The notes under the pieces were generated by a model that was given only the letters and a program-made list of their open reading frames with translations, was not told the DNA's origin and did not search any database. From assembly GCF_015709515.1 (NCBI RefSeq), contig NZ_JADNQZ010000056.1, forward strand, positions 1 through 64,000: a DNA stretch of 64,000 nucleotides. The letters are read 5' to 3'. This DNA is from Methylocystis sp. H62 (GTDB lineage Bacteria; Pseudomonadota; Alphaproteobacteria; Rhizobiales; Beijerinckiaceae). Made by a program: the position numbers and the translations under genes. Shown here one piece after another: positions 1-64,000 of the stretch. Each line of letters begins with the position of its first letter. Positions within the stretch are counted from its first letter, which is position 1.

Positions 1-17
1 CTCCGACTGAGTCGGAG
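1..17. repeat. Perfect 17-nt palindrome at window edge
   Basis: The first 17 bases form a perfect dyad, with 8-nt arms CTCCGACT and AGTCGGAG around a single G. It lies 10 bases upstream of the IS5-type transposase start. It could be part of the element's subterminal end or of the target, and the window edge prevents a decision. Confidence 0.5.
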
Positions 18-27
18 ACCAGAAGCC

Positions 28-809
28 ATGTCGACACGGATGGACGAGGAAGACTGGGCGCATACGCTCACGGTGTTTCGGGCCTGCCTTTCGCGTCGCG
101 GACGCAAAGGGAAAAACGATCGCCGCTTCCTCGAAGCACTTCATTTCTTCACGCTCCAAAACGTAAGGTGGCGCGCGCTGCCGGAACGGTTCGGACGCTG
201 AAACAGCGTCTGGAAACGCTTCGACCGCTTGAGCAAGGCCGGCGTATTCGAGGCCTTCTTCGACACGCTCGCCTCCATGAGTTCGTCGGCGCATCTGATC
301 CAGATGTTCGATTCAACGATCGTGCGCGCGCACGTATCAGCCGCAGGAGCCAAAGGGGGCAAGACGCGCAGGCGCTCGGACGGTCGCGCGGCGGCTTCAC
401 CACGAAAATCCACGCCAAGTCGGACGCGTCGGGCGACATCATCGCTTTCGATCTGACCGGCGGCGAGGCTGCCGACGCGCCGCATTTCGAAACGCTCCTC
501 GATATCGGGCCGGACATTCAGCCCCGCGTCGTCATCGGCGACAAGGGCTACGCCAGCAAGGACAATCGCGCAGCGGCGAGATCGCGCGGCGTTGCGCCCG
601 TGATCCCGTACAAGGCCAATGAGAAGAACAAGCCCGCCTTCTTCGCGCGCACGCTCTACAAGGCGCGTTCGCGGATCGAGCAGGGCTTCGGCCGGCTCAA
701 ACGATTCAAGCGCATCGCGCTACGCTGCGAGAAGACCGCCAGAAATTTCCGATCTATCGTCAGTTTCGCCGCTGGTCTCTGCTTGATCAAATTCGTCCAC
801 ACGGCCTAG
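28..809 (+). pseudogene. IS5-family (IS427-like) transposase, two-frame, with internal stop
   Basis: This is a DDE transposase of the IS5 family. The first frame starts at the ATG at 28 and shows the family's N-terminal helices (EDWAHTLTVFRACL, then FEAFFDTLASM). The catalytic half lies in the -1 frame: QALGRSRGGFTTKIH, then VIGDKGYASKD, then IEQGFGRLKRFKR, with the stop at 807-809. The frames meet at AAAGGGGG (352-359), a typical -1 slippery run, so the two-frame layout is probably programmed. The damage is elsewhere. The TGA at 199-201 interrupts the first frame where the family sequence FG(R/K)WNSVW would have Trp, so TGG has become TGA. Full-length transposase is therefore not expected unless a downstream start or readthrough is used. 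The terminal repeats could not be defined. Confidence 0.85.
352..359 (+). promoter_or_regulatory. Probable -1 programmed frameshift site
   Basis: The run AAAGGGGG sits where the upstream reading frame (codons AAA GGG GGC) and the downstream transposase frame (codons AGG GGG CAA) overlap. Slipping one base back joins the N-terminal and catalytic parts of the IS5-type protein. Such sites are known in IS5/IS427 elements. No downstream pseudoknot was modelled. Confidence 0.5.
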
Positions 810-811
810 GA

Positions 812-1035
812 CTCTCGAAATACAAAGGTGCCACGACCGCTCCCGGCCCAAAGTCCAAATTCAATTCTTCATCATACCCTATCAAAACGACAGATCCGTC
901 CTCGCAATACGAAAGAATATAGTGACACAGACGAGAGCATGCAAAGTCGTGGGGAGTATGTAAATTTTCGAGGGTTAAGGTCGCTTCTTTGGGAAAGGCG
1001 AGCCTATGCAAAAGCTGGTTTGGCGTGATCTGCTA
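812..1035 (-). pseudogene. Unrecognised gene fragment cut by the IS5 element
   Basis: An open frame of about 70 codons runs leftward without an ATG; a TTG at 1009-1011 is the only near start. It contains recognisable-looking protein text such as FACSRLCHYILSY and VVLIGYDEELNLDFG. It runs into the end of the IS5 element, and its last codons (RPCGRI) belong to the IS. Base composition is more AT-rich than the neighbours. I do not recognise the family. It may be the remnant of a host or island gene interrupted by the insertion, or a chance frame. Confidence 0.25.
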
Positions 1036-1105
1036 CCGTGAAACTGGACCGCTTTTATGTAGAGTTTCCGCGGCCTGATTCCTTGGCTGGCGGGAGTGGA
1101 AGACG

Positions 1106-1237
1106 ATGACGGCGTCGAAATTTTCGGACGCGCAGAAGGCGTTCATCTTGAAGCAAGGCTCGAAAACTCAACTTTCGGGCGGTCCAATGTTGGGGAGCAG
1201 AGCATCAAACGCCGGTTCTCTAATTGCCAGTGGATGA
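1106..1237 (+). pseudogene. IS3-family OrfA N-terminal remnant
   Basis: The ATG at 1106 opens a 43-codon frame. Its first 18 residues (MTASKFSDAQKAFILKQG) match the helix-turn-helix start of IS3-type OrfA proteins. The usual continuation through the HTH is missing, and unrelated residues follow until the stop at 1235-1237. The upstream stretch 1033-1105 resembles a short IS3-type leader. The simplest reading is that the next element (ISKra4-like) inserted into or replaced the body of an older IS3 copy. Confidence 0.45.
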
Positions 1238-2628
1238 AAGTTCAGCGGCAGGTCAGGCGGGTGAAACTCGTCACTGATCTTGGGGACGGAGCGCCAGAAA
1301 TCGACGTCGAAGTGGCCCAGATCGAAAGAGACGATTTTGCTGTTCCTGAAACGCTTGGCCTTTCGCTCGCTGAAGTGAAACGCCGCGCGCTGCTATTCAA
1401 ACGAAAATGGTCCGCGCGCAGACAGCGACGATGGGCGAGCGCTTCCGTTGCTGTACACATTGCGGATCGGACTTGCCCAGCAAAGGTTACAGATCCGTCA
1501 CGTTTCGATCGCTGTTCGGCGACGTGCCGCTTCGAGTTCGTCGGTTCGCGAACTGCCAATGCCGTCGGGCCGCGGAAGAACCGAGAAGTTTTTCGGCGTT
1601 GACGCTTGAAGGCGGCTTAGCGCCGGAACTCGCCTATGTGACCGCCAAATTCGCCGCGCTCGCGCCGTTTGCGAAGGTGGCTGATTTGCTTGCAGAATTG
1701 TTGCCCGTCGGTGGAGCCGTCAACGCAGGTACAGTGCGCAATCGAACCCGCCGTGTCGGTGAGCGTATCGCGCGGCTGCGTCCCGAAGGAGCCGCAGACC
1801 CCGACATTGATGCGGTAACTCCTGCAGTGGTGATCGGCCTCGATGGGGGCTATCTGCGCAGCCGGCATCGGCGCCCCGAACGGAATTTCGAAGTGATCGC
1901 AGGGAAGGCGCTCAATCTCGATGGTTCCCAGCACCGGTTTGCTTTTGCACGCAACGGCAATTCCACGAGTGAGTTTGCTAACGCGGTTGTGAGCGCTGGC
2001 ATCCGTCTCGGCACGCCAGCGACGGTGCTGTGCGATGGCGACCCCGGACTATGGAAGCTACAACGGCAGGTGATGCCAGAGGCAAATCTCGTCCTTGACT
2101 GGTTCCATATCGCCATGCGTTTTGAACACGCCTTGCAGGCGGCGCGCGGCCTTGGCGCCGGCACTTGCAGCGACTACCTCCAAGGCCATCCAATCCGCAA
2201 ACTCGAGAGAGCCAAGTGGAAACTTTGGCATAGTCGTTCAAGCGCATATCTTGGGCGCTTGGCGCGCCTGACGCATTGGGTTGACGCCACTCATGTCAGA
2301 GATGTCAAAGGCGCGCCCGCAGTTCGGCGACACATCAACGACCTGATTGAGTATCTCTCCGCCAATAAACCTGCGCTCGTGAACTACGGACGGCGACGCC
2401 GTGATCGGCTGCCGATTTCAACCGCCTTTGTCGAAAGCGCAGTCAACGAAAATCCTGTCAAAGCGCATGATCAAGAAGCAGCGGATGCGATGGAACAGGT
2501 GGACCGTGCAGCCCTTCCTCGACGTGCGCGTCGCCGTTCTCAACAAAACACTCGCCGGTTCGTTCAGGCGCCTCTATCCAGATTTCCAACCAGACAACGA
2601 AAACGATCCCGTGCGTCTCGCAGTCTGA
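1234..2628 (+). pseudogene. ISKra4-family transposase, two frameshifts
   Basis: This is a large DDE transposase of the ISKra4 type. The ATG at 1234 opens the N-terminal part (VKLVTDLGDGAPEIDVE, VPETLGLSLAEVK). Around 1378-1392 the coding sense moves to the -1 frame, which then carries a zinc-finger-like CCTHCGSDLPSKGY, the catalytic-region text VIGLDGGYLRSRHRRPERN, and VLDWFHIAMRFEHA. At the A-run 2448-2452 an extra base restores the first frame, giving LSKRMIKKQRMRWNRW and ending in NDPVRLAV at 2628. Two compensating indels in a single-ORF family mean the gene is dead. The element lies inside the IS-rich left part of the island. Confidence 0.85.
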
Positions 2629-2780
2629 CGAACCCCACAACCTTGCATGCTCCAAGACGTAAAGACAGCAACTCCAGGGTGGGCCTCTAGAGGGAGCATG
2701 TCTGGACGGCCCCCGTCGGTCAAGGGGTTCCTTTTGGTTCTGCACATCTCGGGCGCGGTCATGTCTACGGCCCGCTTGTG

Positions 2781-2796
2781 AAACGGCATGCCGTTT
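2781..2796. repeat. Perfect 16-bp palindrome AAACGGCATGCCGTTT
   Basis: This is an exact inverted repeat with no spacer. It lies between the ISKra4 remnant and the accessory cluster, directly next to an IS21-like end. It may be a transposon end, a recombination site or an operator. There is no evidence beyond the symmetry. Confidence 0.55.
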
Positions 2797-2840
2797 GACC
2801 CCCTATCGGCTTCCAATCAGCTTCCAAGCGTGACCCCACC
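2795..2840. mobile_element. Possible IS21-family terminal sequence
   Basis: The stretch has two copies of TGACCCC about 35 bases apart, around TATCGGCTTCCAATCAGCTTCC. IS21-type ends typically carry such repeated TGACCCC-like blocks. No istA or istB coding sequence is adjacent, so this would be an orphan end left by deletion. The assignment rests on memory of the family's ends and is weak. Confidence 0.3.
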
Positions 2841-2899
2841 AAGACGTCGACGGCTTGCTGTTTCGACGAAGGAATTTTACCATGATGGGGGTAACACAC

Positions 2900-3709
2900 C
2901 TACTGCACCGGGCTCAGCGTGAGTCGCCGCGCCTCCAACGGTGTCACGAGCGGCGGAATCGACACGTAATGGCCGGGATCCGCCCGACCGAGACAGCGGG
3001 GAAAACGCGCGGCAGGCTCGATGCGGCGCAAATCGGCCGCAGCCAGATCTGCGCCGAACATGAGCGCGAAGGTCTCGCCGGTCAACAGCATGTCCCACAC
3101 CAGATGTATGCGCGTTGCCGGCCCAGGATTAGTGGCGTCGTGGACGCAGCCCTGGTTGAAATAATAGATCGAGCGGGGCAGGAATCGGAACGCTTGGCCA
3201 TCGAGCTGCATGCGCGCCTGTCTATGGGAGCGTATCGGCAGGTGAAATCGCGCCCGCACCGCCGGCGCGCCGGCCCGGCTCATGAACAGGCTATGCTCCT
3301 CGTGCAAAGCGAGAGCCGAATTCGGCCCTAGAAGGTTGACGCGGAAGTTGATGCTGTGCGGAAAGAGAGCGATAAAGCTTGCAAGGCTCGGATAGGTTTT
3401 GCTGTGATGGAACCGTTTGCCCAGACAGGACAGGTCGTGATCGTCGCGATAATCGGTGAAATCGCCGCTGCGATTGAGCAAGCTGAATTGCCGGACGCAG
3501 CCTCGAGGCCGCGCCCAATGCGTAACATGTCCGCACTGCTGCACGTCGGAACCGGTTTCGGCGGCGCATAGGCGGTCGATTTCGCCGCGCAGCGCCAGGG
3601 AGAGATTGCGTTCGAGGGTGAACAGCCGCAAACAGCGTATGCCGCCGGCGTGGTAGTTGCCGTCCCGAATCCCGCCGAGCAGCCTATCAACTTCAGTCAC
3701 CATCTCCAT
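2900..3709 (-). CDS. Aspartyl/asparaginyl beta-hydroxylase-like Fe(II)/2OG dioxygenase
   Basis: This 269-residue protein has the cupin-type layout of the Asp/Asn hydroxylase family (PF05118-like). A first metal-ligand region lies at 131-139 (SALALHEEH). The second His is in GCVHDATN (His190). A 2-oxoglutarate-binding Arg lies in RIHLVWD (Arg200). The ATG at 3709 or the one at 3703 is the likely start, since both follow GGGAGA and overlap the end of the upstream pyruvyl-transferase-like gene. A longer frame exists but would overlap that gene by over 200 bases. The substrate is unknown. The neighbours suggest it hydroxylates a peptide, sugar or lipid built by the cluster. It is the last gene of a leftward operon. 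Confidence 0.75.
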   Translation of the reverse strand: MEMVTEVDRLLGGIRDGNYHAGGIRCLRLFTLERNLSLALRGEIDRLCAAETGSDVQQCGHVTHWARPRGCVRQFSLLNRSGDFTDYRDDHDLSCLGKRFHHSKTYPSLASFIALFPHSINFRVNLLGPNSALALHEEHSLFMSRAGAPAVRARFHLPIRSHRQARMQLDGQAFRFLPRSIYYFNQGCVHDATNPGPATRIHLVWDMLLTGETFALMFGADLAAADLRRIEPAARFPRCLGRADPGHYVSIPPLVTPLEARRLTLSPVQ

Positions 3710-4487
3710 TCTCCCGGCAAGCCGCTTGCCTGAAGGGGCAGCTCCGCCACAAGGCCTCGGTGTCCAGACTGGCGGGAGACCAGGCTTTGCTCGCGAGCGA
3801 AGCGAAACCGGCGCAGTCGTCGGCGAGGTGCGCCGCACTCGGCGGCTCGACGCCGAGCGCGGCGTAATGATCGTGGAACTTACTGCCGTCGCCCGAGGGG
3901 AGGTCGCGGAAGCTGACCCAGGCGGCCGGCACACCATAAGCGTGGCTGACGATCAGCCCGTGCAGTGAAGACGACAGGACCCACTCGCTGCGGCAAATCT
4001 GAGCGACGACCTCCTCGATTCCGGCCTGGATGTCGATCAGCACAAGCCCCGGCGGCACCCTGCCCCCGAGCCGCGCGAGGTCGGAGAAATGCGCGACCAG
4101 CGACGGGCCTTTACGCTTTAACGCGGGAGGCGGCAGGAAGCGCGGGAGCAACAAGGCGGGATCGCCATAGACCTCCGGGCAATCGGCACCGCAGGCGCGC
4201 GCGCGCCGTCCGCTCAGCGGCCCGCGCACGGCGAGAAGCCGCGCGGCAGGAGAGACGTGGTCGTCGGCGTTCATGACGCCACTGCCCCAAACCGTGCAGC
4301 GGGCGGTCGCGAAGGCGAGGATGCTCCCGGTTACGAAAAGCTTATCGCGCGGGTCCTCGGGCAACGCGAAATGGGGAGTTCGTCCGGTGATCCGGCGGAT
4401 CAGCCAGGGCGTGAGGGCGTCGCCGAAATTCGGCCGGCTCGGAATCCGGCACCAGAAGGCGAGAACGGGTCGGCTGGCCTGCTTCAT
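3693..4487 (-). CDS. Polysaccharide pyruvyl transferase-family protein
   Basis: The 264-residue protein resembles the pyruvyl-transferase fold (PF04230, CsaB-like). It opens with FWCRIPSRPNFGDALTPWL, has VWGSGVMNADD and RLLAVRGPLSGRRA, and ends with the typical SSLHGLIVSHAYGVPAAW. Members add ketal pyruvate to glycans or act as related sugar-modifying GT-B enzymes. The start at 4487 shares ATGA with the stop of the upstream glycosyltransferase-like gene, so the two are translationally coupled. It points to a cell-surface or secreted glycan as the product of the cluster. Confidence 0.82.
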   Translation of the reverse strand: MKQASRPVLAFWCRIPSRPNFGDALTPWLIRRITGRTPHFALPEDPRDKLFVTGSILAFATARCTVWGSGVMNADDHVSPAARLLAVRGPLSGRRARACGADCPEVYGDPALLLPRFLPPPALKRKGPSLVAHFSDLARLGGRVPPGLVLIDIQAGIEEVVAQICRSEWVLSSSLHGLIVSHAYGVPAAWVSFRDLPSGDGSKFHDHYAALGVEPPSAAHLADDCAGFASLASKAWSPASLDTEALWRSCPFRQAACRENGDGD

Positions 4488-5209
4488 CGCGCGTCGGCGC
4501 GCGCGCGGATGGCGCATCTGATTTCCGGCGTCAGTCCGCCCCAGCTCCAGTGCCAGTCGCAGCAAGGCCGTGGAGCCGCGGCCGTTCCCGCGACGTGGAA
4601 GCTGAACTCCTCGCGATGGAAGCGCCAAGCGTAGGCGCCGAGGACGTTGAATTCGGAAAAGCCGCGCAGCGGGCGCGAGAGCACATAAGCGTCGAGCGGC
4701 GTTCCATGTCGTTCGAGTCCGTGATCCCGCACCGCCTTGTAAAGTCCGCGGGGAAAGACGAAAGGCGGTTGCTGCATGTAGTCGTGGAGCGCCGCGAAGC
4801 CCAAGAAATCCTCGACGGGCGTACGCCAGGGATAATGCCGGCCGAGTTCGCTCACCGGCTTGGCGATGAGAAATGGCCGACCTTGCGGATGCAGGTCTTC
4901 CGGCGTTATCTTGCGCGAAAAGATGCAATCGGCGTCCACATGCGCGATGTAGTCGGCGTCGGTATAGGCGTCGGCGAACAATTTTGTGAGTTGCTGGCCG
5001 AGATAGTCGTCCTTGTAGTCGGGGCATGCAACGACGCGTATTTCCATTTCGGGCAGCCTCGCGTGGCGAAGCCAGGGCAGAGTCGATTTCGGCACGACCA
5101 CTACGGTTTCGCTGAAGCCACGGCAGTGGAGACGGATCGCCTGCAGGCAATAGCGCAGCCACTCCAGATCCTTCCAGTAGGTGCGGATGAAGATGGCCGT
5201 GCCGGTCAT
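4484..5209 (-). CDS. Glycosyltransferase-like protein (DUF6492-type)
   Basis: This 241-residue protein starts TGTAIFIRTYWKDLEWLRY and carries a DxD-type nucleotide-sugar/metal motif in HVDADCIF (residues 90-97). Further conserved-looking blocks are LGQQLTKLFADAY and WHWSWGG near the end. This matches GT-A-like proteins annotated as DUF6492 or capsule-type glycosyltransferases. The donor and acceptor cannot be told. It starts 41 bases downstream of the sulfotransferase-oxygenase fusion gene and overlaps the next gene by 4 bases, so it is part of one operon. Confidence 0.72.
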   Translation of the reverse strand: MTGTAIFIRTYWKDLEWLRYCLQAIRLHCRGFSETVVVVPKSTLPWLRHARLPEMEIRVVACPDYKDDYLGQQLTKLFADAYTDADYIAHVDADCIFSRKITPEDLHPQGRPFLIAKPVSELGRHYPWRTPVEDFLGFAALHDYMQQPPFVFPRGLYKAVRDHGLERHGTPLDAYVLSRPLRGFSEFNVLGAYAWRFHREEFSFHVAGTAAAPRPCCDWHWSWGGLTPEIRCAIRARADAR

Positions 5210-5250
5210 TGCCTCGGCCTCATCTCAGCTTGCATCGAAGACGATCCCTT

Positions 5251-7329
5251 TCAGTTCAAGGTCTCGCCGAATTTGGACGGCACGTAATGGTTCAGGAGCG
5301 TCGTGAGTGCGAGGCAAGGCGCGGGCGCGCGTTCGCGCCAGTGCGGCATGTCGTGGCCGCAGAACAGCACGGCGTCGCCTAGCGCGGCGGTCACTTCGAC
5401 GCTGCCGTCGACAGTTTCGAAGTGGATCGGCCAATCCACGGATCGGCCGCCGCTCTCATCGATGACGAAGGAGAGCGTGTAGACGCACTGCTTGCGGTCG
5501 AAATGGGGATCCAGCTCGGCACCGCTTTGATAGGCGGACACATAAGCGTAGGACGGAACGACCTTCTCGCCGGCAAGTTCGGAGACGAAGTCCCATAGTT
5601 GGTATTGGACGAATTGGGCCATGGCTTCGTTGTGCCAGCCATGTCGCCGCTCGACCTGATCGTCGCCAGCTGTCCAGAGGTCCGAGGCGATCATCGTCCG
5701 GTAATAGCGGGCGAGCGCCTGGGTGTGCGGACTTCCGATGAGACGAGGTATGACGCAATATCCGGATCGAGCGATCGTGGCCTTGAGGGCCTCCCGGGTC
5801 CTGGCGGCGGATTCCTCGCCCCCACGGCGCTCGGCCTCCGTGGCGACGATTCCGGCGGCGTGAAGTTGCGCCAGCTCTCCGCCAAGATTTGGCGCCGGCC
5901 GGCCGGCTTCAAGGCGGCGATACAGGAGGGCCTGCTCGCGGGGCGCCCAGAACGGAAGGTAGCTTTCCGTCAGCGCGGAGCGCACCCAGAGGATCGGTTG
6001 ATCACCAAGGAAACGGCCGCGGAAGCGCGCGCTGCCGGCGAGTCCCAACGGAATGCTGTTGCCCATTTGGTAACGAAAGCTCGGATCGACGATCAGCTCC
6101 TCGGACGCCGCCGAAGCTGTGGGCTGCACGTCGCGCAGGAAGCAGGCGAAGCGGACGCCCGGGATTTCGATCGTCTGCGGCGAGGCGATTGCGGCGGGGC
6201 GCTCCTGCAGATCAAGGCTGCGCAGACGTCCGCCGAGGCTGCGGACCCTATTTTCCAGTCGTCCGGCGTCGAGCGCCGGGTTCCGTCGCCATTTCAGCGA
6301 CGACGGCGGCGATATCGTGGTCGCGCTAAGCGCCGGCGTTCGGTCGAGGAAGGCCTCAAATTTCGCATCCGTTTCAAGGCCGAGGAAACGGCAGAGCCGC
6401 AGCGCCGTTCGCTTCGGGGCGGCGATGAGTTCGTTATAATCGACATGCGCCCAGCGGTTGCGGTCCAACCCGTCGAGATCGTCGAGCGCATGCCGATACG
6501 CCGACGCCCATTGGGCGGTAACGACGTCTTGAAGGGAGCGCCCGGCAAGCCGCCGCCACTCGGGCGGCAGAAGAAAACACCACTTACCGTCCGGCCAGTC
6601 CGGCAGCTCCAGGAACCTGTCGAAGCCGCCATGACGCCAAGCTTCCATCAGGCTGCTGACGCTCTGGCGCGCATCGCGATGCAGGAGGATGAAGAAGCTG
6701 TCCGGAAAGGCCTGCGCCAGGAATGAAACCCGCAGGGCGTTCTCGGTCGTCTTGTCGAGAATGCGAAGCTGGGCCGGACCGGTTCCGGCCGGCAGGGCGT
6801 CCAGCTGCTGACCGGAGCGGTCGCGCAGGTCGAACATGAGGCCGGCGCGCAGGATCTCGGCGACATCCCCGCCGGCGTCCTCGTCGGTCAGCCGATCCGA
6901 CGTGAAGCCGCGTTCGGCAGGGTGAAGGCCGACGATCCCCTCCACCGCCCCTTGGCCTTCGCTGCCCTGTGTCCACAGCCCCGGCGCTTGCGCGAGAAGG
7001 TCAAACAGAAGGGTGCTGCCCGAGCGGGGCGCTGCGATGATGAAGACGGGCCGGTCGAGCTTGCCGCCCCTGGCTGAGTCGGCCACGACGGGAGGCGGCG
7101 TCTCTCCGAGACGAGCCGAAAGCAGGCGATATGCGGGATCGGCTTGGAAGGACTGCAAGTCCGCCGAGTCCCGGACCAGATAGAAGCCGCGCAGCGCGCG
7201 CGCCTCCAGCCGCCATTGCCGCGCCAGAAGGCCGGCAAGACGCGGCGCCGGCAGAGCGACCGTGGTCCTCCACGCGCCCCGCGCCGCGAAGGCGTCAATT
7301 CCGTCCCAGCCCAGCCGCACGCTGTGCAT
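5251..7329 (-). CDS. Sulfotransferase fused to a 2OG-Fe(II) oxygenase
   Basis: This 692-residue protein has two catalytic parts. The N-terminal third is a PAPS-dependent sulfotransferase. Its 5'-phosphosulfate loop is in PVFIIAAPRSGSTLLFDLL (94-112), and its 3'-phosphate motif is in LLHRDARQSVSSL (216-228). The C-terminal domain is an Fe(II)/2-oxoglutarate oxygenase. It has the His-x-Asp pair in PHFDRKQ (His609, Asp611), the second His in GHDMPHWRE, and basic or aromatic residues beyond for cosubstrate. A middle segment (about 370-540) of unknown role links them. GGAGG stands 8 bases before the ATG. The protein probably hydroxylates and sulfates the same acceptor, which is not known. The joining of these activities in one chain is unusual. 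Confidence 0.83.
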   Translation of the reverse strand: MHSVRLGWDGIDAFAARGAWRTTVALPAPRLAGLLARQWRLEARALRGFYLVRDSADLQSFQADPAYRLLSARLGETPPPVVADSARGGKLDRPVFIIAAPRSGSTLLFDLLAQAPGLWTQGSEGQGAVEGIVGLHPAERGFTSDRLTDEDAGGDVAEILRAGLMFDLRDRSGQQLDALPAGTGPAQLRILDKTTENALRVSFLAQAFPDSFFILLHRDARQSVSSLMEAWRHGGFDRFLELPDWPDGKWCFLLPPEWRRLAGRSLQDVVTAQWASAYRHALDDLDGLDRNRWAHVDYNELIAAPKRTALRLCRFLGLETDAKFEAFLDRTPALSATTISPPSSLKWRRNPALDAGRLENRVRSLGGRLRSLDLQERPAAIASPQTIEIPGVRFACFLRDVQPTASAASEELIVDPSFRYQMGNSIPLGLAGSARFRGRFLGDQPILWVRSALTESYLPFWAPREQALLYRRLEAGRPAPNLGGELAQLHAAGIVATEAERRGGEESAARTREALKATIARSGYCVIPRLIGSPHTQALARYYRTMIASDLWTAGDDQVERRHGWHNEAMAQFVQYQLWDFVSELAGEKVVPSYAYVSAYQSGAELDPHFDRKQCVYTLSFVIDESGGRSVDWPIHFETVDGSVEVTAALGDAVLFCGHDMPHWRERAPAPCLALTTLLNHYVPSKFGETLN

Positions 7330-7465
7330 CTGTCATCCTCCAGGATGCATGCCGGGCGACCGATTGGATGTTTCAAACATGGCAGGGCGTCCAACGATCC
7401 ACCCGAAACTACGGGGGAGACGGGGACCACCGGCCGCCGCCGCCTCCTGTCCCTTGTCACGCCCG

Positions 7466-8827
7466 TCAGTCGCGCCGGTGAATCCAGCCGTTGACGGTGA
7501 ACCTCGAGTCCCCGAATTCGCCGCTCGGCACCCGCACCGGTAGAACTTCGTGGTCATTGGCGCTGGCGAAGAAGAACAGCGTGTCCTGCCGCGGCGACAA
7601 CGTCTGGAAATGATCCGCAGGCAGGAGCTGTCCGGCGACCATTTTCTTGCCGTAGATGCGTAGTTCGCCGCCAGAGAACCGGCGCGGTTCGCGGAAGAAA
7701 TGATAAGCGAAAGAGACCTCGCGGGTGCTCTTGGAACCGGTGTCGGAATGGAGACGGTAGAAATCGCCATTGCCGCTCGCCGTTATCTGCATTTCGATCT
7801 GGCCGACCGGGAAACCCGGAAGTTTCAGCTTCTTGAGCGCCGGCTCCAGATGCTGCGTCAGCGCTTTCGCGAAGACATCCTTGAACGGGCCGAGATCGTC
7901 CAGCGTTCGCGCGCGGCGGACGACCTCGTCAACCGAGGCGCAATCGCTGGCGTCCCGAACGACCATCGCCGGCGTAAATCTCGATTCCGACGCCAGCGCG
8001 TACTGCATTAACTGATCGCGAGCCGGCCCAAGCATATTTGCGAAGCTGACGACAAACTCCACCTCGGAGATCGGATCGACTTCCCATCGTCCGGTGCCGC
8101 TCGGCACGCCGCCCGGCTTGCCGGCATGACCGCCGCGCACGAGGCGGATGATTTCAGAGGCGAGGCCTTCCGTGCCGAGCCATTCCGCCAGCGATCCCAT
8201 ATAGATAGTCTGATGGAAATACGACTGCGCCGCCAAGGCCCGACTGTCGATCGCGTGAGCGAGCAGGTCGGGCGTCGGTGTGTTGGCAATGCCCAGCGCC
8301 TCCTGAACCTTATCGACCGCGGCGCGATACGTATGATAGCGGGCGTGGGGCGTGACGAAGACATCCTCGGTCTTTCCGAAGCCGCTTTGCGTCAGGACGT
8401 GGTCGGCGAGGGTCGAATGCTCGGCCGCGAGATAGCAAATTTCGGCTCTCGGATGCGCCGAGAGCTGGTCCAACGCCTCTTTGTAGACGGCGCTGATGAG
8501 ACCGATGTTGGTCAACTCCTGTGGTAATGTGTAGACTGGCGAGACAGCATAGCTGCCGTCGGCGATGGAATGGGTCACGCATATCGCAACGATCTCGCGA
8601 GAGCCGAGCCCCCAAGGTGGCCACGGCCGGTCGCGCACCGCCGCGACGATCCTGGCGTCGCCTTCCGCAAGGGTCGGCAGAAGGAACTCGTCGATGAGAT
8701 GTGGCGCGCCCAAGCGGCGGGCGAACTGCCGCAGCGCCGCCAAAATTTGTGCATTCAATTCTTCGAAAACGTCGATCCGGGTGACTCTGTTGCCAGCGTC
8801 GAAGAAATGTTCGTTTTCTCTCAGCAT
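7466..8827 (-). CDS. Multidomain prolyl-hydroxylase-like 2OG-Fe(II) oxygenase
   Basis: The C-terminal 100 residues of this 453-residue protein are a complete Fe/2OG oxygenase site: FYRLHSDTGS (His360, Asp362), GGELRIYG, NDHEVLPV (His426) and FTVNGWIHR (Arg443). The N-terminal 150 residues look like an acyltransferase-type (GNAT-like) fold, with text such as EICYLAAEHSTLADHVL, but no catalytic residue can be assigned with confidence. The middle contains a predicted helical segment. GGAG lies 10 bases before the ATG. It is separated by 136 bases from the sulfotransferase fusion downstream and is divergent from the glycosyltransferase at 8933. The product is likely a tailored peptide or glycan. 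Confidence 0.72.
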   Translation of the reverse strand: MLRENEHFFDAGNRVTRIDVFEELNAQILAALRQFARRLGAPHLIDEFLLPTLAEGDARIVAAVRDRPWPPWGLGSREIVAICVTHSIADGSYAVSPVYTLPQELTNIGLISAVYKEALDQLSAHPRAEICYLAAEHSTLADHVLTQSGFGKTEDVFVTPHARYHTYRAAVDKVQEALGIANTPTPDLLAHAIDSRALAAQSYFHQTIYMGSLAEWLGTEGLASEIIRLVRGGHAGKPGGVPSGTGRWEVDPISEVEFVVSFANMLGPARDQLMQYALASESRFTPAMVVRDASDCASVDEVVRRARTLDDLGPFKDVFAKALTQHLEPALKKLKLPGFPVGQIEMQITASGNGDFYRLHSDTGSKSTREVSFAYHFFREPRRFSGGELRIYGKKMVAGQLLPADHFQTLSPRQDTLFFFASANDHEVLPVRVPSGEFGDSRFTVNGWIHRRD

Positions 8828-8932
8828 GTGAGAGCTCCACGAAAGAATAAATGAGAACCATAACTATCTTTTTCTAAAAAGGTGCACGCTCGGGCTTCAT
8901 TTGTCAATTACAATCTAGGAGAGGCTCTTTCC
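8828..8932. promoter_or_regulatory. Divergent intergenic region with AT-rich core
   Basis: This 105-base gap separates two genes that run apart. It includes an AT-rich core (8847-8881, with CTTTTTCTAAAAAGG) that is the best place for promoters of both transcripts. AGGAGAGG at 8917-8924 is the Shine-Dalgarno of the rightward gene. No clear -35/-10 pair could be fixed. Confidence 0.4.
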
Positions 8933-9859
8933 GTGATCGCAAGCCTGTCTTGGCCGTTCGAAGCTGTTCTTGACGCCCGTGGAGAAGAAATCGGCTGGAT
9001 TGCGATCCATGGCCCCGTCCTCGCTTCCGCTCAGCAGGAGCAATTCGCCGAACTTCGGCGCAAGCGCGCTCGCTTCCTCGGCGTCACCAGCTATCTCGAT
9101 TTTCCCCGCCACGACCCTCGCGACCCTCTCGATTATGAGGGGCTTTGCGAGGCGTGGTGCCATTGTTTCCGTGATCCCAATGCTTATTTCACTTATTCTG
9201 CCCCACGCGCCCTCATAAGCGTCTCCGACTTCACCGACTGGTTGCTCCTGCGGCGGCGCGCGGGGTCCATTGCCCCAGAGAGCCTTCCGGCCGAATTCGA
9301 TTACGTCTATGTCGGCGGTGTCGACCCTTGGCGGAAGGGAGTGAAGAACTGGGCTCTTGCGGCGCGCTGCGTCCCGATGATTTACAACCGCCTGGGTCTG
9401 CGCGCCTTGGTAATTGGCGAAGCCGACGAGGTGTTTCTGCAACAGCCGGGGGTTTCGTTTGTTCAAGCTCTTCCTTGGGAGAGCCTGCTGGCGGCGATTG
9501 CCGGGTCCCGGTTTCTTCTGGCGCCTAACCGAAGCGACCCGTCGCCCCGGGTCTTGGCGGAGGCCCTTTGTCTCGACGTGCCGGTTGTGGTCGACCGGGC
9601 CATCCTCGGCGGCTGGAAATATGTGAACCGCTTCACCGGCCGCTTCTTTGACGGCGAGGAGAACGTTCTCGACGCTGCGCGCGACTGCGCCGAGGGCCGG
9701 GTTCGTCCTGACGGCTGGTTCCGCAGTCAGTTCGGACCGGAACTCTCCGGCCGACGGTTGGCGACGCTGCTACGCTCTGTCGATCCAGGTTTAGGCCGCG
9801 ACGCCTCGCTGCAGCTCAGCGCCGCCGGGCCGTGCGGGGGTTCGCCGGCGAAAGATTGA
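8933..9859 (+). CDS. Glycosyltransferase family 1/4-like (GT-B)
   Basis: This 308-residue protein has the C-terminal half of a GT-B glycosyltransferase. It shows YVYVGGVDPWRKGVKNW, then LLAPNRSDPSPRVLAEAL, where the Ser/Pro-rich loop and Glu (ARVLxEAL-type) bind the nucleotide sugar, then VPVVVDRAILGGWKYVN. I choose the GTG at 8933 because AGGAGAGG lies 8 bases before it; an in-frame GTG at 8882 lacks such a site. It is the only rightward gene of the cluster. Its last 44 bases overlap the converging DUF1826 gene. The donor sugar is unknown. Confidence 0.75.
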   Translation: MIASLSWPFEAVLDARGEEIGWIAIHGPVLASAQQEQFAELRRKRARFLGVTSYLDFPRHDPRDPLDYEGLCEAWCHCFRDPNAYFTYSAPRALISVSDFTDWLLLRRRAGSIAPESLPAEFDYVYVGGVDPWRKGVKNWALAARCVPMIYNRLGLRALVIGEADEVFLQQPGVSFVQALPWESLLAAIAGSRFLLAPNRSDPSPRVLAEALCLDVPVVVDRAILGGWKYVNRFTGRFFDGEENVLDAARDCAEGRVRPDGWFRSQFGPELSGRRLATLLRSVDPGLGRDASLQLSAAGPCGGSPAKD

Positions 9860-10709
9860 CGACGAGCCGCGGCGTGCCCGACATCGGCGAGCAATGCAGC
9901 CATGTGCGGCCGGACGGGTGAAGGTTCCAGAGCTCCCGGACGTCGAGATGGCGGAAGGCGACGACAGCGCCGGGCGGCGTCCGGTAGACTTTGGCGCCCT
10001 TTCTGAGAAAGGGCAGCATCTCGTCGAGGTTCAGCATGGATGACCTTCGGCGATCAGCCGCGGCGGCGTCTTCCTTCTGCAGCGCCGCCCGCCATTCGGC
10101 CGAGAGCCGCTCGCGCTTGCCGAGGTAGTCGTAGAACCGACCCATGTCCGGCATGTCGCGGGCCAGGACGTAGCGCGTCGCCTCGCCGTTATAGACCTTG
10201 AGGAGACCGAAAGGGGGCAGGCCGGGGCCAACCGTGTCGATATGGAAGCCGCAGATTTCGGTCGGCGCTTCGACCAGGACCCGCAGCAAGACGCTGTTGC
10301 ACCCCGCCAATTGGCGCAGCTCATCGGCCATCACTGCTATGTCGTCGATCAGCGCGAGTCGCGTCGCGAATGCGAGACCCTCCTCTGGGAGGCTCGCTTC
10401 GAGGATCGAGGGCAGTTCCTCGATGCGGGCGGTCGGAAGGGTCAGCCGCTCGAAACGGAATGCGCCGCTCTCCACCACCGCCCCCAGCCTTTCTTCCCAT
10501 TCCGGGCGCCGGCTTGGCCGGACGAAGACGGCTTGCACCGCAGGATCGCGAAGCCGTTCAATTGCTGCAAACTCCTCGGCGAAGATGATCCCGCTCGCTT
10601 CAGCCTCGATCTCGACGGAGTCTACAACCCTGTTCATGCCGTCCGTCCGGATGTTTCGCGCCACCTCTGGCCCGACACTGGAGACTATCGACACACGCGA
10701 CGAGGTCAA
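9816..10709 (-). CDS. DUF1826 family protein
   Basis: This 297-residue protein matches the DUF1826 pattern. It has a His-x-Asp in ICGFHIDTVG, a mid-protein region rich in acidic and basic residues, AVVAFRHLDVRELW, and a C-terminal LHCSPMSGTPRLVVNLSP. The HxD plus a late His and Arg are reminiscent of cupin/2OG oxygenases, but DUF1826 has no established reaction that I know. An alternative start is the ATG at 10637. It converges on the glycosyltransferase and may be a fourth metal-dependent modifier of the same product. Confidence 0.65.
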   Translation of the reverse strand: MTSSRVSIVSSVGPEVARNIRTDGMNRVVDSVEIEAEASGIIFAEEFAAIERLRDPAVQAVFVRPSRRPEWEERLGAVVESGAFRFERLTLPTARIEELPSILEASLPEEGLAFATRLALIDDIAVMADELRQLAGCNSVLLRVLVEAPTEICGFHIDTVGPGLPPFGLLKVYNGEATRYVLARDMPDMGRFYDYLGKRERLSAEWRAALQKEDAAAADRRRSSMLNLDEMLPFLRKGAKVYRTPPGAVVAFRHLDVRELWNLHPSGRTWLHCSPMSGTPRLVVNLSPANPRTARRR

Positions 10710-10777
10710 TCATCCGACCTCGCTTTACACCACATTGTCAGCTTGCCGGCCCTGACCTCTGGCTCTTATCCTGCACG

Positions 10778-11472
10778 ATGACGAAAATCAGCTACGCCGG
10801 TTACCGCTTTCCGCCCGAGATCATTCAACAGGCAATCTGGCTCTATGTCAGATTCACTTTAAGCTTCCGCGACGTCGAGGATTTGCTAGCGGAACGCGGG
10901 ATCGCGGTCTCTTATGAAACCGTGAGACGATGGGTCAATTATTTTGGGCCAAGATCGCAGCCGATCTGCGCAAACGCCGGCCGAAGCCGCACACCACATG
11001 GCATCTCGACGAAGTCTATCTCAAGATCGATGGACGCTTGGTTTATCTGTGACGCGCCGTCGATAGTGAAGGAGAGGTTCTGGATGTCTTGGTCCAGACC
11101 AGGCGGAATAAGACCGCAGCGCTGAAATTAATGCGCAAGCTTCTGAAGAAATATGGCTTTGCGCCGGAGAATTTGGTGACCGACGATCTGCGGTCTTACC
11201 ATGCCGCCGCGCGTGATCTTGGGATCGAACAGCGGCATCTCACCGGCCGATGGCGAAACAACAGAGCGGAGAATTCTCATCAACCAACCCGACGACGAGA
11301 ACGCAAGATGCAAGGTTTCAAGAGCGTTGGTTCAGCACAAAGATTTCTCTCCTTTCACGCAGCAGCCCACAACATCTCCAACGTTCAACGCCATCTCATT
11401 TCAGCAAGGACGCACCGAGCTTTTCGAGGCTCGGCCATGGACACATGGCGTTTGGCCACTGCTGAAGCATAA
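10778..11472 (+). pseudogene. IS6-family transposase, frameshift plus nonsense
   Basis: The intact IS6-type protein can be read in two pieces. The first, from the ATG at 10778, gives YRFPPEIIQQAIWLYVRF and SFRDVEDLLAERGIAVSYE. A 1-base deletion near 10948-10958 (after VNYFGP) moves the sense to the -1 frame, which continues with the DEVYLKIDGR segment, then VTDDLRSYHAA, GRWRNNRAENSHQPTR and a final KM. A TGA at 11050-11052 replaces the family's Trp after RLVYL. The gene is therefore doubly inactivated. It sits between the tailoring cluster and the integrase and may once have helped to assemble the island. Confidence 0.88.
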
Positions 11473-11768
11473 ACAAGATCGTCAATGAGATTATTCGCGT
11501 CTTTCGTTCGACAACGTGACAAAGCCGGCGCGACGGGTTTAGAGGACGGCTTCGCACGACGCGCCGCGGCCGCGCCATCGGCGCGGGTTCAAGGCTCAAC
11601 GGGTGGGGCGAATCGCTTTCCAACATGCGCGGAATCGTAGGCGCGGAACGGGTCCAGCGGCAAGCCACGGCGGCGCTTTATCGTTAAATTTAGCGCCCGA
11701 TCCGCCGCGCTTGTCTTTCCTCCATCATGTCCGATAATGTGGGCTTATCGGATACATTTTGAGATAGA
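11473..11768. other. Gap between IS6 remnant and integrase
   Basis: No coding sequence is convincing in this 296-base gap. The only structure seen is the inverted repeat at 11730-11752 just after the integrase stop. A leftward open frame across 11396-11668 overlaps the IS6 remnant and has no recognisable content. Confidence 0.4.
11730..11752. repeat. Inverted repeat TCCGATAA-N7-TTATCGGA
   Basis: This is a perfect 8-bp inverted repeat with a 7-base spacer, just beyond the integrase stop codon. It could act as a hairpin at the end of the integrase transcript, but no T-run follows on the minus strand. It may instead be a recombinase or regulator site. Confidence 0.5.
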
Positions 11769-13010
11769 TTAAACGCACAAGTGAGCTCGCCTACGAACTT
11801 GAATCGACAAATGTTTAGCATCCGATTTTGAACTTGGATCACTGTCACAGCTTTTGTTAAGCGCTGCAGCAATGGTCTCACCGATTGTATCCGCTGCGCG
11901 CCGGATCGGATCGGCGTCGAGATGGGCATAGCGGCTAGTAGTCGAAGCCTGCGTGTGACCCAGAAGCTTGCCGACGATCGGCAAGCCAAGCCCTGCTCCG
12001 GCGCCGACGCTGGCGAAAGAGTGGCGCAGGTCATGAATGCGCAAGTCCGGAAGATTGGCGGCCTCGGTCACCGCCGCCCACGGCTTCTTGAGATCCGCTC
12101 GCGGCACTTTTGGATCTGCGCCGGGTATGACGCAATCTCCGACGCGCCCCAAAGATCGAATTACCGCCAGTGCTGGCGCGTTAAGAAAGATCGTTTTTTT
12201 GCCAGTCTTGGAATCGGGTAGGAACAGCAAGCCCCGCTCCATATCGACATGTTCCCAACGGAGGTGAAGGATCTCGCGCAGGCGCGCGCCGGTAAATAGC
12301 AGGAGCCGAAGCGCAGCAATCCCGTCTCGAAATCGCCCGTCGTTCTCAAATCGACGGAAGGCTTCTCCGAGCCGCGCCAATTCCCCCATAGTTAGGAAGC
12401 GCTCCCGGCGCGATTCGGGGAACCGTTCAATCCGAGCAGCCGGATTACATCCATCTGCAACTAGTCCAAGCCGCTCCGCGAAAGAATACATGCTCGCGAC
12501 CACCGCGAGCAGCCGATTTGCCTGATAGGGACGGTTCCGCATCGAAAGATGTATCCGCGCGAGATCGGACCCAACAAAATCATGCGCCTTCCGAGGACCA
12601 TGTTTGGGCAGGACATAGCGTTCTATTAGGCTGCGGTAATGAGCCGCGGTCGTGCCCTTCCGCTTCGGGCTGACGTGCTCGGCGAGAAATCTCCTCGCCA
12701 GTTCATCGACAGTGATTGCCGCTCGCTCCCCCCGACGTTCTTCTACGGGGTCACGACCGCGACACACATTGGCCAGAACTGCCTGAGCCAGCCCCCTCGC
12801 CTGCTCCGGCGTCAAATGTCCGAATCGACCGATCGCGAGGAAGCGTTTCCGACCCGAAATACGATATCGGACAAGGAACGTTTTTGTCCCTGACGGCTCC
12901 ACCCGAAGCCCAAGGCCCTTTAGAGTTCTGTCCCAGACGACATAACGCTCAGACTCAGGCTGCGCCATGTCGACAATCCGCTTTGTCAGCTTCGCAATCC
13001 GCACGCTCAT
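11769..13010 (-). CDS. Tyrosine recombinase/integrase (P4-type, DUF4102-like N-terminus)
   Basis: This 413-residue phage/island integrase has an N-terminal arm-binding domain (RTLKGLGLRVEPSGTKTF, RISGRKRFLAIGRFG), a SAM-like core-binding domain, and the C-terminal catalytic domain. Catalytic residues are visible: Arg in FTGARLREILHLRW, HDLRHSFAS (His-x-x-Arg), HTQASTTSRYAHL with the nucleophilic Tyr, and His in LLGHTQ. The ATG at 13010 follows GGAG and gives a normal family length; a longer frame to 13151 runs into the tRNA-like attachment region. It reads away from the tRNA-Lys fragment 148 bases upstream and is the likely agent that inserted the island. Confidence 0.92.
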   Translation of the reverse strand: MSVRIAKLTKRIVDMAQPESERYVVWDRTLKGLGLRVEPSGTKTFLVRYRISGRKRFLAIGRFGHLTPEQARGLAQAVLANVCRGRDPVEERRGERAAITVDELARRFLAEHVSPKRKGTTAAHYRSLIERYVLPKHGPRKAHDFVGSDLARIHLSMRNRPYQANRLLAVVASMYSFAERLGLVADGCNPAARIERFPESRRERFLTMGELARLGEAFRRFENDGRFRDGIAALRLLLFTGARLREILHLRWEHVDMERGLLFLPDSKTGKKTIFLNAPALAVIRSLGRVGDCVIPGADPKVPRADLKKPWAAVTEAANLPDLRIHDLRHSFASVGAGAGLGLPIVGKLLGHTQASTTSRYAHLDADPIRRAADTIGETIAAALNKSCDSDPSSKSDAKHLSIQVRRRAHLCV

Positions 13011-13157
13011 CGGGCTCCATTGGTGACCATATGGTGACCACCAGAAAGAAAGTCGCCGACGGCAATCGGAAAGCGCCTCGCCAGATTTGTCAATGATAAT
13101 CAATACATTATCGCAGCGTGGCGTAAAATCGGATAGCGTGGAATAGCCCATGGATGA

Positions 13158-13204
13158 GACTTTTAATCAGGGGGTCGTGGGTTCGAGCCCCACCGCGCTC
13201 ACCA
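13158..13204 (+). other. attR: 3' fragment of tRNA-Lys(TTT)
   Basis: These 47 bases reproduce a tRNA from the anticodon loop (CTTTTAA, anticodon TTT) through the variable region, a perfect T-arm (GTGGG-TTCGAGC-CCCAC), the 3' acceptor strand CGCGCTC, the discriminator A and CCA. The 5' half is absent: no GAGCGCG acceptor strand or D-arm occurs upstream, and the anticodon stem's 5' side does not pair. This is what site-specific integration into a tRNA gene leaves at the distal junction. The intact tRNA would lie at the other end of the island, left of this window. Confidence 0.75.
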
Positions 13205-13265
13205 ACATTATCAATTCGTCAAGGCGGCGGCATCGCAATCGGACTGAGAATTTCGAGGGCCGAAT

Positions 13266-13700
13266 ATGGACGAATGGGTCGCGCATATCGCGGCGTCGGT
13301 CGGCATCGCGCCCGCGGTCGCGAGACTCGCCGTCGGTCACGTTTTCGGCTTCCTCCAGAAGCGCCATCCGAACGGCCCTGCCGACGAACTGATCGAGAAA
13401 ATCCCCGGTGCTGAAGCCGCGATAAGGGACGCTGCGGCGGCGCCGCGGCGGGGTCTGCTCGGCGGCGTGCTCGGAGGGGTCGGCGGCCTGGTGGGCGGCG
13501 CGAAAGGCGACGTCCTTGCGCTGACGGCTCGTTTGACGAGCCTGGGTCTCTCTCCAGACCAGCTTCAAAGGCTCGCCAGAGAGATCTTCGGCGGCGCGGA
13601 GCAGGTTATCGGCAGAGAGAAGCTGCGAAGCATGACTGATTCGATTCCTGGCCTATCGCAATTTCTCTGGCCGAAGTCGCGATCGGCGCGTCTCAGGTAA
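13266..13700 (+). CDS. DUF2780/DUF2267-like conserved protein
   Basis: This is a 144-residue protein. The N-terminal part has IAASVGIAPAVARLAVGHVFGFL, the middle is Gly-rich (RGLLGGVLGGVGGLVGG), and the C-terminal part has LGLSPDQLQRLAREIF and SIPGLSQFL. This resembles small DUF2780/DUF2267-type proteins of unknown function, in which a C-terminal helix-loop ends in IPGL. It is the first chromosomal gene after the island junction. GAGGGC lies upstream of the ATG. No signal peptide is seen. Confidence 0.6.
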   Translation: MDEWVAHIAASVGIAPAVARLAVGHVFGFLQKRHPNGPADELIEKIPGAEAAIRDAAAAPRRGLLGGVLGGVGGLVGGAKGDVLALTARLTSLGLSPDQLQRLAREIFGGAEQVIGREKLRSMTDSIPGLSQFLWPKSRSARLR

Positions 13701-14066
13701 GGAAGAGGCGCGCGGGCGCCGACGCGCTTCGACAGGCATCCGCCGAATTGCTCGCCGTCGTGGTCATCCCAGAACGCGCAAGCGGCGCACGTTGAAGGCG
13801 CAGAATTGCGGGGTTCAAGGCTTGGCCGCCGGCGCGTGCGCCAAGAACCAGGTCCGTACCCAATGTCGGCGCGAATTCGCGCGACATTTCCGCAACTCAG
13901 CGAAGCCTTTGGCGACGTTCAGGGCTTGTCGATGCGCTCACCCATCGTCGTCCTGGAATCGTCTTGAGAGACAGCGCCCCATGCCGGACTCGCGCAGGCA
14001 AGATCGAGCGGCTGTTTAGCAAAATAACTCGCGTGTAAAACTTCGCATCTTGCCCGAACAGGAGCG
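13701..14066. other. Intergenic stretch, no supported gene
   Basis: Short open frames occur on both strands but none has a convincing ribosome site or recognisable content. I see no tRNA, terminator or repeat here. Confidence 0.4.
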
Positions 14067-14321
14067 CTAATGAGCTTTGCTCGAGCGAAACCCACGCCGG
14101 CAACTGCGCATCTTGTGAGTCTTGCAGCTTCCGTATCTGTAAGACGGCCGTGGTCTGAATGTCTCATAGCCATTCCCAGGCGGATTTTGCTCCTGCACCA
14201 TGTTCTCCAAGACCACGGTCCCGATCGGGCCCATATCTCCTTGAGCCACAAGGGAAGTTGGACTTAGGAGCGCCAATGAGACAAACACCGACGAAAACAG
14301 GTTAACCCCACGACATTTCAT
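14067..14321 (-). CDS. Small putative secreted protein
   Basis: This 84-codon frame starts with a good export signal: a basic start (MKCRG), a hydrophobic core (LFSSVFVSLALLSPTSLV) and an Ala-Gln cleavage-like end. GGGGA stands about 7 bases before the ATG. The mature part is short and rich in Pro, Arg and Ser, with no family I recognise. It may be truncated or frameshifted near its 3' end. It could be a real small exported protein next to the envelope locus, but independent support is lacking. Confidence 0.35.
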   Translation of the reverse strand: MKCRGVNLFSSVFVSLALLSPTSLVAQGDMGPIGTVVLENMVQEQNPPGNGYETFRPRPSYRYGSCKTHKMRSCRRGFRSSKAH

Positions 14322-14705
14322 GCTTTTTCCCCAATTTACCAGGTAGAGCGATCAGCTTATTAGCTATCATTGTACTTCGATTGAATACAAGAAGGCGTCT
14401 TACATTCATCTAAAGTTCATAATTCGGAACCGTTCCATAATTCTCATTTTGCACTTCACCAACGACGTTAACCTCTCATCGCCGAGGTTATCCACATAGG
14501 CTCGAAGGGCCATGTTTTTTCCATGATAAACTGAAAATATCGATGTAACTTCGATGTGTTAGCCCTTCTACATTGCACTGCAAGACGATGTTGCACTTTC
14601 GCCACAGTTATTACTAAAAGTGGTTATCGGGATATTTAGTGGCTGGACGGATCGACCGCTCTTCGACAACTCTGCGCCACGATGACTGGCGCGCTGGTCG
14701 TCTGA
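14322..14705. other. AT-rich intergenic region with one DnaA-box-like site
   Basis: This 384-base gap is clearly more AT-rich than its surroundings and has no gene. It contains one TTATCCACA (14488-14496), which equals the DnaA-box consensus, but no second copy in an array. The AT-rich sequence probably holds promoters for flanking genes, though no pair of hexamers could be fixed. Confidence 0.4.
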
Positions 14706-15173
14706 TTAGAAAAAATCTCTAGAAGGATCCTCCCCATGAGCGACCGGGATCGCGAGGCCGCCGGCAAGACCGGCCTGATCGGAGTCATTTTCCGACAGCG
14801 CAACCGCCGCGCTGACCGCGACGACCGTCACGTCGCCGGCGTCGCCGCCATTGCCCGAGTCGACGATGCTGCCGACGCTGAAGGCGTGCGTGTTCATGTT
14901 GAAGACAGCGCCGGTCTGGCTGAACGCGGTGGGCTGAAGTTCGATGCCGCCGCCGACGGCGACGTTCTGGTTGACAACGCCGACGTTGTTGAGGCCGAGG
15001 TTGGTGACGCTGCCGACGTTCACGCCCTGCGAGACGGAGGTGTTGATGCCGACGTTGGCGCCGATCGGGTCAGCGAAAGCGGGGGTAGCGAGCACGGCGG
15101 CGATGGCCACAAGCGAGAGCTCTCTCTCCGCCCAAGGCACCGCGCTGCAGGACAACGCGCCCCTCAGCATCAT
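14706..15173 (-). CDS. Secreted Asn/Val/Gly-rich protein, curlin-like relative
   Basis: The protein has a signal-peptide-like core (LSLVAIAAVLATPAFADP), then a low-complexity region of Asn, Val and Gly (VTNLGLNNVGVVNQNVAVGG) that resembles a degenerate curlin repeat. It then has MNTHAFSVGSIVDSGNGG, which is similar to IDKQAFAIGSIIDSAG in the curlin-repeat protein at 18299. The two are probably paralogues. The start is uncertain. The ATG at 15173 gives an unusually long n-region before the hydrophobic core, as if the natural start had been lost at the GAGAGCTCTC palindrome near 15115. It overlaps a rightward frame head-to-head. Confidence 0.5.
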   Translation of the reverse strand: MMLRGALSCSAVPWAERELSLVAIAAVLATPAFADPIGANVGINTSVSQGVNVGSVTNLGLNNVGVVNQNVAVGGGIELQPTAFSQTGAVFNMNTHAFSVGSIVDSGNGGDAGDVTVVAVSAAVALSENDSDQAGLAGGLAIPVAHGEDPSRDFF

Positions 15174-15561
15174 TCCGATTAACGTCGGCGTCGGCGTCGG
15201 CGACAACACCACCTCCTCGACCGCGACTGTCGGCACGGTTCAGGCCAATCTGTCGTCGCAGCGTTCGACCACTGTCGCCGCCTCCAGCCAGGACGGCATC
15301 GGCAATGGCATCGACGCCAACGGCGGCAACGGCCAGGCCTTCATGATCACCATCGGCTCCAACAACACCAGCATCGACAACACCTCGGTGTCGCGGATCG
15401 AAGTCGACACCAACATCAATGTCGCTGATCGTGGCGGCGTCGCTGGCGGCCTGCGGCTTGAGGACTCCTTCAATCCGATCGATATCCAGGACAATGCTAT
15501 CGCGCTCGCCGGCGTCGCGGTCACCGCGAACCACAACGACATCGGCAACGGCGCTCCCTGA
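15103..15561 (+). CDS. Asn/Thr/Gly-rich putative surface protein, start uncertain
   Basis: The ATG at 15103 opens 152 codons of low-complexity text: PINVGVGVGDNTTSSTATVG, then DGIGNGIDANGGNGQAF, then NNTSIDNTSVSRIEVDTN, ending GNGAP. The composition resembles the curlin-like proteins nearby. Its PINVGVGVGDNT block resembles PIGANVGINTS in the oppositely oriented neighbour, so the two frames look like diverged inverted copies. There is no signal peptide in this frame, so the 5' end may have been lost to rearrangement. Whether it is translated is open. Confidence 0.4.
   Translation: MATSESSLSAQGTALQDNAPLSIIPINVGVGVGDNTTSSTATVGTVQANLSSQRSTTVAASSQDGIGNGIDANGGNGQAFMITIGSNNTSIDNTSVSRIEVDTNINVADRGGVAGGLRLEDSFNPIDIQDNAIALAGVAVTANHNDIGNGAP
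15115..15124. repeat. Palindrome GAGAGCTCTC at the head-to-head junction
   Basis: This 10-bp perfect palindrome lies where the leftward signal-peptide coding sequence loses its expected start and the rightward frame begins. It is a plausible crossover point for an inversion. No recombinase gene is adjacent. Confidence 0.45.
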
Positions 15562-15622
15562 TCTTAGCGAGCCTGGCTAACATCGAGGGCGGCGTGCAGC
15601 ATATGTTCAAAGGATCAGTCCT

Positions 15623-15892
15623 ATGAAGCCAATACTGCATGCCGCCCTCGTCGTTCTCTTCAGTCTCTCCGCATTCGCGTCGCCCGCCGACGCAGCCAAG
15701 AGCCACAGGCAGAGACGATCTGTAGCGGTCGTGACTGAGGACAGTTCGCCGGCATGTCTCGGCGGCTATTTGGCGCAGACGGAAGCCCAGGATTATCTCA
15801 GAGACGACATCTGGGTCTTGGAGCCGGTTCCGGGCAGCGACAATCGCCCCTATCGCTTCGACTGTCGGCAGCCGGTTTTTTTCAGGCGTTAG
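15623..15892 (+). CDS. Small secreted protein, unknown family
   Basis: This 89-residue protein has a clear signal peptide (KPILHAALVVLFSLSAFASPADA). The short mature part has two Cys residues (SSPACLGGYL and RFDCRQP) that could form one disulfide. AAAGGA stands 8 bases before the ATG. It precedes the curlin-repeat gene by 73 bases in the same direction. I do not recognise the family. A periplasmic or surface accessory of the amyloid/porin group is a guess from position only. Confidence 0.65.
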   Translation: MKPILHAALVVLFSLSAFASPADAAKSHRQRRSVAVVTEDSSPACLGGYLAQTEAQDYLRDDIWVLEPVPGSDNRPYRFDCRQPVFFRR

Positions 15893-15965
15893 CTCTTAGC
15901 GCTTTGTCTTTGAGAGAGCGCCGCCGCGCGCTTGGTCGTCATTTTTCGAGAGCTGGGAATAGACG

Positions 15966-16550
15966 ATGTCGCGAACTCCGCTTCTAGCCGCAATCTTCCT
16001 CCTGAGCTTCATGAACTCCGTCTTTGCGCAAATGGCGACGCAAAGCGCACCCTTCAATTTCGCCTTTGGGTTTTCCGGCGGATCGCAGTCGTCCATCGAC
16101 CTGTCGCAGTCCGGCTTCGTGAACGTCTACTACGGCGTTCAGGATTCAAATTTAGCGAATCAAGCGGTGATCAACCAGAACGGACTCAACAACTATTCGC
16201 AGATGCAGCAGATCGGCGACTCCACGGGAGTGTCTAGCGGCAGCGCGAGCGTTCGCGGCGACGGTCCGCGTTATGGCGCACAGAATTACGCCTCCGTGAC
16301 CCAGAACGGCGTGGAGAATAGTTCGCAGATCACGCAAATGGGCGGCACGAATGTCGCCGCGGTCGCGCAAAACTCCCATGTCGGAAATGGTTCGGCGCCT
16401 CGCGTGCTGGTGCCGACCGACGGCCCGATCTACCAGTCCTATCAAACGTCAGAAGGCTATCTCTCTCTGTTCGCCACGGACAGCATGAGTCTGGCGATCT
16501 GGACGCCGCCAGGTCTGACGGCGACGAACAGCTTTGGACGAATGCACTAA
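15966..16550 (+). CDS. Curlin-repeat secreted protein (CsgA/B-like amyloid)
   Basis: This 194-residue protein has an N-terminal signal peptide (PLLAAIFLLSFMNSVFAQ) and repeats fitting the curlin pattern Q-x-G-x2-N-x-(A/S)-x3-Q. These are QNGLNNYSQMQQ, QNGVENSSQITQ and QMGGTNVAAVAQ; the last is an exact match. Such repeats form the cross-beta amyloid of curli fibres outside the cell. The C-terminal part, with a Pro/Tyr-rich stretch, is not repetitive. It differs from E. coli CsgA in having only about three repeats. No CsgG pore, CsgE or CsgF gene is in the window. A porin gene follows 39 bases downstream. Confidence 0.78.
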   Translation: MSRTPLLAAIFLLSFMNSVFAQMATQSAPFNFAFGFSGGSQSSIDLSQSGFVNVYYGVQDSNLANQAVINQNGLNNYSQMQQIGDSTGVSSGSASVRGDGPRYGAQNYASVTQNGVENSSQITQMGGTNVAAVAQNSHVGNGSAPRVLVPTDGPIYQSYQTSEGYLSLFATDSMSLAIWTPPGLTATNSFGRMH

Positions 16551-16589
16551 CGACGAACCTTTGACTTGGTGTCCAACGGACAGGGCTAC

Positions 16590-18149
16590 GTGAAAAAGCG
16601 AACAAAAATCGTCGTATCGTTCGCCTGCGCCGCCGGAATGGCCGGCGCGTCGACTGCGCTCGCACAGCCGGCAAGCTTCGATAAGGGCGTCGACGCTTCG
16701 ATTCTGGAAGCTGAGCGCGCGATCCAAGAGCTCAACGCCGCGTCAAAAACGCGAGTGAAAGAGAAGCGTCCTGTCAGTCAGCCGGTAGCAAAAGCTGCGC
16801 CGCGGCCCGTCGTTAGAATGACGGGGCCGTGCAATCTGAACGGCAATACCCAATTTTTTCAAATTCCCTACATCGGCTTTTGCGGCGCGGTCCACGGATC
16901 CTTTACCGGTTTCCTGGGCAAGGACTTTGCGACCGAAGACATAGCGTTCACGACGCAGCGCCTTCCTGCCTATCGATACGGATGGAACGGTCTCGGATTG
17001 AGCGCCGCCGTTCCGATGTTGTACTATTGGAAAAATCCGCTCGTCAGCAAAACAACGTCCGGCGCTTATACCGGCACCTACAGCATGGTGAATTTTCTGG
17101 CGTTCCGGAACACGGATTACGGAACGATCTCCGTGTTCATCAACGCCGGATTGTTCGCCAGGACGGTAAAAAATTATGAAGGTGAAACGCGCATATCGCT
17201 GAATCAACTATACGGAAACTACTGGAGGGGCGCCTTCGATCAGGCCTGGGTTCAATGGGGCGGGCTGCGCGTTGGACTCCAGCCGTCGCTGTTCAGTTTC
17301 AGCCGGACCGGCTACACCTTCATGCCGGGCTACGCGTCCTACATGACGACGCCGGCGGTTTCTTACACTCACAGAATCGAAAATATCAACGTTCTCCCAG
17401 GTCTCCTGCCGCGCTTGGGCGCCTCGATCAGCGTATCGGCTGAAGATCCGACGCTGAGGCGTTATCCGGACGGGGTTCTGTCGAGATATCCGACGGGCAT
17501 GGGATACCCGGACTTTGTCGCGCAATTACGCGTCGGCGCCCCCGCCTTCGTCGTCCACGCGTCGGGAGCGATGCACGAAATCAGGGATGTTTCCGCCAAC
17601 GCGTACAATTCCTTCATGCCGAAATACTCCACGTGGGGCTGGGCTGCGCAGCTCGCCGGCGAATATCGTTGGAAGTGGAGCGGGCTCATTGGTCCCCTTG
17701 GCGGCGAAATGTACGGCAAGGCCATGCTATCGGCGACCGCCACTCAAGGCGCGCTGTCGTATCTCGGCATGCCGTATATGTCGATCGACTATGTGAGCAG
17801 CTCGACTGGAACGATCCAGAGGAGTTCCGGTCAGTCATTGATGGCATCCTACGAACATCTTTGGACTCCCGTGTTCAAGACCTCGATCACCGGAGCGGCG
17901 TTTCAGAGCTACATGGGCTCCGCCCCCGAATTTCTCGGTTTCGGCAACGTCGCTTTCGGCTTCAATACGCAAGTCAGAGGTCAGCGCGTCGTCGGAAACG
18001 CCGAATATTGGGCTGGCGAAGGATGGGCGTTCGGTCTGGAAGGCGGTTGGACATGGAGCCAGGCCAACGGCCAATATCTCGGCGGACGCGGCCTGCCGGT
18101 GGCCGTCAACTTCCCGAACGTCCTCACCTATATGCGGAAGGCCTTTTGA
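16590..18149 (+). CDS. Outer-membrane porin (alphaproteobacterial Porin_2-like)
   Basis: This 519-residue precursor has a signal peptide (VKKRTKIVVSFACAAGMAG to LAQ). A linker rich in Ala, Lys and Glu follows; residues 30-75 could form a short coiled coil. The beta-barrel follows, starting at the family-like PCNLNGNTQFFQIPYIGFC and ending in MRKAF, whose C-terminal Phe is typical for barrel insertion. I choose the GTG at 16590, preceded by ACAGGG, because it gives a proper KKR signal start; TTG at 16566 is less likely. The sequence is divergent from standard porins. It lies between two curlin-repeat genes and may be part of their export or anchoring, which is inference. Confidence 0.75.
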   Translation: MKKRTKIVVSFACAAGMAGASTALAQPASFDKGVDASILEAERAIQELNAASKTRVKEKRPVSQPVAKAAPRPVVRMTGPCNLNGNTQFFQIPYIGFCGAVHGSFTGFLGKDFATEDIAFTTQRLPAYRYGWNGLGLSAAVPMLYYWKNPLVSKTTSGAYTGTYSMVNFLAFRNTDYGTISVFINAGLFARTVKNYEGETRISLNQLYGNYWRGAFDQAWVQWGGLRVGLQPSLFSFSRTGYTFMPGYASYMTTPAVSYTHRIENINVLPGLLPRLGASISVSAEDPTLRRYPDGVLSRYPTGMGYPDFVAQLRVGAPAFVVHASGAMHEIRDVSANAYNSFMPKYSTWGWAAQLAGEYRWKWSGLIGPLGGEMYGKAMLSATATQGALSYLGMPYMSIDYVSSSTGTIQRSSGQSLMASYEHLWTPVFKTSITGAAFQSYMGSAPEFLGFGNVAFGFNTQVRGQRVVGNAEYWAGEGWAFGLEGGWTWSQANGQYLGGRGLPVAVNFPNVLTYMRKAF

Positions 18150-18298
18150 TGAGGCTGGACACATGTGGCGTTTCGGCCACATCGAGGATTCTATCGCAGT
18201 TCGTCGAGGTCGAAACGATCGACCGCAGCGCGCTGCAAAGCTAGGGTGACAGTAGGCAGTATCCGAACAACGAAGGCCAACTTCCAGGGACCAGACCC

Positions 18299-18655
18299 AT
18301 GAAAAAGCTGATCGCGACAATATCCTTCTGCACGCTCGCTGCCGGTTCGGCCCTCGCCGACGGTCAGAACAATCAGAACCAGAATCAGTCCCAAGCGTAC
18401 GGCAACAATTATTCGGCCGTCACACAGATCGGCGTGAACAATAACGCCGCCGTCGTTCAAAACGGCTCGGTCGGCGGAAGCATGGTCGATCTTGGATCGG
18501 GTAACCAGAATCAGAGCAATGTAAACATCGACAAGCAAGCCTTCGCGATCGGCAGCATCATCGACTCCGCAGGCGCCACGATCAGCAAGACCGACTCTGA
18601 CAACATTTCCATTAATAATAATGCGCAAGCCTCGATCGTCACGCCCATCCAGTAG
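18299..18655 (+). CDS. Small curlin-repeat secreted protein
   Basis: This 118-residue protein has a signal peptide (KKLIATISFCTLAAGSALAD) and a Gln/Asn-rich segment (NNQNQNQSQAYGNN). One exact curlin unit, QIGVNNNAAVVQ, matches Q-x-G-x2-N-x-A-x3-Q. The tail IDKQAFAIGSIIDSAG is shared with the leftward protein at 14706. AGGGA lies upstream of the ATG. A strong terminator follows. It is likely a second amyloid subunit or nucleator of the same surface structure. Confidence 0.75.
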   Translation: MKKLIATISFCTLAAGSALADGQNNQNQNQSQAYGNNYSAVTQIGVNNNAAVVQNGSVGGSMVDLGSGNQNQSNVNIDKQAFAIGSIIDSAGATISKTDSDNISINNNAQASIVTPIQ

Positions 18656-18686
18656 GCGCGGCGAAACGTAAGACCGCCGAAACCGC

Positions 18687-18719
18687 AAAACCCCAGCCTC
18701 CGGCTGGGGTTTTCTGTTT
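18687..18719 (+). terminator. Rho-independent terminator after curlin-repeat gene
   Basis: A 12-bp perfect stem, AAAACCCCAGCC with GGCTGGGGTTTT, closes on a 3-base loop (TCC) and runs into TTTTCTGTTT. It lies 31 bases after the stop at 18655 and should end the rightward transcript. Because the stem ends in A and T runs, it may also work for leftward transcripts ending after the MORN gene at 18803. Confidence 0.92.
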
Positions 18720-18802
18720 CATGCACTTTGCGTCAGCAAGGCGGCGCGCCCCGGCCGATCATCTATGATCCCGCGCCCGCTGGCGCGCCGAGCCCACGCG
18801 AT

Positions 18803-19807
18803 CTATTGGGGCTGATATTTGCCCGCTCTAAAGATTCCGCTCTGCGACTGGCCATCGGGCAAGCTCATCGTTCCCTGTCCGTCCGGCTCGCCATTCTGGA
18901 ACTCGCCGCGGTAGGAGGCGCCATTCGGCAGGGTGAGAATGCCCTTGCCGTGCGGGCGTCCGTCGCGGAATTCGCCCACATACTTCTTGCCGTCGGGAAA
19001 TGTGTAAGCGCCTTTGCCGACGATCCGGCCGTTGACGAATTCGCCGCTGTAGCTTTCGCCGTTGGCGATCGTGTAAGTGCCCTTGCCGTGACGAACGCCG
19101 TCGCGGAACTCCCCGACATATTGGCCGCCGGACGCGAACCTGATCGTGCCGCGCCCCGTTGCTTTTCCGTCGCGGAACTCGCCCGCATAAAAGTCGCCGT
19201 TTGGAAACTTCAGTCCCCCGACGCAGCGCTTCCAAGGCGTCGCCAAACTGACGTCGCAAGGCGGCAGACCGTTTTTCGACCCCTTCTGTTCGTTCCGCGC
19301 CGCGCTGCCGGCATTCGGCTTCACGGCAAGTTCGCCGTCAACGAACTTTCCGGAGAACTTCTTGCCGTCTGGCATGGTGACGGCGCCCATGCCGTTGGGA
19401 ACGTCCTCCTTGAACTGGCCGACATAGATTTTTCCGTCAGCAGCCACCAATTTGCCCTGCCCGCTTTTCTTCCCGTCCTTGAAATCGCCGGTGTAGGACT
19501 CGCCGTCAGGATGTGTGATGGTTCCCTTGCCATTTGGCGCGCCGTCGCGGAATTGGCCCCCGTATTTCTTGCCGTCCGTGAAAATGAGCGCGCCTTTGCC
19601 GTTGGCCTTGCCGCCCTTCATCTCTCCGATATAGCGGTTGCCGTCCGGCGCGGTTACCACGCCGAAGCACTGCTTCGAGATGTTTTCCTCGGAGCATTTT
19701 GGCAGTTTGCTTTGCGCCGACGCGGAGAGCGAAACGCCGGACGCGCCCGCACAAAGCGCAAGCATCAAGATGCTGCGGCGAAATTTTGGGACTGAGGCGT
19801 AAGGCAT
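18803..19807 (-). CDS. Secreted MORN-repeat protein
   Basis: This 334-residue protein has a signal peptide (ILMLALCAGASGVSLSASAQ) and about eleven MORN units of the form YxGEFxxGxxxGxG. Examples are YIGEMKGGKANGKG, YTGDFKDGKKSGQG, YVGEFRDGVRHGKG and YRGEFQNGEPDGQG. A non-repeat segment with Cys residues (about 160-195, PPCDVSLATPWKRC) splits them into two blocks. MORN repeats form a beta-hairpin array used for protein or lipid contact. The partner is unknown. The position beside a curlin-like locus suggests a periplasmic or surface role. Confidence 0.88.
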   Translation of the reverse strand: MPYASVPKFRRSILMLALCAGASGVSLSASAQSKLPKCSEENISKQCFGVVTAPDGNRYIGEMKGGKANGKGALIFTDGKKYGGQFRDGAPNGKGTITHPDGESYTGDFKDGKKSGQGKLVAADGKIYVGQFKEDVPNGMGAVTMPDGKKFSGKFVDGELAVKPNAGSAARNEQKGSKNGLPPCDVSLATPWKRCVGGLKFPNGDFYAGEFRDGKATGRGTIRFASGGQYVGEFRDGVRHGKGTYTIANGESYSGEFVNGRIVGKGAYTFPDGKKYVGEFRDGRPHGKGILTLPNGASYRGEFQNGEPDGQGTMSLPDGQSQSGIFRAGKYQPQ

Positions 19808-19965
19808 GGCAAAACCTGCGCTGGTGAGGCGGCGGAACCGTGAGCCTTATAGCTCAGTCAAAATTTAGAACAATGAACTTTTTCAAGGAAGAATTCGCTG
19901 AAATCCAAGAGAGCGGCTTGTTCAGCGGTCTTTGAGCATGCACGCGAACAGCGCAACGACGCCGC

Positions 19966-20808
19966 TCATTGCGCGCCCGCGAGCTTCGTCGCCAGCAGGG
20001 CGATGGTTTTTACATAAACGCGCGCCTGATTCCACTCGAGCAAAACCGCGAAGTTCGGCTCGCCTTCATTCCAGCCCGCGCCCGTGCGCCAACCTTTCCC
20101 CTTGAGGAAATTCGCCGTCGAGGCGAGCGCGTCTGGCGTGGATCGTATGAGATCACGTCTGCCGTCCCCGTCGAAATCGACGCCATATGTCAGATAGGAG
20201 GAAGGCATGAATTGCGTCTGGCCGATTTCTCCAGCCCAGTCGCCGCGCATCTGCGCCGGGGACATGTCGCCGCGCTCAACGATTTTCAGCGCATGCTTCA
20301 GCTCTTCGTTAAATTGCGCGGAGCGCCTGCAGTCATAGGCGAGCGTCGCGAGCGCCTGCATCGTCCTGAAGCGCCCATTGTCGGCGCCAAAGCCCGTTTC
20401 CAATCCCCAGATCGCCACGAGCACCGCTCCGGGAACGCCATAACGCGCCTCGATCTGTGCGAGCAGCGCCGCGTGCCGCTGAAGCATCGCCCGCGCCTTG
20501 TTCAAGCGGGCGGGCGTCACCAGGCGACTCGAAAACTTCTCGAAACTTTGGTGAAAAATCCGCTGTCCACGGTCGCGGCCAATCACCGCGTGATCATAGG
20601 TTACGCCGGCCAGCGCAGCGTCGAGCGTCCGCTGCGAAACGCCTTCCGCGGCGGCGGCGCGTTTCATCTGCTCGAGCCATTGGCTAAAACCGGGCGCCGA
20701 CGATCCGCAGGGCGCGGCGCGCGCCGATACGGCGCACGCGCCCAAAGCCAGCACGCTGGCGGCAAGTAACACACCCAACGCCTTGGCGCTTTTCGACAGC
20801 CGGTTCAT
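19966..20808 (-). CDS. mltB: Lytic murein transglycosylase (MltB/SLT_2 family)
   Basis: This 280-residue enzyme cleaves the MurNAc-GlcNAc bond of peptidoglycan to a 1,6-anhydro product in the periplasm. It has an N-terminal signal peptide (ALGVLLAASVLALGACAVSA) whose Ala-Cys may be a lipobox. The catalytic Glu is in AIWGLETGFG. Further conserved blocks are AGEIGQTQFMPSSYL and GVDFDGDGRRDL (Ca-loop-like). It lacks the extra C-terminal peptidoglycan-binding domain of some relatives. I choose the ATG at 20808 for the proper signal start; one at 20844 also exists. The gene symbol is by family resemblance. Confidence 0.88.
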   Translation of the reverse strand: MNRLSKSAKALGVLLAASVLALGACAVSARAAPCGSSAPGFSQWLEQMKRAAAAEGVSQRTLDAALAGVTYDHAVIGRDRGQRIFHQSFEKFSSRLVTPARLNKARAMLQRHAALLAQIEARYGVPGAVLVAIWGLETGFGADNGRFRTMQALATLAYDCRRSAQFNEELKHALKIVERGDMSPAQMRGDWAGEIGQTQFMPSSYLTYGVDFDGDGRRDLIRSTPDALASTANFLKGKGWRTGAGWNEGEPNFAVLLEWNQARVYVKTIALLATKLAGAQ

Positions 20809-20925
20809 GACCGGCAGTTTAGTGGGCCTGTGAAGGCGCTGCAATCAGCCGTGCATCCTCACGACGCCCGACCCTCGGCGGAATCCGCGGGGCCAGCGCC
20901 GGCATTTCTCTAGCGACACGCTGAG

Positions 20926-21153
20926 TTAGCGGCGCTGTGCCCTGAACTGGCGTTTGCAGGCGCTTGAAAGCTCGTTCATATGCGCGCGCAGGCACCTTTC
21001 GACGGCGATCGCATTGGGCTCTTCCGCCGCGCAGAACTTGTGGGAATCGCGCTCGCAGGCCGTGCGCTGCTTGTCCATCGTCCGGGCTGTCGCGGGATTG
21101 AACGCGGCGAGGCCAATGAAGGCGGTAAGAGAAAAGATCAACAGCTTACTCAT
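20926..21153 (-). CDS. Small secreted Cys-containing protein
   Basis: This 75-residue protein has a signal peptide (KLLIFSLTAFIGLAAFNPATA). The charged mature part carries four Cys (TACERD, KFCAAEE, ERCLRAH, SACKRQ) in a regular spacing, probably two disulfides. Short periplasmic proteins of this kind (cysteine-rich-repeat-like) are common in Hyphomicrobiales and have no known role. It is followed by the transglycosylase gene in the same direction. Confidence 0.65.
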   Translation of the reverse strand: MSKLLIFSLTAFIGLAAFNPATARTMDKQRTACERDSHKFCAAEEPNAIAVERCLRAHMNELSSACKRQFRAQRR

Positions 21154-21259
21154 CGGTTGCTCTTTCGTTTAGCGCTAAGACCGCTGTGCAAAGTGCGCGA
21201 CGCGGCCAGAGCGATACCTGTATCGAGCGTGGCCGATATCAAGTATCGGCGCCTGCCTG

Positions 21260-21919
21260 CTAATCGCGACAGAGAGGCATCTCAGGCGTAACTTCCTGCA
21301 CGATGAGCCGCGCGCCCGTGCAGGCGACGATCTCCGCGACGCTGACGCCGGGCGCGCGTTCGCGTAGCGCCAGCCCCTCATCGGTCGGCTCGATGACGGC
21401 AAGCTCCGTCACGATCAGGCTGACGCGCCGCGCCGCCGTCGGCGGCAAGGTGAGAGATTCGACGATCTTCGGCTCGCCCTTGGCGGCGTGCTGCATCGCC
21501 ACGATGACGCGCTTGGCGCCCGCGACGAGGTCCATGGCGCCCCCCATCCCCGGCGTAAACTTTCCGGGAATCATCCAGCTGGCGAGACGTCCCGCGGCGT
21601 CGATCTGCAGTGCGCCAAGCACCGCCATGTCGACATGGCCGCCTCGAATCAGCGCGAAGCTCGTCGCGCTGTCGAAACTGGCGGCGCCCGGCAGCGCCGC
21701 GATGAACCCGCCGCCAGCGTCGATGAGATCGCGATTTTCCATCCCTTCAGGCACCGGCGCGCTGAAGCCGATCAGGCCATTTTCGCTCTGCATGGCGACC
21801 GACATCCCCTGCGGGATAAAACGCGCCACGAGAGTCGGCAGGCCGATTCCGAGATTGACGAGCATGCCGTCGCGCACCTCCAGAGCGACGCGGCGCGCGA
21901 TGATGTCCTTGGCGTCCAT
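21260..21919 (-). CDS. atoA: 3-oxoacid/acetate CoA-transferase subunit B
   Basis: This 219-residue subunit carries the catalytic Glu in MQSENGLIGFSAP, preceded by VNLGIGLPTLVARF and followed by GGHVDMAVLGALQ and FTPGMGGAMDLV. The enzyme moves CoA from succinyl-CoA or acetyl-CoA to a 3-oxoacid or short fatty acid through a Glu-CoA thioester. Its start overlaps the stop of subunit A by one base, so the two are co-translated. The exact acceptor (acetoacetate, 3-oxoadipate or butyrate) cannot be told, and the symbol is generic. Confidence 0.92.
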   Translation of the reverse strand: MDAKDIIARRVALEVRDGMLVNLGIGLPTLVARFIPQGMSVAMQSENGLIGFSAPVPEGMENRDLIDAGGGFIAALPGAASFDSATSFALIRGGHVDMAVLGALQIDAAGRLASWMIPGKFTPGMGGAMDLVAGAKRVIVAMQHAAKGEPKIVESLTLPPTAARRVSLIVTELAVIEPTDEGLALRERAPGVSVAEIVACTGARLIVQEVTPEMPLCRD

Positions 21920-22575
21920 CAGCGCGCCCTGCCCACGATGTGCGTGACGAGCACGCCCGGCGTGCGCACCGCGTCGGGCGGAATGACTCCAACCGGCACA
22001 ATCTCGTTAGCTTCGACGATGACGCAGTCCGCGGCGAAGGCCATGACCGGGTTGAAATTTGCGGCCGTCAGACGATAGGTCAGATTGCCGTAATAGTCGG
22101 CCTCATGCGCGCGCAGCAGGGCGAAATCCGCCCGCAGCGGCTTCTCGATGAGAAAGCTCGCGCCGTCGATCTCAATGACCTGCTTGCCGTCCGAGACGAT
22201 CGTGCCCACGCCGGTCGGCGTCAGGACGCCGCCAAGCCCGCTGCCCGCGGCACGAATGCGTTCGGCGAGCGTGCCTTGCGGTATGAGCTCCACGTCGATC
22301 GCGCGGGCGCTCATCAACCGCTGCGTGGTCGGATTGGTGCCGATATGCGAGACCTCCGCGCGCGCAACGCATCCCGCTTCGATCAGCCTGCCGACGCCGA
22401 CATTCGGATAGGCTGTGTCGTTGCCGATGATCGTCAATGCGCGCGCGCCACGCGCGACGAGCGCGTCGATCAACCGATCAGGCGACCCGACGCCAAGAAA
22501 CCCGCCGATCATGACGCGTGCTCCGTCGGGAACGAGCTGCGCTGCGGCTTCGACGGTGATCGCGCTTTTTCTCAT
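21919..22575 (-). CDS. atoD: 3-oxoacid/acetate CoA-transferase subunit A
   Basis: This 218-residue subunit has the family's MIGGFLGVGSPDRLIDAL CoA-binding start, SHIGTNPTTQRL, LIPQGTLAERIRAAGSGL with the conserved Gln-Gly-Thr, and IVEANEIVPVGVIPP. It forms a heterotetramer with subunit B. It begins 14 bases after galT, which puts the CoA-transferase in the same leftward operon as galactose catabolism. That pairing is unusual, because the two reactions share no intermediate. Confidence 0.92.
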   Translation of the reverse strand: MRKSAITVEAAAQLVPDGARVMIGGFLGVGSPDRLIDALVARGARALTIIGNDTAYPNVGVGRLIEAGCVARAEVSHIGTNPTTQRLMSARAIDVELIPQGTLAERIRAAGSGLGGVLTPTGVGTIVSDGKQVIEIDGASFLIEKPLRADFALLRAHEADYYGNLTYRLTAANFNPVMAFAADCVIVEANEIVPVGVIPPDAVRTPGVLVTHIVGRAR

Positions 22576-22589
22576 TCACCGAGCCCTGC

Positions 22590-23639
22590 TTATCGTGTGG
22601 GCGTATCCAGATAATGCGTTTCGGAGACTTCGCGCAAACGCGCCGCCGCGGCTTCCGGCGTGATGTCGCGTTGGGGTTCGCCCAGCAACTCAAAGCCCAC
22701 CATGAATTTCCGCACGCTCGCCGAACGCAGCAGCGGCGGATAGAAATGCGCATGAAAATGCCAGTCGGCGTGCGGCGCGCCGTCTGTCGGACGCTGGTGG
22801 AAGCCCATCGAATAGGGGAAGTCGGTTTCGAACAGATTATCGTAGCGAATGGTCAGCCGACGAAGGATGTCGGCGAGCGCCTCAATCTCGTCTCCGGTAA
22901 GATCGTCAAAAGAGCCGATATGCCTTGTGGCCAGCACCATGGTTTCAAACGGCCAGATCGCCCAGAACGGCACGAGCGCAACGAAATGATCGTTGTGGCA
23001 AACGATTCGCTCGCCGAGGCTTTGCTCAAGCGCAAGATAGTCGCACAGGAGACAGGAGCCGTTCTTCGCCAGATATGCGCTCTGCCGCGCCGATTCCTTG
23101 GCGGCTTCGTTCGGAATGCTCTGCGTCGCCCAGATCTGACAGTGCGGATGCGGATTGCTCGCGCCCATGGCCGCGCCGCGATTTTCGAAAATCTGCACGT
23201 AATTGATCGCGTCGAGTTCGCCCAGACCAATGGTTTCCTCCCGCCATGCGTCAATGACGGGGACGATCTCGGGAACGGTCATGCGCGATAAAGTCTGATC
23301 GTGGCGCGGCGAGAAACACAGCACGCGGCACCGGCCGGTCTCCCCTTCGGCGACAAGCAGTCCGTCTTGAACGACCTCCTCCACTGACGCCTGCGGCGTG
23401 AGCGCCGCGAAGTCGTTATCGAACGCAAAAACGCCCCTATAGGCCGGGTTGCGTTCGCCATTCGCCCGCGCGTTTCCAGGACACAGATAGCAGGACGGGT
23501 CGTATCTAGGCCGATCCGTTACGCGATCCTTTTCGACCTGGCCTTGCCATGGCCGGCTGGTCCGATGCGGCGAGACGAGCACCCACTCGCCGGTGAGCTG
23601 GTTGAGACGGCGATGCGAGGCGTTGCTGAGCAAGGACAC
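22590..23639 (-). CDS. galT: Galactose-1-phosphate uridylyltransferase
   Basis: This 349-residue enzyme of the Leloir pathway exchanges UDP between UDP-glucose and galactose-1-phosphate. The active-site His-Pro-His is in [13 protein letters not shown]. Zinc-binding Cys residues are in [11 protein letters not shown] and SCLLCDYLA. The start [14 protein letters not shown] and the C-terminal [19 protein letters not shown] are typical of GalT. It starts 9 bases after the galK stop. No galE is present in the window, so the epimerase must be elsewhere. Confidence 0.97.
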
Positions 23640-23648
23640 GAGCCGCTC

Positions 23649-24812
23649 CTAATCGCCGACAGGGCCCGCGCCAGGACCGGGCACGCAGGTGAGGATGGGC
23701 GGCATAACGCCGGTCGCGGCGCGATATCTGTCAGCCATCGCCTGCTCGAAAGCTTCAGCGCGGCTCGCTTCCACCAGATTGATGGTGCAGCCGCCAAATC
23801 CGCCGCCCATCATCCGAGCGCCATAAACTCCCGGAAGGCTGCGGGCGATCTCGACCATGAGATCGAGTTCGGCGCAGCTCACTTCATAATCGTCGCGCAG
23901 ACTTTCATGCGAAAGATACATGAGACGGCCGCATTCCTTAAGGTCGCCCGCGTCCAGCGCCGCGGCGGCGCGCAGCGTGCGATCGATCTCGCCGACGACG
24001 TGACGCGCGCGGCGAAAGATGAGCTCGGGCATCGAATCCGCGTATCGCATCAATTGCGCAAACGTCACGTCCCGCAGCGCCGATACGCCGTCGAGCCGCG
24101 TCGAGATCGCCGCGACCGCGCGTTCGCAGTCCTCGCGACGCGAATTATATTCATCGCTCGCGAGTTGATGTCGCACCATCGTGTCGCAAATGACAAGACG
24201 CGCGTTCGGATCTATCGCAACTTTCCGCGAAACGAGACTGCGGCAGTCGAGCAGCAGGGCGCTCCCTTCGACGGCGCAGCACGATATGTATTGGTCCATA
24301 ATGCCGCAGCGAACGCCGACGAATTGATTTTCGGCGCGCTGACAGATCTTGGCGAGTTCGACTCTGTCGACCTCGCAGCCGGAGATCGTCAAAAGCGCGA
24401 AGCCCGCGGCGACTTCAAACGCCGCCGAGGCTGAGAGTCCGGCGCCGATGGGCAGATTTCCGTCGAGGACGAGATCCGCGCCGCTCAGCTTGTAACCGGC
24501 GCGCTCAAGAAAAATCGCCACGCCACGCACATAATCGGTCCAATCGCCGCGCGGCTGTGCGTTCGCGTCGTCGAGGTCGAATTCGACGACTTCATCCATC
24601 ACAAGCGAGCCTATGCGCAAGCGGCGGTCGGAACGCGGCGCAATGGCGGCCCAGATCGAGAGATCAAGCGCCGCCGGCATGACGAAGCCGTCATTGTAGT
24701 CGGTATGCTCGCCAATGAGATTGATGCGGCCCGGCGCCCGAAAAAGGCGTGGCTCGCGCTCGAAACTGCGGCGGAAGGCGGCAATCAGACCTTGCTCGAT
24801 CCTCGACTCCAT
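23649..24812 (-). CDS. galK: Galactokinase
   Basis: This 387-residue GHMP kinase has the galactokinase signature GRINLIGEHTDYNDG (28-42), the ATP loop LPIGAGLSASAAFEVA, the catalytic Asp region CGIMDQYISCCAV, and the GGGFGGCTINLV motif near the end. It phosphorylates galactose at C1. It heads the leftward operon galK-galT-CoA-transferase and is divergent from the GH42 beta-galactosidase gene, whose product would supply its galactose. Confidence 0.97.
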   Translation of the reverse strand: MESRIEQGLIAAFRRSFEREPRLFRAPGRINLIGEHTDYNDGFVMPAALDLSIWAAIAPRSDRRLRIGSLVMDEVVEFDLDDANAQPRGDWTDYVRGVAIFLERAGYKLSGADLVLDGNLPIGAGLSASAAFEVAAGFALLTISGCEVDRVELAKICQRAENQFVGVRCGIMDQYISCCAVEGSALLLDCRSLVSRKVAIDPNARLVICDTMVRHQLASDEYNSRREDCERAVAAISTRLDGVSALRDVTFAQLMRYADSMPELIFRRARHVVGEIDRTLRAAAALDAGDLKECGRLMYLSHESLRDDYEVSCAELDLMVEIARSLPGVYGARMMGGGFGGCTINLVEASRAEAFEQAMADRYRAATGVMPPILTCVPGPGAGPVGD

Positions 24813-24895
24813 TCCGGCAACAATCCCATTGTCATCAAATCGTCAAGGCGACGCCGCATCGGATCGGCGGTAGGGGATCAAATGATAGTCCGCAC
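24813..24895. promoter_or_regulatory. Divergent promoter region between galK and GH42 gene
   Basis: This 83-base gap must hold the promoters for both transcripts. A short symmetric element, CGCCGCATCGGATCGGCGG, lies at about 24851-24869 and could be an operator. No clear hexamer pair was found. Confidence 0.35.
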
Positions 24896-26854
24896 ATGAC
24901 ACGTCAACGCCTTGGCGTTTGCTACTATCCTGAACATTGGCCTCAGTCACGCTGGAGCGAAGACGCGGCCATGATGAAGGAGCTAGGTCTCTCCTTTGTT
25001 CGGATTGGCGAATTCGCCTGGTCACGGCTAGAGCCCAGCGAGGGCGCCTATCGCTTCGATTGGCTGAGCCGGGCGATCGAGACGCTGGACCACGCCGGAC
25101 TTAAGGTCGTCCTTGGGACGCCAACGGCGACGCCGCCCAAATGGCTCGTCGACAAGATGCCGGAGATGGCGGCGCTCGACGCCGACGGCAGGCCGCGCAA
25201 ATTCGGTTCGCGCCGACACTATTGCTTCAGCCACGAAGGCTACGCTCAAGAATGTGACCGCATCGTCGAGCATCTGGCGCGCGCCTTCGGCGGCCACCCC
25301 GCTGTAGCGGCGTGGCAGACCGACAATGAATATGGCTGCCACGACACGGTGCTCAGCTATTCGCCGGCCGCTCTGCAGGCGTTTCGGCGATGGTGCGAGG
25401 CTAAATATCGCACGATCGAAACGCTGAACGAAGCCTGGGGCAATGTCTTCTGGTCGATGGACTATCGAAGCTTCGATGAGATCGAGCTGCCGAACCTGAC
25501 CGTCACCGAGGCCAATCCGTCGCATCTGATGGATTTCCAGCGCTTCTCATCCGATCAGGTCGTCGCCTTCAACCGGCGCCAAGCGCAGATCATCCGGCGT
25601 CGCGCGCCGGATGCGACGATCCTCCACAACTTCATGGGCGCGTTCGTCGACTTCGACCACTATGCGCTGTCCGATGATCTCGATATCGCTGCGTGGGACA
25701 GCTACCCGCTCGGGTTTCTGGAACGCTCCTCTCACGACGACGCCTTCAAGCTGCGCTACATGCGCGTCGGCGATCCCGACTTTCAGGCCTTTCATCACGA
25801 TCTCTACCGCGCATGCGGACGCGGCAGATGGCAGGTGATGGAGCAGCAACCGGGGCCGGTGAATTGGGCGCCGTGGAATCCGGCGCCCGCGAGGGGCGCC
25901 GTACGGCTCTGGACCTTCGAGGCTTTCGCCGCCGGCGCCGAGGCGGTGAGTTATTTTCGCTGGCGGCAGGCGCCTTTCGCGCAAGAGCAGATGCACGAAG
26001 CGCTGCTGCTGCCGAACGCCGAGCCGAACGACGCCTGTCATGACGTCGCGCGCATTTCGGAGGAGCTCGCCATGCTCGATGCGCGCGTCGAAACGGCGCG
26101 CGCAGAGGTGGCGCTGGTCTTCGATTATGAAAGCGCCTGGGCGTGGCGCATCGAGCCGCAAGGTCAGGACTTTTCTTATTTCGATCTTGTCATGTGCTTC
26201 TATCGGGCGCTGCGGCGCGCGGGACTTTCCGTCGACGTCGTTCCGCCGACCGCGGCGGCGATCGCTGATCGAACGCTGATCCTTGTCCCCGCGCTTTTTG
26301 CACCGTCTCACGACTTCGCAGAGGCGCTGGCGAAAAGCAGCGGGACAGTGCTGCTTGGTCCGCGCGCGGGATCAAAGACGGCCGACTTTCAAATACCGGC
26401 GGATCTCCCTCCCGGCGTTTTGCGACGCATCATCGACATTCGCGTCAGACGAGTCGAAAGCCTTCGGCCCGGCGCACGGATTACGCTTTCCGGACATGGC
26501 GCTTTCGTGCGGTGGCGCGAATTCTTGGCGCTCGGCGAGAGCGTCACGCCCGAGTTCAGATCGGAAGACCGCGAAACTGCGCTCGCGCGATCCGAGAACG
26601 TCTTTTATCTCGCCGGTTGGCCGGACGAAGAATTGCTGAACAACATGCTGCGCCATGTTGCTCATGTCGCCGGCATATCGACGCTCGATCTCGCCGAAGA
26701 TATCCGCGTCCGCGACAATGGCGCGATGCGCTACATTTTCAATTACGGCGCGACGACGACGGATATTTCGGCGCTGGTCGGCGAAGCGACTCTCTTGATC
26801 GGCGAGCGCCTTCTCGAACCTTGCGCCGTCGCGGCCTTCAGGCGTCGTGATTGA
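24896..26854 (+). CDS. Beta-galactosidase, glycoside hydrolase family 42
   Basis: This 652-residue GH42 enzyme starts RLGVCYYPEHWPQSRW, a family hallmark. The acid/base Glu is Glu145 in WQTDNEYGC. The nucleophile is Glu316 in VMEQQPGPVNW. The trimerisation (residues about 390-580) and C-terminal beta domains follow, so the length is normal. No signal peptide is seen, so it should be cytoplasmic and act on imported beta-galactosides. The neighbours galK and galT on the opposite strand complete a galactoside pathway, but no sugar transporter gene is present here. Confidence 0.95.
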   Translation: MTRQRLGVCYYPEHWPQSRWSEDAAMMKELGLSFVRIGEFAWSRLEPSEGAYRFDWLSRAIETLDHAGLKVVLGTPTATPPKWLVDKMPEMAALDADGRPRKFGSRRHYCFSHEGYAQECDRIVEHLARAFGGHPAVAAWQTDNEYGCHDTVLSYSPAALQAFRRWCEAKYRTIETLNEAWGNVFWSMDYRSFDEIELPNLTVTEANPSHLMDFQRFSSDQVVAFNRRQAQIIRRRAPDATILHNFMGAFVDFDHYALSDDLDIAAWDSYPLGFLERSSHDDAFKLRYMRVGDPDFQAFHHDLYRACGRGRWQVMEQQPGPVNWAPWNPAPARGAVRLWTFEAFAAGAEAVSYFRWRQAPFAQEQMHEALLLPNAEPNDACHDVARISEELAMLDARVETARAEVALVFDYESAWAWRIEPQGQDFSYFDLVMCFYRALRRAGLSVDVVPPTAAAIADRTLILVPALFAPSHDFAEALAKSSGTVLLGPRAGSKTADFQIPADLPPGVLRRIIDIRVRRVESLRPGARITLSGHGAFVRWREFLALGESVTPEFRSEDRETALARSENVFYLAGWPDEELLNNMLRHVAHVAGISTLDLAEDIRVRDNGAMRYIFNYGATTTDISALVGEATLLIGERLLEPCAVAAFRRRD

Positions 26855-26879
26855 CCGCCGCACGCTTCAAACGCGCAGC

Positions 26880-27893
26880 TCAGAACACCAGCCAAGAAGC
26901 GACGACAAAATAGGTCAAGAGCGAAAACGTGTCCTGCACCACGGTCGCGACCGGGCCGGAGCCGAGCGCTGCGTCATAGCCGAGCCTTGCAAACAACCAA
27001 GGCATGAGAAATCCGAACGTCGTGGCGATGGTGCTCGCGACCGCCAGCGAAATTCCGACGGTCGCGGCGAGGCCGACGCTCGAAAAGAAGAACCAGACGA
27101 TCGGGAAAGCGAGACCGCCGAGCATCGCGCCGAGCAGCGCCCCGGTGCCGAGCTCGCCGGCGAAAAGCGGCAGCAAGGCCGAATCGGTGAGGGAGAGGCC
27201 GCGGATGACCACGACTTCCGACTGCGTGCCGACCGAATCCGCGAGATAGACGATCGCGGGGATAAAGAAGGCAACGGCGATATGCGCGCTGAGCGCAGTT
27301 TCGAAGCGCGACATCATCGCGGTCGCCGCGGCGCTGCCGGCCATGCCGACGAGCAGCCAGGGCAATCGATAAAGCGCGCGACGGTGCGGCGCGGCTGTCA
27401 ACGCGTCTCTTGCAGCCTCCGACTTGCCGAGGATGCCCACCATGTGATGCAGATCCTCAAGATGCTCGTCGCGCAAGATGGTCATGAGCGCGCGCGCCGG
27501 CACGGCGCCGAGAAATCTTCCTTCGGCGTCGCAGACGGCCAAGATCGACAGGCCCGAGTGGATGGCGACGCTGGCCGCAGCTTCGCGATCCGCGCCGAGC
27601 GGGACGCTGTAGGCTTCGGCCGTTCGGGCAATGTCATGCAGCGGCGTCGTCTCCGGCGCCCCAAGCAGATCGCGTATGGCGACGACGCCGATGAGGCGAC
27701 CGTCTTCGGCGAGCACGAAAACATGCGAGGCGTCGTCGAAACGCTGGCCAATCAACCGCGCCCGCGCCTCGCCGGCGCTTTCCCGCGAGCGGGCCACAGG
27801 CACGGACGTCACAAGATAGCGCCCCACGGTCTGGCCGTTCATCTCCACTGGAGGCAGGCGGTCTAGCGTCGGGTTACGGGACATTGCGGTCAT
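26880..27893 (-). CDS. MgtE-like divalent cation transporter, short N-terminus
   Basis: The protein has a CBS-domain pair (HVFVLAEDGRLIGVVAIRDL, LAVCDAEGRFLGAVPARAL) and an MgtE transmembrane domain with five helices. That domain includes FFIPAIVYLADSVGTQSEV and the C-terminal GSGPVATVVQDTFSLLTYF. The usual N-terminal alpha-solenoid domain that senses Mg2+ is largely missing. I choose the ATG at 27893 (27884 is also possible), because the in-frame ATG at 27962 lies only 9 bases from the dyad at 27971-27991 and has no ribosome site. Mg2+ or Co2+ transport is inferred from the family. It is beside a P-type ATPase gene group. Confidence 0.82.
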   Translation of the reverse strand: MTAMSRNPTLDRLPPVEMNGQTVGRYLVTSVPVARSRESAGEARARLIGQRFDDASHVFVLAEDGRLIGVVAIRDLLGAPETTPLHDIARTAEAYSVPLGADREAAASVAIHSGLSILAVCDAEGRFLGAVPARALMTILRDEHLEDLHHMVGILGKSEAARDALTAAPHRRALYRLPWLLVGMAGSAAATAMMSRFETALSAHIAVAFFIPAIVYLADSVGTQSEVVVIRGLSLTDSALLPLFAGELGTGALLGAMLGGLAFPIVWFFFSSVGLAATVGISLAVASTIATTFGFLMPWLFARLGYDAALGSGPVATVVQDTFSLLTYFVVASWLVF

Positions 27894-27970
27894 GTCTTCC
27901 ACGATGTTTCGGAGAGACGAGCTGCGTCCGGGCCGATTAAGCAGCGGGTAGCCGTAGCTCATAGGAACGC

Positions 27971-27991
27971 GTCACGTTACAGTTATGTGAC
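27971..27991. promoter_or_regulatory. Candidate operator GTCAC-N11-GTGAC
   Basis: This 21-base near-palindrome (GTCACGTTACAGTTATGTGAC) has five perfect outer base pairs on each side and a partly symmetric core. It lies in the gap between the MgtE-like gene and the rightward small-membrane-protein gene, where a regulator could control both. The protein that binds is unknown. Confidence 0.4.
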
Positions 27992-28113
27992 CGCGCCCGC
28001 GCGCTCTTTTCGCGATCGCGTCGATTGTTGCTGATAGGATGTCTTGATAGAATTTCCTCGCCGTCGTCGCTTGGCCCTGGCGGCCTTCAGCGAATCGGAC
28101 CGGAGTCGAAGTG

Positions 28114-28470
28114 ATGAAACCCTTTGGATTTGCGTTGGGCGCTTTGACGGGCGCCGCCGCGGTTTTGCTTCTCAACCGTCAGGGAACGCAGCGCGTGCGC
28201 CCGATCGCCAAGGCGGCGATGAAAGCCGCAGTGATGGCCTATCACGAAGCGCGCGTGCAAGGCGCCGAACTCGCCGAAGCCGCCGAAGATCTCTTCGCCG
28301 AAGCGAAGGCCGAGGCCGTGGCCGATATTTTCGCTGCAGCAATGACCGCGGCGCAGACGAAGGCTGCGCAAGCAAAGACCGAGGCCACGTCCACAGCGAC
28401 GGCGAAGCCCGAGAGCGCCGCGCCAGCAGGCGAGGCTCCCGCCTCACGGGCCGCAGGCGAGAGCGCGTAG
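28114..28470 (+). CDS. Small single-pass membrane protein (DUF5132-like)
   Basis: This 118-residue protein has one N-terminal membrane helix (FGFALGALTGAAAVLLL). The cytoplasmic part, rich in Ala, Glu and Lys, is probably a long helix or coiled coil (about 35-90), and the C-terminal tail is Ala/Pro-rich and disordered. Proteins annotated DUF5132 sit next to HMA-like proteins and P-type ATPases in several genomes. An in-frame GTG at 28111 precedes the ATG. It directly abuts the HMA-like gene. Confidence 0.6.
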   Translation: MKPFGFALGALTGAAAVLLLNRQGTQRVRPIAKAAMKAAVMAYHEARVQGAELAEAAEDLFAEAKAEAVADIFAAAMTAAQTKAAQAKTEATSTATAKPESAAPAGEAPASRAAGESA

Positions 28471-28914
28471 ATGAACGACGCAATCCTGCCCCTGGCGCAG
28501 CTGGCCCACGCCATGCCCGGCCGCGCGCGCCTGCGTGTCGCCGACCGCCGCGGCGACGCCGCTTATTTCGCTTCGGTCGCCAAGGGCCTGTCGGCGATCG
28601 CCGGCGTTCGCGCCGTCGAGGTGGCGCCGCTGACAGGCAGCGTGCTCATTCAGCACAGCGGACCCTTGGCGCGCATCGGCGTCGCGGCGCAGGAGGCGCG
28701 GCTCTTTGTCGTCGGCGAAGCGCCTCACGCCGCGCGCGCGGCGCCCGAAGTTTCCATCGATCCAAAGGTCGTCGCGGCGCTGGCGCTCTTTGCAGCGGCG
28801 CTGTGGCAAATGTCGAAGGAGAGCGTTTTGCCGCCGGCGATCACGCTTCTTTGGTATGCGAGCCGGCTGGGCGGAGTCTGGTCGCCGGATGGCGACGGCG
28901 GCAATGGCGATTAG
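28471..28914 (+). CDS. HMA-like domain protein with one C-terminal membrane segment
   Basis: This 147-residue protein starts with HAMPGRARLRVADRR, continues with a beta-alpha-beta fold (VAKGLSAIAGVRAVEVAPLTGSVLI) like metal-binding HMA domains, and has a probable membrane helix near 95-125. The metal-binding CxxC is missing, so soft-metal binding is doubtful. The same fold without Cys occurs at the N-terminus of the P-type ATPase at 30088 (LPGVLFVRASELTGSTLI), which suggests a shared partner role. It begins right after the preceding stop (TAG-ATG). Confidence 0.65.
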   Translation: MNDAILPLAQLAHAMPGRARLRVADRRGDAAYFASVAKGLSAIAGVRAVEVAPLTGSVLIQHSGPLARIGVAAQEARLFVVGEAPHAARAAPEVSIDPKVVAALALFAAALWQMSKESVLPPAITLLWYASRLGGVWSPDGDGGNGD

Positions 28915-28916
28915 TC

Positions 28917-30098
28917 CTAACCCCTGAGCGCCTCAGCGAGGTCGGTCGCTTCCCACGGGAGGTCGAGATCGGCGCGGCCGAAATGTCCGTAGGTCGCGAG
29001 CGGCAGATAGAAGCCTGCCGAGCCGCACATCTGGGGCGCGGTGCGCAAGCCGAAGCGGCGGACGATCGAGCCAGGGCGGAAATCCAGGAGCGCGGCGAGA
29101 CGTTTGGCGATTTTCTCATCCGCCAGATAGCCTGTGCCGAAGGTCTCGACCGAGAGACTGATGGGCTCCGCCTGCCCCGCCGCGTAAGCCAGGTGAACTT
29201 CGCAGCGCTCGGCAAGGCCCGCCGCGACGATATTCTTGGCGGCGTGCCGCGCCGCGTAAGCGCCGGCGCGTTCGATGCGCGAAGGGTCCTTGCCTGACAG
29301 CGCCGAGCCGCTCTGGCGCGCGATCTCGCCATACGTATCGATCCCGCTCTTGCGCCCGGTCAGGCCGGCATGGCGCGCCGGTCCGCCGATTTCGAAGGGT
29401 TCGCCGGCATTGACGTGAACGCTCGTGTGGGCGTCCGGCCTCAAGTCGCCCGCGGAAAGCGCATCGAGCGCGATCGCGCGCAGCTGTCCGAACTTATCGT
29501 CGTCCATCGCCGCGCCGTCAAAGGCGACGGTCAGCGAAACCCCATAAATACGCGCGGGACGACCGCCACGAAATTCGACGGAGACTTGCGTCTTGGCGTC
29601 GGGCGAGAGCGACGAGAATCCGTCGCGCCGTGCGGCGTCGAGCGCCCGCGCGACCCTATGCGCGAGGCTGATCGGCGCCGGCATGAATTCAGGCGTGTCG
29701 CGACAGGCGTAGCCGAAAACATTGGCTTGCTCATGCGCGACGCGCCTGCTGACCGCCGCGTCGTCATCAAGCTCCGCTAAAGGCGGCTCGCGCGCCTCGA
29801 GTGGCAATTCGACGAAGCTCGTCAGTATCGAGCAATTGCGCGCGTCGAAGCTCCCCGCGGCGTAGCCGGCCTCCTGCATGACCGTGCGCGCGAGCGCCGG
29901 CAAATCGACGAGCGCGTCGGCGGCGTATCGCGCGGCGAGAAAGACGACGCCCGTCGCCAGGGCGCACTCCACAGTTGCGCGCGCGCGATCGTCTTCACGC
30001 AGCAGCGCATCGATGGCCGCATCGCTGATCTGATCGCAGAGCTTGTCGGGATGCCCCGGCGTCACCGACTCCGACGTGAAGATCATGTCAGGCGACAT
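28917..30098 (-). CDS. metK: Divergent S-adenosylmethionine synthetase (MetK paralogue)
   Basis: This 393-residue enzyme of the MetK family makes AdoMet from methionine and ATP. Conserved parts are SESVTPGHPDKLCDQISDA, DAKTQVSVEF, GRKSGIDTYG, SGKDPSRIERAGAY and AKNIVAAGLAERCEVHLAYA. It departs from typical MetK where GAGDQGxMFGYA is replaced by VAHEQANVFGYA: the Gly residues are lost and Asp becomes Glu at a nucleotide-site position. Its ATG at 30098, preceded by GGAG, overlaps the end of the ATPase gene by 11 bases; an alternative start is 30086. It may be a second copy, with the housekeeping metK elsewhere. Confidence 0.88.
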   Translation of the reverse strand: MSPDMIFTSESVTPGHPDKLCDQISDAAIDALLREDDRARATVECALATGVVFLAARYAADALVDLPALARTVMQEAGYAAGSFDARNCSILTSFVELPLEAREPPLAELDDDAAVSRRVAHEQANVFGYACRDTPEFMPAPISLAHRVARALDAARRDGFSSLSPDAKTQVSVEFRGGRPARIYGVSLTVAFDGAAMDDDKFGQLRAIALDALSAGDLRPDAHTSVHVNAGEPFEIGGPARHAGLTGRKSGIDTYGEIARQSGSALSGKDPSRIERAGAYAARHAAKNIVAAGLAERCEVHLAYAAGQAEPISLSVETFGTGYLADEKIAKRLAALLDFRPGSIVRRFGLRTAPQMCGSAGFYLPLATYGHFGRADLDLPWEATDLAEALRG

Positions 30099-33000
30099 GG
30101 CTTTCTCCGTTGCCGCGCGGCGGCGCCTCTTCGCGATCGGCGATTCTGCCGATGATGTCGTTGGCGAGCGAACTACCGAGGGCGATGGCGCCGATCCGCA
30201 ACAGGTCGCCGGCGCCGAGCGGCGACAGGCCGAGAAGGCGCCGGGTCAACGGAAAGAGTTGCACGCCCGCCTGCAGCAGCAGGGTCGCGCCCACGGCGCC
30301 ATAGAGCGTCGAATTGGGCGGCCTGCCGACCTCGGAGCTTAATCCGCGTAACTCCGAACGACAGGCCAGACTGTGGAGCAACTGGCCGCAGGTGAGGCCG
30401 TGAAAGGTGACGGTGCTGGCGCGCGCGCCGCCTGCGCCGCCGCCGAGGCTGAAATAGCCGAACAGCGCCGCAACGCCCATCACCGATCCCTCGCGAAGAA
30501 TGCGCCTAAAATCGGAGGCGGCGAGAATCGGCGCTTTCGGATCATGTGGCGGCCTGTCGAGCACGTCGGGCTCCGGCGGCTCAAGTCCCAGCGCGATCGC
30601 CGGCAGCGCGTCGGTCGCCAGATTGAGCCAGAGCAGCTGCATCGGCGTCAACGGCTCACCGCCCACCAGCGCGGCGCCGAGCATGGCGATCGTTTCGGAT
30701 GCGTTGGTCGAAACGAGATAGCGCAGGACCTTGCGAATATTCGCATAGGTGGCGCGGCCGAGTCGTATGGCCTCGACGATGCCATCCATGTCGTCGGTCG
30801 CGAGCACGATGTCGGCGACCTGACGGGCGACGTCGGCGCCTTCGCCACCCATGGCGATTCCGACGTCCGCCGCGCGCAAGGCGGGGCCGTCGTTGACGCC
30901 ATCGCCGGTCATCGCCACGATATGGCCGTGGCCTTGCAGCGCCTTGACGATGTTGAGCTTGTCGACGGGGCTGACGCGCGCGAAGACATGCGGCTGCCTC
31001 GCCAGCGCCTCGAGCATCTCGGGCTGCATCTTCGCCATCTGCCCGGCTTCGAGCACGCGCAGCTCGCCGCCATGATTGAGATCCAGGCGACGCGCGATGG
31101 CGAAGGCGGTCGCGCTTTGATCGCCGGTGATCATCACCGTGCGCACGCCGGCTCGATGCAGCTGCTTGAGCGCCGGGCCAACGCTGGCGCGAATAGGATT
31201 CGCGATGCCGGCAAGGCCGAGCCACACGAGATCATGCTCGTCACGGGGATCGCCGCCCGCTTCGCCGACCGCGACGCCAAGAACGCGAAGCGCGTCGCCA
31301 GCCATGTGTTCATTGGCCTTGAGAATGGCGGCCCGCGCCGGGCCGTCGAGCGGCGCGGCGCCATCGGCGATCCTGTGAGTGGCGCAACGCGCCAGCACCT
31401 CGACCGGATCGCCTTTGACGCAGAGCACGCGCGCGCCGCCGATCGCTTCGTGGAGCGTGCTCATGCGCTTGCGGCCTTCCCCGCGCGCCACGCAGGTCGC
31501 CATAGGCGCAGAGCGACGCAAAGCGATAGGATCGACGCCCATCGCCACGCCCGCTTCGATCAGCGCGGTTTCGGTCGGCGTGCCGTCGATCTCCCAACCT
31601 TTCGCCGCCGGCGCGACGGCTGCGTCGCTGCACAGCGTCGCGGCTTCGAAGAGGCGACGCGCAATATCGATTGTTACGGCGTCGGCATCGACGCCGTCGC
31701 GCAACAACCGGCCTTCCTGTAACTCAAACGCGCCATTGTCGACGTGAACGCGCACCGCCGCCATGCGGTTTTCGGTGAGCGTGCCGGTTTTATCGAGTCC
31801 GATCGTCTCGATCGCGCCAAGCGTCTCCACGGCGTCGATCTTGCGCACCAGCACCTTGCGCTTGCGCATGTCCTGCACGCCCAAGGCCAGCGTCGTGGTC
31901 GCGACGGCGGGCAGCCCTTCGGGGATGGCCGCCACGGCGAGCGAAATCGCGCTGCGCAAAGTCGGGATAAGCCCGTGGCCGCGCAGAAGGCCAAGAGCGA
32001 AGACGCACGCGCAAATGGCGCCATTGACGATGACAAGTTCGCGCTCGACGTCGCCAAGTTCGCGCTGAATAGGCGTTTGTGGCCGCTGTAGCGCGCCGAG
32101 CAACTGCTGCACGCGGCCGATTTCCGTCTGCGCGCCGATGGCGGTGATAATGGCGACGCCGGATCCGCCGGTCACCGCCGTGCCGCGAAACACCATATTG
32201 CGACGATCGGGAACTCCCGTGTCCGGCGATAAAACGATCTTTGCGTCTTTTGGGGCCGGTTGCGCCTCGCCGGTGAGCGGCGATTCGTTCACGGTCAGAT
32301 CGTCGCTGGCGATCAGACGCGCGTCCGCCGGCACGAAGGCGCCGCGCTCGATCAGCAGCAGATCGCCCGGCGCAAGATCGCGCGCGTCGATCCTCAATCG
32401 CGCGCCGTCGCGGACGACGGCGGCGTCCGACAGCTCCTCCGAGGCAAGGCCCGAAATCGTACGGTCCGCCTGACGTTCGGTGGCTGCGGCGATGCCGGCG
32501 TTGATCAGCACCACCGCAGCGATCATCACCGCATCGGCGACGCCGCCGGTGGCCAGCGACACCACCGCCGATGCGCCGAGCAATACGATCGGGAGACTGG
32601 TCAACTGTTCCGCGAAAACAATCGCCGCCGAGCGCGGCTCTGCGCGGTGGAGCTCGTTGCGCCCCCATTTCTGCAATCGCTCCGCCGCGTCTTCCGCCGT
32701 TAGGCCTCGATCGATATCCGTTTCCAGACGCGCCGCGAGCGCTTCCGTCGCCTCGGCGTGCGCGGCGTTTTCCGGCGTGAGCGACGCGCCGTCGCCGACG
32801 TCCCATGCCGGCTCTTCGGCGACCGCCGCTTCGAGCGCCTGCATCAGCCGCGCGCTTGTGAGGGGCTGCTGAAATTCGATGAGAGTCGAACCCGTCAATT
32901 CGCTGGCGCGAACGAAAAGGACGCCGGGCAGACGTCGAAGCCGCTTCTCGACGGCCCGCGCGAGCGCTGCGCGGCCGCGCAGTCCCATATGGCGGATCCG

Positions 33001-33126
33001 CGCGCGGCCGCAACAAGCGTCATGAATAAGCTCGGCGCCAAATTGCGCACAGGACTCCACGCCGAAGCGACGTGAACCTACGGGCGCCTTCTCTGAGTCC
33101 GCTTCAGCCAGGATCATTGAGCACAT
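30088..33126 (-). CDS. P2-type cation-transporting ATPase with HMA-like N-terminus
   Basis: This 1012-residue pump has an HMA-like N-terminal domain lacking CxxC (about 45-110), then the cation-ATPase N-terminal domain, an A-domain with NESPLTGEAQP, M4 with AAIPEGLPAVATTTLAL, and the phosphorylation site DKTGTLTENRM. The hinge MTGDGVNDGPALRAADVGIAMG follows, and M5-M6 have STNASETIAML and LNLATDALPAIALGLEPPE. PEGL and the M6 N-x-x-T-D mark the Ca2+/Mg2+ (SERCA-like) class rather than a heavy-metal pump. The start at 33126 has no clear ribosome site, and the ATG at 32988 would skip only the leader. It is followed by the metK paralogue. Confidence 0.88.
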   Translation of the reverse strand: MCSMILAEADSEKAPVGSRRFGVESCAQFGAELIHDACCGRARIRHMGLRGRAALARAVEKRLRRLPGVLFVRASELTGSTLIEFQQPLTSARLMQALEAAVAEEPAWDVGDGASLTPENAAHAEATEALAARLETDIDRGLTAEDAAERLQKWGRNELHRAEPRSAAIVFAEQLTSLPIVLLGASAVVSLATGGVADAVMIAAVVLINAGIAAATERQADRTISGLASEELSDAAVVRDGARLRIDARDLAPGDLLLIERGAFVPADARLIASDDLTVNESPLTGEAQPAPKDAKIVLSPDTGVPDRRNMVFRGTAVTGGSGVAIITAIGAQTEIGRVQQLLGALQRPQTPIQRELGDVERELVIVNGAICACVFALGLLRGHGLIPTLRSAISLAVAAIPEGLPAVATTTLALGVQDMRKRKVLVRKIDAVETLGAIETIGLDKTGTLTENRMAAVRVHVDNGAFELQEGRLLRDGVDADAVTIDIARRLFEAATLCSDAAVAPAAKGWEIDGTPTETALIEAGVAMGVDPIALRRSAPMATCVARGEGRKRMSTLHEAIGGARVLCVKGDPVEVLARCATHRIADGAAPLDGPARAAILKANEHMAGDALRVLGVAVGEAGGDPRDEHDLVWLGLAGIANPIRASVGPALKQLHRAGVRTVMITGDQSATAFAIARRLDLNHGGELRVLEAGQMAKMQPEMLEALARQPHVFARVSPVDKLNIVKALQGHGHIVAMTGDGVNDGPALRAADVGIAMGGEGADVARQVADIVLATDDMDGIVEAIRLGRATYANIRKVLRYLVSTNASETIAMLGAALVGGEPLTPMQLLWLNLATDALPAIALGLEPPEPDVLDRPPHDPKAPILAASDFRRILREGSVMGVAALFGYFSLGGGAGGARASTVTFHGLTCGQLLHSLACRSELRGLSSEVGRPPNSTLYGAVGATLLLQAGVQLFPLTRRLLGLSPLGAGDLLRIGAIALGSSLANDIIGRIADREEAPPRGNGESHVA

Positions 33127-33679
33127 TGTCTGGCGCGCATCGAAGCCCGCTTTTCACGACCGTTCGATGACATTTTCGGCACTGCGGAATCGCTTCCGCA
33201 AAACCGCTGTTCCAAAGTCATGTCGTCGGCAGCCGATCCCAAACGGCGACGCGCAATGGGCGCGCTCCGCAATGTTTGAGATCGCTACTATAGTTGCGCG
33301 CAAGGGATAGGCGCAACCGCGGGCCACTGCGTTGCGCGCTGCGCATCCTGCGCTGCAAAATCGACTGCCGGCGGAACCTTAACGAAGGATCGGCGTTCCC
33401 CACAAGCGGCAAGCCTATATTGCGCCTTTGCCAATTTGCAAATCTGATAGTGTTACTGTTTTCAGTTTCGTCGATTCGGGTGGGAGCGAACAATGTTCTT
33501 GAGAGAGCTGCTTGCGGCGAGCTTCGCCGCATCCGCATCTGCTGTCGCCGGCTCAACGTTCTGCACAACGTCGATAACGCCATTCTAGGCGTCAAGGTCG
33601 CGCGGGCGTATAACGTCCTTGCGGCGGACTGCTTTCAAATGCGCAATTCAAGAAATCGCTTTCTCGAGGGGAGGGAGAC
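33127..33679. other. Intergenic region with one possible 31-aa ORF
   Basis: This 553-base gap separates the ATPase from the catalase-like gene. No family could be recognised in the longer frames (such as 33294-33683). The only well-supported item is the short frame at 33493-33588, listed separately. Confidence 0.4.
33493..33588 (+). CDS. Possible 31-residue signal-peptide-like small protein
   Basis: The ATG at 33493 is preceded by GGGTGGGAG with 6 bases spacing, better than most starts here. The 31 codons read like an export signal plus a short tail (FLRELLAASFAASASAVAG, then one Cys). It may be a leader peptide, a small toxin-like protein, or a decayed 5' end of a secreted protein gene. It lies 91 bases before the catalase-like gene in the same direction. 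Confidence 0.25.
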   Translation: MFLRELLAASFAASASAVAGSTFCTTSITPF

Positions 33680-34825
33680 ATGATGAGAAGACGGAGCGCG
33701 TCTGTCGCGACGGCCGCCTTGCTTTTGGCTGTGTCAACAAGCCCGCGCCAAGCCGCGCACGCCGAAGAGGCGAGAGCCGCGGCGCCAGCGGCGCCGCTCA
33801 CGAAATTCGAAAAAGCGCCTCAAGGCGAAGCCGAGCAGATCGGGCAGATCATCGCGCTCACCACGCAGCTTCTGCAGATGCGCTATCCGGAAGGCATGGC
33901 GCGGCGCGGCGTGCATCCGAAGGATCACGGCTGCGTCAAAGCGACGTTCACCGTCAATTCCGACATTCCCCCAAATTACCGGGCCGGCGTCTTCGCGACG
34001 CCGGGCAAGAAATATCCGGCCTGGATTCGCTTCTCCAACGCCACGCCGTTTCTCGCGCCAGATCTCGGCAAGAACGGAAAACCCGACAGTCGCGGCATGG
34101 CGATCAAGCTGATCGGCGTAGAAGGCGATACGCTCTTAAACGAGCCCGGCGCCAAAACGCAGGATTTTCTGCTGATCAACCTTCCCGCCTTCGCCTTTCC
34201 GAATGTCTCCGAATATTTGGAAGTCACAAAAATCCAGCTCTCTAATCACGACGACATTCTGCCCTTCTTGACACAAAATACGCCGGAGAGGCTGAAGACA
34301 CGGGCAGTGGTCGCGAAGATCCTGCAAACCAACGTCGGCAATCCGCTCGAGAGTCCGTATTTTTCGGCTGCGCCGTTTCTTTATGGCTCGGACAGGGTCG
34401 CCAAATTCAGCGTGACGCCGAGAAGCGCGGAAAAGACGCCCGTGCCGGCAAATCCAACTACGAATTATCTGCGCGAGGCGATGAAGAAGAGCCTCGATCC
34501 CGCCAATGGCAAGCCGGCCGTCTTCGATTTCAAAGTCCAATTGCGCAATGACGATTCGCTGCCGATCGAAGACGCGACCGCCGAATGGTCGGAGACGACC
34601 GCGCCGCAGCAAAATGTCGCGACGATCGAGATCGACCAGCAAGATTTCGACGATGCGTATCAGGTGACGGAATGCGAGCACATGGCGTTCACGCCATGGC
34701 ACGGGCTCACAGCGCATCAGCCGATCGGCGGCATCAATCGGCTGCGCCGCGACGTCTATATCGCCTCCTCGAAGTTCCGGTCCCAGCCCAAAGAGCCGAC
34801 GGGATTCCCAAAATGGCCGTGGTGA
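33680..34825 (+). CDS. Secreted catalase-family (SrpA-like) protein
   Basis: This 381-residue protein has a signal peptide (ATAALLLAVSTSPRQAAHA). The catalase-like core includes GVHPKDHGCVKATFTVN, YPAWIRFSNA and SRGMAIKLIG, with AFTPWHGLTAHQPIGGINR near the end. It is shorter than true catalases, and I cannot find the usual proximal haem Tyr motif, so its redox activity is uncertain. GAGGGGAGGGAG gives a strong ribosome site. It is translationally coupled (TGATG) to a dihaem cytochrome c, a pairing known from other bacteria with RoxA-like enzymes. Confidence 0.82.
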   Translation: MMRRRSASVATAALLLAVSTSPRQAAHAEEARAAAPAAPLTKFEKAPQGEAEQIGQIIALTTQLLQMRYPEGMARRGVHPKDHGCVKATFTVNSDIPPNYRAGVFATPGKKYPAWIRFSNATPFLAPDLGKNGKPDSRGMAIKLIGVEGDTLLNEPGAKTQDFLLINLPAFAFPNVSEYLEVTKIQLSNHDDILPFLTQNTPERLKTRAVVAKILQTNVGNPLESPYFSAAPFLYGSDRVAKFSVTPRSAEKTPVPANPTTNYLREAMKKSLDPANGKPAVFDFKVQLRNDDSLPIEDATAEWSETTAPQQNVATIEIDQQDFDDAYQVTECEHMAFTPWHGLTAHQPIGGINRLRRDVYIASSKFRSQPKEPTGFPKWPW

Positions 34826-36633
34826 TGCGTCTTACACGCGCGATCGCGCGCATTTCGTTCGTCGCATGCCTGACGCTGACGTCACACGCCTGTCTCCACG
34901 CGCCGGCTTTCGCGCAATCGGCGCCGGCCGGCGGCGAGTGGCGCGCCGAGCAGGAAAAAAGATTGAAGGCGCTCGACGCCTATATCAGCCGCAAGCCGGT
35001 CGCCTATCGCTGGTTTGCGGATTTTCCCTTCGGCCTTACGGACGGCGCTCCGTTCATCATTTTGAAGCTCCTGCCAAAGCTCGCGCCCGAAGAATGGGGA
35101 AGCGCGGATAATTTTCTCGACGTCGCCGGCCTCTTCATCGACGGGCGCGATCCGACCTACCCTATCGCGCGCGGCTTCGGCTGGACCGGATTGGCGCGCG
35201 ACGACGCAAACGGCGCCGTCGATTACGCGGCGTTGAGTTGCGGCGCCTGCCATATCGGCCGCGTGCGCCTCGATGACGGCAGTCTGCGCTATCTCGACGG
35301 CGGCGTGAACGCGCAGTTCAATCTCGTGCAATATCGCGTCAGAGTGAAAAACACGATCGAGAAGATCACCGCCGGCGCGACGACGCCAGAGGAGAAGATC
35401 GAACGCGCCACTCGGGCCATTCTTACAGCGCTCGACAAGGCGCATGCCCAAGACAGAAATTACTTCTACAAGAATTACTCCTTCGCCGGCCGCCGCTTCG
35501 ACGCCGCCTATGAGACCCGTCAGATCGAGCTCTTCATGCAGGACGCGCCGGCGATCGTCGGCAAATTCCTGACGCGCGCCGGACTGGAATACGTCTCACT
35601 TCTCGACCTCGTCTACAAGAACTACAAAGGTTTCGAGGAGCAGATGACGCAGGGCTTCGGCGGGATGGCCGACGCGACCGGCGTCAGCACGTCGATGGTC
35701 TACGCCGCCGCCGAAGCGCGCGGCGAAAATCCGGATCCGATGACAAGCCTGCCGCCGACGCCGGGCATCACCGACTTCATGGCCGTGTGGGAGCAGGAGA
35801 AGCGGCTGGCGCGCTGGTCCGCGGATCACACACAACTCGTCGACGGCGGCGGACAATGGAACGGCAATATTCCGATTCCGATCTTCCGCAACCTCGCCGC
35901 CGAATTGACGTTGGGGCTGGGACGCGACACCGACATTCGCATCGCCGCTTTCAGCGAGGATCTGCTGCGCGATCTGCCGGCGCCGGTCTACCCCTTCCCC
36001 GTCGATCTCGCGCTCGCAAAAAAGGGCGCGGCGCTCTTTGAAGAAAATTGCGCGGCGTGCCATCGGCCGCATAACGGCAAGGTCTACGACCTCGGCACGG
36101 ATCTCGGACGGGCGCGCGTCGTCAGCGATGCGATTGCGAAAAACGCCCGCGACAGTTTCACAAAAATATGTCCGCCGACGAGAGTCGTCGAGATGCCGCC
36201 GTCGGGCGACCGGCTTGCGCCCTGCGCGAAGTTCGAAGAAATCTCGCTGGAGAACCGCGCTGACGTCTCCATGGCCGATCCCGCGACGCATGAGGGCTAT
36301 AACGCGCTGCCGCTTGGCGGCGTGTGGGCGCAGGCCCCCTATCTGCACAACGGCTCAACGCCGACGCTTTATCATCTCCTCGTGCCGCGCGAGCGCCCGG
36401 CCGTCTTCATCAAGAGCCGGCTCGACTATGACAAGAAGCTCGTCGGCTTCTCCTGGGAGCCGGCGCAGACGCTCTCGCGCGAGGGCTATCGTTTCGATAC
36501 GACGGCCTTTCCGGCGCTCTCCAACAAGGGGCACGACAAGGACGTCGTCGAGGACGGCAAGACCTTGAAGCTCGATTGGTCGGACGACGTCGCCGGCGCC
36601 ATGGCGATCGTCGAATATCTGAAGACGAAGTGA
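34825..36633 (+). CDS. RoxA-like dihaem c-type cytochrome
   Basis: This 602-residue secreted protein has a signal peptide (MRLTRAIARISFVACLTL to AFAQ) and two haem-attachment sites, CGACH (139-143) and CAACH (409-413). Parts typical of RoxA and related dihaem oxidoreductases are WFADFPFGLTDGAPF, the segment MTSLPPTPGITDFMAVWEQ, and PYLHNGSTPTLYHLL. RoxA cleaves polyisoprene; many relatives have other or unknown substrates. The ATG at 34825 overlaps the preceding stop (TGATG). It should act in the periplasm or outside the cell, possibly with the catalase-like protein removing peroxide. The substrate is unknown. Confidence 0.82.
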   Translation: MRLTRAIARISFVACLTLTSHACLHAPAFAQSAPAGGEWRAEQEKRLKALDAYISRKPVAYRWFADFPFGLTDGAPFIILKLLPKLAPEEWGSADNFLDVAGLFIDGRDPTYPIARGFGWTGLARDDANGAVDYAALSCGACHIGRVRLDDGSLRYLDGGVNAQFNLVQYRVRVKNTIEKITAGATTPEEKIERATRAILTALDKAHAQDRNYFYKNYSFAGRRFDAAYETRQIELFMQDAPAIVGKFLTRAGLEYVSLLDLVYKNYKGFEEQMTQGFGGMADATGVSTSMVYAAAEARGENPDPMTSLPPTPGITDFMAVWEQEKRLARWSADHTQLVDGGGQWNGNIPIPIFRNLAAELTLGLGRDTDIRIAAFSEDLLRDLPAPVYPFPVDLALAKKGAALFEENCAACHRPHNGKVYDLGTDLGRARVVSDAIAKNARDSFTKICPPTRVVEMPPSGDRLAPCAKFEEISLENRADVSMADPATHEGYNALPLGGVWAQAPYLHNGSTPTLYHLLVPRERPAVFIKSRLDYDKKLVGFSWEPAQTLSREGYRFDTTAFPALSNKGHDKDVVEDGKTLKLDWSDDVAGAMAIVEYLKTK

Positions 36634-36687
36634 CATTCGAAGCCCGGCGCGGGCATCAGCCGTCCGGAATCTTCCTCCCCGCAGCCG

Positions 36688-36717
36688 TCATGCCCGGCCT
36701 TGTGCCGGGCATCCACG
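36688..36717. repeat. REP-like palindromic unit A
   Basis: The unit reads TGCCCGGC-cttgt-GCCGGGCA inside CGTCAT...CATCCACG, with 8-bp arms. It is the inverted partner of the unit at 36791. The core GTCATGCCCGGC...GCCGGGCATCCACG is a widespread intergenic repeat in Hyphomicrobiales. Confidence 0.75.
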
Positions 36718-36790
36718 CCGGGACATCGCGAAACGCATCACGTGGAGACGGCATGTTCGCTCATGTCCTGACATTTGCAGCGCGTCGTCG

Positions 36791-36821
36791 CGTGGATGGC
36801 CGCGACAAGCGCGGCCATGAC
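36791..36821. repeat. REP-like palindromic unit B
   Basis: The unit reads ATGGCCGCG-acaag-CGCGGCCAT inside CGTGG...GACG, with 9-bp perfect arms. Together with unit A it forms a BIME-like pair in opposite orientation, 73 bases apart. The pair can act as a bidirectional transcript end. Confidence 0.75.
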
Positions 36822-36881
36822 GCGGTGAGATGACGCCTTGTTAACCTGGATACGGAGCCCTGCCGTTTAGCCAGCCCCGCC

Positions 36882-36911
36882 TTGACTCTCCCGCATCGGG
36901 AGTCATTATAA
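36882..36911 (+). promoter_or_regulatory. Promoter of imuA-imuB-dnaE2
   Basis: The -35 element TTGACT (36882-36887) and an AT-rich -10 element (ATTATA, 36905-36910, 17-base spacing; TTATAA at 18) fit sigma-70 sites. The LexA site begins right after the -10, which suits repression. Confidence 0.6.
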
Positions 36912-36926
36912 GAACATAACAGGAAC
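36912..36926. promoter_or_regulatory. LexA (SOS) box GAAC-N7-GAAC
   Basis: The direct repeat GAAC-ATAACAG-GAAC equals the alphaproteobacterial LexA operator GTTC-N7-GTTC read on the other strand. It ends 7 bases before the imuA start codon and overlaps the likely transcription start, so LexA bound here would block the cassette until DNA damage. Confidence 0.88.
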
Positions 36927-36933
36927 TCATGAG

Positions 36934-37740
36934 ATGACCCAACCGCTGGCGTCGCTGCGGAAAAGCCTGGCTTGCGCCTATTCGGCCGTCCCTTCCGAGA
37001 CGATCGCGCTCGGCGCGCCCGCCCTTGATGGGCGGCTCGGCGGCGGCATTCTCCGTGCGGCGCTGCATGAGGCCTATGCCGAGACCGCCGCCGACGCCCC
37101 GGCGGCGACGGGCTTCGCTCTGGCGCTCGCCAGGCGCGCACTGGCGGGCGCGGAAAAGCCGCTGCTCTGGGCCCGGCAGGAGGCGCTGAGCGCCGAATCC
37201 GGCGCGCCCTATCCGCCGGGTCTCGCCGACATTGGCCTCGACCCCGCCGCCGTCGCCTTCATTCGCGTGCGCGACGCCAAAGAGGCGCTGCAGGCCGGCG
37301 CCGAAGCCGGACGCTGCGCAACTGTGGGCGCGACGCTGATCGAACTCTTCGGCGAAGCGCGCGCCTATGACCTTACCGCGAGCCGGCGCCTGGCTCTGGC
37401 GGCCGCCGCCGCCGGCGCGCCGATCTTCGTCTCCCGCGTCGGCGCCTCCCCCGCGCCGAGCGCCGCCGCCAGCCGCTGGCTCGTGCGCGCCGCGCCTTCC
37501 CGCGCGCTAGCGGCGAATGCGCCGGGATCAGCGGCTTTTACGGTTTTTCTGCTGCGCCAGCGTGGCGGCGCGGCGGGGCAAGAGCAGCATGAGTGGCGTG
37601 TGGAGTGGAACCGTGACCGTGGCGCCTTCGAGGACAGAACATTCGACGCATCGTCGCTATCTGGCCCTGTGGCTTCCCTTCCTGTCGGCGGAACGCCTGG
37701 CGAAGGCGCGCCGCAGAGGGCCGGACGCAAATTCGGATGA
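36934..37740 (+). CDS. imuA: ImuA, SOS mutagenesis accessory protein
   Basis: This 268-residue protein has a RecA-like fold without a full Walker A motif. It starts LRKSLACAYSAV and GAPALDGRLGGGILRAALHE, and has ATGFALALARRALAG and LLWARQEALSAE. ImuA works with ImuB and DnaE2 in translesion synthesis after DNA damage. Its 3' end overlaps imuB by about 150 bases if imuB starts at 37589. The promoter carries a LexA box. Position in the cassette makes the assignment firm although the sequence family is variable. Confidence 0.88.
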   Translation: MTQPLASLRKSLACAYSAVPSETIALGAPALDGRLGGGILRAALHEAYAETAADAPAATGFALALARRALAGAEKPLLWARQEALSAESGAPYPPGLADIGLDPAAVAFIRVRDAKEALQAGAEAGRCATVGATLIELFGEARAYDLTASRRLALAAAAAGAPIFVSRVGASPAPSAAASRWLVRAAPSRALAANAPGSAAFTVFLLRQRGGAAGQEQHEWRVEWNRDRGAFEDRTFDASSLSGPVASLPVGGTPGEGAPQRAGRKFG

Positions 37741-39196
37741 CGCGCCGCTCATCCTCGTCAAAAAAGAGCGCAGCGCGCTGCGCATCGACGCGCTCGATCG
37801 AAAGGCGATCGCGCTCGGCCTGACGCCGGGCATGACGCTCGCCGACGCCAGGGCGCGCGCGCCCCATCTCTCAGTCGCGCAGGCCGACCCTGACGCCGAC
37901 GAGCGGCTGATGATGCGTCTTGCCGCCTTTTGCGAACAGTTCACGCCGCTCGTGGCGCTCGATCCACTCTGCGGCCTCATGCTCGACGCGACGGGCTGCG
38001 CGCATCTTTTTGGCGGCGAAGCGATGATGCGGACCTGCATCCTGCAGGCGATGGCGCGCCTCTCCTTCACCGGCCGGGCCGCTGTCGCCGGAACGCCGGA
38101 CGCCGCGCGCGCGCTGGCGCGTTTTGGCCAAGAGGTCGTCACGCCTCCGGGCGAAGATGAAATTTTCACACGCCCGCTCGCCATCGCCGCGCTCGAAGCG
38201 CCAAAAGAAACGAGCGTCGCGCTGACGCGCGCCGGCCTCACGACCTTGGGCGATCTCGCCGATCGTTCCTCGGCCGCGCTGACGGCGCGTTTCGGCGCCG
38301 AAACCATGCGGCGGCTGACCCGCATTCTGGGACGCGAAGACGCGCGCATCACGCCCTTGCGGCCCTTGCCGGAATGCATGGTCGAGCGGCGCTTCGCCGA
38401 GCCTTTTCTCGATCTTTCCGCGATAGAGAATGTTCTGCGCCCGCTGATCGCCGAAGCGATGGGCATTCTCGAAAGGCGCGGCGAAGGCGGCCGCGTTTTT
38501 GAAGCGCGCTTCTTTCGCACCGACGGCGCCGTCGCTGTCCTCAATTTTGAAACCGGTGCGCCCTCTCGCAATGTCGAGGCGCTTTTGCGTCTTTTTCGCC
38601 TGAAGGCCGACTCGCTCGCCGATCCGCTCGATCCGGGATTCGGCTTCGACGTTATCCGCTTTTGCGTCCTCAACGCCGAAACTCTGACGCAAAGCCAGAT
38701 CGGCTTCGAGCGGCAGGACGCGCAGGAGGGCGACGTCGCCGATCTCGTCGATCGCCTCTCGGCGCGTTTTGGCCGCGAACGCGTGCTGCGCTTTGCGGCG
38801 CATGAGACGCATGATCCCGTGCGCGCCGCCTCCTATGTTTACGCGGCGTCTCCTTCCAAACCTAATTCCTGGGAGAAGCCGGAGCCGGGCGAACCGCCCT
38901 TGCGGCCGCTGTTTCTGTTCGATCCGCCGCAGCCCATCGACACCATGGCGGAGACGCCGGACGGGCCGCCGATGCATTTCAAATGGCGCCGCGTGCGCCA
39001 CATGATCGCCCGCGCCGAAGGGCCGGAGCGCATCGCGCCGGAATGGTGGCGCAACGCGGTCGGCCGCGACAGGCGAACGCGCGACTATTACCGGCTGGAG
39101 GATCGCGAAGGCCACCGCTTCTGGGTGTTTCGCGAAGGCCTCTATGAAAGCGAAACCGCCGCGCCGCGCTGGTTCCTGCATGGGCTCTTCGCATGA
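37589..39196 (+). CDS. imuB: ImuB, inactive Y-family polymerase-like protein
   Basis: This 535-residue protein begins near HRRYLALWLPFLSAERLA. It has the ImuB LDATGCAHLFGGE segment, helix-hairpin-helix-like LTRAGLTTLGDLADRSSAAL, and a C-terminal extension (FKWRRVRHMIARAEGPERI, WVFREGLYE). The usual Y-family catalytic acidic residues are not apparent, in line with ImuB acting as a beta-clamp-binding hub rather than a polymerase. The ATG at 37589 is a best guess among close starts; an upstream frame goes to 37517. The stop overlaps dnaE2 (ATGA). Confidence 0.93.
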   Translation: MSGVWSGTVTVAPSRTEHSTHRRYLALWLPFLSAERLAKARRRGPDANSDDAPLILVKKERSALRIDALDRKAIALGLTPGMTLADARARAPHLSVAQADPDADERLMMRLAAFCEQFTPLVALDPLCGLMLDATGCAHLFGGEAMMRTCILQAMARLSFTGRAAVAGTPDAARALARFGQEVVTPPGEDEIFTRPLAIAALEAPKETSVALTRAGLTTLGDLADRSSAALTARFGAETMRRLTRILGREDARITPLRPLPECMVERRFAEPFLDLSAIENVLRPLIAEAMGILERRGEGGRVFEARFFRTDGAVAVLNFETGAPSRNVEALLRLFRLKADSLADPLDPGFGFDVIRFCVLNAETLTQSQIGFERQDAQEGDVADLVDRLSARFGRERVLRFAAHETHDPVRAASYVYAASPSKPNSWEKPEPGEPPLRPLFLFDPPQPIDTMAETPDGPPMHFKWRRVRHMIARAEGPERIAPEWWRNAVGRDRRTRDYYRLEDREGHRFWVFREGLYESETAAPRWFLHGLFA

Positions 39197-42100
39197 GCGC
39201 GCCTTTCGCCGAACTCGTCGCGGCGACGAATTTCTCCTTCCTGCGCGGCGCGTCGCATCCGTCAGACATGGCGCTGACGGCGCTGCTGCTCGGCCATAGC
39301 GGCATTGGCGTCGCCGACCGCAACAGCGTCGCCGGCGTCGTGCGCGCCTATGCCGCGCTCAAGGAGCTGCAGGAAAAATTGCGCGATCCGCCAGCGGGCG
39401 AGGATGCGGCGTTTCTGGCGCAGCTCGATGCGGCGCAAGTAGACTCCTTCAAGCTCGTTGTCGGCGTGCGTCTCGTCTTCGCCGACGAGACGCCCGACAT
39501 CGTCGTTCATCCGCAAAACCGCAACGGCTGGGGACGGCTCACGCGGCTGCTGACGACGGGGAATCTTCGCGCCAAGAAAGGCGAATGCCATCTTTATTTC
39601 GACGATCTTGCGCAAGCCGCGCACGATCTGCTGCTGATCGTCATGCCTTCACGCAATCTGACGCGTCTGCCGTCGGCGCTCGCGCGTCTGAGCGATCTGG
39701 CGCAAGGCGACGTCTGGCTCGGCGCGACCATGCCGCGGCGCGGCGACGACAGGCGGCGTCTCGCAAAACTGAAAGAGATCGCCGCACGAACGCAGACGCC
39801 CCTGCTCGCGACGAATGACGCGCTTTACGCCGATCCCGGCCAGCGCGATCTGCAAGACGTCATGACCTGCATCCGCGAAGGCGTGACGCTCGCGCAAGCT
39901 GGGCGCCGGCTGGAGATCAACGCCGAGCGTCATTTGAAGACGCCCGACGAAATGGCGCGTCTCTTCACTGAGACGCCGGAGGCGATCGAGGAGACGCAAT
40001 GTTTTCTCGCGCGCGTCGATTTCTCGCTCGATCAACTGAAATATGAATATCCGGACGAGCCTGTCCCGCCGGGACGCAATCCCCAGGAATGGCTTGAGGA
40101 GCTGACCTATCGCCACGCCGTCATGCGCTATCCAGACGGCGTGCCGGAGAAGGTCGAGAGGCTTCTGCGCGAGGAGCTGGCGCTCATCGAGACGCTCGAC
40201 TACGCGCGTTATTTCCTCACCATTCACGACATCGTGCGGATCGCCGAAGACAAGGGGATTCTCTGCCAGGGGCGCGGCTCCGCCGCCAATTCCGCCGTTT
40301 GCTATGTGCTCGGCGTCACCTGCGTCGATCCGGCGGAGAACGATCTGCTCTTCGCCAGATTCATCTCGCAGGAGCGCAAGGAGCCGCCCGACATCGACGT
40401 CGATTTCGAGCATGAGCGGCGCGAAGAGATCATCCAGCATATTTACGGCAAATACGGCCGCGAGCGCGCCGGACTCGTCGCGACCGTCATCAGCTACCGG
40501 CCGCGCAGCGCCATTCGCGAAGTCGGCAAGGTCTTCGGACTGACCGAGGACGTGACCGCCGCGCTCGCCAGCACGCAATGGGGCAGCTGGGGCTCCGACA
40601 TTCCGCAGGCTTACATCCGCCAGACCGGGCTTGATCCCGAAAACCCCGTCATTCGCCGCGCCATTCGTTTCGCGACGCGCCTGCTCGGCTTTCCGCGCCA
40701 TCTCTCGCAGCATGTCGGCGGCTTCGTTCTCGCGCGCGGACGGCTCGACGAATTGACGCCCATCGCCAACGCCGCGATGCCGGAGCGCACCTTCATCGAA
40801 TGGGACAAGGACGACATCGACGCGCTCGGCCTGATGAAGGTCGACGTGCTGGCGCTCGGCATGCTCACCTGCATTCGAAAATGTTTCGATTATTTGCGCG
40901 CCCATGAAGGAAAGGACATGGGACTTGCCGACGTGCCGGCCGACGACAAGGCGACCTACGACATGCTGTGCCGGGGCGATTCCATCGGCGTCTTTCAGGT
41001 CGAGAGCCGGGCGCAGATGAATATGCTGCCGCGGCTGAAGCCGCGTGAATTCTACGATCTCGTCATTCAGGTGGCGATCGTGCGGCCCGGACCCATTCAG
41101 GGCAATATGGTGCATCCCTATCTGCGCCGCCGCTCCGGCAGCGAGCCGGTGATCTATCCCTCGCCCGCGCCGGAACACGGGCCGGCGGACGAATTGCGCA
41201 AGGTGCTCGAAAAGACCAAGGGCGTGCCGCTGTTTCAGGAGCAGGCGATGAAGCTCGCCATGGTCGCGGCGAAATTCTCCGATGTTGAAGCCAATCGTCT
41301 GCGCCGCGCGATGGCGACCTTCCGCAATCTCGGCACCATCCATCAATTTGAATCGCTGATGGTCGAGCGCATGGCGGCGCGCGGCTATGATCGCGGCTTC
41401 GCGCAAAGCTGTTTCGAGCAGATCAAGGGCTTCGGCTCCTACGGCTTTCCCGAAAGCCACGCCGCGTCCTTCGCCAAGCTCGTCTACATCTCGTCCTGGA
41501 TCAAATGCCACTATCCGGCGATCTTCGCCTGCGCCCTGCTCAATTCGCAGCCGATGGGCTTTTACGCGCCGGCGCAGATCGTGCGCGACGCGCGCGAGCA
41601 TGGCGTCGACGTGCGCGCCGTCGACGTGAATTTCAGCGAATGGGACAATAGGCTGGAGCGCGCGGAAGACGGAGATTTGGCGCTGCGTCTCGGCTTTCGG
41701 CAAGCGGACGGCGTGCATGAAAGCGAAGGACATCGCATCGTCGACGCGCGGACGAAGCCCTATGACAGCGTCGAAGATCTCGCGCGGCGGGCGGCGCTCA
41801 ACGGCGCGACGATGCGCGCGCTCGCCGACGCCGACGCTTTCCGCTCATTGCAAAGCGACCGCCGCGACGCGCTCTGGGCCGTGCGGCGTCTGCCGGACGC
41901 CAAACCCCTGCCGCTCTTTGCCGCCGCCGACGCGCGCGAACTCGCCAAGGAACAAGATCCGCTGCTGCCGTCCATGTCGCTTGGCGAACATGTCGCCGCC
42001 GACTATCAGACGCTGCGGCTTTCGTTGAAGGCCCATCCCATGGCGGTGCTGCGGCCGATTTTCACGCGCGAACGGATCATCCCTTGCGCGGAAGTTGCGG

Positions 42101-42492
42101 CGCTCGCTGACGGCGCCTTTGCGCGCGCGGCGGGCGTCGTGCTGGTACGCCAGCGGCCCGGACAGGGCAACGCCATTTTCGTCACGCTCGAAGACGAAAC
42201 CGGCGTCCTCAATATCGTCATCTGGGCGCGGCTCTTCGAGCGCTACCGCCGCGAGACGATGGCGTCACGACTCATGCTGGTGGAAGGAAGGGTGCAGAAG
42301 AGCCCCGAAAATGTCGTGCATCTGATGGCGCAGCGCATTATCGACCGCAGCCAGGACCTCACTAGGCTGTCAGAGGCGCATCATGCGGAAATCGTCCTGT
42401 CTCGCGCGGACGAATTCATCCATCCCCAGCATCCGCGCGGCGGCCATCCGCGCAATGTCCGGATCTTGCCGAAGTCGCGGGATTTCCATTGA
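39193..42492 (+). CDS. dnaE2: Error-prone DNA polymerase DnaE2
   Basis: This is a 1099-residue family C polymerase. It has an N-terminal PHP domain (FAELVATTNFSFLRGASHPSDMA) and the palm with catalytic carboxylates in PPDIDVDFEHERREE and IEWDKDDIDALGLMKVDVL. The finger motif GSYGFPESHAASFA and a C-terminal OB domain (IFVTLEDETGVLNIVIW) follow. It is the catalytic member of the ImuA-ImuB-DnaE2 mutasome and extends past damaged bases at a mutational cost. It overlaps imuB by 4 bases and shares its SOS control. It ends 21 bases before the converging LapA-type gene. Confidence 0.97.
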   Translation: MSAPFAELVAATNFSFLRGASHPSDMALTALLLGHSGIGVADRNSVAGVVRAYAALKELQEKLRDPPAGEDAAFLAQLDAAQVDSFKLVVGVRLVFADETPDIVVHPQNRNGWGRLTRLLTTGNLRAKKGECHLYFDDLAQAAHDLLLIVMPSRNLTRLPSALARLSDLAQGDVWLGATMPRRGDDRRRLAKLKEIAARTQTPLLATNDALYADPGQRDLQDVMTCIREGVTLAQAGRRLEINAERHLKTPDEMARLFTETPEAIEETQCFLARVDFSLDQLKYEYPDEPVPPGRNPQEWLEELTYRHAVMRYPDGVPEKVERLLREELALIETLDYARYFLTIHDIVRIAEDKGILCQGRGSAANSAVCYVLGVTCVDPAENDLLFARFISQERKEPPDIDVDFEHERREEIIQHIYGKYGRERAGLVATVISYRPRSAIREVGKVFGLTEDVTAALASTQWGSWGSDIPQAYIRQTGLDPENPVIRRAIRFATRLLGFPRHLSQHVGGFVLARGRLDELTPIANAAMPERTFIEWDKDDIDALGLMKVDVLALGMLTCIRKCFDYLRAHEGKDMGLADVPADDKATYDMLCRGDSIGVFQVESRAQMNMLPRLKPREFYDLVIQVAIVRPGPIQGNMVHPYLRRRSGSEPVIYPSPAPEHGPADELRKVLEKTKGVPLFQEQAMKLAMVAAKFSDVEANRLRRAMATFRNLGTIHQFESLMVERMAARGYDRGFAQSCFEQIKGFGSYGFPESHAASFAKLVYISSWIKCHYPAIFACALLNSQPMGFYAPAQIVRDAREHGVDVRAVDVNFSEWDNRLERAEDGDLALRLGFRQADGVHESEGHRIVDARTKPYDSVEDLARRAALNGATMRALADADAFRSLQSDRRDALWAVRRLPDAKPLPLFAAADARELAKEQDPLLPSMSLGEHVAADYQTLRLSLKAHPMAVLRPIFTRERIIPCAEVAALADGAFARAAGVVLVRQRPGQGNAIFVTLEDETGVLNIVIWARLFERYRRETMASRLMLVEGRVQKSPENVVHLMAQRIIDRSQDLTRLSEAHHAEIVLSRADEFIHPQHPRGGHPRNVRILPKSRDFH

Positions 42493-42513
42493 AGGCGCGA
42501 CAGAGACAGCCGC

Positions 42514-42855
42514 TTAGCTGCTCTTCACTCTCTTATCGGCCGGCAGGCTCGCCAACGCCTGCTGACGCAGCTTGTCGATCTCCACACGCGTCTTGCGCGC
42601 CTCGGCGCGAGCGATCTTCGCGGCGCGGCGTACGGAGAGATGCCCCAGCCAGGAAGAGATCCCGCCCGCAAGCACGCCAATCGCCATCGACGCCAGAACG
42701 ACAAGGAAGATCGGCGCCTCGAAAGAAGGACCCGATCCGTCGCTCGGCGCGAAGGGATCAAGCCCGATGCGCACCGAGCCACGATTGGCCATCGAGAAAA
42801 ACAGAATGATGAGCGCCAGAGGAACGAAAACGATGACGCGCAGGATGGACTTCAT
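42514..42855 (-). CDS. LapA-domain (DUF1049) membrane protein
   Basis: This 113-residue inner-membrane protein has two membrane helices (ILRVIVFVPLALIILFFSMAN and APIFLVVLASMAIGVLAGGIS) and a charged C-terminal tail that may form a coiled coil (ARAEARKTRVEIDKLRQQA). LapA-domain proteins help to assemble envelope complexes, including lipopolysaccharide control in some species. It is the last gene of the leftward ihfB group and converges with dnaE2. Confidence 0.8.
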   Translation of the reverse strand: MKSILRVIVFVPLALIILFFSMANRGSVRIGLDPFAPSDGSGPSFEAPIFLVVLASMAIGVLAGGISSWLGHLSVRRAAKIARAEARKTRVEIDKLRQQALASLPADKRVKSS

Positions 42856-42968
42856 AACATCTCCCTCTTGCCGGCGCCGCGCAACACGCTGGGCAGCCGC
42901 ACATATAGCCGCCGCTTCGCCGCTGCCGCGCGTCCCGAAACCAGAGGACGCAGCCGCTTTAGATCGCC

Positions 42969-43259
42969 TCAGGCCGGATAATTCTCGTTGAGGCGCTCGC
43001 GCATCTCTTTACCGGTTTTGAAGAACGGCACGCTCTTTTGCTGCACCGACACCTGCGCGCCCGTGCGCGGATTGCGGCCGGTGCGCGCATCGCGTTTCTT
43101 GACCGAAAACGCGCCGAAGCCTCGCAATTCAACGCGATCGCCCCGCGCCAATGCCGAGGTGATCTCGTCAAGAATCGTGCTGACGATTGTCTCGACGTCG
43201 CGCTGGTAAAGATGGCCATTTCGGCGCGCGATACGTTGAATAAGTTCCGACTTTATCAT
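42969..43259 (-). CDS. ihfB: Integration host factor subunit beta
   Basis: This 96-residue DNA-bending protein of the HU/IHF family starts [14 protein letters not shown]. It has the conserved [22 protein letters not shown] and the DNA-arm [10 protein letters not shown], with the Pro that intercalates into DNA. The start at 43259 gives the normal length; a longer frame to 43289 is less likely. In Hyphomicrobiales ihfB commonly follows sppA, as it does here. Confidence 0.96.
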
Positions 43260-43304
43260 GAGCCGATCCAATATGTTAGCGTCGAACAAAGCGCGACGCC
43301 CGAG

Positions 43305-44276
43305 TCAGTTTGCGGGCGAATGCTGCCAAATCGCCAAAAGGCCGTCAAGCTCGCCGCTCCGTTCGAGCAGAATTGATTTTTCTAAAAAACCGGCGATCGA
43401 CTCCAATCCGGCGACCCGCGCGAGGCCGGCGGCGGCGCCGACAAGCCCAAGCCGCTCGAGGCTGGATTTCTTCTTCCACTCGCGCACGGGCATGTCTTTC
43501 GCGATTCCCTTGTTGGCGACCAGCCAATCGATGGCCTCGCGCTGGCCGCCGATGAGATCGACAAGCTTCAGCGGCACGCCCTGGCGCGCGGTGAAGACAC
43601 GGCCGTCAGAGACCTTCGCCAGTTCCGCGTCGTCAAGCTTGCGCCGCTCCTGAACCAGCGCCTTGAACCAAGCGAAGGAGTCAGCGACAAGACTGGCGAC
43701 CGCCTCGCGCGCCTCCGGGCTCGTCGGTTCGAGCCCGTTCGGCGCGGCCTTGAGCGGCGACGATTTTATCGTCTCGACCTCGACGCCCCAATTATTAAGC
43801 AACTTCGAGACGTTGGGATATTGGAACAACACGCCGATCGAGCCGACCAGCGAATTGCCGCGCGCGACGATCGTGTCGGCGGCGAGCGCGGCAATATAGG
43901 CGCCGGACGCGGCCACCGTCCCGACAACGGCGACGACGGGCTTCTTCTCGGCGACGCGCCGAACCTCCTCATAGAGCCGTTCGGAGCCTGTCGTCGTGCC
44001 GCCGGGACTCTCGATCTCCAGCAGCAGAGCCTTCGTCTGGCTCGATTCCCCGATCTTCTTGATCATATCGATCGTATCATCGTCGCCGGTGATGACGCCC
44101 TGCAGCTCGAGGCGGGCGATATGCGGCGTGAGCTTATCCGCCGAGTCGGCGCCGCCGAGCCGCACCACGGCGACGAGGCCCGCCAGACCCAAGGCGAGCA
44201 GGGCGGCGAAACGCCACCAGCCCAGCTTGCGGCGAAGCCTGCGGCGATCAACGAAATAGTCGGTGGGAGGTGACAT
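43305..44276 (-). CDS. sppA: Signal peptide peptidase SppA (36K type)
   Basis: This 323-residue membrane protease clears cleaved signal peptides. A membrane helix near the start (FAALLALGLAGLVAVVRL) anchors it. The Ser/Lys dyad probably lies in VAASGAYIAALAAD (Ser) and SSPLKAAPN (Lys). NSLVGSIGVLFQYPNV is a further conserved block. The ATG at 44276 is chosen (MSPPTDYFVDRR), because the frame up to 44306 adds residues outside the family's usual start. It precedes ihfB by 45 bases. Confidence 0.93.
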   Translation of the reverse strand: MSPPTDYFVDRRRLRRKLGWWRFAALLALGLAGLVAVVRLGGADSADKLTPHIARLELQGVITGDDDTIDMIKKIGESSQTKALLLEIESPGGTTTGSERLYEEVRRVAEKKPVVAVVGTVAASGAYIAALAADTIVARGNSLVGSIGVLFQYPNVSKLLNNWGVEVETIKSSPLKAAPNGLEPTSPEAREAVASLVADSFAWFKALVQERRKLDDAELAKVSDGRVFTARQGVPLKLVDLIGGQREAIDWLVANKGIAKDMPVREWKKKSSLERLGLVGAAAGLARVAGLESIAGFLEKSILLERSGELDGLLAIWQHSPAN

Positions 44277-44373
44277 CCAAGGGTCCCGAAGGCTGGCGCG
44301 GCGCAAGGAGCGTCGCCGCGCAGGAAAGGTAATGCCGAGATCGACGGTTTAAAAGACGCCCGGCCGGGCGCGC

Positions 44374-44691
44374 TTACCGTCGCGTGGCCTCCATCGCCCA
44401 GGCGAGATAATCTTTGTCCGCCTCGGCGACGTCGATGCGCAGAATTTCCGGCGTCTCATAGCTATGCAGACGGCGGACCAGTTCGGCAAGCGCCGGATAG
44501 TCGTCACCGCGCGCTTTCATGTGCAACAAGAACTCAGGCTCTTCGCGCATTTCGTCCTTCCAGACGTAGTGGCTGCGAATGGGATGTATCTGAACGCAGG
44601 CGGCGAGCTTTGCGGAGAGCGCCGCCCGGGCAAGCGCGCGCGCCTTTTCCTCGTCGTCGATCGTCGTGACGAGGATCGCAAGCGCGCTCAT
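44374..44691 (-). CDS. cutA: Divalent-cation tolerance protein CutA
   Basis: This 105-residue trimeric CutA1-fold protein starts ALAILVTTIDDEEKARAL, then AKLAACVQIHPIRSHYVW, and ends EILRIDVAEADKDYLAW. These match the family well. CutA has been linked to copper tolerance, but the precise role is unsettled. It lies 7 bases after the DegP-type gene, likely in one operon. Confidence 0.95.
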   Translation of the reverse strand: MSALAILVTTIDDEEKARALARAALSAKLAACVQIHPIRSHYVWKDEMREEPEFLLHMKARGDDYPALAELVRRLHSYETPEILRIDVAEADKDYLAWAMEATRR

Positions 44692-44698
44692 GCCGATC

Positions 44699-46189
44699 CT
44701 AGCCGCCGATGACCGTCGTGAACACCTGCCCGCCGCGCGCCAGGGTGATCTTCCAATAGTAGGCGCGCCCTGCCGTTACGCTCTCCAGATCGCGCGTCGT
44801 CCCGATCTTTTGGTCATTGACGGCGAGAATGATGTCGCCGCGCTGCAGATTGAGCTGCTGCGCATAGGAGCCGTCGTCGACCTCGGACACGACGACGCCA
44901 TTGGCGGTTCCCTGCACCGACATCTCTTCGACGACCGCGGGAGAAATATTCATGACCGTGGCGCCGGCGAAAGGCGACGCGCCCTTTATCCTGATCGCGT
45001 CGCGCGGCGGCGTTTCCGGCGCAGGCGCGAGTCGAATTTGCGCAACAATCTTTTTGCCGCCGCGCAATACGCCGAGCGTCGCCTGCCCGCCAATCGGCTT
45101 GGTGGCGAGCCGATAGCCGACCGCCTCCGGGTCATCGGCCGTCTGGCCGTCGACCGAGATAATGACGTCGCCGCGCTTCAGACCGGCTTCGGCTGACGGC
45201 CCCTTCGGATCGACGTCGGCGAGCAAAGCGCCGGTGGGACGATCGAGCCCGAGGCCGTCGGCGATCTCCTGCGAGAGCGTTTGCAGCGTCGCGCCCATCC
45301 AGGCCCGCCGAACCTGCTTGCCGCCGCCCTTTGCGGCGGCGATCACGCTCTTGACCATATTGACGGGAATGGCGAAGCCGATGCCGACCGAGCCGCCGGA
45401 CTTCGAGAAGATCGCGGAATTGATGCCGACGACGCGCCCGTTCATATCGACCAGCGGTCCGCCCGAATTGCCGGGATTGATCGCCGCGTCCGTCTGAATG
45501 AAGAAGCCATAGTCGCTGATGCCGACATGGGTGCGCGAAAGCGCCGAGATAATGCCTTGCGTCACCGTTTGACCGACGCCAAAGGGATTGCCGATCGCGA
45601 GCGTCAAATCGCCGACTTCAAGCGCGTCCGAATCGCCAAGCTCCATGGTCGGAAAATTGGCGCCGTCGACGAGCTTCAACACCGCGAGATCGGTGCGCGG
45701 ATCGCGCAACAAAATCTTCGCGGCGAATTCGCGCTTGTCGGCGAGCGCCACCTTCACGTCGGTCATGCCCTCGATCACATGGTTGTTGGTGACGACGAGG
45801 CCGCTTTGATCGACGATCACGCCCGAGCCCAGCGACTGCGCCATGTTGCGCCCCGGCATGCCGCCGCCCTCGCCAAAAAATCGACGAAAAATCGGGTCAT
45901 CGAACAGCGGATTGGCGGGCATGCGCTCGACCCGCGACGCGAAGACGTTAACGACTGCCGGCTGCGCCTTTTTGACGACCGGCGCGAAGGAATTCATCAA
46001 CTCGCCGCGGCTCGTCGGCACGGCGCGATCGGGCGCCGGCGGCGTAAAGCTCTCGACACGGCCAGGCGGCCTTGGCGAAGCGGTCTGAGCCTGTTCAGGC
46101 GAGACTTCGGCGCGCGCGAAGGCCAAAGGCGCCGCGAGGGCGCAGGCGAGCGCCGCAGCCATAAAAATGTGATGCGCCGAAATCTTCAT
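44699..46189 (-). CDS. degP: Periplasmic serine protease Do (DegP/DegQ-like)
   Basis: This 496-residue HtrA protease/chaperone has a signal peptide (HHIFMAAALACALAAPLAFA). The catalytic triad is His in VVTNNHVIEGM, Asp in RTDLAVLKL and Ser in NPGNSGGPLVDM. Two PDZ domains follow (about 290-385 and 400-490), with GLKRGDVIISVDGQ and NLQRGDIILAVNDQ. It degrades misfolded envelope proteins. The ATG at 46189 fits the signal start. It follows rplQ in the same direction, as in many alphaproteobacteria. Confidence 0.95.
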   Translation of the reverse strand: MKISAHHIFMAAALACALAAPLAFARAEVSPEQAQTASPRPPGRVESFTPPAPDRAVPTSRGELMNSFAPVVKKAQPAVVNVFASRVERMPANPLFDDPIFRRFFGEGGGMPGRNMAQSLGSGVIVDQSGLVVTNNHVIEGMTDVKVALADKREFAAKILLRDPRTDLAVLKLVDGANFPTMELGDSDALEVGDLTLAIGNPFGVGQTVTQGIISALSRTHVGISDYGFFIQTDAAINPGNSGGPLVDMNGRVVGINSAIFSKSGGSVGIGFAIPVNMVKSVIAAAKGGGKQVRRAWMGATLQTLSQEIADGLGLDRPTGALLADVDPKGPSAEAGLKRGDVIISVDGQTADDPEAVGYRLATKPIGGQATLGVLRGGKKIVAQIRLAPAPETPPRDAIRIKGASPFAGATVMNISPAVVEEMSVQGTANGVVVSEVDDGSYAQQLNLQRGDIILAVNDQKIGTTRDLESVTAGRAYYWKITLARGGQVFTTVIGG

Positions 46190-46454
46190 GAAGCGCTCCG
46201 TGGCTCGTTTTTGCCGGCGCATTTATAGACGCAAAGACGCGAGACGATAAGAATGCGCTGCGATGATGGTTCAGTGCGGAGAAGCGCCGACGAGGCGCCA
46301 GCCGGAAGCGCAATCGCCGATATGCGGCTTCCGCGCGAGGTTCTCGGACGCTTCCTTGCTCTTAAAACGCTTTCGGCGCCGCATCCCCGCAATCGAGATA
46401 CGACGCCGTGTTTGCTGATCATGATGACGATCGAAACGGTCGCCTTTGAGCCGC
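46190..46454. other. Gap between rplQ and degP
   Basis: This 265-base gap must contain the end of the ribosomal transcript and the degP promoter. I found no clear hairpin followed by T residues and no coding sequence. Confidence 0.4.
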
Positions 46455-46868
46455 TTACGCCGCCGCCTCTCCTTCGTGGACGGGTCCGGAGTCCTGCCCC
46501 CTGGCGTTCACGTCGCGATCGACGAATTCGATGACCGCAAGCGGCGCATTGTCGCCATAGCGGAAGCCCGCCTTCAGCACGCGCGTATAGCCGCCGTTGC
46601 GATCCTTGTAGCGAGGTCCGAGCACGTCGAAGAGCTTGCCGACGAGCTTGACGTCCTTGATCTTGGCGATCGCCTGCCGGCGCGCGTGGAGGTCGCCGCG
46701 CTTGCCGAGCGTCACGAGCTTTTCGACGACCGGACGCAGATCCTTCGCCTTCGGCAGCGTCGTGACAATCTGCTCATGCTTGATGAGCGCCTGCGCCATA
46801 TTGGCGAACATCGCCTTGCGGTGCTCATGCGTGCGCCCGAAGCGGCGCTTCTTGTGACCGTGATACAT
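46455..46868 (-). CDS. rplQ: Ribosomal protein L17
   Basis: This 137-residue L17 starts [20 protein letters not shown] and has [20 protein letters not shown] and [15 protein letters not shown]17 lies near the exit tunnel of the 50S subunit. It follows rpoA, but across a 180-base spacer filled with strong palindromes, which is long for this position. The C-terminal tail (from about 124) is Ala/Glu-rich and beyond the usual core. Confidence 0.97.
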
Positions 46869-46925
46869 GCGGCTCTCCGTTGATTATGCGGCCGCCGTGC
46901 CAAGGAACGGCCGTCTCCATTATTT

Positions 46926-47041
46926 CCCTCTCCCGCTCGCGGGAGAGGGTGGCCCCGCGAAGCGGGGTCGGGTGAGGGTATTTCCCGCGCCCTCATCCGT
47001 CGCGCATTCGCGCGACACCTTCTCCCGCAAGCGGGAGAAGG
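46926..47041. repeat. Cluster of four hairpins between rpoA and rplQ
   Basis: Four near-perfect inverted repeats occur in 116 bases. They are CCCTCTCCCGC-tc-GCGGGAGAGGG (46926-46949), GGCCCCGC-gaa-GCGGGGTC (46951-46969), GTCGCGC-attc-GCGCGAC (46999-47016) and CCTTCTCCCGC-aa-GCGGGAGAAGG (47018-47041). The first and last are variants of one unit, so this is a mosaic palindromic repeat that has entered the operon. It can stall or end transcription between rpoA and rplQ or stabilise the upstream mRNA. Confidence 0.9.
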
Positions 47042-47048
47042 GGGAAAC

Positions 47049-48068
47049 TCAGTAGTGTTCCTCAAATCTCTTCGCGAGATCGTCGATGTTCTCCGGCGGC
47101 CAGCCAGGGACTTCCATGCCCAGATGCAGACCCATCTGCGCCAGCACCTCCTTGATCTCGTTCAAGGACTTGCGGCCGAAGTTCGGCGTGCGCAGCATCT
47201 CTGCTTCCGACTTCTGGATAAGGTCGCCGATGTAGACGATGTTGTCGTTCTTCAGGCAGTTCGCCGAACGCACCGAAAGCTCCAACTCGTCCACCTTCTT
47301 CAGCAGCGCCGGATTGAAAGCGAGCTGCGGAATCGACGGCGCGGCCTCTTCGCGGCGCGGCTCTTCGAAATTGACGAAGACGTTGAGCTGGTCCTGGAGA
47401 ATGCGCGCCGAATAGGCGACCGCGTCTTCCGGGCTCATCGCGCCATTCGTCTCGACCGTCAGCGTCAGCTTGTCATAGTCGAGAACCTGGCCCTCGCGGG
47501 TGTTTTCGACGCGATAGCTGACCTTTTTAACCGGCGAATAGAGGCTGTCGATCGGGATGAGGCCGATCGGCGCGTCTTCGGCGCGGTTGCGGTCGGCGGG
47601 CGCATAGCCCTTGCCGTTCGCGACGGTGAACTCGATGCGGATCTCAGCCCCCTCGTCGAGCGTGCAGATGACAAGTTCAGGGTTGAGGATCTGCACGTCG
47701 CCCGTCACCTGGATGTCGCCCGCGGTGACGGCGCCCGGCCCCGTCTTCTTGAGCGTTAGGCGCTTCATGCCATCGCCCTGATATTTGATGGCGATGTCCT
47801 TGATGTTGAGGACGATGTCAGTCACGTCCTCGCGCACGCCGGGGATCGACGAGAACTCATGCAGCACGCCGTCGATGTGAATCGACGTGATCGCCGCGCC
47901 CTGCAGGGACGACAGCAGAATGCGGCGCAGGGCGTTGCCAAGCGTCACGCCAAAGCCGCGCTCCAGCGGCTCGGCGACGGCGGTCGCGCTGCGCTTGGGA
48001 TCGTCTCCGGCCGTGACTTCGAGCTTGTTCGGCTTGATGAGTTCCTGCCAGTTCTTCTGGATGCTCAC
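47049..48068 (-). CDS. rpoA: RNA polymerase alpha subunit
   Basis: This 339-residue alpha subunit has an N-terminal assembly domain ([37 protein letters not shown]) and the C-terminal DNA-binding domain ([35 protein letters not shown]). I choose the GTG at 48068, because GGAAAGG lies at proper spacing and the protein then starts like other alphaproteobacterial RpoA. A longer ATG frame to 48143 would add 25 residues and leave too little gap to rpsK. Confidence 0.98.
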
Positions 48069-48152
48069 GTGGAGGCCTTTCCTTGAAGCTCCTGAGTGCG
48101 GCGTTGGGGCATGCGCCACGCCGCTCGAAATCAAATCAGACAATCTGAATAC

Positions 48153-48542
48153 TCAGACGCGGCGGCGCTTGCGCGGCCGGCAGCCGTTGTGCGGGATGGG
48201 CGTCACATCGCGGATCGACGTGACGGTGAAGCCCGCCGCTTGCAAGGCGCGCAGCGCCGACTCACGGCCGGAGCCCGGACCGGAGACTTCGACTTCAAGC
48301 GTGCGCACGCCATGCTCGCCGGCCTTGCGGGCGGCGTCTTCGGCGGCCATCTGCGCGGCGTAGGGCGTGGATTTGCGCGAGCCTTTGAATCCCATCGCCC
48401 CGGCGGACGACCACGACACAGTGTTGCCTTGTGCGTCGGTGATGGTGATCATGGTGTTGTTGAACGTCGAATTCACATGCGCGACGCCGGAAACGATGTT
48501 CTTGCGCTCGCGGCGGCGAACGCGCGTTGTGTCCTTAGCCAT
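48153..48542 (-). CDS. rpsK: Ribosomal protein S11
   Basis: This 129-residue S11 starts with a basic [19 protein letters not shown], has [21 protein letters not shown], and ends with the conserved [17 protein letters not shown]11 sits in the 30S platform beside the Shine-Dalgarno helix. It is part of the alpha cluster rpsM-rpsK-rpoA-rplQ. The gap to rpsM (123 bases) contains a long inverted repeat. Confidence 0.98.
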
Positions 48543-48599
48543 TGTTCAGTCTGCCTTTCGATATCGACGCCGCCGTAGTTCCAGCGGCTCCACCTGGAC

Positions 48600-48651
48600 A
48601 GTCGGCAGTCGGGCTTCGGCAGTCGGAAAAACCGAATGCCGACTGCCGACT
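48600..48651. repeat. Long inverted repeat between rpsM and rpsK
   Basis: AGTCGGCAGTCGG (48600-48612) and CCGACTGCCGACT (48639-48651) form 13-bp perfect arms around a 26-base loop that repeats the same core in part (CGGCAGTCGG). No T-run follows on the minus strand. It is another palindromic repeat lodged in a ribosomal operon. Confidence 0.85.
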
Positions 48652-48665
48652 AACGACTGCCGGAA

Positions 48666-49034
48666 TTACTTCTTCTTGCCGGCGATCGGCTTCGCCTTGC
48701 CCTTGCGGGTGCGGGCGTTGGTGTGCGTGCGCTGGCCGCGCACGGGGAGCTGGCGGCGATGGCGCAGGCCGCGATAGCAGCCGAGATCCATCAAGCGCTT
48801 GATGTTGATCGCGACTTCGCGGCGCAGATCGCCTTCGACCATGTAGTCGCGGTCGATCGTTTCGCGAATTTGCAGAACTTCCGCGTCAGTGAGCTGCGCC
48901 ACGCGGCGCTCGGCCGGGATGCTCACCTTCTCGCAGATTTCCTCTGCCTTCTTGGCGCCAATGCCGTGAATATACTGGAGCGCGATGACGACGCGCTTGT
49001 TGGTCGGGATATTAACGCCTGCAATACGGGCCAC
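48666..49034 (-). CDS. rpsM: Ribosomal protein S13
   Basis: This 122-residue S13 starts [20 protein letters not shown], has [17 protein letters not shown] (helix-two-turns-helix), and ends [19 protein letters not shown]13 contacts the head of the 30S and the P-site tRNA. It is the first gene after adk, with a 207-base leader that holds a promoter-like pair. Confidence 0.98.
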
Positions 49035-49195
49035 TTTGTCTCTCCATGTGAGAAGGAGCCTGAAGCTCCGGGATGACGCCCGCGTCCGGTGGAGCCCGGC
49101 CCATGCGCGCGGTTGTGAACCGTCTTCATACGAAAACAGGCCCCGCCCCCCAATCCGGGAGCCGGAGCCGACTGTCCAACAACGTGAAGACTGCC

Positions 49196-49224
49196 TATTT
49201 AGGGGTCAACGGGTTGAGGGTCAA
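49196..49224 (-). promoter_or_regulatory. Promoter ahead of rpsM (alpha operon)
   Basis: On the minus strand TTGACC (49224-49219) and TAAATA (49201-49196) are 17 bases apart, close to sigma-70 consensus. The leader to rpsM is about 160 bases and GC-rich, with GGAGC-ttcag-GCTCC (about 49050-49064) as one hairpin. It could allow separate control of rpsM-rpsK-rpoA-rplQ. Confidence 0.6.
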
Positions 49225-49241
49225 GCGATTTCGCGAAAAAT

Positions 49242-49829
49242 CTAGCCGGCGCCCGACAGGGCGCGATCAATCTCCGCGGTTACATCCTCGATCGGCGCCA
49301 TGCCGTCGATCTTCGTCAGTTCGCTACGCTTCGCATAATGCGCCGAGACCGGGGCCGTCTGGGCCCGATAGGCTTCGAGCCGCGTCTTGAAGCTTTCCGG
49401 ATTGTCGTCGGCGCGCACCGCGCCGCCCGCGGCGCGGGTTTCATCCACCCGTTTGCGCATACGGTCGACGAGCGCGCCTTCGTCGACGGCGAGCTCGAGC
49501 ACGGCGTCGAGCGACAAGCCCCTGCGCACGAGAAGCTCTTGCAGCGCCTCGGCCTGCGCCACAGTGCGCGGGAAGCCGTCGAGAATGAACCCGCTGGAGC
49601 AGTCAGACGCGCCGAGCCGTTCGTCGATCAGGCCGATCACGACCTCGTCCGGCACCAGCGCGCCAGCGTCCATGATCTCCTTGGCCCTGAGGCCAATCGG
49701 ACTTTTCGCCGCGACCGCGGCGCGCAGCATGTCTCCTGTCGACAGCTGCGGCACGCCGTGCTTTTCGACCAAACGCGCCGCCTGCGTTCCCTTGCCGGCC
49801 CCGGGCGGACCGAGCAGCACCAGCCTCAT
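49242..49829 (-). CDS. adk: Adenylate kinase
   Basis: This 195-residue enzyme interconverts ATP + AMP and 2 ADP. It has the P-loop [29 protein letters not shown], and [16 protein letters not shown] with the AMP-site Arg. The lid is short (no zinc Cys), as in the short-type bacterial forms. Its start overlaps the end of secY by 4 bases. secY-adk linkage is usual for the spc region in this class. Confidence 0.98.
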
Positions 49830-51166
49830 CGGGCGCGTTTCCCGCCGCGAAGCTTGGTCTTGCGTATCAGCCCCTCATATTGCTGCGCCTGCATATGACC
49901 GTGGATCTGCGCCACAGTATCCATGGTGACGCTGACGACGATGAGCAGAGACGTGCCGCCGAAATAGAACGGCAGATTGGCGTAGGCGATGAGCCCCTCC
50001 GGAATGATGCAGATGATCGCCAGATAGGCCGCGCCGAGCACCGTGATCCGCATCAGCACTTCGTCGATGAATTTCGCCGTGCGTTCGCCAGGGCGAATGC
50101 CCGGCACGAAACCGCCGTGCTTCTTGAGATTGTCCGCCGTCTCGACCGGATTGAAGACGATCGCGGTGTAGAAGAAGGCGAAGAACACGATCAATCCGAC
50201 ATAGGCGAGCATATACAGCGGCCGACCATGCCCGAAATAGGCGGAGATCGTCGCGAAGATGCTCTCGCTGCCGGTCGATTGGTAGAAATTCGCCACGGTC
50301 GTCGGCAAGAGCAGCAGCGACGATGCGAAGATCGGCGGGATGACGCCGGACGTGTTCAGCTTCAGCGGCAGGAAGGACGTCTGTCCCTCATAGACCCGGT
50401 TGCCGTGCTGCCGCTTGGGATAGGTGATCAGCAGCCGCCGCTGCGCCCGCTCCATAAACACGATGAAGGCGACGACGGCGAAGGACATGATGATGACGCC
50501 GATGATCAGCGCCGTCGAAATGGCGCCCTGCCGGCCCAGCTCCAAGGTCGACACAATCGCCGATGGAAAGGCGGCGACAATGCCCGCGAAGATAATGAGC
50601 GAGGACCCGTTGCCGATTCCGCGCGAGGTGATCTGCTCGCCAAGCCACATCAGGAACATCGTGCCGCCGACCAGCGTCACGACCGTGGTGATGCGGAAGA
50701 ACATGCCCGGATCGGTGACGACGCCCTGCTGGCCCTCGAGCCCGATCGCCATGGCGTAGGCTTGGAAGGTCGCGAGCGCGACGGTGAGATAGCGGGTATA
50801 TTGGTTGAGGACCTTGCGGCCCTGCTCGCCCTCTTTCTTCAGCGTCTCGAGCGTCGGAATCACCGACGTCAGCAGCTGAATGATAATCGACGCCGAAATA
50901 TACGGCATGATGTTGAGCGCGAAGATCGCGCGGCGCTGCACGGCGCCGCCCGCGAACATGTTGAAGAGCTCCAGCATGCCCTTTGACTGGCCGAAAAAGC
51001 TTTTCGCGAAAGCCTCGGGGTCGATGCCCGGCAGCGGCACGTAAGTGCCGAGGCGATAGACGATCAGCGCGCCCAGCGTGAACAGGATGCGCTTTTTCAA
51101 TTCCTCGGATTTGCCGAAGGCGGAGAGATTGACGTTGGCCGCGAGCTGCTCGGCTGCCGATGCCAT
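49826..51166 (-). CDS. secY: Protein translocase subunit SecY
   Basis: This 446-residue channel subunit has ten membrane helices. It begins [20 protein letters not shown], then [16 protein letters not shown], and has [19 protein letters not shown] and [17 protein letters not shown] (plug region). The cytoplasmic loop is at [23 protein letters not shown]. It forms the SecYEG pore for exported proteins. It lies between rplO and adk, and a terminator-like hairpin precedes it. Confidence 0.98.
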
Positions 51167-51270
51167 GAAGGAACTCCCCTGTCGCGCCGCTGTCGACGCG
51201 ACGCATTTGTTGGGCTCAGCGCTCGGAGCTAGCAGCGCGCGAGGCTCGCCCGCTCCGTTCGGAGCGTTTG

Positions 51271-51307
51271 TATAAAACAGCGCAGCCGCTCAAGCGAGAG
51301 CGGCCGC
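51271..51307 (-). terminator. Terminator-like hairpin between rplO and secY
   Basis: On the minus strand GCGGCCGCTC pairs with GAGCGGCTGCGC (one G-U) across a 6-base loop and is followed by TGTTTTATA. It begins 11 bases after the rplO stop. With only four T residues it may be a partial terminator that lowers secY expression relative to the ribosomal genes. A second palindrome, CGCTCCG-tt-CGGAGCG, follows at 51251-51266. Confidence 0.5.
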
Positions 51308-51317
51308 ACTTTTTGCT

Positions 51318-51794
51318 TTAAGGCGCCGGCGTGTCGCCCGCGAGAAGTTTCACCGAGCCGCCTGCGCCCTCGATGGCCGCGACCGCCGATTTGGACGCCG
51401 CCGAGACCTCGAAGGCGAGCTTTGCCTTCAACTCGCCCTGGCCGAGGATCTTGACGCCGTCGCGCGGTCTGGTGACGACGCCGGCCGCAAGCAGCGCCTC
51501 GATCGTCACCGGCGTGGCGGCGTCGAGCTTGCCGGCGTCGAGCGCCTGCTGAATGCGCCCGAGATTGACCTCGTTGTAGTGGGTCGAGAACGGATTGTAG
51601 AATCCGCGCTTCGGCAGACGCCGATGCAACGGCATCTGACCGCCCTCGAAGCCCTTGATCGCCACGCCGGTGCGCGCCTTCTGGCCCTTGACGCCGCGCC
51701 CGCCGGTCTTGCCCTTGCCGGAGCCGATGCCGCGGCCGACCCGCATGCGGTTCTTGCTCGCGCCGGGATTGTCGGTGATTTCATTAAGTTTCAT
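51318..51794 (-). CDS. rplO: Ribosomal protein L15
   Basis: This 158-residue L15 has [20 protein letters not shown], the Gly/Lys-rich tail into 23S rRNA ([16 protein letters not shown]) and [15 protein letters not shown]. The C-terminal part has [18 protein letters not shown]15 is an early organiser of the 50S subunit. Confidence 0.98.
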
Positions 51795-51804
51795 GGCCGC
51801 GTCC

Positions 51805-52014
51805 TCACTTCCCGTCGACGGTTTTGGCGTCGACGATTTTCACGAGATGCGCCACCTTAGCGATCATCCCGCGCACGGCCGGCGTGTCTTCCAGCGCGCG
51901 GCGGCGGCCAATGCGCGTCAGGCCGAGGCCAAGAAGCGTACGGCGCTGCCGTTCGGGACGGCCGATCGGGCTGCCGATCTGTTCGACGACGATCTGCTGC
52001 GTGCTCTTCGTCAT
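51805..52014 (-). CDS. rpmD: Ribosomal protein L30
   Basis: This 69-residue L30 has [18 protein letters not shown], then [20 protein letters not shown], and [13 protein letters not shown]. It is the usual short bacterial form, between rpsE and rplO. Confidence 0.97.
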
Positions 52015-52025
52015 GGGTCGTCTCC

Positions 52026-52598
52026 TTACGCGTCGACGGCGTCGGCGTCGACGCCTTGACGGCGCGACTGCAGCACCGAAACTTTAAGCGAACGGCGCGC
52101 CGCGACGGCGCGCGGCGAGTCTTCGCGGCCAAGCGCATCGAAGGTCGCGCGGATCATGTTGTAGGGATTGGACGACCCCTGGCTCTTCGCCACGACGTCG
52201 TGCATGCCCAGCGTTTCGAAAATCGCGCGCATGGGCCCGCCGGCGATGATTCCGGTGCCCGCCGGCGCCGCGCGCAGGATGACGCGGCCTGCGCCGTGGC
52301 GGCCATGAACGTCATGATGCAGCGTGCGGCCTTCGCGCAGCGGCACGCGGATCAACGCGCGCTTGGCCGCTTCCGTCGCCTTGCGGATCGCCTCAGGCAC
52401 TTCGCGCGCCTTGCCGTGTCCATAGCCAACGCGGCCCTTCTGGTCGCCGACGACGACGAGCGCGGCGAAGCCGAAACGCCTGCCGCCCTTCACCACCTTC
52501 GCGACGCGATTGATGTGGACCAGACGATCCACAAATTCGCCGTCGCGATCGTCACGATCCCGATCGCGGCCGCGACCGCCTTCTCCTTCACGCGCCAT
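52026..52598 (-). CDS. rpsE: Ribosomal protein S5
   Basis: This 190-residue S5 has a charged Arg/Asp-rich N-terminal extension ([15 protein letters not shown]), then [19 protein letters not shown] with the conserved loop, [17 protein letters not shown], and [17 protein letters not shown]5 helps control decoding fidelity. The ATG at 52598 is preferred over 52613, because GGAAGAG lies just ahead. Confidence 0.97.
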
Positions 52599-52735
52599 TG
52601 TCTCTTCCGTCACTTACGCGGCGTGATGCGCCGCTCGCTTCCTTCACTGCCGACCCATCGGATCGACGCCCGGCGCATCTGCGCCGGCACGCATTCCGCG
52701 CGAGAAGCGCACGCCCTCAACGGCGCGCGCCCCAG

Positions 52736-53098
52736 TTAGAACTCCAGACCGCCCTCGCGGGCGCCGTCGGCCAGCGCCTTGACGCGCCCGTGATACATGT
52801 AAGCGCCACGGTCGAAAACGACCTCTTTGACGCCCTTGGCGACGGCGCGCTCCGCGAGGAGCTTGCCGACGACCTTCGCCGCCTCGACGTCCGCGCCGGT
52901 CTTCAGACCCTCGCGATTCGCCTTCTCGAGCGAAGAGGCGGCGGCGACCGTCGCGCCCTTCTCGTCGTCGATGATCTGCGCATAGATCTGCTTGGACGAG
53001 CGAAACACCGAAAGGCGCAACCGCCCCTTGGCGCGTTCACGGATCGCCCGGCGCACCCGCGCCTTTCGACGCTGTTCGACTTTGACATCCCTGGCCAT
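52736..53098 (-). CDS. rplR: Ribosomal protein L18
   Basis: This 120-residue 5S-rRNA-binding protein has [34 protein letters not shown], and [19 protein letters not shown]. The length is normal. The gap to rpsE is 137 bases, longer than others in the cluster, with no clear signal in it. Confidence 0.97.
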
Positions 53099-53107
53099 GG
53101 CGGGTCC

Positions 53108-53641
53108 TTACTTCTTCTTGCCTTCCTTGCGGAAGATGAATTCATTGGCGTATTTGACGCCCTTGCCCTTGTAGGGCTCGGGCGGGCGCAGGGCGCGGAT
53201 CTCGGCGGCGACTTGCCCGACCTGGCGCCGATCCATGCCGCTGATGCTGATTTCCGTCGGCTTCGGCGTCACGATCGCGATGCCGGCCGGAATCGGATAG
53301 CTCACGTCATGCGAATAGCCGAGCGCGAGTTGCAGCGTTTTTCCCTGCACCGCGGCGCGATAGCCGACGCCGGTGATCTCGAGCTTCTTTTCAAAGCCCG
53401 TGGTCACGCCGACGACGATATTGTTGATCTGGGCGCGCGCCGTGCCCCATAGCGCGCGGGCGCGCTTGGTTTCATTGCGCGGGTCGACCGTGATGGCGTT
53501 GTCCTGCTGGACGACGGAAACGTCGTCGGGCGCCAGAAACTCCAGCTGACCCTTCGCGCCCTTCACCTGCACGAGCTGACCGTCCACCTTGGCGGTGACG
53601 CCGGCGGGAAGGACGACAGGCTTCTTGCCGATACGAGACAT
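53108..53641 (-). CDS. rplF: Ribosomal protein L6
   Basis: This 177-residue L6 has [40 protein letters not shown], and [20 protein letters not shown]. The start at 53641 is the family start; the frame extends upstream to 53689 over the end of rpsH, which is not used. Confidence 0.98.
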
Positions 53642-53673
53642 GATTGAAAATCCTGTTTGATGAGGCGCAAGGT

Positions 53674-54072
53674 CTAGAAGACCTTGCACAGCACCTCGCC
53701 CCCGACATTATTCTCGCGCGCCGCGTGATCGGCCATGACGCCCTTCGGAGTCGACACGATGGTGACGCCGAGGCCATTCGCCACGCGCGGCACTGCGTCA
53801 ACCGCCGCATAGACCCGGCGACCCGGGCGCGACACGCGTTCGATCTGCTTGATGACCGGCTCGCCGTCGAAATATTTCAGTTCGATCTCGAACTCGGTCC
53901 GGCCATTGCCGAAGTCGGTGCTGCTATAGCCGCGGATATAGCCCTCTTCCTTCAGCACGTCGAGCACATGCGCGCGCAGCTTCGAGCCCGGAGAGGACAC
54001 CTTGTCCTTGCGGCGCATCTGTGCGTTGCGGATGCGGGTGAGAAGATCGCCCAATGGATCGTTGATCGCCAT
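53674..54072 (-). CDS. rpsH: Ribosomal protein S8
   Basis: This 132-residue S8 has [33 protein letters not shown], and the C-terminal [23 protein letters not shown]8 binds 16S helix 21. In E. coli it also represses the spc operon; whether that applies here is not visible. Confidence 0.98.
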
Positions 54073-54082
54073 CTGCGTCCCC

Positions 54083-54388
54083 TTACCAGCTTGACTTCAC
54101 GAGGCCGGGCACCAGGCCGCGGGACCCCAATTCACGCAGCGCAATGCGCGACATTTTCAGCTTGCGATAAAAGCCGCGCGGACGGCCCGACACTTCGCAG
54201 CGGTTGCGCACGCGAACGGGCGCAGAATTGCGCGGGAGCTCAGCAAGCTTGAGACGCGCCTCGAACTGCTCTTCGACGCTCAGCGTCTTGTCGTTCGCAA
54301 CCGCCTTCAGCCGCGCGCGCCGCCCGGCGTAGGACTTCACGAGCCTTCGCTTCCGCTTGTTGTTCTCAATCGCGCTTTTCTTCGCCAT
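54083..54388 (-). CDS. rpsN: Ribosomal protein S14 (zinc-free form)
   Basis: This 101-residue S14 has [20 protein letters not shown] and [20 protein letters not shown], ending [11 protein letters not shown]. Only one Cys is present, so this is the long zinc-independent form usual for proteobacteria. Confidence 0.98.
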
Positions 54389-54435
54389 TAACAGTTTCGC
54401 CTTTCAGTATCCGCGTTTGAGGAGCTGTTACGCCC

Positions 54436-55158
54436 TCACTGCCGGAACGGGAAATTGAACGCCTTCAGCAAGGCGCGCGCCTCTTCGTCGGTCTTGGCCG
54501 TCGTGCAGACGATCACGTCCATGCCCAGGATCGACTCCGCCTTGTCGTAGTCGATTTCGGGGAACACGATGTGCTCCTTGATGCCGAGCGCATAGTTCCC
54601 GCGTCCGTCGAAGGACTTCGGATTCAATCCGCGGAAGTCGCGCACCCGCGGCAGCGCCACGGTGATCAGACGATCCAGAAACTCATACATCCGCGTCTTG
54701 CGCAGCGTCACCTTCGCGCCGATCGGCATGTTCTCGCGCAACTTGAAGGTCGAGATCGCCTTGCGCGCGCGGGTGACGACCGGCCGCTGGCCGGCGATAA
54801 GGCTAAGGTCGGCCGCCGCCGACGTCGCCTTCTTGCTGTCGTTGACGGATTCGCCGACGCCCATGTTGAGCACGATCTTCTCGATCGTCGGCACTTCGAG
54901 CGCGTTCTTATAGCCGAACTGCTTCTGCAACGCTTCGCGCACGACCTCATCGTAATGCTTGCGCATGCGCGGCACATAGGAGCCGTCCGCGCCGACCGCT
55001 GCCGCGTCGTCGCCGGATGTCGCCGGCCTTTCCTTAGCCGCAGGCTTTTCGCCGGATTTGGCGGCGGCCTTCTTGGGCTCCTTCGCCTCCGCGCCCTCGG
55101 CGGCGGGCTTTTGAGCCTTGGCGGGCTTTTCGGCCTTGGGCTTCTTTTCCTCAGCCAT
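54436..55158 (-). CDS. rplE: Ribosomal protein L5 with Lys/Ala-rich N-terminal extension
   Basis: This 240-residue L5 has a core of about 180 residues ([66 protein letters not shown]). A tail of about 55 residues precedes it, built of Lys, Ala, Glu and Pro ([16 protein letters not shown]). The extension is likely disordered and could contact 5S rRNA or tRNA. The start at 55158 overlaps rplX by 8 bases. No other start before the core gives a better ribosome site. Confidence 0.96.
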
Positions 55159-55468
55159 CGATCAATTCTCCGGAACGCTTGGCGACGCGGACCTTGCGGC
55201 CGTCGTCGAGAATCTTGAATCCAACGCGCGTCGCTCTGCCGTCCTTGGGATCGGCGACCGCAAGATTCGACAAATTGATCGGCGCGGCCTTGTTGATGAT
55301 GCCGGCTTCGCGATCCTTGGTCTGACGCTGATGGCGCTTGACGATGTTGACGCCGTCGACGACGGCGCGGCCCTCGTCGGGAATCACGCGCAGCACCTCG
55401 CCGCTGCGGCCCTTGTCGCGGCCGGCGAGAACGACGACTTTGTCGCCCTTCTTGATCTTGGCGGCCAT
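55151..55468 (-). CDS. rplX: Ribosomal protein L24
   Basis: This 105-residue L24 has the KOW motif at [20 protein letters not shown], then [18 protein letters not shown]. It is an early assembly protein of the 50S. Its start overlaps the stop of rplN by one base. Confidence 0.98.
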
Positions 55469-55836
55469 TACAAAACCTCCGGGGCGAGCGAGATGATCTT
55501 CATGTGGTTCTTGGCGCGCAGCTCGCGCGGCACCGGCCCGAAGATGCGGGTGCCGATCGGCTCTTTCTGATTGTTGATCAACACCGCGGCGTTCGAATCA
55601 AAACGGATCACGGAGCCGTCGGCGCGCTTGATGTCCTTCGCGGTGCGAACGACGACGGCCTTCAGCACATCGCCCTTCTTGACGCGGCCGCGCGGAATCG
55701 CCTCCTTGATCGACACGACAATAATGTCGCCGACGCCGGCGTATTTGCGCTTGGAGCCGCCCAGCACCTTGATGCACATTACGCGGCGCGCGCCGGAGTT
55801 GTCGGCGACGTCGAGATTGGTTTGCATCTGAATCAT
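55468..55836 (-). CDS. rplN: Ribosomal protein L14
   Basis: This 122-residue L14 has [40 protein letters not shown], and [13 protein letters not shown]. The length and sequence are standard. It is the first of the tightly linked rplN-rplX-rplE set. Confidence 0.98.
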
Positions 55837-55920
55837 GGCTTACCCGCCTTTCGTTCCGGTCTGGTTTCGGCAAGCCCACTTTGGAGTCGCCGACTTCGTC
55901 CGGACAGTTCGTTCTAACGA

Positions 55921-56163
55921 CTACGCCTCGGCCGTCACTTCGACGACCCGCCAGCGCTTCAATTTCGAGATCGGCGCGGTCTCTTCGATCGTCACCGAGT
56001 CGCCCACCTTGAACGCGCCGCTTTCGTCATGGGCGTGATAGTTCTTCGTGCGGCGCACCGTCTTCTGGAACAGCGGGTGGGTGAAGCGACGTTCGACCTT
56101 CACCACCACGGTCTTGTTCTGTTTGTCGCTGACGACGACGCCCTGGAGAATTCGCTTCGGCAT
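55921..56163 (-). CDS. rpsQ: Ribosomal protein S17
   Basis: This 80-residue S17 has [20 protein letters not shown] and [20 protein letters not shown], with an OB-fold. The gap of 84 bases to rplN shows no special structure. Confidence 0.97.
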
Positions 56164-56169
56164 GGCGCT

Positions 56170-56382
56170 TTAACCCTGCTTTTCGGCGCGCTTATGCGCG
56201 GCGATGGTTTTCGTGCGGGCAATGTCGCGACGAACGACGCGCACGCGTGAGGTGTTCTCGAGCTGGCCGGTCGCCCGCTGGAAGCGCAGATTGAACTGCT
56301 CTTTCTTGAGCTTCAGCACTTCGTCATTGAGCTGATCTTCGGTCATCGCCTTGATGTCGGAGAGGCGCTGTTTGGATTTCAT
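56170..56382 (-). CDS. rpmC: Ribosomal protein L29
   Basis: This 70-residue L29 starts [18 protein letters not shown] and has [20 protein letters not shown], the family core, ending in RAEKQG. The start at 56382 is standard; the upstream frame to 56448 overlaps rplP. Confidence 0.97.
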
Positions 56383-56392
56383 CACGTTCCCC

Positions 56393-56806
56393 TTATTCGG
56401 CGATGCGTTCGATGAAGCGCGTCTTAATCGGCAGCTTCGCGGCGGCAAGCGTCAAGGCCTCCCGCGCGATAGGCGCCGGCACGCCGTCGATCTCGAACAT
56501 GATGCGGCCGGGCGCAACGCGCACGGCCCAGAATTCCGGCGCGCCCTTGCCCTTGCCCATACGCACTTCGGTCGGCTTCTTGGAGACCGGCACGTCGGGG
56601 AAGATGCGGATCCAGACTCGGCCGGCGCGCTTCATATGACGCGTCAGGGCGCGGCGCGCGGCTTCGATCTGGCGCGCGGTGATGCGATCCGGCTCCAGCG
56701 CCTTAAGGCCGAACTGACCGAAGTTCAGCGAAAAGCCCGCCTTGGAGGCGCCACGGATGCGGCCCTTAAAGGCCTTGCGGAACTTGGTGCGTTTGGGTTG
56801 CAGCAT
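56393..56806 (-). CDS. rplP: Ribosomal protein L16
   Basis: This 137-residue L16 starts [20 protein letters not shown] and has [20 protein letters not shown] and [23 protein letters not shown] without any break. It helps form the A-site region of the 50S. Confidence 0.98.
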
Positions 56807-56830
56807 GATTGCGCTCTTTAATCTTGTTCG

Positions 56831-57580
56831 TTACGCCGCGTCGCGCGGTTCGCGGTGCTCGCGACGGCGGCGTTCCCCGCCGCGGTCGCGATCGCCATGA
56901 TCGCCGCCGGACGCCTGTTCGGCCGCCTTCTTATCCTGCGCCATCGGATCGTGCTCAAGGATTTCGCCCTTGAAGATCCAGACCTTGATTCCGCAAGCGC
57001 CATAGGCGGTATGCGCGGTGGCGGTGCCGTAATCGACGTCGGCGCGCAGCGTGTGCAGCGGCACCCGCCCTTCGCGATACCATTCGAGACGGGCGATCTC
57101 GGCGCCGCCGAGACGGCCCGAGCAATTGATGCGAATGCCCTGCGCGCCCAGCCGCATGGCCGATTGCACGGCGCGCTTCATCGCGCGGCGGAAGGCGACG
57201 CGACGTTCGAGCTGCTGCGCAATCGACTCGGCGACGAGCGCGGCCTCGGTTTCGGGCTTGCGCACTTCGACGATGTTGATGACGACTTCGCTGCCGGTGA
57301 GCTTGCCCACGAGCTTGCGGATCTTGTCGATGTCCGCGCCCTTCTTGCCGATGACGACGCCGGGACGCGCCGAATAGATCGTCACGCGGCACTTCTTGTG
57401 CGGACGCTCGATGACGATCTTCGACACCGCCGCCTGCTTCAGCGTTTTCGACACGGTTTCGCGGATCGCCATGTCCTCGTGCAGGAGCTTGGCGTATTCG
57501 CCCTTATTGGCGAACCAGCGCGAATCCCAGGTGCGGTTGACGCCCAGTCGCAGCCCGATCGGATTAACCTTCTGACCCAT
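56831..57580 (-). CDS. rpsC: Ribosomal protein S3
   Basis: This 249-residue S3 has [20 protein letters not shown], the KH domain ([19 protein letters not shown]), and [20 protein letters not shown]. The C-terminal tail beyond about 212 is rich in Arg, Glu, Asp and Gly, as common in alphaproteobacteria. Confidence 0.98.
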
Positions 57581-57593
57581 GGTTTTAAATCCT

Positions 57594-57980
57594 TTAGGCG
57601 TTGGCCTGCGCTTCGACTTCGCGCACGATGATCGTCAGATTGGCGAACGGCTTCTCGACGCGGCTCGCACGGCCGCGGGCGCGGGCGTGGAAACGCTTCA
57701 TCACCAGCGCCTTTCCGACAAAGGCCTGTGCGACGACGAGATCGTCGACGTCGAGACCGTGATTGTTCTCGGCGTTGGCGATGGCGCTTTCAAGCGCCTT
57801 CTTCACCTCATGCGCGATCCGCTTTCTGGAGAACTCCAGATCGGCGAGCGCGCGATCCACCTTCTTGCCGCGGATCAACTGCGCGAGCAGATTGAGCTTC
57901 TGCGGCGAGACGCGCAGCATGCGCGCGACGGCCTTCGCTTCATTTTCCGCAAGCCGGCGCGGATTGGCTTCCTTAGACAT
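57594..57980 (-). CDS. rplV: Ribosomal protein L22
   Basis: This 128-residue L22 has [20 protein letters not shown] and the tunnel-hairpin region [20 protein letters not shown]. It reaches the narrow part of the exit tunnel. The length is normal. Confidence 0.98.
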
Positions 57981-58002
57981 CGTGAGCCTCTCTTAGCCTC
58001 TC

Positions 58003-58281
58003 TTAGCCCCTCTTGGCCTTCTTGTCGGCCGCATGGCCGTGGAAGGTGCGGGTCGGAGCGAATTCGCCGAATTTGTGCCCGATCATGTCTTCCGACACCG
58101 CCACGGGAATATGTTTCTGGCCGTTGTGCACGCCGAAGGTCAGTCCCACGAACTGCGGGATGATCGTGGAGCGGCGGCTCCAGATCTTAATCACCTCGGA
58201 GCGGCCTGAACCGCGCGAGGTCTCGGCCTTCTTAAGAAGATAGCCGTCGACGAACGGGCCCTTCCAAATCGAGCGCGCCAT
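58003..58281 (-). CDS. rpsS: Ribosomal protein S19
   Basis: This 92-residue S19 has [39 protein letters not shown], and [20 protein letters not shown]. It forms a head complex with S13. It begins 3 bases after rplB. Confidence 0.98.
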
Positions 58282-58284
58282 GGG

Positions 58285-59124
58285 TTAGCCCTTCTTCTTG
58301 CGATTGTGTCGCGAGGACACAATGAAACGGTCGGTGGATTTATTGGTGCGGGTCTTCTTGCCCTTGGTCGGCTTGCCCCAGGGCGTGACCGGATGACGAC
58401 CGCCGGAGGTGCGGCCTTCGCCGCCGCCATGCGGATGGTCGATCGGATTCATCGTGACGCCGCGATTGTGCGGGCGGCGGCCGAGCCAGCGTGAGCGGCC
58501 GGCCTTGCCGATCGAGGTGTTCATATGATCGGGATTGGACACGGCGCCGAGCGTCGCGAAGCACTGGCCATGCACCAGGCGCTGCTCGCCAGAATTCAGT
58601 CTGACGATCACATAGCCCTGGTCGCGGCCGACGATCTGCGCATAGGTGCCGGCTGACCGCGCGATGGCGCCGCCCTTGCCGATCTTCATCTCGACATTGT
58701 GCACAATTGCGCCGACGGGGATGTTGGCGATCGGCATGGCGTTGCCGGGCTTCACGTCGACCTGATTGCCGGCGATCACTTCGTCGCCGACGGAGAGCCG
58801 CTGCGGCGCGAGAATGTAGGCAAGCTCATTGTCCGCGTAGCGAATGAGCGCGATGAACGCCGTGCGGTTGGGATCATATTCGAGCCGCTCGACCTTGCCA
58901 GCAACGTCGAGCTTGCGCCGCTTGAAGTCGACGACGCGATAGGCCTGCTTATGGCCGCCGCCGCGAAAACGCACGGTGATCCGGCCGGCGTTGTTGCGGC
59001 CGCCTTTTGAGCTCTTGCCCTCGGTCAGAGTCTTGACCGGCTTGCCCTTGTAAAGCTCTCTGCGGTCGACAATCACGAGCTGGCGAAGGCTCGGCGTGAC
59101 CGGCTTGAATGTCTTCAGCGCCAT
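58285..59124 (-). CDS. rplB: Ribosomal protein L2
   Basis: This 279-residue L2 has [39 protein letters not shown], and the peptidyl-transferase-site region [20 protein letters not shown] with its conserved His. It is among the most conserved of ribosomal proteins and is intact here. Confidence 0.98.
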
Positions 59125-59145
59125 CGTTCTATCCTCACGCCTTCC

Positions 59146-59442
59146 TTACAGTCCGGTCGTCACGTCGATCTTGTGGCCCTCGGCGAGAGTCACGACCGCT
59201 TTCTTGACGTCGCTCTGCTGACCGCGCCGGCCCCGGAAGATCTTGACCTTGCCCTTGCGCACCAGCGTATTGACCGCTTCGACCTTGACGTCGAAGAGAC
59301 CTTCGACCGCCGCCTTGATCTGCGGCTTCGTCGCGGTCTTCACGACCTTGAAGACCACCTTGTTGCTCTCCGAGGCGAGCGTCGCCTTCTCGGTGATGAC
59401 CGGGGCGACGATCACGTCGTAATGGCGAACGTCCTTGCTCAT
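59146..59442 (-). CDS. rplW: Ribosomal protein L23
   Basis: This 98-residue L23 has [20 protein letters not shown] and [20 protein letters not shown]. It lies at the tunnel exit, where SRP and trigger factor dock. Its ATG overlaps the rplD stop (ATGA); the long upstream frame to 59688 is not used. Confidence 0.98.
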
Positions 59443-60059
59443 TTCAGTCGCGCCTCCAGCGCGTCCACTGCGGCGCGGGTCAACACCAGCTTCTCGCGGC
59501 GGAGGATGTCGTAAACATTGACGCCTTCGACGGGCAGGATGTCGATCTTCGGGATATTGCGTGCGGCGAGCACGAAATTGTTCTGCGGCGCGCCGCCAAC
59601 GATGATGATCGCGTTCTCGAGGCCCGTCTTGGCGAAACTCGAGGCGAGCAGCTTCGTCTTGGGCTCGGCGAGCTCCGCCGTCTCCCAAACGATGATGCCG
59701 CCGTCCTTGGCTTTCGCGGACAGAGCATGCTTCAGCGCGAGCTGGCGCACCTTCTTGGTCAGGTCATGCGCATGGCTGCGCACCACCGGGCCGAAGGCGC
59801 GTCCGCCGCCGCGGAACTGCGGCGCGCGCGCCGAGCCGTGACGGGCGCCGCCGGTGCCCTTCTGCTTGTGCAGCTTCTTGCCCGAGCGCGCGATCTCGGC
59901 GCGGTTCTTCACCGCATGGGTGCCGGCGCGCCGCTTGGCGAGCTGCCAGCGGATCATGCGGAAGATCAGGTCCTTGCGCGGCTCAAGGCCGAAGACCTCA
60001 TCGGAGAGTTCGATCGAACCGGCCGCCTGGCCGTCGAACGACGTGACGTCGATCTTCAC
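59439..60059 (-). CDS. rplD: Ribosomal protein L4
   Basis: This 206-residue L4 has the conserved loop [20 protein letters not shown] that enters the tunnel, and [17 protein letters not shown]. In E. coli L4 represses the S10 operon; no equivalent leader was recognised upstream of rpsJ here. Confidence 0.98.
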
Positions 60060-60062
60060 GGC

Positions 60063-60800
60063 TCAGTCCTCCTTCTGCGCTTCTTGCGGAGCGGCGTCTA
60101 AATTCGCGGCTTCACCCTGTCCGTTGCCGAGGCGGAACTTGCCCGGCTGCGGCGCATCCTTCGGCAGCGCGCGTTTCACCGCGTCGCGCACGAAAATCCA
60201 ACCGCCGGCCGTGCCCGGCACCGCTCCTTCGACCAGCAGCAGTCCCCGCGCCGGGTCCGTCTGCACCACCCGCAGATTTTGCGTGGTGACGCGGTCGACG
60301 CCCATATGGCCGGCCATCTTCTTGTTCTTGAAGGTCTTGCCCGGGTCCTGACGGCCGCCGGTCGAACCGTGCGAACGGTGCGACACGGAGACGCCGTGGG
60401 TCGCGCGCAGACCGCCGAAGCCCCAGCGTTTCATCGGGCCGGCAAAGCCTTTGCCGGTGGAGGTCCCCGTCACGTCGACGAACTGGCCGACGACGAAATG
60501 ATCCGCCGTGATTTCGGCCCCGATCGGCAGCAACTCTTCCTCTTTCACCCGAAACTCGGCGAGCTTCATCTTCGGCTCCACCGAGGCCGCCGCGAACCGC
60601 GTGCGTTCGGCTTTCGAGACATTCTTGACCTTGGCGCGGCCAATGCCGAGCTGAACGGCGGTGTAGCCGTTCTTCTCTTGAGTCCGCTGCGCGACGACCT
60701 GGCAGCCGTCGAGCTTCAGGACCGTGACCGGCACATGCTCGCCCGCCTCCGTGAAGATGCGGGTCATTCCGACCTTTTGCGCGATGACGCCCGACCGCAT
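60063..60800 (-). CDS. rplC: Ribosomal protein L3
   Basis: This 245-residue L3 starts [20 protein letters not shown], has [20 protein letters not shown] with the methylatable Gln region altered in context, and [20 protein letters not shown]. The start at 60800 is the family start. A C-terminal Ala/Glu-rich tail follows. Confidence 0.98.
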
Positions 60801-60857
60801 GATCCAATCCTTCGCAAAGCGCGCTCGCATGTTTTAGCGAGCGCCGCCTGAATTCCG

Positions 60858-61166
60858 TTAGAGCTTGATCTCGACATCCACGCCGGCGGCAAGATCGAGC
60901 TTCATGAGCGCGTCCACCGTCTGCGGGGTGGGATCGACGATGTCGAGAACGCGTTTATGCGTTCTGATCTCGAACTGTTCGCGCGACTTCTTGTCGATGT
61001 GCGGCGAACGGTTCACCGTGAATTTTTCGATGCGTGTCGGAAGCGGAATCGGACCGCGGACCTGAGCGCCCGTGCGCTTGGCCGTCGAGACGATCTCCTT
61101 CGTCGACGTGTCGAGAATCCGGTGATCGAACGCCTTGAGGCGAATCCGGATATTTTGACCGTTCAT
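60858..61166 (-). CDS. rpsJ: Ribosomal protein S10
   Basis: This 102-residue S10 has [40 protein letters not shown], and [20 protein letters not shown]. It heads the S10 cluster and also serves as NusE in antitermination. The gap to tuf is 112 bases. Confidence 0.98.
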
Positions 61167-61278
61167 TTTTCCGTCCTTTAGGACCGCGAGCGGTTCTGCT
61201 CGCCTTCATGCGCCGCGCGCCGTTGCGCGCGACTTCTTTCACAAGAGCGAGCGCTTGGCCCGCGGCCCAAGATTCGCT

Positions 61279-62469
<1,191 letters not shown>

Positions 62470-62515
62470 CGCCGTGCTCCTTTGAAGAGTACCTGTCGCC
62501 CCGTCGCGTTCGAGA

Positions 62516-64000
62516 TCAGGCGTATTTCGCCTGGACCTTCTTCGACTCCGCTTCGGGGACTTGTTCGTAGTGATCGAATTGCATCGTGTAGCTGGCGCGT
62601 CCCTGCGTGAAGGAGCGCAGCTGATTGACGTAGCCGAACATGTTGGCGAGCGGCACCATGGCGTTGATCACCACGGCGTTGGCGCGCATGTCCTGACCTT
62701 GAATCTGTCCGCGACGGGAATTCAGATCGCCGATGACAGAACCGGTATATTCCTCCGGCGTCACCACTTCGACCTTCATGATCGGCTCGAGCAGCACCGA
62801 GCCGCCCTTCTGCAGCGCTTCGCGCGTCGCGGCGCGCGAGGCGATCTCGAAGGCGAGCACCGACGAGTCGACATCGTGGAAGGCGCCGTCGATGAGCGTC
62901 GCTTTCAGATCGACGACCGGGAAGCCGGCGAGAATGCCGGACGTCGTCACCGACGCAATGCCCTTGTCGACGCCGGGGATATATTCCTTCGGCACCGCGC
63001 CGCCGACGATCTTGCTTTCGAACTCATTGCCCTTGCCGGCTTCATTGGGTTCGAAAATGATCTTCACGCGCGCGAACTGGCCGGTGCCGCCGGTCTGTTT
63101 CTTATGCGTATAGTCGATTTCAAGCTTGCGGCCGAGGCGCTCGCGATAGGCGACCTGCGGCGCGCCGATATTGGCGTCGACCTTATAGGTGCGCTTCAGA
63201 ATGTCGACCTTGATGTCGAGATGCAGTTCGCCCATGCCCTTGAGAATGGTCTGGCCGCTTTCCTGATCGGTTGAAACGCGGAAGGAGGGATCCTCGGCGG
63301 CGAGCTTCTGCAGCGCGATGCCGAGCTTCTCCTGATCGGCCTTCGACTTCGGCTCGATGGCGATCTCGATGACCGGATCCGGAAACTCCATCCGCTCCAG
63401 AATCACGGGCTTCTGCATGTCGCAGAGCGTGTCGCCGGTGCGCGTGTCCTTGAGGCCCGCGAGCGCGACGATGTCGCCCGCAAAGGCTTCCTTGATGTCT
63501 TCGCGATTATTGGCGTGCATCAGCAACATGCGGCCGATGCGCTCTTTCTTCTCTTTCGTCGAATTGAGCACTGTCGTGCCGGAGTCGATCTTGCCCGAAT
63601 AGACGCGGGCGAAGGTGATCGTGCCGACGAAGGGATCGTCCATGATCTTGAACGCGAGCATGGAGAAAGGCTCGGAATCGAGCGGCTTGCGATCCAGCTC
63701 CGCGCCCGTGTCCACATCGACGCCCTTGATCGCCTCGCGATCGACCGGCGACGGCAGATAATGCACGACCGCGTCGAGCAGCGGCTGCACGCCCTTGTTC
63801 TTGAAGGCCGAGCCGCAGAACACCGGAATGAAGGCGATCTTGCGCACGGCGGCGCGGATGAGCCTGTGCAGCGTCTCCTCGTCCGGCTCCTGGCCGTCGA
63901 GATAAGCCGCCATGGCCTCGTCGTCCATTTCGACCGCGGCTTCGATCAGCGCCAAACGATATTCCTTGGCCTTGTCAAGCAGGTCCGCCGGAATCTCTTC
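62516..64000 (-). CDS. fusA: Elongation factor G (N-terminal part outside window)
   Basis: The last 494 residues of EF-G are present, and the reading frame runs through the window edge. The visible parts are the end of the G/G' region, domain II ([24 protein letters not shown], starting MLAFKIMDD), domain III ([16 protein letters not shown]), domain IV with the decoding tip ([16 protein letters not shown]), and domain V ([17 protein letters not shown]). It drives translocation. rpsG and rpsL would be expected next, to the right. Confidence 0.98.

Follow-up and report, generated by a model that had tools for sequence, protein, structure and literature searches.

The stretch of Methylocystis sp. 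H62 DNA analysed here, referred to as the window (64,000 nucleotides), carries between positions 2900 and 10709 a rare cassette of seven genes, which is found again, complete and clustered, on a plasmid in the betaproteobacterium Eleftheria terrae. The deduced proteins comprise oxygenases and putative oxygenases, a pyruvyl transferase family protein, two candidate glycosyltransferases and a sulfotransferase, and no gene for a scaffold or for export was recognised in the cassette. The reading that we favour, with somewhat less than even confidence, is a self-contained tailoring cassette that lacks a scaffold of its own and would act on a peptide or protein whose gene lies elsewhere. Each of the enzyme families is known; a description of the whole set as a unit did not turn up in the open-access literature searched.

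Genetic organization of the cassette and its borders

The genes of the cassette and the flanking elements are as follows.

1407..2690, plus strand: ISKra4-family transposase, left border of the cassette (NCBIfam, 213.3 bits, cut-off 205)
2900..3709, minus strand: gene A, AspH-type oxygenase (Pfam Asp_Arg_Hydrox, orthologues)
3693..4487, minus strand: gene B, polysaccharide pyruvyl transferase family (Pfam PS_pyruv_trans)
4484..5209, minus strand: gene C, putative GT-A-like glycosyltransferase with DUF6492 region (Pfam DUF6492, orthologues)
5251..7329, minus strand: gene D, Sulfotransfer_3 N-terminal half and oxygenase-like C-terminal domain (Pfam, motifs)
7466..8827, minus strand: gene E, prolyl-4-hydroxylase-like 2OG-Fe(II) domain after residues 1-255 (Pfam, PDB profile)
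8882..9859, plus strand: gene F, GT-B-like glycosyltransferase (Pfam match below cut-off, orthologue)
9816..10709, minus strand: gene G, DUF1826 protein with oxygenase-like HxD...H...R pattern (Pfam, motif)
10778..11472, plus strand: IS6-family transposase remnant of two ORFs, right border (NCBIfam IS6 for the first ORF, the one scanned, 64.3 bits, below the cut-off of 125)
11769..13151, minus strand: tyrosine integrase of the island (Pfam Phage_integrase 1.4e-19, Arm-DNA-bind_3 8.6e-18)
13165..13204, plus strand: att repeat, 40-bp 3' end of tRNA-Lys (exact copy at C54:160643-160682)

Genes A to E form a leftward tandem, as the tight packing described in an earlier note on this DNA had implied, and are followed by the rightward gene F and the leftward gene G, which are arranged tail to tail. 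The ORF listed for A was overlong; its start lies at about 3703-3709 and overlaps the end of B, and the genes B and C overlap by 4 bp, as they do in E. terrae. No NCBIfam family exceeded its own cut-off for any of the seven proteins. The family matches reported below and the orthologous cluster elsewhere support each member of the enzyme set that had been proposed for this region, and, judged by homology and synteny, all seven genes are real. In the window the genes are separated by gaps of 41, 54 and 136 bp; the corresponding values are 14, 17 and 99 bp for the E. terrae cluster and about 37, 114 and 192 bp for the third locus (L022), in which the starts of B and E were set by hand. Since these gaps are short, a conserved precursor gene inside the cassette could be only a very short ORF.

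The cassette is probably located at one end of an integrative element, and the integrated island assumed in the earlier note is borne out by the integrase, by the exact 40-bp tRNA-Lys repeat and by conjugation-type ORFs on a second contig, C54. The copy of the repeat on C54 sits within an intact tRNA-Lys gene, downstream of which Trb/VirD4-like conjugation-type ORFs were recognised by eye. The evidence for an integrative-conjugative element is thus split over two separate contigs, C54 and C56, which a single mobile element would span. No convincing repeats were found to frame the cassette itself. Its GC content (0.59-0.67) lies inside the range of the remaining window, and therefore composition says nothing for or against an island.

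Recurrence and rarity of the gene set

All seven genes are present in the E. terrae cluster, with identities of 47-66%, and six of the seven are clustered at L022 in another proteobacterial MAG; the exception is F, for which no match was obtained in that genome (G445) at E<=0.001. The window and E. terrae have the D-E-F-G order and three gene overlaps in common, which argues that the cassette is a unit. The position of A-B-C in the window differs from that in the other two loci. Linkage in two further loci, along with conserved order and overlaps, indicates that the gene products probably work together. A failure of the set to recur in unrelated genomes had been named beforehand as the observation that would overturn the proposal, and the two clusters gave the opposite result. 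They also refute a chance assembly. A pile-up of unrelated or decaying island genes might be suspected from the IS elements on both sides and from the deviating placement of A-B-C, but seven open genes that are orthologous to, and partly co-linear with, a cluster of another class make this explanation hardly credible.

The cassette is rare in the samples searched. Full-length D was detected in none of 36 congeners, no other full-length E was found in four genome samples, and A at E<=1e-15 was present in one of 385 genomes of the class, namely the genome under study. The earlier view of the cassette as accessory is supported.

Oxygenases encoded by the cassette

Protein A belongs to the AspH-type oxygenases according to its Pfam match to Asp_Arg_Hydrox (E 6.9e-6, 26.4 bits against a cut-off of 22.6, whole protein). 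Its orthologues share 61% and 53% identity, and H143, H197 and R207, invariant across three orthologues, are the putative ligands. Protein E was assigned to the 2OG-Fe(II) oxygenases (2OG-FeII_Oxy_3, E 2.6e-14, 54.4 bits against 27) and showed a PDB profile match to the prolyl 4-hydroxylase alpha subunit (1.4e-4); H360, D362, H426 and R442 are invariant in three orthologues, and the orthologues share 66% and 67% identity. The AspH and prolyl-hydroxylase families are known for acting on peptidyl or amino-acid substrates, and the membership of A and E in such families speaks for the tailoring of a peptide or protein. The N-terminal 255 residues of E gave no Pfam match; a GNAT fold is suspected by eye, and a structure model computed from just the window and L022 rows had a mean pLDDT of 35.8.

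Residues 380-692 of D matched no Pfam family at E<=5, and because of this lack of a profile the oxygenase label of the C-terminus rests on the HxD...HxxxHWR pattern (HxD 609/611, H659/H663, R665), which is invariant in three orthologues. Protein G was matched by DUF1826 (E 1.3e-7), and the residues H156, D158, H272 and R281, invariant in three orthologues, suggest that it may be an oxygenase as well. Accordingly, the claim of several Fe/2OG oxygenases holds by profile for A and E and by motif only for D and G.

Sulfotransferase, pyruvyl transferase and glycosyltransferases

The N-terminal half of D matched Sulfotransfer_3 (E 3.9e-24, 86.5 bits against a cut-off of 27), and this profile together with the 5'-PSB loop points to a PAPS sulfotransferase; APRSGST and HRDAR are invariant in three orthologues; the orthologues of D share 53% and 50% identity. 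These two motifs, the HxD sites and SSLHG of B are the catalytic motifs that had been read from the DNA earlier, and all were found again. A profile match of D to protein-tyrosine sulfotransferases (5e-5) agrees with a peptide or protein substrate, but its best PDB matches are two polyketide-pathway sulfotransferases, CurM included (2e-7, 1.8e-6). The latter matches would fit a cassette that tailors a small natural product of non-ribosomal or polyketide origin synthesised elsewhere, as would an E-type oxygenase located near an NRPS in Gloeocapsa. This alternative is unlikely, as neither annotation nor inspection of the stretches covered at the three loci revealed an NRPS or PKS gene next to the cassette.

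Protein B is a member of the pyruvyl transferase family (PS_pyruv_trans, E 2.8e-11, 44.3 bits against 25.3) and carries the motifs NFGDALTPW and SSLHG, the latter invariant in two aligned orthologues; it shares 59% identity with its E. terrae orthologue. The CsaB/WcaK-like proteins are polysaccharide pyruvyl transferases with which B shares this Pfam domain, but no S-layer or exopolysaccharide operon was recognised around B. Protein C matched DUF6492 (E 4.1e-6) and, below the cut-off, a GT2-like profile (0.018). Its DADC and DWHWSWGG motifs are invariant (orthologues 58% and 55%), and the DxD-type motif and the GT2 match point to a putative glycosyltransferase. Protein F was matched by Glyco_trans_1_4 (E 1.3e-5) at 25.9 bits, below the cut-off of 27, and shares 53% identity with its E. 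terrae orthologue.

Glycan and phage contexts of related genes

The main rival to the tailoring of a peptide or protein is the decoration of a surface glycan, in which C and F would glycosylate a polysaccharide, lipopolysaccharide or S-layer glycan, B would pyruvylate and D sulfate it, and the oxygenases would hydroxylate sugars or attached amino acids. A pyruvyl transferase gene next to two glycosyltransferase-like genes is indeed more typical of glycans. Moreover, relatives of C and B on Methylobacterium and Polaromonas plasmids lie about 5 kb or less from genes for type I secreted and calcium-binding proteins, with glycosyltransferase genes nearby. Against this stands the placement of E among prolyl-hydroxylase-like oxygenases, and at none of the three loci did the cassette include a recognisable gene for a transporter, polymerase, flippase, ligase or nucleotide-sugar enzyme, so that none has the make-up of a polysaccharide biosynthesis operon. 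Surface-glycan decoration is possible but less likely than the tailoring of a peptide or protein. The sulfated, hydroxylated surface glycan or glycopeptide suggested earlier is a conjectural product, for which the cassette offered no recognisable substrate, polymerase, flippase or precursor.

On the viral contig IMGVR_UViG_3300037470_000126, genes for an AspH, a PPT, two GT2, a kinase, an unassigned protein and a GT-B follow each other consecutively. This module resembles the cassette in the adjacency and order of A and B (33% and 32% identity), with glycosyltransferase genes next, and differs in that these are GT2 and GT-B and that no relative of D, E or G was recognised in the stretch read. 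Relatives of C were detected on 31 IMG/VR contigs; in each of the three examined an FkbM-like methyltransferase gene adjoins, and in two of these structural genes are near (by eye). These data would fit a role in modifying structural proteins, either of phages or secreted, with A-B-C derived from a phage module. E, D, G and B yielded no IMG/VR relatives in scans with two short patterns each, which missed the B relative on the viral contig above; A, B, C, E and F had no match among PHROGs (D and G were not in the query), E had none among GenBank phages, and the neighbourhood of the cassette showed no recognisable structural gene of a phage. This reading appears quite improbable.

Peptide-type contexts of related oxygenases

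In the genomes G100 and G378, genes for an E-type and a D-type oxygenase are adjacent and lie near asparagine synthase and Sulfotransfer_1 genes, with an HPr-kinase-like gene close by (G378, profile 22 bits, below cut-off; G100, by eye). Lasso B2 matches are close to the oxygenase pair in G378. Weaker E-type relatives lie, in Azospirillum (26% identity), beside genes for asparagine synthetase, B2 and PqqD and, in Pseudanabaena, beside genes for LanM and Nif11, and the genome under study itself carries a lasso-type locus. These contexts argue for a peptide or protein substrate of the cassette. The following observations weigh against it: the likeness to the asparagine synthase loci is confined to the oxygenase domains, and the best Pfam match of the sulfotransferases at those loci is another family; D-type relatives were found in just two of the 17 genomes with E-type domain relatives, and for one genome (G046) a D-type relative was reported but none of E type; the sole B2 match of G100 is about 230 kb distant from the oxygenase pair; and one E-type relative is the NRPS-associated Gloeocapsa oxygenase.

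The B2 profile had no match on C56, in the cassette-bearing MAG genome, whose completeness is not given, or on the E. terrae plasmid. Neither an asparagine-synthase cyclase nor B2 was recognised among the ORFs of window positions 1-16000, the annotated genes of the E. terrae locus (L007) or the L022 ORFs of at least 180 aa, and inspection of the cassette revealed neither a precursor peptide nor a leader-binding gene. A lasso peptide cluster was therefore rejected, its core genes being missing.

The lasso-type locus of G378 combines asparagine synthase, B2, HPr-kinase-like, 2OG oxygenase and sulfotransferase genes, the last within 5 kb of adjacent E- and D-type oxygenase genes, whose order and strand are as in the cassette; the cassette lacks a recognised cyclase, B2, PqqD or precursor gene, and its sulfotransferase belongs to Sulfotransfer_3 and is fused within D. 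Entries 1738-1748 of a table in PMC10040529 name a lasso B2, a nucleotidyltransferase, two sulfotransferases, an aspartyl hydroxylase, PqqD, an asparagine synthase and a glycosyltransferase; assuming gene adjacency, these consecutive entries suggest a putative lasso-type locus with such tailoring. According to PMC8498205, the hydroxylase CanE performs Asp beta-hydroxylation of the lasso precursor of canucin A. The likeness, drawn from this description and not from sequence, lies in a 2OG oxygenase acting on a ribosomal peptide; CanE is described there as a single oxygenase within its own peptide cluster.

Proposed function of the cassette

If the cassette tailors a peptide or protein, the oxygenases (A and E by profile, the D C-terminus and G by motif) would hydroxylate side chains, C and F would build a short sugar on the hydroxylated product, B would pyruvylate a sugar by forming a ketal, and D, through its sulfotransferase half, would sulfate a hydroxyl, probably from PAPS. 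The catalytic steps, their order and the substrate are deduced from family membership and gene context. A bolder version, which we hold to be rather doubtful, is a transferable post-translational modification system without a substrate gene that hydroxylates side chains of a resident protein or ribosomal peptide and adds, on the hydroxyls so formed, a short sugar with pyruvate and sulfate caps, as a bacterial counterpart of sulfated hydroxyproline-type glycans; plasmids and integrative elements would have carried it from one proteobacterial class to another.

With a peptide or protein as substrate, the cassette would serve as a transferable set of tools that yields products bearing hydroxyl, sugar, pyruvate and sulfate groups, and DUF1826 and DUF6492 would gain a functional context. 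It is a small testable unit, as removal or transfer of the seven genes should alter one class of molecules. DUF1826 proteins also occur in Zur-regulated COG0523 clusters, as described in PMC2770081; DUF1826 is common to both settings, which is a zinc-regulon context there and a tailoring cassette here.

Layout of the cassette and its host genome

The genome of Methylocystis sp. H62 comprises 4.54 Mb in 59 contigs, including contig C56 (270140 bases), which opens with the window. Since this genome encodes a protein of the PF02461 (AMO/PmoA) family, the host is probably a methanotroph. The seven genes of the cassette, which is flanked by IS genes, are located in the window as follows:

2900-~3709, minus strand: gene A, AspH-type oxygenase
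3693-4487, minus strand: gene B, pyruvyl transferase (PPT)
4484-5209, minus strand: gene C, DUF6492-like glycosyltransferase
5251-7329, minus strand: gene D, sulfotransferase with oxygenase-like C-terminus
7466-8827, minus strand: gene E, prolyl-hydroxylase-like oxygenase
8882-9859, plus strand: gene F, GT-B-like glycosyltransferase
9816-10709, minus strand: gene G, DUF1826 protein

Two of the deduced proteins are composed of two parts. C-terminal to its Sulfotransfer_3 domain, D contains a stretch in which HxD...HxxxHWR residues are invariant and which yielded no Pfam match at E<=5; E combines a 255-residue N-terminal region of no assigned family with a subsequent 2OG-Fe(II) domain.

Recurrence and conserved organization of the gene set

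Each of the seven proteins was compared by tblastn with 72,556 plasmid records. The number of records matched, followed by those covering at least 80% of the query, was 18 and 8 for B, 6 and 1 for both D and E, 3 and 1 for A, 2 and 1 for C, and 1 and 1 for both F and G. The top record for all seven proteins was plasmid NZ_CP106953 of the betaproteobacterium Eleftheria terrae, on which all seven genes are located within 7.7 kb. The pairwise identities with the window are 62% (A), 59% (B), 58% (C), 53% (D), 66% (E), 53% (F) and 47% (G). A pattern scan of an 84,980-species collection with two short patterns, in which 157 stretches were tested and which therefore provides a lower bound, revealed one more relative of E in the metagenome-assembled genome (MAG) of Proteobacteria bacterium SZAS AMP-55. 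At this locus (L022) the genes A, B, C, G, E and D are clustered; A, C, D, E and G were assigned by alignment and B was identified by reading its ORF, and no match to F was found in the whole MAG at E<=0.001. The earlier note had raised the question whether the gene set recurs together elsewhere, and it does so with all seven genes linked in E. terrae and with six of them, without F, in L022.

The gene order is A< B< C< D< E< F> G< in the window, D< E< F> G< C> B> A> in E. terrae and D< E< G< C> B> A> in L022 (the latter two reverse-complemented). The order and orientation of D-E-F-G are thus common to an alphaproteobacterium and a betaproteobacterium, and A-B-C represent an operon that is placed on either side of the remaining genes depending on the locus. 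According to the coordinates, the overlaps in the window and in E. terrae amount to about 11-17 bp and 11 bp for A/B, 4 bp in both for B/C, and 44 bp and 38 bp for the tail-to-tail pair F/G. We judge this shared organization to be far from chance.

Rarity and novelty

The rarity samples overlap, are subsets of larger groups and were mostly scored for the best few candidates per genome. Matches to D at E<=0.001 were present in 6 of 61 genomes, at full length in H62 only; the 36 congeners, seven of which are less than 90% complete, contributed two weak matches restricted to the sulfotransferase part and nothing further. For E, the matches at E<=1e-10 numbered 11 of 385 genomes in the class sample, 3 of 398 in the phylum sample, 4 of 349 in the sample from the order to which the MAG belongs, and 4 of 149 in the family sample. 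In each of these four samples full-length E was confined to H62 or the MAG, the remaining matches comprising the 2OG domain alone. A was matched at E<=1e-15 in 1 of 385 class genomes, namely H62 itself.

A limited search of the open-access literature found no description of this seven-gene set, and nothing on DUF6492 or on TIGR03032 combined with a sulfotransferase. The enzyme families and the tailoring logic are already known; their combination and their mobile, scaffold-less form could not be matched.

Location on a probable integrative element

An integrase gene (11769-13151) adjoins a 40-bp tRNA end at 13165-13204. When the whole genome was searched for this tRNA end with at most two mismatches, one other copy was found, at C54:160643-160682 inside an intact tRNA-Lys gene. 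The placement of the cassette on an integrated island, as proposed in the earlier note, is supported. Downstream of the tRNA-Lys gene on C54, ParB-, Toprim-, VirB1-transglycosylase- and VirD4/TraG-like as well as TrbB-, TrbE-, TrbL- and TrbG-like translations were recognized by eye. The simplest reading of these sequences is one integrative conjugative element, spanning the unjoined contigs C54 and C56, that would carry the cassette at its integrase end.

Other genes in these regions were noted by eye. Two short Gln/Asn/Ser-rich, curlin-like ORFs lie immediately outside the island (window 14944-16550). Also downstream of tRNA-Lys, C54:166963-170994 (L056 7464-11495) encodes a protein of 1343 aa, perhaps involved in defence, that contains an NTPase-like stretch and whose N-terminal region is helix-turn-helix-like. 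Near the end of C54, the contig with the other end of the island, a separate sulfotransferase-like gene (C54:211450-212391; L058 11951-12892) is preceded by phytochrome- and sensor-kinase-like genes.

Proposed function of the cassette

Relatives of D were sought in 19 genomes, comprising 17 that hold relatives of the E-type domain, the genome G046 and the MAG. Five were matched, one of them weakly and in the sulfotransferase part only. The C-terminus of D has a relative in 2 of the 17 genomes (G100 and G378), adjoining an E-type gene in identical order and strand. At both loci, profile-checked asparagine synthase and Sulfotransfer_1 genes are close by, as is a gene for an HPr-kinase-like protein, recognized in G378 by a below-cut-off profile match (22 bits) and in G100 by eye. 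Two B2 (PF13471) matches are located within 6 kb in G378, and the sole one of G100 is about 230 kb distant. In Azospirillum a weak E-type relative is surrounded by genes for asparagine synthetase, B2 and PqqD; another is located next to LanM and Nif11 genes, and one more near an NRPS. We lean towards the view that these contexts point to peptide products.

In the mechanism proposed here, the substrate would be a peptide or protein whose gene lies outside the cassette; the oxygenases would generate hydroxyls on it, C and F would glycosylate it, B would pyruvylate it and D would sulfate it. A serious rival is that the cassette acts on a surface glycan. Within the cassette no scaffold, export or regulatory gene was recognized at any of the three loci. 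A candidate partner under the peptide or protein reading is a lasso-type locus of H62 (C43:50500-62500; L096 4698-8047) with a B2 match over the cut-off and, by eye, HPr-kinase-like and asparagine-synthase-like ORFs in an exopolysaccharide-like region; no oxygenase or sulfotransferase was recognized among its ORFs of at least 200 aa. The cassette-bearing MAG has no B2 match, and a lasso peptide may therefore not be a general requirement.

Further relatives of the cassette genes

One relative of C and one of B are located near genes for RTX-like secreted proteins and glycosyltransferases; two other B relatives examined have no neighbourhood of that kind. A relative of A on a viral contig (L090, IMGVR_UViG_3300037470_000126) is part of the order AspH, PPT, GT2, GT2, kinase, unassigned protein and GT-B, and sugar dehydratase-like and kinase-like genes precede AspH in the same row (3998-10769). 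Among the viral contigs, 31 harbour relatives of C. In the three that were read (L059, L066 and L079) the C relative adjoins an FkbM-like methyltransferase gene (by eye), and in L066 and L079 it is located near capsid- or portal-like genes. On an Asticcacaulis plasmid (L009 1026-8894), an AspH gene and the gene for a TonB receptor accompany a relative of the D sulfotransferase domain; on a Diaphorobacter plasmid (L010 4351-9958), such a relative is found alongside a TIGR03032 gene and the gene for an IPTL-CTERM surface protein.
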